Source of the DNA: a virus | Virus record (IMG/VR): IMGVR_UViG_3300045454_000056 | Location: 1 to 24,376 of that record | Length of the DNA stretch: 24,376 nucleotides | Reading direction: 5' to 3' (one strand) | Part shown: piece after piece, positions 1 through 24,376 of the stretch | How positions within the stretch are numbered: the stretch's first letter is position 1 | How the letters are laid out: each line of letters starts with the position of its first letter | Notes under the pieces: model-generated | Seen by the model: the letters and a program-made list of their open reading frames with translations, nothing else | What the model was told of the DNA's origin: nothing | Databases searched by the model: none | Program-made: the position numbers and the translations under genes

Positions 1-160
1 GAGCAACATCGAGAAATTACCTTGCGCGGGAGGCGTCCATAGATTCGTTCCTTCGTCACTGCGACGAAGCCCAAATCCTCCTTAAATCACAACCTCAAAT
101 CTGTGCCATTGGCGCTGAAGGCAGACAACGACGCCCATCAAACCTCAAGACCGTTTATGA
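1..160. other. Non-coding left edge, foreign to umuC
   Basis: No gene is visible. The umuC reading frame that follows is closed by a TGA at 158-160, and nothing before it encodes the missing polymerase N-terminus. A 7-bp inverted repeat (CTTCGTC at 51-57, GACGAAG at 63-69) has no T-run and is not a convincing terminator. The abrupt change from non-coding to conserved umuC sequence suggests a rearrangement or insertion junction near 160-175. The inserted material cannot be identified from these bases. Confidence 0.4.
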
Positions 161-1003
161 GTTTACGGCCTAGCCAAAGTTGCCAATCGGTTGGCGAAGA
201 AATCAGCCAAGGCAGGCGGCGTGCTTGATCTCAGCCATCACCCACAATGGACGGAGGCGGCACTGCGCAAGACGGCCGTGGGCGATGTCTGGGGGATTGG
301 TCGGCGCTGGAGCGCGATGCTGGAGGAGCGCGGCATCCTCACGGCCCATGACCTTGCTTGCGCCCAGGACGGCTGGGTTAGGAAGCGCATGGGTATCGTC
401 GGCTTGAAAACGGTTCACGAGCTTCGCGGGATTGCCTGCCATGCGCTCGACGACCAGCCAGCGCCGCGCCAGACGACATGCTGCTCCCGGACCTTCGGGG
501 AAGCGATCCGCGACAAGGGTCAGGTACACTATGCCGTGATGAGCTTTGCCGAACGGGTGGCCGAGAAGGTTCGGCATGCCGGACAGGTGGCGGGCGCGGT
601 CCAATTGTTCATCCGGACCGACCCATTCGACCAGAACGCCGCGCAAAAGTCGGTGTCGGGTTCCGCTACATTTCAGCGCCCGACGAGCGACACCCGCGTT
701 ATCACCGATGCCGTCCTGCGAATCTTCGATCGCATTTGGCGCGATGGGTATGGCTGGAGGAAGGCTGGCGTGCTGTTGCTGGACCTCGGCGATCCTACCT
801 CGGTGCCAGCGTCGTTGTTTGACGTGATTGAACAGCCTGACGGCCTGATGGCGGCGCTGGACGAGATCAACTCCCGTTTCGGTCGCGGCAAGGCCCGCCT
901 GGGGCTGGCCCGCAAGGGCGGCGAATGGCGGATGCGTCAAGAAAACCTGTCGCCCAGCTTCACGACCCGATGGGGGGATATCCCAGCTGCGAAGATGGGG
1001 TAA
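161..1003 (+). pseudogene. umuC: 5'-truncated umuC (DNA polymerase V catalytic subunit)
   Basis: Y-family translesion polymerase that copies past DNA lesions in the SOS response, normally with UmuD'. The frame opens just after a TGA (158-160); sequence resembling the family's conserved LAKVANRLAKK segment appears at once, so the palm with its catalytic acidic residues (about the first 150 residues of a roughly 420-residue protein) is missing. What remains is the helix-hairpin region (VGDVWGIGRRW), the little-finger domain, and a C-terminal DUF4113-like tail (GRGKARLGLARKGGEWRMRQ). The only early start is TTG at 191. The rest of the frame is intact to TAA 1001-1003, which suggests a recent loss. 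A product could still bind DNA or the clamp but could not polymerise. No umuD is visible. Confidence 0.85.
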
Positions 1004-1012
1004 GAGTGCCGA

Positions 1013-1381
1013 ATGGACGCTGCCGATCCTGACCTGCCGAACGCTGCTGTCGAACACATCAGCCAGATGCTGACGCTCGCCAAGCGCAAGCATCAAGAGG
1101 CGATGGCCATGCTCGGCACACCTGATCCGAGCGCAGTTCCTCGACTGCGGGAGGTGCTTCGGTTGCTTGAGGAGGTCGAACTGTTGGCCGACGACGCCTC
1201 GACCTACATCGAGACTGACGTGATGAAGGCGGCCCTCAAGGACCTGCACTTTCAGCAGGCCAGCGTTCAGATGGCGATTGCCCAGCTTGAGCAGTTGAAG
1301 GTGCGGTCACCCTGGGCAACGCCCTGGCCGTGGATCACGATCATGGCCCTCGCGCTGATGATCGCCCAAGCTTGGCGGTGA
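1013..1381 (+). CDS. Small protein with a C-terminal membrane segment, unknown function
   Basis: A 122-residue protein I do not recognise. ATG at 1013 follows the umuC stop by 9 bases, so it was probably cotranscribed with it. The body (residues about 10-100) is acidic and leucine-rich with long predicted helices, possibly a coiled coil. The last 20 residues (WPWITIMALALMIAQAW) form one hydrophobic stretch ending in Arg, which looks like a tail anchor with the bulk in the cytoplasm. No enzyme motif is visible. Its codon use resembles that of its neighbours, so I take it as real. Confidence 0.6.
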   Translation: MDAADPDLPNAAVEHISQMLTLAKRKHQEAMAMLGTPDPSAVPRLREVLRLLEEVELLADDASTYIETDVMKAALKDLHFQQASVQMAIAQLEQLKVRSPWATPWPWITIMALALMIAQAWR

Positions 1382-1647
1382 CGAGGGGGTTGGAATCGGG
1401 ACGGATTTTGAGGTGAATCTCGGTTCTGACCGCAAAAAGGAAGGCGAAGAAACCAATCATTTTCAACGTGATAAAGCTCTACACTGAAACCGGTGTAGTC
1501 GAGAGCTTTGGAGAATATCGGCCGAGAGAGAGCATGGCAGGGGCATATCCGGCTGAACCCGGTGGAGAGCCCTTGGCCTATAACCCTTGAAACAAACGGG
1601 ATTTTTCTCGCGCAACCCAAGGAATAGAACGATTCCAATGGGTTGAA

Positions 1648-1661
1648 TGGCGGAGGGAGAG
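1648..1661 (-). other. tRNA-Ser 3'-end remnant (possible attachment core)
   Basis: Read on the minus strand this is CTCTCCCTCCGCCA, which equals the last T-arm bases, acceptor strand, discriminator and CCA of a common type of bacterial tRNA-Ser. No tRNA body follows to the right, so it is not a gene. Tyrosine-recombinase islands that insert at tRNA 3' ends leave such a copy at the far end. If that is its origin, the element would extend to the right and the intact tRNA would lie beyond the window. Fourteen bases is short and chance is possible. Confidence 0.3.
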
Positions 1662-1788
1662 AGTCTGGCTGCGAACTCGCTCGGAGAAAGGCCGCGCACA
1701 GCAACGCACGGCCGGAGATTTCTGAGTATCGGCCCTTCCTGGAGCCGCCCCTGACCCGGAAAAACTGTCCCGCAGCATTGGGCGTATT

Positions 1789-1808
1789 GCAGTAGGTCAG
1801 CCTACAGC
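1789..1808. promoter_or_regulatory. Upstream operator dyad
   Basis: GCAGTAG, six bases, CTACAGC: an inverted repeat with one mismatch between arms. The same arm sequence and the same six-base spacer recur at 1848-1867. The two dyads start 59 bases apart and flank a TTGACA -35 box, which suggests a dimeric regulator of the restriction-modification operon. The regulator is not identified. Confidence 0.5.
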
Positions 1809-1819
1809 GAAAAACGCGA

Positions 1820-1846
1820 TTGACAGCCGGTCAGGCAAAATATAGC
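1820..1846 (+). promoter_or_regulatory. Candidate sigma-70 promoter of the RM operon
   Basis: A perfect -35 box TTGACA lies at 1820-1825 and TATAGC at 1841-1846 is the best -10. The 15-base spacer is shorter than ideal, as expected of a weak or regulated promoter. Transcription would begin near 1853, inside the second dyad, and run about 25 bases to the GTG at 1878. Confidence 0.4.
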
Positions 1847-1847
1847 T

Positions 1848-1867
1848 GCTGTAGCCGACACTACAGC
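1848..1867. promoter_or_regulatory. Downstream operator dyad over the start site
   Basis: GCTGTAG, six bases, CTACAGC: a perfect 7-bp inverted repeat, a near copy of the dyad at 1789-1808. It overlaps the predicted transcription start, where a bound protein would block RNA polymerase. Together the pair resembles a two-site repression arrangement. Confidence 0.5.
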
Positions 1868-1877
1868 GAGATTAACT

Positions 1878-2483
1878 GTGCGCCTTCCTGACGTTTGCAC
1901 CATCCACACGGGCTTTACCGCCCGGGGACGGCTAGAGCCCGCGGTTACGGGCGGTGTGCTCGCGATCCAGCTGCGGGATATTTCTCCCGACGGACTGATC
2001 GACCCGGAGCGCCTTACGCGGGTGCAGTTGGATGGGCTCCCCGAAAGATATTTCGTGCAGGCGGGCGATGTCGTGTTCCGGTCCAGAGGTGAGCGCAACA
2101 CGGCATCAGCTCTAGACGAACGCCTCCCCGAGCCGGCTCTTGCAGTCTTGCCCCTAATGGTACTGCGGCCGAAGCTCGGGGTTATCACGTCCGAGTATCT
2201 CGCGTGGGCCGTGAACCAGCCGCCGGCGCAGCGCCATTTCGACAGCGCGGCGCGCGGCACGAACATTCGCATGATCCCCCGACCAAGCCTGGATGATCTC
2301 GAGATCGATGTACCCGACCTCCTGACTCAGAAAAGGATCGTCGAAATCGATGGTCTGGCAGAACGCGAACGGGGGCTATCGCTAAGCGCGGCGGAATTAC
2401 GAAGGAAATTGATGAGCCTAATGCTTGTCGAAAGAGCGAGCACCACCCGTCGCAATGCAGGGACAAAGGGAAAACGAAAATGA
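1878..2483 (+). CDS. Half-size type I restriction specificity subunit (single TRD)
   Basis: A 201-residue HsdS-like protein with one target-recognition domain (about residues 1-145) and one helical conserved region (PDLLTQKRIVEIDGLAERER, about 152-171, continuing to about 185). Normal HsdS has about 400 residues with two of each. Motifs typical of the family are IQLRDIS, GDVVFRSRG and LAWAVNQP. The GTG at 1878 is chosen because an in-frame TGA lies at 1821-1823 and no better start occurs; there is no clear Shine-Dalgarno. The TGA overlaps the hsdM ATG by four bases, indicating translational coupling. It is complete, not a visible fragment, and may act as a homodimer giving a symmetric split target, or modify the methylase's choice of target. 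Why the operon also has a full hsdS is unclear. Confidence 0.75.
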   Translation: MRLPDVCTIHTGFTARGRLEPAVTGGVLAIQLRDISPDGLIDPERLTRVQLDGLPERYFVQAGDVVFRSRGERNTASALDERLPEPALAVLPLMVLRPKLGVITSEYLAWAVNQPPAQRHFDSAARGTNIRMIPRPSLDDLEIDVPDLLTQKRIVEIDGLAERERGLSLSAAELRRKLMSLMLVERASTTRRNAGTKGKRK

Positions 2484-3997
2484 CCGATCAGCTCACCCAA
2501 CAGCAGGTCAACCAGACTGCCTGGGCTGCCTGCGACACCTTCCGCGGCGTCGTCGATGCCGGGCAGTACAAGGACTACATCCTCGTGATGCTGTTCCTGA
2601 AGTACATCTCGGACTTGTGGAATGATCACGTCGAAACCTACCGCACGCAGTTCGGCGGCGACGAGGCACGCATCCGCCGCCGACTGGAACGTGAGCGTTT
2701 CGTGCTGCCCGAAGGGGCCAGTTTTTACGACCTGTATGATCGGCGCAACGAGGCCAATATCGGTGAGCTGATCAACATCGCGCTCGAAAAGATCGAAGAC
2801 ACGAACCGCAGCAAGCTTGAAGGCGTGTTCCGCAACATCGACTTCAATTCCGAAGCCAATCTCGGCAAGGTCAAGGATCGCAACCGGCGGCTGAAGAACC
2901 TGCTGGAGGATTTCGCCAAGCCCGCGCTCGACCTGCGCCCGTCCCGGGTGACCGAGGACATCATTGGTGAGTGCTACATCTATCTGATTTCCCGCTTCGC
3001 CTCGGATGCAGGCAAGAAGGCTGGCGAGTTCTATACGCCGTCGGCTGTCTCTGGCCTGCTCGCCAAGCTGGCCGGCGCAAAGCCGGGGGACACGATCTGC
3101 GACCCTGCCTGCGGTTCCGGCTCGCTCCTGATCCAGGCCGCGCAGGAAGTGGGCTCGGATAACTTCGCCCTGTTCGGGCAAGAGGTGAACGGCGCGACAT
3201 GGGCGTTGGCCCGCATGAACATGTTCCTGCATTCGAAGGATGCCGCGCGCATCGAATGGTGCGACACGCTCAACAGCCCGGCCCTGGTCGAAGGCGATCA
3301 TCTCATGAAGTTCGATGTCGTCGTCGCCAACCCGCCGTTCAGCCTCGACAAGTGGGGTGCCGAGCACGCCGACAGCGATCAGTTCAACCGCTACTGGCGC
3401 GGCATCCCGCCCAAGTCGAAGGGTGATTACGCCTTCATCACGCACATGATCGAGATCGCCAAGCGGCAGAGCGGGCGGGTTGCGGTGATCGTTCCTCACG
3501 GTGTGCTGTTCCGCGGCGGGGCCGAAGGTCGGATTCGCCAGGCCCTGATCGAGGAAAACCTGCTCGATGCCGTGATCGGCCTTCCCGCCAACCTGTTCAC
3601 GACCACCGGCATTCCGGTTGCCATCCTGATCTTTGACCGGTCGCGCGAGCAAGGCGGGGCGAATGAGGCACGCAAGGACGTGCTTTTCATCGATGCATCC
3701 AAGGAATTCACGCCGGGCAAGACCCAGAACGTGATGAGCGAGGACCACATCGCAAAGGTTCTGGAAACCTACCGCAACCGCACGGAAATCGAGAAGTATT
3801 CCCATCTCGCGTCGCCGGCGGAGATTGCCGAGAACGACTTCAACCTCAACATCCCGCGCTATGTCGACACCTTCGAGGCCGAGGAGGAAATCGATGTTGC
3901 CGCCCTGCAGCAGGACATCAACCGCATCGAGGCCGAACTGGTCGAGGTGCGCGCGAAGATGGCCAGCTATCTGAGGGAGCTGGGCGTCAATGTCTGA
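2480..3997 (+). CDS. hsdM: Type I restriction-modification methyltransferase subunit HsdM
   Basis: Adenine-N6 DNA methyltransferase subunit: with HsdS it methylates the recognition site to protect self DNA, and with HsdR it forms the restriction complex. It has 505 residues, a usual length. An N-terminal helical HsdM domain (about 8-150; DYILVMLFLKYISD) is followed by the methylase domain with SAM-binding motif DPACGSGSLL (from residue 208) and catalytic NPPF (284-287). The region before the methylase (GEFYTPSAVSGLLAKL) is also typical. The ATG is fused to the stop of the half-size hsdS (ATGA), and its own stop overlaps the rhuM start by eight bases, so all are one transcript. No damage is visible. 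Confidence 0.96.
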   Translation: MTDQLTQQQVNQTAWAACDTFRGVVDAGQYKDYILVMLFLKYISDLWNDHVETYRTQFGGDEARIRRRLERERFVLPEGASFYDLYDRRNEANIGELINIALEKIEDTNRSKLEGVFRNIDFNSEANLGKVKDRNRRLKNLLEDFAKPALDLRPSRVTEDIIGECYIYLISRFASDAGKKAGEFYTPSAVSGLLAKLAGAKPGDTICDPACGSGSLLIQAAQEVGSDNFALFGQEVNGATWALARMNMFLHSKDAARIEWCDTLNSPALVEGDHLMKFDVVVANPPFSLDKWGAEHADSDQFNRYWRGIPPKSKGDYAFITHMIEIAKRQSGRVAVIVPHGVLFRGGAEGRIRQALIEENLLDAVIGLPANLFTTTGIPVAILIFDRSREQGGANEARKDVLFIDASKEFTPGKTQNVMSEDHIAKVLETYRNRTEIEKYSHLASPAEIAENDFNLNIPRYVDTFEAEEEIDVAALQQDINRIEAELVEVRAKMASYLRELGVNV

Positions 3998-5006
3998 GGG
4001 TGACCTGATCCTTTACAGCACCGAGGACGGCGCTGCGACCATTGGACTGCGGGCAGTCGGCGGCACAGTCTGGCTGACGCAGCTTGAGATGGCGGAACTG
4101 TTCGACACCACGAAACAGAACGTCAGCCTGCACCTGAACAACATTCTGGCCGAGGGGGAGCTGGTGGCAGAGTCAGTTGTCAAGGAATCCTTGACGACTG
4201 CTGCGGATGGCAAGTCCTACCGCACCAAGGTTTACAATCTGGATGCCATCCTGTCGGTTGGCTACCGCGTGCGTTCGCCGCGCGGCACCCAGTTCCGCCG
4301 CTGGGCGACGACTGTCCTGCGGGAATACCTGATCAAGGGCTTTGTCATGGACGATGCCCGCCTGAAGGATTCCGCTTACGACTATTTCGACGAGCTGCTG
4401 GAACGCATTCGCGATATCCGGGCTTCGGAAGCGCGGTTTTACCAGAAGATCCGCGATATTCTGGCTCTGAGCGAGGACTATGACCCCAAATCGGGCGCCG
4501 CGCAGGAGTTTTACGCGACGATCCAGAACAAGATGCTGTTCGCGGTTGCCGGCGGCACCGCGGCCGAACTGATCAAGTCGCGCGCCAATCCCGATGCGCC
4601 CAACATGGGGCTGACGACCTGGAAGGGCGCTGTCGTGCGCAAGGGCGATGTCACCACCGCCAAGAACTATCTGGGCGAAGCGGAGATCAAGGAACTCAAC
4701 CTGATCGTGACCATGTTCCTCGACACGGCGGAATTGCGCGCCAGCCGGCGGCAGACGATGCGGCTGGCGGAATGGGAAGGCGTGCTCGATACCTTCATCA
4801 CGTCCAACGAACTGCCGCTGCTGCGCAATGCTGGCAGTATCTCGGCGAAGAAGGCCGAGCAGATTGCCCATGCACGCTATGCGGAATTCGAGGGCAAGCG
4901 TCGGGAAGCCGAGCGGCTAGCCGCACAGCAGACCGATGATCTGGCGGAGCTGGAGAAGATTGCGAAGGCCTCCAAAGGTCGGAAGAAGGGGGGCGATGAT
5001 GCCTAA
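3990..5006 (+). CDS. RhuM-family protein embedded in the RM operon
   Basis: A 338-residue member of the RhuM family, named after a gene on a Salmonella pathogenicity island but of unknown biochemical role. The N-terminus (about 25-65, VWLTQLEMAELFDTTKQNVS) looks like a helix-turn-helix. The segment around 70-120 (SVGYRVRSPRGTQFRRWATT) is the family hallmark, and the Lys/Glu-rich C-terminus (290-338) is probably coiled coil. The ATG overlaps hsdM by eight bases and GGGAG about ten bases upstream serves as ribosome site. Members often sit between hsdM and hsdS of type I operons, suggesting DNA binding or control linked to restriction; that role is inferred from context. Confidence 0.85.
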   Translation: MSEGDLILYSTEDGAATIGLRAVGGTVWLTQLEMAELFDTTKQNVSLHLNNILAEGELVAESVVKESLTTAADGKSYRTKVYNLDAILSVGYRVRSPRGTQFRRWATTVLREYLIKGFVMDDARLKDSAYDYFDELLERIRDIRASEARFYQKIRDILALSEDYDPKSGAAQEFYATIQNKMLFAVAGGTAAELIKSRANPDAPNMGLTTWKGAVVRKGDVTTAKNYLGEAEIKELNLIVTMFLDTAELRASRRQTMRLAEWEGVLDTFITSNELPLLRNAGSISAKKAEQIAHARYAEFEGKRREAERLAAQQTDDLAELEKIAKASKGRKKGGDDA

Positions 5007-6237
5007 GTATTGGCAACGCAAGCCACTCGGCGAACTGGTGCGTATCGCGTCTGGCCAAGTCGATCCTAAAGATCCAGAGATCGCTCAAAGATTGAGCGTC
5101 GGCCCGGATAATCTACGATCCGGAGGAGGTTTTGATCGCGCAAGTGTGAAAACAGCCGCAGATCTCGATCAAATTTCCGGAAAATATGCGTTCGACAGAA
5201 ATGCAATCTTGTATTCAAAGATCCGTCCCAATCTAAACAAGATTGCCCTTGTTGATTTCGAAGGAATTTGCAGTGCGGATATGTACCCGATCTGGGTGCG
5301 TGACGATCAGCAAGCGTTTCGCGATTTCATCTTCTACGTGATGAATTCGGAACGCTTCGTCGCTGATGCGACATCGCGCTCCTTCCGAACGGGTCTCCCT
5401 AAGATCAATCGGCCAGATCTCGAAAGCATCGAGGTTCCGCTCCCCCCTCTCCCTGAACAGCGCAAGATCGCTGCAATCCTGCGCACATGGGACTTGGGGC
5501 TGGAGAAGCTGGAAGCGCTGCGGGCGGCGAAGGTGCAACGACATCGCGCCCTGACCCACTCTCTTGTTTTCGGCACACGGCAGCTCGACCGGTTCCACAC
5601 GACTGACGAAGTCACGCCGCACCGCTGGTTCACGCTGCCCGCATCTTGGGGCTCCTTGCCAATCGGCAAGCTGGCCAAGGAGATTGCCGAGCGGAACGCC
5701 GAAGGGGAACAGTACGAGGTCCTGTCTTGCTCGAAGTATGACGGGTTTGTCCGTTCGCTTGAATATTTCAAGAAGCAGGTCTTCAGCGCCGATCTGTCGG
5801 GCTACAAGAAGATCTGGCGCGGCGACTTCGGCTTTCCCAGCAATCACGTCGAGGAAGGCTCCATCGGCCTTCAGAACCTGATCGACGTCGGCGTGGTCAG
5901 CCCGATCTACACTGTGTTCCGTTTCGATCCCAAAAAGGTGGACGCTGACTATGCCTTTGCAGTCCTGAAGACGAGACTCTACCGGCACATCTTCGAGGTC
6001 AGCACCAGTGCATCGGTGGACCGGCGCGGCAGTCTGCGCTGGAGCGAATTCTCCAAACTGCCATTCCCGCTTCCTCCCTTGGCGGAACAGCAAGCCATCG
6101 CGGAGGTGTTGCGCACAGCGCAGATCGACCTCGACGCCCTGAGCAATGAAATTGAACTCCTCACCCGCCAGAAGCGCGGCCTGATGCAGAAGCTGCTGAC
6201 GGGCGAATGGCGTGTGAAAGTGGAGGCAGCCGCATGA
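4996..6237 (+). CDS. hsdS: Type I restriction specificity subunit HsdS (two TRDs)
   Basis: DNA-recognition subunit that sets the target of the HsdM/HsdR complex. It has 413 residues, two target-recognition domains (about 5-145 and 210-355) and two conserved helical spacers: PLPPLPEQRKIAAILRTW (Glu154 in PEQ) and PLPPLAEQQAIAEVLRT (Glu364). I choose ATG 4996 (or ATG 4999) over the upstream in-frame ATG 4936, because the protein then begins like other HsdS proteins (PKYWQRKPLGELVRIASGQ) and overlaps rhuM by only 11 bases. The TGA overlaps the hsdR ATG. The first TRD (about 5020-5450) is visibly richer in A and T than the rest of the operon, as after a domain swap. Confidence 0.93.
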   Translation: MMPKYWQRKPLGELVRIASGQVDPKDPEIAQRLSVGPDNLRSGGGFDRASVKTAADLDQISGKYAFDRNAILYSKIRPNLNKIALVDFEGICSADMYPIWVRDDQQAFRDFIFYVMNSERFVADATSRSFRTGLPKINRPDLESIEVPLPPLPEQRKIAAILRTWDLGLEKLEALRAAKVQRHRALTHSLVFGTRQLDRFHTTDEVTPHRWFTLPASWGSLPIGKLAKEIAERNAEGEQYEVLSCSKYDGFVRSLEYFKKQVFSADLSGYKKIWRGDFGFPSNHVEEGSIGLQNLIDVGVVSPIYTVFRFDPKKVDADYAFAVLKTRLYRHIFEVSTSASVDRRGSLRWSEFSKLPFPLPPLAEQQAIAEVLRTAQIDLDALSNEIELLTRQKRGLMQKLLTGEWRVKVEAAA

Positions 6238-9200
6238 GCTTCAACGCCGCCGAGAAGTTCCAGTCGCAGATCCCCGCGCTGCAAATGCTGGTGGCGCTGG
6301 GTTTCCAGCCGCTGAGCCAGGCAGAGGCGCTGCGCCTGCGGGGTGGGCGGCTGCGCAATGTCGTGCTTGACGATATCCTCGTCGAGAACCTGATGCGCAT
6401 CAACCGCTTCACCCACAAGGGCCGCGAATACCCCTTCGATCTGGAAGATGCGCACGAGGCGATGCGCAAGCTGAAGCCGACGCCGGACCGGATGAAAGGC
6501 CTGCGCGGCACCAACCAGGATATCTACGATACGCTGGTGCTCGGTACGACGATCACCAAGACGATCGACGGGGATAGCAAGAGCTATTCCTTCCGTTTCA
6601 TCGACTGGGACAAGCCCGCCAACAACGCCTTCCACGTGACGGCCGAATATTCGGTCGAGCGGACCGGCAGCACCCAGACGAAGCGCTGCGACATCGTGGC
6701 CTTCGTGAACGGCATCCCGGTGCTGGTGATCGAAAACAAGCGCCCGACCGAAAGCCTGAAAAAGGCCGGCAGCCAGCTGATCGGCTACCAAAGCGAAGAC
6801 CGTATCCCGCAGCTGTTCCACTTCGCCCAGCTGCTCCTGACGACGAACCGGGTTGAAGCGCGCTACGCCACGGTCGGCACGCCGCAGAAGTTCTGGGGAA
6901 CCTGGCGGGATGAGGAGGACACGGACGAAGCAATCGCGCCATTCGCCAACCGTCCGCTTGCCGCTGCGGAAAAAGACGCGATCTTCTCTGGCGATTTTGC
7001 CGATGCGCGCCGCTATTTCGACGCGATGGCCGCCGAAGGGCCACGCGCCATCTCGCCCCAGGACCGCACGATCTTCGCCCTGTGCCGGCCAGAGCGCCTG
7101 CTCGATCTGATTCGCCGCTTCACCGTGTTTGACGGAGGCGTGCGCAAGGTGGCGCGCCACCAGCAGTTCTTCGGCATCCGCAAGGCGGTGGAGCGGGTCA
7201 AGCAGGTCGATGATGTTACCGGTGCCCGCAAGGGCGGCGTGATCTGGCACACGCAGGGGTCAGGCAAATCGCTGACCATGGTCATGCTCGGCCGCTCGCT
7301 GGCGCTGGACAAGGACATCCTCAACCCGCGGATCATCATCGTCACGGACCGCGATGACCTCGACAAGCAGATCAAGGACACCTTCCGGTCCTGCGACATG
7401 GAGCCGGTGCGCGCGACCACCGGCGCCAATCTGCTGGAGCTGATCGAGCACAAGGCGGGCCTGATCACGACGATCATCAACAAGTTCGATTCGGCCTTGC
7501 GCAACAGCACCAATGCCGATGACGATGCGAACATCTTCGTCCTGGTCGATGAAAGCCACCGCACCCAGACCGGAAAATACGGCGGGCACAGCCAGTTCGC
7601 CACCAAGATGCGGCGCCTGCTGCCCCGCGCATGCTATCTGGGCTTCACCGGTACGCCGCTGCTGAAGAAGGAAAAAAACACGCTATCGACCTTTGGTGGG
7701 CTGATCCACAAATACGCCATCAACGAGGCCGTGGCTGACGAGGCTGTCGTCCCGCTGCTGTACGAAGGCCGGATGGTCGAACAGCAGATCTCCGGCACCG
7801 TCATCGACAAGTGGTTCGAGAAGATCAGCGAAGGCCTCACCGACCAGCAGAAGGCCGATCTCAAGCAGAAGTTCTCCCGCATGGATGCGCTGGCCAAGAC
7901 CGGTCAGGCGATCCGGGCAAAGGCGTTCGACATCTCGGAGCACTACCGCCAGCACTGGCAGGGCACCGGCTTCAAGGCCCAGCTGGTCGCGCCGTCAAAG
8001 GCCGCAGCCATCCGTTTCAAGGAGATGCTGGACGAGATCGGCCACGTCACCAGCGAAATCATCATGTCGCCGCCCAACGACAACGAGGGCAACGAGGAGG
8101 TCGACAAGGAATCCAAGGATCTGGTCCGCAAATTCTGGGACCAGATGATGGCGAGGTTCAAGACCGAAGACGAGTATAACCGACAGATCATCGATGCGTT
8201 CAAGGGATCGGGCGATCCCGAAATCTTGATCGTGGTGTCTAAGCTCCTGACCGGCTTCGACGCACCCCGGAACACCGTGCTCTATGTGTGCAAGTCGCTG
8301 AAGGAGCACAATCTCCTGCAAGCCATCGCGCGTGTGAACCGCCTGTATGAAGATGACGGCGTCGAGAAGCAGTTCGGCTTCATCATCGACTATGAAGGCT
8401 TGCTGGGCGAACTCGACAGCGCGCTGACCACTTACAGTGCATTCGAGGGCTATGATGCCGGTGATCTTGTCGGGACCGTCCATGATGTCCGAGAAGAAAT
8501 CCGCAAGCTGCCGCAGCGGCATGACCAGCTCTGGGACATCTTCAAGTCCGTTCGCAACAAGAAGGACATGGAGGAATTCGAGCAGCTGCTTGGCGATGAA
8601 GCCATCCGGCATGATTTCTATGAACGGCTGAAGGCCTTCAGCCGTTGCCTGCACATCTCGATGTCGTCCGACAAGTTCCTCGATGTGTTCGACGAGGCCA
8701 AGGTCGAGACGATGAAGCGCGACTGGAAGCGGTTCTCCGAGCTCAAGCGCTCAGTCCAGCTGCGGTACCAGGAAGTCGTCGACATCAAGGAGTTCGAGCC
8801 CAAGATCCAGAAGCTGCTCGACGATCATGTCGTGGCACTGCCGGCCGAGACCATCATCGAGGTCGTCAACATCAATGACCCGGATGCGCTCAAGGCTGTG
8901 ATCGAAGAAACCGGCGTGTCAGAGGGGTCAAAGGCCGATCGCATTGCCAGCGCGACCCGCCGGACAATCACGGAAAAGATGGATGAAGACCCGGCCTTCT
9001 ACATGCAGTTCTCCGAACTGCTGGCAGAGACGATCCGGGCTTACCGGGAAAAACGCCTGTCCGAACGGGATTACCTGAATGGCGTCATCGATCTCGCCAG
9101 CAAGGTTGCGCGCAAGGATCGCGGGCGGGATGTGCCGGATGCGGTCAAAGGTAATGATGATGGCCAGGCATTCTTCGGGCTTCTCGATGGCAGCCTGACG

Positions 9201-9449
9201 ACGCAGGCTGGCGAGCCGGTCGATAGGGAGGACGCCGCCCAGGTTGCCCTCGACATCATCGGGATCATCAGGGCTCACCACATTGTGGGCGTGTGGTCCA
9301 ACGAGGTAGCGCAGAACAACATGCGCAACGCCATCGACGACTATTTCTTCGACGTTCTGCGCGACGAAAAGGGCGTTGGTGTCCCGGTTGAGATGCTCGA
9401 TGACCTTGAGCAGAAAATCATGGACCTGGCGCGGGCGAGGTTTCCGTGA
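6234..9449 (+). CDS. hsdR: Type I restriction endonuclease subunit HsdR
   Basis: Motor and nuclease subunit: it translocates DNA using ATP and cuts unmethylated DNA far from the site. It has 1071 residues. The N-terminal PD-(D/E)xK nuclease shows Asp153, Glu167 and Lys169 (VIENKRPT). The SF2 translocase follows: Walker A HTQGSGKS (339-346), motif II DESHR (439-443), motif III TGTP, motif V LLTGFDAP and motif VI QAIARVNRLYE. The C-terminal third is helical and would bind HsdM. I choose ATG 6234 (ATGA overlap with hsdS) over ATG 6207. The stop overlaps the next gene's GTG. All catalytic motifs are intact, so the system is probably active. Confidence 0.96.
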   Translation: MSFNAAEKFQSQIPALQMLVALGFQPLSQAEALRLRGGRLRNVVLDDILVENLMRINRFTHKGREYPFDLEDAHEAMRKLKPTPDRMKGLRGTNQDIYDTLVLGTTITKTIDGDSKSYSFRFIDWDKPANNAFHVTAEYSVERTGSTQTKRCDIVAFVNGIPVLVIENKRPTESLKKAGSQLIGYQSEDRIPQLFHFAQLLLTTNRVEARYATVGTPQKFWGTWRDEEDTDEAIAPFANRPLAAAEKDAIFSGDFADARRYFDAMAAEGPRAISPQDRTIFALCRPERLLDLIRRFTVFDGGVRKVARHQQFFGIRKAVERVKQVDDVTGARKGGVIWHTQGSGKSLTMVMLGRSLALDKDILNPRIIIVTDRDDLDKQIKDTFRSCDMEPVRATTGANLLELIEHKAGLITTIINKFDSALRNSTNADDDANIFVLVDESHRTQTGKYGGHSQFATKMRRLLPRACYLGFTGTPLLKKEKNTLSTFGGLIHKYAINEAVADEAVVPLLYEGRMVEQQISGTVIDKWFEKISEGLTDQQKADLKQKFSRMDALAKTGQAIRAKAFDISEHYRQHWQGTGFKAQLVAPSKAAAIRFKEMLDEIGHVTSEIIMSPPNDNEGNEEVDKESKDLVRKFWDQMMARFKTEDEYNRQIIDAFKGSGDPEILIVVSKLLTGFDAPRNTVLYVCKSLKEHNLLQAIARVNRLYEDDGVEKQFGFIIDYEGLLGELDSALTTYSAFEGYDAGDLVGTVHDVREEIRKLPQRHDQLWDIFKSVRNKKDMEEFEQLLGDEAIRHDFYERLKAFSRCLHISMSSDKFLDVFDEAKVETMKRDWKRFSELKRSVQLRYQEVVDIKEFEPKIQKLLDDHVVALPAETIIEVVNINDPDALKAVIEETGVSEGSKADRIASATRRTITEKMDEDPAFYMQFSELLAETIRAYREKRLSERDYLNGVIDLASKVARKDRGRDVPDAVKGNDDGQAFFGLLDGSLTTQAGEPVDREDAAQVALDIIGIIRAHHIVGVWSNEVAQNNMRNAIDDYFFDVLRDEKGVGVPVEMLDDLEQKIMDLARARFP

Positions 9450-10165
9450 CGGAGCCTGAACATCTCAGCCTGATCTATGGTGAAACCCGGATCGATTACC
9501 AGGTGGTCCGGCGGGCACGAAAAACCCTCGAGATTGCGGTAGAGCCGGATGCAACCGTGGTTATCGCGGCCCCGGAAGATGCAACCCTTGATGCAATCGA
9601 GGCCAAGTTGCGGAAGCGGGCCGCTTGGGTGACGCGTCAGCAGCGGTTCTTTGCCCAATTCCTGCCTCGGATCCCGCCGCGAAAGTTCGTGGCCGGGGAA
9701 ACCCATCTGTATCTTGGCCGGCAATACCGGCTGAAGGTCGTCCCGCACGTGCAACAGGCGGTCAAACTGATCCGCGGCTACTTCGTGGTCCAAACGCACA
9801 GGCCGCTCAGTCCCGATGTCACGCAGGAATTGGTCGAGGCCTGGTACCGCGAACGGGCGTATGTCAAATTTGCAGAGCGGATCGAGGTGAACCTCAAGCG
9901 ATTTGCGGATGGAGAGCAGCGCCGCCCCAAGGGACTGATCGTTCGTCAGCTCAAACAGCGCTGGGGCTCCATGTCACCCGGATCCCGTCTCATGCTGAAT
10001 CGCCGTCTGATCGAGGCCCCGATCGACGCGATCGATTATGTCATCACCCATGAACTTTGCCACGTCACCGAGCCGCATCATGGCGCGGCCTTCTACGATC
10101 TGCTCGAGCGGGTGATGCCGGACTGGGAGCGTCGGAAACTGCGACTCGAGCGGGCGATGGCCTGA
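9446..10165 (+). CDS. YgjP/SprT-like zinc metallopeptidase (DUF45)
   Basis: A 239-residue protein of the YgjP-like metallopeptidase family (DUF45, M48-related). The zinc site is visible: HELCH (His202, Glu203, His206) with a third ligand at His212 in EPHHGAAF. The segment before it (LKQRWGSMSPGSRLMLNRRL) is the family's conserved strand. It starts with GTG in a GTGA overlap with hsdR and is the last gene of the operon. Such genes often follow hsdR. Known relatives include SprT proteases that act on DNA-crosslinked proteins, and one could imagine control of HsdR by proteolysis, but the substrate is unknown. Confidence 0.85.
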   Translation: MTEPEHLSLIYGETRIDYQVVRRARKTLEIAVEPDATVVIAAPEDATLDAIEAKLRKRAAWVTRQQRFFAQFLPRIPPRKFVAGETHLYLGRQYRLKVVPHVQQAVKLIRGYFVVQTHRPLSPDVTQELVEAWYRERAYVKFAERIEVNLKRFADGEQRRPKGLIVRQLKQRWGSMSPGSRLMLNRRLIEAPIDAIDYVITHELCHVTEPHHGAAFYDLLERVMPDWERRKLRLERAMA

Positions 10166-10218
10166 CCGCGCAGAGCAGCAGCGGACAGCACCGCCCCGCC
10201 CGATGTCACGTCCACCTT

Positions 10219-10388
10219 CTATCCGATCCGCGCCTTCGCCGTCTTCCGGAACACCACGCTGCCAATACCGGTCAGCGCCAGCACAACGGTCAGGACGTCG
10301 GCCTGGGTCAGCCCTTGGGGCAAAACACCGAGCGCCGCGGCCAAACACCCCACAGGCTGCCGATGACGCCGGTCCAGATGGCCTCCAC
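10219..10388 (-). pseudogene. Frameshifted small membrane protein at the end of the head operon
   Basis: Minus-strand reading begins at GTG 10388 (EAIWTGVIGSLWGV) and continues after a one-base shift as LAAALGVLPQGLTQADVLTV to TAG at 10219-10221. The joined product would have about 56 residues with two hydrophobic stretches and a basic end (RKTAKARIG), holin-like in shape, though I cannot name a family. The break is at a GTTTGG, where one more T restores a single frame. It follows the head-closure stop by 45 bases. Sequencing error, or a start at TTG/GTG in the second frame, are alternatives. Confidence 0.4.
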
Positions 10389-10433
10389 TGGACTGCTACT
10401 TGAAGCCCTTAACCGGGTGTCGCGACTAAATGC

Positions 10434-10760
10434 TCAAGTGGCCGTACGGACAGCGGTCACCTCTACGCCCTCGTTGAGCCCCAGCGGCACCACTGAGGTT
10501 ATATTCCAGAGCCCGTCAGCGAAGCTGATGCGGTCCTCCACACTAAGCGCCAGCGTCTCACTATCCGCAAGCACCCGAAACGTCGCTGGCTGGGAAGCCG
10601 AAAGCTGTGCGGCTTCCCGGCGCTCGGCGCCCGTCCCCCAGATCACACCGGCCCAGACGATCGCGTAATCGGTCCAAGTCGCGATCTCCTCGCCATAATC
10701 GTCGATGATCACAGTCTTGCGCTGGAAGAGGAGTTTGCGATTACGGGGCCCGGCTTTCAT
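10434..10760 (-). CDS. Phage head-closure / head-tail joining protein
   Basis: A 108-residue protein of the phage head-tail joining family (SPP1 gp16 / lambda FII type), which caps the portal-connector channel and gives the tail its docking site. Features are the basic N-terminus (MKAGPRNRKLLFQRKT), the core (WTDYAIVWAGVIWGTGAERR) and the C-terminal strand (GLWNITSVVPLG) typical of this fold. Start ATG 10760 is chosen over an in-frame start at 10790 because GGGGAGAAGG lies just upstream and the family begins this way. It is the last intact head gene; no tail genes follow. It is separated from the connector by the oppositely oriented GIY-YIG gene, where phages normally have them adjacent. Confidence 0.8.
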   Translation of the reverse strand: MKAGPRNRKLLFQRKTVIIDDYGEEIATWTDYAIVWAGVIWGTGAERREAAQLSASQPATFRVLADSETLALSVEDRISFADGLWNITSVVPLGLNEGVEVTAVRTAT

Positions 10761-10827
10761 GATTGCCTTCTCCCCTCGTCGATGAAGCATTACGGCCTAA
10801 GCACTCACCCGATGACGGAGAACATCT

Positions 10828-11712
10828 GTGGAGCTTAAAGACCTGCTCGCAGGCCAGGGATATGACCCTACAGCGCAGAAGATCGTGCTTCTGCGCCATC
10901 GGCCCTATGAAGCGAACCTGGCTCGAGTGATGCCTTGGCTCATTTCGGAACGAGCGGATCTGTTTGAGGCATACCAGTCGGTTCCTGGTCGCCCGCAGAG
11001 TTCGCTCAGAAAGGCCGATCTGGTCATCAGCTTTCTTGGACTGCGTCCTGGCACCGCGCATTTCATCGGGCTCTACCAGGTAGGGGACCACCACCCGATC
11101 GACGTTGAAGGCTTTTGGGCCCAACCCGAAAATCAAGCTCTCCGCGAGCTGGGCTACGATGGCCTGACAGAAGAATATGCGGAGAAGGCTGGAACGGTCC
11201 TCCAGTTCGATTTTGAGCTCCTGCCCTTCTATCCCGAATGGCGAGGCAAGCTGGTGATCAACTTCCCGCCGCCCGAACGGTCATGGTTCCGCTGGTTGCA
11301 CAACGGCACCTTCCCGGTGCGTGCGATAAACGAAGAGAGTGCTTTTGCCGCCGCGCCCCCAACATGGTCGGAGATAGACCTGGGCTTCGCGGAACTCGCG
11401 GTGCTGCCTACATCGTGGCGGCAGCGGCTCGCTGAGTGGCGCGGGATTTATCTGGTTTTCGACGAGCGGGACGGAAAATCCTATGTCGGATCTGCAGCCG
11501 GCAGCGAGAACCTACTGGGCCGCTGGATGAGCTATGGTCAGGATGGCCACGGCGGAAACAGAGAACTGCGGAAGCGCGATCCGGGGTCGTTTCGCTTCAC
11601 AATCCTCGAGCGGCTCGCCCCCGACCTTCCAACGGACGAGGTCATTGCCCGGGAGGCAAACTGGAAGAGCCGTCTGCATACGCGCATGCCGTTTGGTCTC
11701 AACGCCAACTGA
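10828..11712 (+). CDS. GIY-YIG nuclease family protein inserted in the head operon
   Basis: A 294-residue protein. The C-terminal 90 residues form a GIY-YIG nuclease fold: GIYLVF (Gly206-Ile207-Tyr208), YVGSA (Tyr219-Val220-Gly221), LLGRW with the catalytic Arg, and Glu in REANWKSRL. The first 200 residues contain conserved-looking segments (VLLRHRPYE, FPPPERSWFRWLHNGTFPV) but no domain I can name. The start is GTG 10828, eight bases after CGGAG. It points against all surrounding head genes and lies between connector and head-closure protein. It could be a homing-type gene, a defence or helper-interference cargo, or host-derived. Lone proteins of this build occur in many bacteria; the function is unknown. 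Confidence 0.8.
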   Translation: MELKDLLAGQGYDPTAQKIVLLRHRPYEANLARVMPWLISERADLFEAYQSVPGRPQSSLRKADLVISFLGLRPGTAHFIGLYQVGDHHPIDVEGFWAQPENQALRELGYDGLTEEYAEKAGTVLQFDFELLPFYPEWRGKLVINFPPPERSWFRWLHNGTFPVRAINEESAFAAAPPTWSEIDLGFAELAVLPTSWRQRLAEWRGIYLVFDERDGKSYVGSAAGSENLLGRWMSYGQDGHGGNRELRKRDPGSFRFTILERLAPDLPTDEVIAREANWKSRLHTRMPFGLNAN

Positions 11713-11736
11713 GCCCTCCACCGTGCATCTGCGCTG

Positions 11737-12279
11737 TCACGCACCCCGGCGGCAGTTGCACAGCAAGCTGTCGAGGCTGGTCCAGTCCCCGGCCTTGGCA
11801 TGCTCGCGCCGATCGAAGCTGTCGGCGATGAAGAGCAGCATGGCGTGGAGCACATCGTCAGGCGGCGCGGCGCCGACCGAGGCCGTGAGCGTAATCCGCG
11901 AGCCGGGCTGAACCGTTGGCCATGTCTGACCCGCTTTCAGGACAATGGCCGCGTCGAGATTGTCCGAGCGCAACTCGTAGACCGAGGATGGCAGCGTCTG
12001 GGTGCTACCAGCTGGATCCACATATTCGATCGACGTCACGGAATTCACCGGCGCGAACGGCAGCCGGCCCAGGTCTGTGAAGCTGTCGCAGTGCGCCACC
12101 ATCGTCCGCTCTGCGAACGCCACACCGCAATACGCCTCGGCATGCGCCCGCGCAGAGGCGATATAGAGATCCAGCGTGTCGTCCTCGTCGGTGCCAATCA
12201 CACGGCACTGGAGCTTGGCCTGGGCGAGGCTGACCGGCTCGACCGCAGGCGCGACGGGGGCAACCGGGTACCAGCTCAT
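11737..12279 (-). CDS. Phage head-tail connector, HK97 gp6-like
   Basis: A 180-residue gp6-like adaptor that forms a ring under the portal and links head to tail-joining proteins. It shows the family opening PVSLAQAKLQCRV, then DEDDTLDLYIASARAHAEAY, a central strand region (LPFAPVNSVTSIEYVDPAG) and a C-terminal helix (AMLLFIADSFDRRE). ATG 12279 overlaps the end of the preceding small gene by four bases. The C-terminus (SLDSLLCNCRRGA) matches the usual ending of this family, where one Arg-rich tail reaches into the portal interface. It is intact, and the GIY-YIG gene begins convergently 24 bases after its stop. Confidence 0.85.
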   Translation of the reverse strand: MSWYPVAPVAPAVEPVSLAQAKLQCRVIGTDEDDTLDLYIASARAHAEAYCGVAFAERTMVAHCDSFTDLGRLPFAPVNSVTSIEYVDPAGSTQTLPSSVYELRSDNLDAAIVLKAGQTWPTVQPGSRITLTASVGAAPPDDVLHAMLLFIADSFDRREHAKAGDWTSLDSLLCNCRRGA

Positions 12280-12476
12280 GGCGCCGCCTTTTTCCTGACT
12301 GGAGCACGCCGCTCGGGCGGCGGCTTCACCGCATGCTCCACCTTCACTTCGGCGACCGGCACGGCAAAGCCCGCCTTAATCAGGCGCACGGCTTCATCCT
12401 GAGGGAACTCGCGCTCATCGCCTGGAGCGAGCGCGTAGTGCGGACCGGCAAGGCCCATCGTCATCCTGATTTTCAT
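12276..12476 (-). CDS. Small protein between capsid and connector genes
   Basis: A 66-residue protein from ATG 12476, preceded by AAAAGGAGCC, which favours this start over one at 12554. The N-terminal 45 residues (APGDEREFPQDEAVRLIKAG) have a pattern common in short proteins coded between HK97-type capsid and gp6 genes: a small strand domain with a Gly-Asp turn and a helix ending LIxAG. The tail (PPPERRAPVRKKAAP) is basic and disordered. A structural or assembly role in the head is inferred from position only. Its stop overlaps the connector ATG. Confidence 0.65.
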   Translation of the reverse strand: MKIRMTMGLAGPHYALAPGDEREFPQDEAVRLIKAGFAVPVAEVKVEHAVKPPPERRAPVRKKAAP

Positions 12477-12550
12477 GGAAGCAGGCTCCTTTTCGGGGAT
12501 GGCGCGCACGTTCAGGTAAAGGGCGGACCCGAAAGCCCGCCCTTCCCAAA

Positions 12551-13801
12551 TCACGCCTGGATGAGGTGCTTGATGGCGGCAGTGTCGCCCAGCTCGCCAT
12601 CGAAGCGGATCAGGCCCGCGATGCCCATGTCAGGCCAGAAGCGCTCGCGCAGAACGCCGATGACGGGAGCGCCGACCTTGCGGACGAAGTACTTGCCGAA
12701 GTCGCCGAACAGGACCGACTTCTGCCCAGTCGCTACGTTCGGCACCGCCTGGTTGACGTGATAGCGATAGCCCAGCAGCGTGCCCGGTGCGCCCTGCTGC
12801 ACATTGCCCATCTGCCACAAATAGTTGCCGTTCCCGTCCTTCAGCTTTCGAATTACCGAAAGGGTGGTGTCGTTGAACATGAAGGCGACCTTCGGGCTGG
12901 TGCGATATGCCGGATCGACCGAATGGATGAGATCAATCAGCTCATCCCCGGTGACCGCGGCCGCTGCCGCTGCCGTCTTGCCCAGCGTTGAAGCAGTGAC
13001 GACGCCGTGGGGTGCGGACGAGCCGGTGCCGACTGTCAGCTGGGTATTGGCGATGCGGCCGAGGCGTTCGCCGAGTAGCTCGCCAAGCAGGCTCTCCATG
13101 TTGAAGATGGAGTCCTGATCGAGCTCCCAGCTCCACCGGATGAACCCGGTGTCGAACGCATAGGCATCGAGGCTCTTCTGGCCGAACACCACGTCCTTGC
13201 CGCCGTCGTCGGTAAGCGCCGCGGCTTCGGTATGCGCCTCGGCCGTCTGGGCCGTGTCATCCACGGTCGGCACCTTGATCGGGTTGCCGCCCGATGTGAC
13301 CATCTCGGTCGCGACCTCGGGATCGTACATCGGCCCCCAAGCCTTCATCGACTTGACGATCTGGTTCGCGAGCTCGGTAGGGACGGTAAAGCCGCCCGCG
13401 GTGGTCGTACCGGCGGTCTGCGCCCGGAACTCGGCCCGGCCCTGGTTGAGGACGGCACGCTCTTCCGGCGACAGTTCATCGGACATGCCGCACAGGACTT
13501 TGGCGAAGACGGTGCGATATTCGATCGCCGCGCCTTCATCCTGGCCGCGCGCCTCCACGTCGCCCGGGGTAGGACGCATTCTGGCGCGGGCTTCCTCGGT
13601 GCGCTGCTCGAGCCGCGCGAGAGACTCCTCGCGGTTGATCTGCTTCTCGAGCCGATCATACTCCGCCATTGCCGTATCGTGCTGGCTCTCCAGCTGGGCG
13701 GCACGGGCTTCATCGGTAGCGGCGCTGATCTGGTCGAGACGCTCGCGCGCTTCAAAAACGATCTGCTCTTGACGCTCCCGCAGGTCTTTCAATTGGGGCA
13801 T
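12551..13801 (-). CDS. HK97-family major capsid protein
   Basis: The shell protein of the icosahedral head; 416 residues. Residues 1-about 100 are a charged coiled coil (LKDLRERQEQIVFEARERLD) acting as the delta/scaffold domain cleaved by the adjacent protease. The mature part starts near GTTTAGGFTVPTELANQIV and has the E-loop region (AALTDDGGKDVVFGQKSLDA) and the A-domain/P-domain end (GDFGKYFVRKVGAPVIGVLR). ATG 13801, with AAGGA upstream, is chosen over an upstream in-frame start at 13870 that would read through a terminator. A strong terminator-like hairpin lies just before this gene, so expression may be set separately from the protease. Confidence 0.93.
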   Translation of the reverse strand: MPQLKDLRERQEQIVFEARERLDQISAATDEARAAQLESQHDTAMAEYDRLEKQINREESLARLEQRTEEARARMRPTPGDVEARGQDEGAAIEYRTVFAKVLCGMSDELSPEERAVLNQGRAEFRAQTAGTTTAGGFTVPTELANQIVKSMKAWGPMYDPEVATEMVTSGGNPIKVPTVDDTAQTAEAHTEAAALTDDGGKDVVFGQKSLDAYAFDTGFIRWSWELDQDSIFNMESLLGELLGERLGRIANTQLTVGTGSSAPHGVVTASTLGKTAAAAAAVTGDELIDLIHSVDPAYRTSPKVAFMFNDTTLSVIRKLKDGNGNYLWQMGNVQQGAPGTLLGYRYHVNQAVPNVATGQKSVLFGDFGKYFVRKVGAPVIGVLRERFWPDMGIAGLIRFDGELGDTAAIKHLIQA

Positions 13802-13817
13802 GGGTATTCCTTCCAAT

Positions 13818-13840
13818 AAAAAAGCCCGCGCGAGGCGGGC
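13818..13840 (-). terminator. Terminator-like hairpin immediately before the capsid gene
   Basis: On the minus strand GCCCGC, CTCGC loop, GCGGGC, then TTTTTT: a 6-bp GC-only stem with six T, 17 bases before the capsid ATG. It lies after the protease stop (13867). As an intrinsic terminator it would stop most readthrough from the packaging genes unless antiterminated; it may also mark an RNA end or processing site that protects capsid mRNA. Confidence 0.75.
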
Positions 13841-13866
13841 CGTTCGATTGGGCTTGGGGCTTGGCC

Positions 13867-14463
13867 TCAAGCTTTACTCACCAGCCTGCGGGTTCGCAGG
13901 TCGATGGAAACCTTGCGGGCGAGCACGCGGTTGGCGGCTGCCCGGAAGTTGTGCCGGCGCTTCTCCCGCCGCGCGGATTCAAGCGAGCGCAGCGCAATGG
14001 ACGTATCATCATAAGCCGGGAAGGCGACGGCACTGACCTCGCGCAGGTCCACAGCTAGAATCGTGCGGGTCGGCATATCGCCGGTCTCGTCCCACTCCTG
14101 GCGGGTGACGACAAAACCGAACGACATGCCGGAGATGTCGCCGCGGGCGATCAGCGTCGCAAGGTCGCGCCCGTCCTGCGTGTCGGGCAGATCAATCTCG
14201 ACCGCGAGACCGACATCATCCTCGGAAAGCCGCAAGGTGCCTGCCGTCGTGCGACCGATAACTCGCCCGCTGTCGTGATCGATCAATGCGCGCACATCGC
14301 CGCTGATCGTGTCGCGGAACGCGCCCGGCGCAACGATCTCCCGGAACTGGCCAGCAATGTCGGCCGCAGCGCCGAACACCGCCGCGTAGCCGGCAAGGGT
14401 GCGCTGCTCGTCCTGCTGGCGTACATTGAGCGGCCGGACCAGCGCGCGTCGTTCCATTGTCAT
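13867..14463 (-). CDS. HK97-family prohead protease
   Basis: A 198-residue serine protease (family S78) that assembles inside the prohead, cleaves the capsid delta domain and then itself. His63 in LIDHDSG and Ser114 in ISGMSFGF are the expected catalytic residues. The opening (RTLAGYAAVFG) and GAF segment (IVAPGAFRDTI) are typical. The C-terminal part from about 160 is basic and is probably the self-cleaved tail. The ATG overlaps the portal stop by four bases, and the stop lies 65 bases before the capsid start. Confidence 0.92.
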   Translation of the reverse strand: MTMERRALVRPLNVRQQDEQRTLAGYAAVFGAAADIAGQFREIVAPGAFRDTISGDVRALIDHDSGRVIGRTTAGTLRLSEDDVGLAVEIDLPDTQDGRDLATLIARGDISGMSFGFVVTRQEWDETGDMPTRTILAVDLREVSAVAFPAYDDTSIALRSLESARREKRRHNFRAAANRVLARKVSIDLRTRRLVSKA

Positions 14464-15701
14464 GCCGTGTCTCCGTTCGGTGCCGCAGCGCCGTTCGCGC
14501 CGTCCGTGGTCACATTGCTGCCCAGCGGCACTGTTGCGCCCTGAATGTAGAGCTGATCGCCTTTCGGGCGTGGTGGCCGGTTCTCCAGCGCCCGGGCTTC
14601 ATCGGGCGTGAGGATGGCGTTCTGGATCCCTTGAGCGAGCCCGGCCATGCGGGCGGCAAAGTCGCCGCGCATCAGCCCATCCAGATTGTGCTCGACGTAA
14701 CGAGCACCGCCGCGCGGGCCGAATAGCTTTAGATTGAGCTCCTCCTCGAACGCCTTCGCCCACTGCGCGATCAAATGTTTGACGAGATGCAGGTCCTGCT
14801 GCTCGGTGTTAGAGAATGTGCCGTGAGTGAGATCCTGCAGGAACACCGGCGGCAGGTTGTAGACCCGGGCGATCTCCTCGATCTGGAACCGGCGCGCCTC
14901 GGTCATCTGGCCCTTGGCTGGATCGAACCCGACCTGCTTCAACTCATGGCCGGGCGGCATCGGGAACACCGGCTTGCGGCTTGCCTTGGCGGCCTCGATC
15001 GCGCGGTGAATGTCGCCCATCGCCCGCTTCATCGCTTCAGGGCCCTGCGGCAGCGGACCTGACAGCGCGAGCGGGGGCACGCCGCCACCGGCAAAGAAGT
15101 CGCCGGCATAATTGCCCATGGCCAGCGCGAGTGCGATCGCCTTGGCGCCGTTGACGACAGGGCTGTAGGAGCCGAGCTGGTCTCGCTTTAGAAGATACGG
15201 GATGTCGATGACGTCGGCCGCCGCATAGGGCTCGGCCTTGCCGTCGAAGGCGTAGAGCTTGCGCCCCCCGACCCGTTTCACCTTGGTGGCCGCCGGATCC
15301 ATCGGCCAGATTGCGACGATGTTGGCACCGCTGCGTTCGATCCACGACACGCCGCGCCCGCCGGTGAAGACCTGCTGCCACATGTATTTGCGCCAGCCGA
15401 AGCTGGTCCATTCCGCATTCGGCGCTTCATTTAGCAGGCGCTGGATCCCGCCGCGGACGCGCTCCGAGCCATCGCCTTTCACCCGGAAAGCATGGAGCGG
15501 CAGGTTCGCCATGCTCGACGACAGGAAGGTGACCGCTGCCGAGACCGCCGGCACCGTGAGCGCACTGTCGATCGTTACGGTGGGCAGGTTGCCAGATTGG
15601 ACGCCGAAGAAGGCCAGGAAGTTGTCCGAGCTCACCGCCACCGCCGGGTTCTCGATCGAGGACCGCTGCTCGAGCCCGAGCCAGTCGCGCCAGCCCATCA
15701 C
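14460..15701 (-). CDS. HK97-family phage portal protein
   Basis: A 413-residue portal subunit; twelve form the ring at one head vertex through which terminase pumps DNA. Family marks are TVPAVSAAVTFLSSSMANLP near 50-70, the WxxxY wing segment (FGWRKYMWQQVFTGGRG), and the stem/crown signature ARVYNLPPVFLQDL with GTFSNTEQQ. The C-terminal 30 residues are Ala/Gly/Pro-rich and flexible. ATG 15701 overlaps the end of the large terminase by four bases. It is intact and of usual length. Confidence 0.95.
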   Translation of the reverse strand: MMGWRDWLGLEQRSSIENPAVAVSSDNFLAFFGVQSGNLPTVTIDSALTVPAVSAAVTFLSSSMANLPLHAFRVKGDGSERVRGGIQRLLNEAPNAEWTSFGWRKYMWQQVFTGGRGVSWIERSGANIVAIWPMDPAATKVKRVGGRKLYAFDGKAEPYAAADVIDIPYLLKRDQLGSYSPVVNGAKAIALALAMGNYAGDFFAGGGVPPLALSGPLPQGPEAMKRAMGDIHRAIEAAKASRKPVFPMPPGHELKQVGFDPAKGQMTEARRFQIEEIARVYNLPPVFLQDLTHGTFSNTEQQDLHLVKHLIAQWAKAFEEELNLKLFGPRGGARYVEHNLDGLMRGDFAARMAGLAQGIQNAILTPDEARALENRPPRPKGDQLYIQGATVPLGSNVTTDGANGAAAPNGDTA

Positions 15702-17551
15702 GCCACCAGCCTGAAATCGGGATCATCCCAGGGAGAGACGGCCAAGGGCACAAAGCTGCTCATTGCAGCGCCCATTGCCATGCACAGCGCCACCGCGCAG
15801 TCGATCTTGTTCACAGCGCGCTCCTTGGTCAGCCAGTGATTGCCCCAGCGATCTTCGTCCGTGACCGCCGACATGATGGCGGAAACCAGCACCGGGCTGC
15901 GCTTCAATCGAAGTCGCCGCTCGAGCAGCGCTTCCTCGACCAGCCGGACCGAGCCCGGCATCCACAACCCTTCGCTCATCCCGCCGGCAGGTTTGCCGCG
16001 CTTTGTCCCGCCCTGCGGGTGTTCGACAAACGGGATCGCAAGCCCCAGCTCGGCCACCTCGTCCTCCAGCCGTCGGAAGGCATAGCGGTCGTAGGCGGCG
16101 GCACTGATCTCGAACATACGGTCATAGTCGGCGAGCGCCTGGGCCACCTGCCGCAGGCTGATGTTCTCGCCTCTGGGCGCATGCAGGAACCCGTCCCGCA
16201 CCCAGGTTGCATAGGGCGCCTTGTCGCGCAGCTCGCGCGCGGCAAGCGTGTCGCCCGGCGTCCAGGCCTCGACCCAGCCATCGAACAGCGGCTTGCCGGT
16301 ATGTTCGCCGGACTCGACCACGCCCGTCTGCACGATGGCAGCCAGGGCGGTGATGTCCCGGTTCTGCGACAGATCGATCCCCAGCGCCGCACGGGCGCCG
16401 GCATGATCGGCGATCTCAAAATCAACGAGCGCGGGTTCCACCGTCGCCCGAGTCATCCAGGCGGTTTCGGCATCCGTCCAGACGCAAAAATGTAGGCGCA
16501 GGATGCCGTTCAACTGGCCCGGGATCGCCTTCGCCTGCGCGACGGTCTCGGTGAGATACTGCTCGGTGATGGTGACGCCGAGCAGAGGGTTGGCCTTAAT
16601 CCAGCAGGCCGGATTGGTGAGCGGGTCATCCCCGTCGTCGAGCGCACAGACGTAGCTGAAGGTCGTGTCGTCGATGACCTCACCGAGGTAAGTGGGGTCC
16701 GTCACCGCATCGTTATTGCCGGCCGCAACCTTTACCGCATGCTCATGCTCCTCCCAGGCGACGCTGTTCCGATTGCTGCCGGAGTTGGTGATCATGAACA
16801 GCAGCGGGTCCCGTCGAAACTTGAACCCGCGCTCCAGCATCTCGATAATCGACCGGTCGGGCAGCTCGTGGATCTCGTCAGCCAGGACGAAATAGGGCCG
16901 TGGGCCCGAGCCGGTCCTGCCAGTGTCTCGTGAAACCGGGCGAAAGAAGGACCCGGACTCGTGATGGGCGATATTGAACTCGCGGCCTTCACCGCCGGAA
17001 AACTCCAGCCGCTTGGCCAGAGCCGGTGATTGCCGCACCATCTTGACGGCGTCCGCGAACAGGATGCCGGCCTGCTCACGTTTTGCAGCGGCGGCGTAAA
17101 TCTGCGCACCGGCCTCGCTACACGCCGTCATTCCATAGAGGCCGATGCCGCCCGCAACCGGGCTTTTCCCATTGCCCTTGCCCTGCTCGATATAGGCCCG
17201 GCGGAAGCGGCGGCGGCCGTCCTTCCGCTTCCAGCCGAAAACCGAGCCGATGATGAAGGCCTGGCTCGGCTCCAGCCGGAAGGGCTGGCCTTCAAACTGC
17301 CCCTCGGAGAGCTTGAGCACCTCCTCGAAAAAACCGAATGCATGATCAGCTGCCTCGGCATCGAAGCGGATGCCATCGGTGCGATTGAGGTCGTCGAGAT
17401 GCCGCCGGCAGGCGTTGCGGACGTGCGGGCCAGCGACGATCTCTCCGGCAACAACTGCCCGGGCGTAACCGGTGGTACGGTCAGCCGAAGTACCGTTCCG
17501 CCGGGTCTTCGTGTTCCTCCGGCGTCTCGGCGGCGATGCGGGTTCTGGCAC
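15698..17551 (-). CDS. terL: Phage terminase large subunit
   Basis: ATP-driven packaging motor and headful/cos nuclease; 617 residues. The N-terminal ATPase has Walker A QGKGNGKS (123-130) and Walker B with catalytic Glu (YFVLADEIHE, Asp225-Glu226). The C-terminal RNase H-like nuclease begins at GIDLSQNRD with metal ligand Asp393. The start is GTG 17551; it overlaps the terS end by 71 bases in another frame, longer than usual, but no later start precedes the conserved YARAVVAGEIVAG segment. The first 20 residues are Arg-rich. It belongs to the terminase_1 group that accompanies P27-type small subunits. Confidence 0.95.
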   Translation of the reverse strand: MPEPASPPRRRRNTKTRRNGTSADRTTGYARAVVAGEIVAGPHVRNACRRHLDDLNRTDGIRFDAEAADHAFGFFEEVLKLSEGQFEGQPFRLEPSQAFIIGSVFGWKRKDGRRRFRRAYIEQGKGNGKSPVAGGIGLYGMTACSEAGAQIYAAAAKREQAGILFADAVKMVRQSPALAKRLEFSGGEGREFNIAHHESGSFFRPVSRDTGRTGSGPRPYFVLADEIHELPDRSIIEMLERGFKFRRDPLLFMITNSGSNRNSVAWEEHEHAVKVAAGNNDAVTDPTYLGEVIDDTTFSYVCALDDGDDPLTNPACWIKANPLLGVTITEQYLTETVAQAKAIPGQLNGILRLHFCVWTDAETAWMTRATVEPALVDFEIADHAGARAALGIDLSQNRDITALAAIVQTGVVESGEHTGKPLFDGWVEAWTPGDTLAARELRDKAPYATWVRDGFLHAPRGENISLRQVAQALADYDRMFEISAAAYDRYAFRRLEDEVAELGLAIPFVEHPQGGTKRGKPAGGMSEGLWMPGSVRLVEEALLERRLRLKRSPVLVSAIMSAVTDEDRWGNHWLTKERAVNKIDCAVALCMAMGAAMSSFVPLAVSPWDDPDFRLVA

Positions 17552-17963
17552 TGGGCGTCATCCCGAATTCGGCGGCATAGCGCATCATGTCCGCAGCAGC
17601 CTTGTTGGCGGTGCCGACGAGCGGGTTCTGGATGGCGTTGCCGTTGCTGGTCTTGATCATCAGGCCGCCGGTCAGCTGATCCTTCTCAGCCATTTTGGCG
17701 ATGGCACGCTCGGCCTGGACCCATCGGCCGTAGGCTTGGGCGTAAGCGGCGAGTGCGGCGCGATCGACTTCGGACAGCAGCCCGATCCGGTGCAGCCAGG
17801 TGGCCACGCGGTTCCACTCCTCAAGCGCATCGGCGGTAAGGTGCGGCGGCGCGGACGGCAGCGCGGTGATGGTGCGGGGCTCCCTGGTGTTCAGCGGGCG
17901 TTTGCCGCGGTTGCCCTCGATGAGCTTCAGCCGTGTCGGTTTGGGTTTGGTGCCGGGTTTCAC
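17481..17963 (-). CDS. terS: Phage terminase small subunit, P27 family
   Basis: A 160-residue DNA-recognition subunit that picks the packaging site and hands DNA to TerL. The P27-family opening (KLIEGNRGKRPLN) and the PPHLTADALEEWNRV helix are plain, and the C-terminus (ETPEEHEDPAERYFG) is the usual ending. GTG 17963 is chosen over ATG/GTG candidates up to 17996 because AAGGGA lies about eight bases upstream and the family starts with a short basic tail. It is separated from the methyltransferase upstream by an oppositely oriented thermonuclease-like gene whose ATG lies 18 bases away. Confidence 0.9.
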   Translation of the reverse strand: MKPGTKPKPTRLKLIEGNRGKRPLNTREPRTITALPSAPPHLTADALEEWNRVATWLHRIGLLSEVDRAALAAYAQAYGRWVQAERAIAKMAEKDQLTGGLMIKTSNGNAIQNPLVGTANKAAADMMRYAAEFGMTPSARTRIAAETPEEHEDPAERYFG

Positions 17964-17981
17964 GAGGGATTCCCTTCCTCT

Positions 17982-18452
17982 ATGAGTACCGACCACTCAG
18001 CCCAGCGAGGTCCCACTATCTTCGGATTGCTTTTGTTCGCCGCCGTGGCGACCGCCCCATCAACCGGCGAAACTTTCACCTGCACGCCGACCAGGGTCTG
18101 GGATGGCGATGGTCCGGTATGGTGCGCCGAAGGTCCAAGAATCCGCCTGTCAGGTATCGCCGCGCGTGAGATGGATGGTTCTTGTCGCCCTGGTCATCCC
18201 TGTCCTCGGGCCTCAGCCGAGGAAGCCCGCGATGCGTTGGTAGAGCTGATCGGCCGTCGTGTTGGCGTCGCCCGGGAGGGCCACATCCTTGTAGACGGGC
18301 CCGCCTTGCGCTGCCGCTCAGAAGGAAGCGCTGGTGGGTCGCGAACTGCTGCATGGTGCGTGTCGCGGAAGTCCGGAGACCTTTCCTGCGCGATGATCAG
18401 GGGCGGGTGGGCATTACGCTGGGATCGATATTGGCGGCAGCACCGGTGCTGA
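17982..18452 (+). CDS. Thermonuclease (SNase)-like protein, antisense within the packaging operon
   Basis: A 156-residue protein from ATG 17982. A hydrophobic N-terminus (TIFGLLLFAAVATAPS, 12-27) suggests a signal peptide or anchor. The SNase-like fold is read from VWDGDG (Asp41, Asp43), RIRLSGI (Arg53, Arg55), Glu63, GPALRC and RTAAWC, ending GGWALRWDRYW. The usual IDAPE is IAARE here: Ala60 replaces a metal-binding Asp and Arg62 the Pro, so activity may be reduced or lost. Its 3' end overlaps the methyltransferase C-terminus by 56 bases on the other strand. The role is unknown; an exported nuclease or packaging-linked function is possible. No strong ribosome site is seen. Confidence 0.7.
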   Translation: MSTDHSAQRGPTIFGLLLFAAVATAPSTGETFTCTPTRVWDGDGPVWCAEGPRIRLSGIAAREMDGSCRPGHPCPRASAEEARDALVELIGRRVGVAREGHILVDGPALRCRSEGSAGGSRTAAWCVSRKSGDLSCAMIRGGWALRWDRYWRQHRC

Positions 18453-19683
18453 TCTGCTTCGCAACATCCTCAAATGTGCAGCCATTGTGAGACAATATGG
18501 CAGCAGCACCGGTGAAATTCTGCCAGCGCGTGATAGCCACATCGACATAGGCTGGGTTGAGCTCGAGCGCGTGAACCGCGCGGCCTGTCATCTCGCCCGC
18601 GATGATAGTGGTGCCCGATCCGGAGAAAGGCTCGTAGATCGCCTGTCCGGGGCTGGAGTTGTTCTCGATCGGCCGCTTCATGCATTCGACCGGCTTTTGC
18701 GTGCCGTGCCCGGTCTCGCTCTTCCTGGGCTTGGGAATATGCCAGATCGTCGTCTGCTTGCGATCGCCAGCCCAGTGGCCCTTCGCGCCTTTCCTGACCG
18801 CATACCAGCACGGCTCGTGTTCCCAGTGATAGTCGCCGCGGCTCAAGACCAGCTGGCCCTTGTCCCAGATGATCTGCGAGCGGAGCTGGAGGCCGCACGC
18901 AGTGAGGCTATCTCCAACGACGCCGGCGAAAAGCCCGGCGTGCCAAACATAGGCGACATCGCCGGGGAACAGTGCCCAGGCGTCACGCCAGTCGGCATTG
19001 TCGTCGTTCAGAACCTTGCCCTTGGCAGAGCCTGACGCGGCGACACCGGCTTGCTCGCGCCAGGCTGGATCGTACTCGACGCCGTAGGGCGGATCGGTCA
19101 CCATTAGGTGCGGCGTTACTCCGTTCAGCGCCTTTGCTACGGTGTCGGCATCAGTGCAGTCGCCGCAGACCAGCCGGTGCTTGCCGAGAATCCAGACATC
19201 GCCTGCCTGAGCCACTGGATCGGCCGGAACCTCGGGCACCTCGTCAGGATCTGTCAGACCCTCGGTCTCCTCCGCCAGCAGCCCCGCCAGTTCGTCCTGT
19301 GAGAAGCCGGTGAGCCCGAGATCAAAGTCAAACGCCTGCAAATCCGTCAGTTCGATCCGAAGCAGATCGGCGTCCCATCCAGCGTTTAGCGCCAGCTTGT
19401 TATCAGCGAGGATGTAGGACCGCTTCTGAGCTTCGGTCCAGCCGGCCGCGACCATCACCGGGATCTCCGTCAGGCCGAGTTTGCGCGCGGCAAGTACTCT
19501 CCCGTGACCTGCAATCAGCCCGCCGTCCTCATCGACGAGCACCGGTACGGTCCAGCCCCATTCGCGGATCGATGCAGCTATTTGCGCCACCTGGTCGTCG
19601 GTATGGGTACGCGCGTTACGGGCGTAGGGCACCAGTGCCGAGACGCTTCTGCGCTCGACCTTGTCAGCCGGCCAATTCATCAT
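18397..19683 (-). CDS. ParB-like domain / adenine DNA methyltransferase fusion
   Basis: A 428-residue protein. The N-terminus (about 8-110) is a ParB/Srx-like nuclease domain with GLIAGHGRVLAARKLG (GHGR 59-62). The C-terminal methylase has DPPYG (197-201) before FSGSGTT (353-359), the beta-class order, with SAM contact ALELNPAYVDVAI. It probably methylates adenine in a short target, protecting element DNA from restriction or timing packaging. The start ATG 19683 (or 19680) is chosen over an in-frame start at 19755; GGGGGT precedes it. This fusion is common next to terminase genes in alphaproteobacterial phages. It is a solitary methylase with no paired nuclease other than the HNH upstream. 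Confidence 0.9.
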   Translation of the reverse strand: MMNWPADKVERRSVSALVPYARNARTHTDDQVAQIAASIREWGWTVPVLVDEDGGLIAGHGRVLAARKLGLTEIPVMVAAGWTEAQKRSYILADNKLALNAGWDADLLRIELTDLQAFDFDLGLTGFSQDELAGLLAEETEGLTDPDEVPEVPADPVAQAGDVWILGKHRLVCGDCTDADTVAKALNGVTPHLMVTDPPYGVEYDPAWREQAGVAASGSAKGKVLNDDNADWRDAWALFPGDVAYVWHAGLFAGVVGDSLTACGLQLRSQIIWDKGQLVLSRGDYHWEHEPCWYAVRKGAKGHWAGDRKQTTIWHIPKPRKSETGHGTQKPVECMKRPIENNSSPGQAIYEPFSGSGTTIIAGEMTGRAVHALELNPAYVDVAITRWQNFTGAAAILSHNGCTFEDVAKQISTGAAANIDPSVMPTRP

Positions 19684-19776
19684 GTGACCCCCGGTCGTTA
19701 ACTCGCGGATGCGTGAAGTTTGGGTGGGCGGCGGTTTCCTGCTGAAACAGACCAACGATGAGATCGCCCCCCGGGG

Positions 19777-20043
19777 TCATTCGGCCGGCCAGCCCTCGAT
19801 GCTGACGGGCTCAACCCGGCGATGTCCGAACTGCTCGGCCGTGCGTGCGTTGTGACACGAGGCGCATAAACAGCGGACATTGGAATCATCGTCACTGCCA
19901 CCCTTGGCGAGCGGCACGATGTGGTCGGGCACCGTTGCCGGTGTGATCTTTCCCTTTGCTCTGCAATCCCGGCAGAGCGGCTCCATCTGAAGTCGACGCT
20001 GCCGTTGCTCCACCGCCCGACGCCCCCGCAGTCGTTCGACCAT
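19777..20043 (-). CDS. Phage HNH endonuclease
   Basis: An 88-residue HNH nuclease. CRDC and CASC are the zinc-binding pairs, and DHIVPLAKGG followed by NVRCLCASCHNART is the nuclease core with catalytic His in DHI. ATG 20043 with GGAGG nine bases upstream is chosen over a start at 20094. In HK97-type phages and capsid-forming satellites, an HNH protein encoded beside terS stimulates TerL cutting at cos sites, and the position here (first gene of the late block) fits. It is preceded by a promoter and a leader hairpin. Confidence 0.9.
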   Translation of the reverse strand: MVERLRGRRAVEQRQRRLQMEPLCRDCRAKGKITPATVPDHIVPLAKGGSDDDSNVRCLCASCHNARTAEQFGHRRVEPVSIEGWPAE

Positions 20044-20058
20044 GGGCGCGCCTCCAAC

Positions 20059-20083
20059 GAAAAAGCGCCCGAAGCACGCGGGC
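20059..20083 (-). terminator. Leader hairpin (possible attenuator) before HNH
   Basis: On the minus strand GCCCG, seven-base loop, CGGGC, then GCTTTTT, between the promoter and the HNH ribosome site. An alternative stem pairs GGGCGC (plus 20065-20070) with GCGCCC (plus 20044-20049), placing the GGAGG ribosome site in the loop. The two folds exclude each other, as in attenuators. The stem is short, so termination may be weak. Confidence 0.45.
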
Positions 20084-20115
20084 TGCGGACGCAATTACAA
20101 TTTCACTATTTCGGA

Positions 20116-20144
20116 ACTCTAACTCCCCGCGACCATTCCGTCAA
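20116..20144 (-). promoter_or_regulatory. Candidate late-block promoter
   Basis: On the minus strand TTGACG (20139-20144), exactly 17 bases, TAGAGT (20116-20121): a good sigma-70 promoter in an AT-rich stretch between the 187-residue gene and HNH. Transcription would start near 20109 and cover HNH, methyltransferase, terminase, portal, protease and capsid genes. Confidence 0.55.
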
Positions 20145-20213
20145 AAGATTTTGCCTTTATATATCAGATATCTAGTTGCTTCGAAAACATTAGAAGCAGC
20201 GCGTAGCGAAGCT

Positions 20214-20777
20214 TCATTGGCTGACAATCCCGAACAGTTCAGCCAGCACATCAAGACCGCTGCGTAGACGATCGAGCCTGCCGTCGGTCCATTGCAGGTC
20301 TTCTTCCGCACAGGCCACGTCACGAACCAGCCGCGAAGGCTTCATTCCTGCCGCACACTGCTGCTCCCGGTCACAGCGATTCAGCGCAGCCGTGGCTTCA
20401 GCATATCTCCGCCGCAGCCGATCGAGCAGCCATGGGTCGGGATCGGCCGATGAGCCGCCGAAGATCCCTTCGCGATCGAGCAGCCCGGTCACCGATCGCG
20501 GGTGCGGCAATGGCAGGCCACGCACCACGTTATGATGATGGACGAGGGCGGCGAACTGCTCACCAGCCTGATGCTGCTCTGGGGTAATCGCCTCCCGAAA
20601 TGCCAGTCGACCCAGCGCTGTTCCCAGCCGGTGATCGCGGGCCTGTGACCTGGTGACGCCGTGGTGCCTCCGGCGCGCGTCGAGGACGGTGGAGAGGACC
20701 TCGTGTTGCAGGGCGTCTGGCATTCGCTTGCCCGAGGGATATCGCTTTCCGGGTTTCCGCTTGCGGCCGCGCGACAT
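20214..20777 (-). CDS. Hypothetical phage-type protein with basic N-terminus
   Basis: A 187-residue protein from ATG 20777, two bases after the preceding gene's stop. The first 20 residues (SRGRKRKPGKRYPSGKR) are strongly basic, a start shared by uncharacterised proteins near replication genes of alphaproteobacterial phages. The rest is helical, with many Arg, His and Leu residues and no motif I recognise. Nucleic-acid binding is plausible from charge alone. It is the last gene of the early block before the promoter at 20116-20144. Confidence 0.65.
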   Translation of the reverse strand: MSRGRKRKPGKRYPSGKRMPDALQHEVLSTVLDARRRHHGVTRSQARDHRLGTALGRLAFREAITPEQHQAGEQFAALVHHHNVVRGLPLPHPRSVTGLLDREGIFGGSSADPDPWLLDRLRRRYAEATAALNRCDREQQCAAGMKPSRLVRDVACAEEDLQWTDGRLDRLRSGLDVLAELFGIVSQ

Positions 20778-20779
20778 GG

Positions 20780-20968
20780 CTACCTCCTTGCCGCGGGAGA
20801 TTGCCCGTAGAGCTTCTCGCCCAGCTGCCGGACGAGCTCGCGTTCAGGCCAGGACAGCCGCGGGTCGGCAGCCGAGATGGCCAGCACGCCGGTTTCCCTC
20901 CAGCCGTCGCGCTTGATGTCGTCTGCATTGCGGCGCTCGCCGCCATAGCCACGGGGGTGCCACTTCAT
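20780..20968 (-). CDS. Small conserved phage-type hypothetical protein
   Basis: A 62-residue protein from ATG 20968, which overlaps the stop of the 54-residue gene upstream (ATGA). It contains DDIKRDGWRETGVLAISAAD followed by DPRLSWPERELVRQLGEKLY; the pairing of an early DGWRE segment with a WPERELV helix recurs in small genes beside primase genes of alphaproteobacterial phages. No catalytic motif is present. Function unknown. Confidence 0.6.
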   Translation of the reverse strand: MKWHPRGYGGERRNADDIKRDGWRETGVLAISAADPRLSWPERELVRQLGEKLYGQSPAARR

Positions 20969-21129
20969 CGTGCCACCTCACCGCCCACCGCAAGGCGAGA
21001 GGAAGTGCCGGGAGTGCCGGATGTGCCGGGTTCTCCCTTATAGGCGTTACGCGCGTGCGCATGTGCGCGCATGACGGTGATAACGAAGCGATCCGGCACA
21101 TCCGGCACTTTCAGGAAAACACGCGACAT
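20965..21129 (-). CDS. Very small ORF between primase and the 62-residue gene
   Basis: A 54-residue ORF from ATG 21129 (four bases after the primase stop) to TGA 20965-20967, overlapping the next ATG. The tight spacing supports a gene. The sequence begins SRVFLKVPDVPDRFVITVMR and has a Gly-Thr repeat (GTSGTPGTS). The repeats in the protein follow from GTGCCGG-type DNA repeats at both ends, so the DNA may matter as much as the peptide. No family recognised. Confidence 0.45.
   Translation of the reverse strand: MSRVFLKVPDVPDRFVITVMRAHAHARNAYKGEPGTSGTPGTSSRLAVGGEVAR
21005..21108. repeat. GTGCCGG repeats and 16-bp inverted repeat
   Basis: Three direct GTGCCGG copies with a 9-bp period start at 21005, 21014 and 21023; two more lie in inverted orientation at 21093-21108. 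The block 21014-21029 is a perfect 16-bp inverted repeat of 21093-21108 with 63 bases between, which include an alternating GTGCGC-AT-GTGCGC stretch. Lying directly behind the primase-helicase gene, it is a candidate iteron-type origin; coding repeats are the simpler explanation for the 9-bp period. Confidence 0.55.
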
Positions 21130-21132
21130 CGA

Positions 21133-23499
21133 TCAGAACTCCGTGCTGGTTGAGGTGGGGTGGGAGCGAAGGGCAATTCCGCGGAATCCCTTGGCCTGGC
21201 TGCTGCGCCACCGCTCAAGGCCGCGCCCGATCAGGGTTTCGGCGAAGCGCTTGTTCGAGCCGGCATATTCGCCGTTGTTCTCCGCCCAGAGCTTCCAGTC
21301 TGCGAACAGCGCGTTTGATGCCTCGGTGAACTGATTCCCAAGCTCGCAGCGCTCGTCGATCCAGCGCCCGATCGCATCTTCAGCTTCGAAATACTCGTCG
21401 GTCGCGGCCATGACGGCGGCAGGCGGCTGGAGCCCGACCCGCTGCCACTGGAGACAACCTTCCAGGGCCCAGGCGAGAATACCGTCTCGTTCGGCAAGCA
21501 GACGCTCAGGCAGAGTCTTGTCGCGCTTTGCCGGCGGAATGGTGATCGTGAACGGCACCATGTGCAGGCGCCGACGCATGGCTTCGTCGACATTGCGGAT
21601 CGACGGCTTGTGGTTCCCGACGATCAGCAGTTTGAACTGCGGGATGAACTCGAAGAAGTCCTGACGCATGAAGCGGGCGGTGATCTTGTCGCCGCCGGTC
21701 AGCGCCTTGAGCTTGCTCTCGGCCCAGCGGCTGCCCTGTTCGGTCTCGATGGCGGTGACGACGCGGGCGCCGCGCAAGCCAGCCATGTCGGTCGGGTGGC
21801 GGTCGCCGTGGCTTGCCATGAACATGTCCATGGCCGCCACAGCTGCATAATCGCCCAGGAGCGTGGTCAGCGTATTAGCGAATACCGATTTGCCGTTCGC
21901 GCCGGTGCCGTAGAGGAAAAACAGCGCATGCTCGGTGGTGACGCCGGTCAGGCAGTAACCGGCCATCCGCTGGAGGTAGGACTGGAGCTCGAGGTCGCCG
22001 CCAGTGACGGTAGCCAGGAACTCACGCCAGATGGCGCAGGAGCCCTGAGGCGATGCACTGGTGATCTTCGTCATTGCGAGTGTCGGGTCATGCGGGCCGG
22101 TCTTGCCGCCCCGAAGGTCCACCAAGCCTGCCGGAGTGTTCAGCACCCACGGGTCTCGGTCCCAAACCTCGGTGCCTTCTGCATGGCGACGATCCGCACG
22201 CGCGATCCGCTCGACCGCTGCAATCGTCGACGCCGATGAAATCTTTGCCCGCACCTTCGGATCGGCATCGGCCGCCGCGGTCCTGCAGACGCCTCGGGCG
22301 AGATCATAGGCAAGCAGCGTGCTTTCGCGCCGCCACACTGTTCCAGTCCAGGTGAGCCACTGGCCCCAGGCGGCGACATACCGCCAGTGGTTACCGTGGA
22401 CCCGCGAGAACTCCTCTGCGAGCGCGTCCTCGCTCAGCGCTGACGAAATAGCGCCGTGCGTGTTGTCGTTGGTTGCGTTTCCCAGAGCGTCGGCGGTGCT
22501 GGCGCCGTCATCACCGCGCCGGTTGCGATCAAGCTTCCAGATCTTGCCGGCCTCTCGGCGAAGCCGGTCTTCAGGCCACGGCGGATCGATCTGGGCGAGA
22601 TTGAAGTCAACCATCTCATTCCAGGCCTGATCAGCTGTTACATGACCGTCTCGGCAGCGGCGGACCCAATAGCCGATGATCCGGCTCAGCGCCTCGAAGC
22701 GCGTGGTCTCGTCGGCACCGCCCTCGCGGATCCTCTTCCCGAACAGAGCGGTGGCGTTGCCACCCGTTGCGTGCTTTCCCGGGCCGGGTTCCGGTAAGGC
22801 AAGACCGTCGAGCGGCGGCATCGCTTCGACTGCATCGACCAGATCAGCCAGGTGGAAATCCCGGTCCCGCTGATGCAGGATCTCGACGAGCCGCGGCGTT
22901 CCGGACTTGTTGTGGATCGTGCCGGCGACACGGATGGGCTGGTGAGCCGATCCGAAAGCGGGGTCACCACCGACCTTCAAAGCAAGGAGACGCCTTGTGC
23001 GGCATAGGACGGCAATGTCATCGCCTGCCACCGCTTCGGAGAGGCGCCAGTAGAGGTGCAGCTTGCGCTGACCCTCGGCCGTCATGCCTCCGGACGCTAT
23101 CTCGAGGCTGGGTTCGCCCAGACTCCGGGCAAGGTGGTCCCGCTTGGCGCCGATGTCGCCTTGGTCGAGATCAACCAGGATCGTCTGCATCTGCTGTACA
23201 TCGCTGGCCCCGGCTTGGCCCGCTTCAGCGACGGTGCCGGGAACGACGAAAACGGCGAGTCCGGATTGCACTGCCGAACAGGCGAAATCGTGAACGGGAT
23301 TGAGCGCCCTAGAGTCCGCGGGTAGCCAGACGTTCCTCGGCCTGGCCTGCTCACCGTGGCCCTTCTCGCCTATGCCGCGCACGGGGATCAGGCCCTCGCA
23401 ATGGCCGAATACCATCTCGAGGTAACGCCCGATCTGCCCGGCGTCGGGAGCGCAAGCAGCCGGCGTCATTACCTGGCCAGAACAAGGATCAGCAGCCAC
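21133..23499 (-). CDS. P4-type DNA primase-helicase
   Basis: A 788-residue replication protein. The N-terminal part looks like an archaeo-eukaryotic-type primase: ILVDLD (Asp110, Asp112) and SGG with KLHLYWRL (His148). A PriCT-like segment and a D5_N region follow (about 270-480). The C-terminal SF3 helicase has Walker A GTGANGKS (531-538), with ALTGGDKITARFMRQDFFEF and LLIVGNHKPSIRNVDEAMRR as B' and C motifs. It would start and unwind replication of the excised element. GTG 23499, eight bases after GGAG, is chosen; ATG 23469 is the alternative. Primases of this type are typical of satellites such as P4 and of islands, and also occur in some phages. Confidence 0.92.
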   Translation of the reverse strand: MAADPCSGQVMTPAACAPDAGQIGRYLEMVFGHCEGLIPVRGIGEKGHGEQARPRNVWLPADSRALNPVHDFACSAVQSGLAVFVVPGTVAEAGQAGASDVQQMQTILVDLDQGDIGAKRDHLARSLGEPSLEIASGGMTAEGQRKLHLYWRLSEAVAGDDIAVLCRTRRLLALKVGGDPAFGSAHQPIRVAGTIHNKSGTPRLVEILHQRDRDFHLADLVDAVEAMPPLDGLALPEPGPGKHATGGNATALFGKRIREGGADETTRFEALSRIIGYWVRRCRDGHVTADQAWNEMVDFNLAQIDPPWPEDRLRREAGKIWKLDRNRRGDDGASTADALGNATNDNTHGAISSALSEDALAEEFSRVHGNHWRYVAAWGQWLTWTGTVWRRESTLLAYDLARGVCRTAAADADPKVRAKISSASTIAAVERIARADRRHAEGTEVWDRDPWVLNTPAGLVDLRGGKTGPHDPTLAMTKITSASPQGSCAIWREFLATVTGGDLELQSYLQRMAGYCLTGVTTEHALFFLYGTGANGKSVFANTLTTLLGDYAAVAAMDMFMASHGDRHPTDMAGLRGARVVTAIETEQGSRWAESKLKALTGGDKITARFMRQDFFEFIPQFKLLIVGNHKPSIRNVDEAMRRRLHMVPFTITIPPAKRDKTLPERLLAERDGILAWALEGCLQWQRVGLQPPAAVMAATDEYFEAEDAIGRWIDERCELGNQFTEASNALFADWKLWAENNGEYAGSNKRFAETLIGRGLERWRSSQAKGFRGIALRSHPTSTSTEF

Positions 23500-23546
23500 A
23501 GAAGGTTCTCCAGCGGGAGGACGGCAAGTTGGTGGATGAAGCGCAC

Positions 23547-23750
23547 TTACCGTGCGCCGATTTGCCGCCGCGGGGTGCTGGCCCGGAGCTGCTCGGCCTC
23601 AAACGCCTCGACGTCCTCAAGGCGGTAGACGACGCGGCCGCCGAGCTTGATGAAATGCGGACCTTCCCCCGTCCAGCGCCAGCGCTCGAGAGTGCGGTGG
23701 GAAATATTCCAGCGGTCAGCCAGATTGATCTGATTGAGGTGCTTGGTCAT
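23547..23750 (-). CDS. AlpA/excisionase-like helix-turn-helix regulator
   Basis: A 67-residue MerR/AlpA-type winged-helix protein: NLADRWNISHRTLERWRW is the helix-turn-helix and GPHFIKLGGRVVYRLEDVEA the wing and following helix. ATG 23750 with GGAGTG eight bases upstream is preferred to GTG 23759. It is followed after 47 bases by the primase. In P4 and phage-inducible islands AlpA switches on the element and may act as excision factor; this position, first in the leftward operon, fits a master activator. Three TGTGACA copies lie upstream (23861-23944). Confidence 0.85.
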   Translation of the reverse strand: MTKHLNQINLADRWNISHRTLERWRWTGEGPHFIKLGGRVVYRLEDVEAFEAEQLRASTPRRQIGAR

Positions 23751-23948
23751 GAAAGTCACTCCGTAAAACCGAGATCCTCCGGGCTTCGAAGAGCCCCTTG
23801 GAAGTGCCTCAATTTTCGCGGGAATGACCGTCAGCCGATATAATCAGCGTCGAAGTTTGTTGTGACAGCAGCAGGTTATGGAATGGCTGAATCCGCCGAT
23901 GACCATGACTGCGTTTGTGACATCGACACGCTTTTGATGTGACAGTGC
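23751..23948. promoter_or_regulatory. Control region upstream of alpA
   Basis: A 198-base gene-free stretch. TGTGACA occurs three times on the plus strand (23861-23867, 23916-23922, 23938-23944), spaced 55 and 22 bases, roughly whole helical turns. An AT-rich patch near 23838-23845 could be a -10 in either direction, but no good -35 accompanies it. Likely contents are the alpA promoter and binding sites for its activator or for a recombinase; which is not shown by sequence. Confidence 0.45.
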
Positions 23949-24263
23949 TTAATCCGGCTGGAGCAAATCACCGAGAGATAGCTCACGTAGCTGGGGGTTG
24001 ATTCGGTAGCCCTTGCCGGTCTCGTTCTCGATCACGTCGTCGGGGCCGAACGGAAGCCCCTGATCGACTCCCAGTTGCTCCGTCGCGGCCTCGCGAAGAC
24101 GGCTCACTTGCTGGCGAAGAGACTGCTCCGAGAAGCCGAGCAGGACAGCTAAGTCTGGTGCCCGAACGAACGCGACGTCGGCTCCCTTCGCCTTGCCCTC
24201 GCGGAATGCGGGAAGGAGCGCGTGAAATAACTCGTAGTTTTTGCCCTTGAGTGACCGGCCCCC
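23949..24263 (-). pseudogene. Truncated winged-helix-like protein (C-terminal part)
   Basis: Minus-strand frame ending at TAA 23949-23951. About 100 residues are readable: GRSLKGKNYELFHALLPAFR, then APDLAVLLGFSEQSLRQQVS (helix-turn-helix-like), then GLPFGPDDVIENETGKGYRI and a Leu-rich end. No start codon lies within the convincing part. Upstream, near 24264, the sequence changes character and holds an inverted repeat, so an insertion probably cut the gene, though it could simply continue past the window. It is probably a DNA-binding regulator; I cannot name the family. Confidence 0.45.
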
Positions 24264-24376
24264 ACCGAGTGGTCCGGGTGGATTGTTAGTGCATTGACGC
24301 CTCCATCGCCAGTGTTGGCCGTAGGTGGAGCGAAGCGGAACCGGAGGGCGACACTGGCGATGGAACGGCCTCTGGC
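24264..24376. mobile_element. Possible edge of an insertion element
   Basis: Non-coding sequence with a perfect 13-bp inverted repeat, CCATCGCCAGTGT (24303-24315) and ACACTGGCGATGG (24351-24363), around a purine-rich centre. The preceding GGCCCCCACCGAGTGGTCCGG resembles the C-rich, GTGGTCCGGG-containing ends I associate with IS3-type elements. No transposase is inside the window, so family and exact end are uncertain. Confidence 0.25.

Follow-up and report, generated by a model that had tools for sequence, protein, structure and literature searches.

How does a stretch of viral DNA come to carry head and packaging genes without a tail: as a satellite that borrows tails, as the remnant of a phage that lost its own, or as an incomplete copy of an ordinary phage? 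The window analysed here, i.e. the whole IMG/VR record IMGVR_UViG_3300045454_000056 (24,376 bases), raises this question, and we think it rather probable that it contains the greater part of a mobile phage satellite, one that lives in a sphingomonad, forms capsids and lacks a tail.

Gene content of the window

Genes were called by Pfam and PHROG profile searches, complemented with PADLOC for the defence genes. These searches recovered each of the genes from AlpA to Hc1 named in a preliminary description of this DNA, at or near the place given there, all open and on the minus strand; they detected no tail or tape-measure gene in the window, as had been stated. The features are the following:

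1..1003, plus strand: C-terminal part of UmuC, cut by the window start (Pfam IMS_C and DUF4113; PHROG 1268, positions 155–424 of 425)
1013..1381, plus strand: 122-aa gene (92% nucleotide identity to Sfan)
1648..1682, minus strand: right-end att-like motif of the element family (29/35 positions match)
1878..10165, plus strand: defence cargo, comprising a 201 aa gene, HsdM, RhuM, HsdS, HsdR and a YgjP-like protein (Pfam; PADLOC)
10219..10384, minus strand: holin-like gene remnant (85–90% nucleotide identity to intact copies in close relatives)
10434..10760, minus strand: Hc1 head closure protein, last head gene (PF05521, PHROG 25)
10828..11712, plus strand: inserted GIY-YIG-like endonuclease gene (PF01541, E=0.001, below cut-off; PHROG 26160)
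11737..12279, minus strand: Ad1 head–tail connector (PF05135, PHROG 442)
12276..12554, minus strand: small head-module gene, conserved in relatives (PHROG 2616)
12551..13870, minus strand: HK97-type major capsid protein (PF05065, E=9e-51)
13867..14463, minus strand: prohead protease, S78 (PF04586)
14460..15701, minus strand: portal (PF04860)
15698..17551, minus strand: TerL (PF20441 and PF03354)
17481..17996, minus strand, likely start 17963: TerS, P27 type (PF05119)
17472..18452, plus strand: open frame with the conserved opposite-strand gene adjoining terS (PHROG 18798, relative's protein)
18397..19755, minus strand: ParB_N-domain N6/N4 DNA methyltransferase (PF01555; PHROG 498, E=2.5e-145)
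19777..20094, minus strand: HNH endonuclease (PF01844, PHROG 589)
20214..20777, minus strand: conserved gene, common with tailed relatives (PHROG 15385; 45–51% in relatives)
21133..23499, minus strand: primase–helicase (PF08706 and PF19263; PHROG 6088)
23547..23759, minus strand: AlpA-like regulator (PF12728, PHROG 66)

The record is cut about 0.6 kb upstream of alpA and, at its other end, inside umuC. Profile searches found no integrase in the window, the record ending before any integrase; given the break so close to alpA, the absence of an integrase or a repressor carries no meaning, and the integrase of the relatives described below sits in the part of the element that is missing here. In these relatives, ad1 and hc1 are adjacent, without the GIY-YIG-like insert, and the two minus-strand ORFs drawn across this region of the window are probably spurious. 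The inserted gene resembles a homing endonuclease. Between the methyltransferase gene and terS, the conserved gene appears from its sequence to lie on the plus strand (within 17472–18452) and not on the minus strand: its product shares 85% amino acid identity with that of Swen_C2, a Sphingobium wenxiniae locus, and the substitutions show a three-base rhythm. We had also considered that the conserved block upstream of terS might be a cos site, an idea that was dropped because the substitutions follow this coding rhythm. Note that this opposite-strand gene is conserved in tailed and tail-less members alike.

Related loci without tail genes

A capsid search led to related loci in Sphingobium cupriresistens, S. 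faniae, S. wenxiniae and Sphingopyxis witflariensis, the S. wenxiniae genome holding two of them (Swen_C2 and Swen_C6); such elements are present in 3/94 Sphingobium and 1/80 Sphingopyxis genomes. As read from 40–70 kb of context, their gene order begins with tRNA-Ser, cargo, a 127-aa gene, a large serine recombinase, DUF2924 and further cargo, continues with AlpA and the primase (which vary between copies), a RuvC-like gene in some, HNH and the methyltransferase, then with TerS, TerL, portal, protease, capsid, Ad1 and Hc1, and ends with an endolysin-like CHAP/NlpC protein, a holin-like protein and defence cargo. From tRNA-Ser to the right-end motif, tail-less elements measure about 31.6, 37.4 and 39.2 kb and the tailed element G132 (see below) about 47 kb, the crossover points being approximate. 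The same tail-less order, which the preliminary description had proposed to look for in related genomes, recurs in every related locus readable past the head, and AlpA and/or the primase are found wherever the upstream part is present. The Sphingopyxis witflariensis contig ends at ad1, so that the absence of a tail is not demonstrated there. In S. cupriresistens (L125–L126), the portal lacks everything before residue 186 and no gene upstream of it is left, the genes from capsid to holin-like being kept; decay thus also happens in this lineage. A search for the empty integration site with the Swen_C2 flank returned only weak, partly multi-copy homologues. Separately, in Swen_C6 (L120/L272) and Switf (L124) the tRNA-side arm recurs about 3.3 kb further in, the two copies enclosing an apparent P-type ATPase and an apparent MerR-like gene, as in tandem accretion at the same site.

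Tail content follows portal identity. Among the loci compared, none of those with a portal at least 88% identical contains tail genes; this set comprises four loci readable beyond the head and three contigs too short on that side to decide, and its matches are to endolysin and Hc1 alone, both also in the reference set. In the four relatives readable past the head, Hc1 is followed by the endolysin/holin-like pair and then by defence cargo. Nearly all loci with a portal at most 75% identical and several kilobases downstream show tail genes. Four loci with portals at 51–71% and no tail matches (L003, L029, L108 and L196) were inspected as tail-less candidates and rejected, as they look tailed, with other tail types; similarly, ST899-OXA48phi17.2, an 18-kb TerL relative considered as a satellite, has a tail. 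The tail-less loci form one clade in both the portal and the TerL trees (support 100/100). The missing tail is no quirk of this one record, as the lack extends to all the relatives with a portal at least 88% identical, as far as their sequence reaches. In a quick capsid tree, the capsids of the tail-less elements are scattered over three positions among those of tailed phages, requiring at least three label changes. Separation from phage capsids has been taken as a sign of satellites (PMC13230959); by this sign, the capsid does not separate, but the portal and TerL do. As an observation apart, the TerL relative in G242 (L181–L182) is split by an in-frame TAG into two open pieces.

These data bear on whether the window comes from a complete phage, with its tail genes in the portion missing from the record. 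The cuts upstream of alpA and inside umuC leave room for this, but the three relatives with both ends readable hold no recognised tail gene between tRNA-Ser and alpA, where they carry the recombinase, DUF2924, and repair, metal or other cargo. The tail module expected of an intact temperate siphophage is absent, and we regard a complete phage as the least probable of the readings considered here.

Lysis genes, defence cargo and the left side of the window

The head genes had been said to end directly at a defence operon; this proved incorrect, as a holin-like remnant (10219–10384) stands between Hc1 and the operon. It is 5′ truncated and carries a 2-base frameshift, the intact gene of relatives encoding 64 aa, and its sequence identifies it as the scar of a lysis cassette lost in the window. 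The absence of lysis genes therefore holds for the window, where none is intact, but not for the family, four relatives carrying a CHAP/NlpC-type endolysin-like gene followed by the holin-like gene. The latter was called from a weak PHROG match (E=0.015), two hydrophobic stretches seen by eye and its position following the endolysin gene.

PADLOC assigns the defence cargo of the window to type I MTase/REase and PDC-S05, and shows that the defence systems occupying this spot differ between the window, Swen_C2, Swen_C6 and Scup; Sfan has type I R-M genes. Further left, a 35-base motif that marks the right end in six relatives occurs in the window with six mismatches, compared to nine in the best of 200 simulated windows. 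No convincing long direct repeats were found at the element ends, which fits a serine recombinase. Next to the motif, the 122-aa gene has a match in 1/94 Sphingobium genomes, that of Sphingobium faniae, where it is found immediately within the left boundary of the tail-less element. We examined whether the window spans the attP junction of an excised circle. The motif match is significant, and the gene beside it belongs to a left end in another element, but the intervening sequence is unlike the known left arms. The left side of the window may thus be an excised circle, a tandem insertion or another flank; the UmuC fragment is probably element cargo.

Tailed relatives and a candidate origin

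Two full tailed prophages, G132 and G226, belong to the same family and share with the tail-less elements most of what lies outside the head: serine recombinase (95–96%), DUF2924 (93%), TerS (87–88%), TerL (77–81%), methyltransferase (81–89%), endolysin (93–94%) and holin-like protein (98–100%). In contrast, portal and protease are only 28–29% identical, the capsid is another one, and a tail block with tape measure, neck, tail terminator and fibres precedes the lysis genes. Note that in G132 (L166/L276), an apparent arsenic-resistance operon, read by eye, lies between tRNA-Ser and the recombinase. The head of the tail-less elements resembles instead that of Rhizobium phage 16-3 and its relatives, which share the order of the head genes as far as Hc1 and have a portal at 62%, but a complete tail and a different terminase. 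In Swen_C2, the gene directly after Hc1 corresponds to the last 102 aa of a 193-aa gene that precedes the lysis genes in G132 and G226; other tail-less copies keep less of it, and the edges of the scar differ between copies.

From these comparisons we infer that head exchange with a 16-3-like phage and tail loss lie behind the lineage. L253 and L259 join a G132-like TerL and tail to a 16-3-type portal (57–58% identical to the window's), so that head exchange may have preceded tail loss. Tailed serine-recombinase phages would have taken a 16-3-type head and lost their tail, defence genes then following the head module. The fuller scenario, in which a tailed family independently gave rise to the sphingomonad tail-less lineage by a swapped-in head, by continuing exchange of capsid and head-closure genes with tailed phages to fit different helper tails and by addition of defence genes next to the head module, is one we propose tentatively, giving it slightly less than even chances.

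The same scars feed the main rival reading, namely a long-kept but immobile tail-deleted prophage: what is left of a tailed phage after the loss of its tail would survive as a chromosomal defence island whose head genes are rarely or never used. The truncated 193-aa gene in Swen_C2 and the holin-like remnant in the window are deletion scars, the S. cupriresistens copy is half lost and the defence cargo is strong, all as expected from such grounded prophages. Against this, the genes for head and packaging keep open reading frames and evolve under strong purifying selection throughout the clade, intact homologues akin to tailed-phage genes have taken the place of capsid and Hc1, and near-identical element DNA occurs in two genera at different tRNA genes, as detailed below. 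On balance, we consider grounded prophages rather unlikely.

Selection, movement and a possible helper

Among tail-less copies, dN/dS is about 0.04–0.11 for terS and terL, 0.03–0.14 for portal and 0.05–0.12 for hc1 (dS of these four genes 0.2–2.0), and 0.14–0.33 for capsid. Part of this low signal could stem from tailed ancestors, should the tails have been lost late and in separate events. The preliminary description had offered a prophage with deleted tail genes as the alternative to a satellite; this appears partly true as history, but the long-term selection on the head genes argues for function. Tail-less heads under selection would also suit a gene-transfer-agent-like or heads-only host device, a reading we hold to be very unlikely: the recombinase, own terminase, primase and AlpA better fit a self-packaging mobile element, as does the patchy spread among Sphingobium and Sphingopyxis genomes.

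Movement is indicated by the Swen_C6 and Sphingopyxis witflariensis elements, which are 95–97% identical over 15.6 kb, the rpoB genes of their hosts being 81.9% identical, and which sit at different tRNA-Ser genes. Judged from these sequences, the comparison shows recent movement of at least the left part of the element. The S. wenxiniae genome also contains a full siphoprophage (C3), with a TMP_3-like tape measure and a related head (portal 60%), which is a possible helper for the co-resident elements. The window Hc1 is 76–87% identical to that of three tail-less relatives; the Swen_C2 Hc1 is only 31% identical to the window's, and matches that of the C3 prophage at 62% over 82 aa and those of metagenomic tailed phages at 59% over 115 aa. 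This likeness, a single case, fits matching of Hc1 to a tail.

Taken as a satellite, the element would work as follows, its excision, capsids and use of helper tails being predicted from gene content. Once induced, perhaps through a siphophage that is resident in the same cell or enters it, the element would excise and replicate with its own primase; its own terminase would cut its DNA and pack it into its own heads; a helper tail would dock on Hc1, where the head module ends; and particles would exit through the helper's lysis functions (window) or aided by the element's own endolysin/holin-like genes (relatives).

Comparison with known satellites

PICIs carry AlpA and a primase and use a tyrosine integrase. 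Capsid-forming PICIs (cf-PICIs) such as EcCIEDL933 are defined, in the wording quoted in PMC10690885 and PMC13230959, as having their own HNH, TerS, TerL, portal, protease, capsid and connectors and no tail, tails being taken from a helper; helper tests are reported in PMC11389934. The window likewise has its own HNH, TerS, TerL, portal, protease, capsid and connectors and lacks tail genes, as do its relatives, and it encodes an AlpA-like regulator and a primase. The differences are that the capsids of the tail-less elements are mixed with those of tailed phages instead of forming a separate clade, and that the relatives have a large serine recombinase near tRNA-Ser, a size of 32–39 kb, endolysin/holin-like genes and large defence cargo. 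The initial assignment to a cf-PICI in an alphaproteobacterium thus holds for the anatomy, which works like that of a cf-PICI, but is at odds with the lysis pair, the recombinase, the size and the non-head modules common with tailed prophages. Because the capsids form no separate clade, the relatives have lysis genes and the recombinase differs, we do not claim membership in known cf-PICI clades; the sequences point to an independent origin, in which tailed phages of sphingomonads exchanged their head and lost their tail. The cf-PISP satellite-plasmids of Vibrio and the Streptomyces satellites MulchRoom and MiniFlayer are likewise described as encoding a capsid of their own but few tail genes or none (PMC13230959, PMC10690885); they have plasmid or virulent-phage lifestyles. 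We found no description of capsid-forming tail-less elements of sphingomonads in the open-licence papers searched.

How phages turn into satellites has yet to be settled (see the discussion in PMC11389934). In the present family, tail-less elements stand side by side with full tailed phages, with recombinases up to 96% identical and near-identical lysis genes. The phage-to-satellite step and the matching of Hc1 to helper tails are directly testable, one genome holding two elements and a possible helper prophage. The finding would extend capsid-forming satellites to sphingomonads, with defence cargo: the window belongs to a rare family of sphingomonad mobile elements that, going by their anatomy, probably borrow tails from other phages in order to travel.
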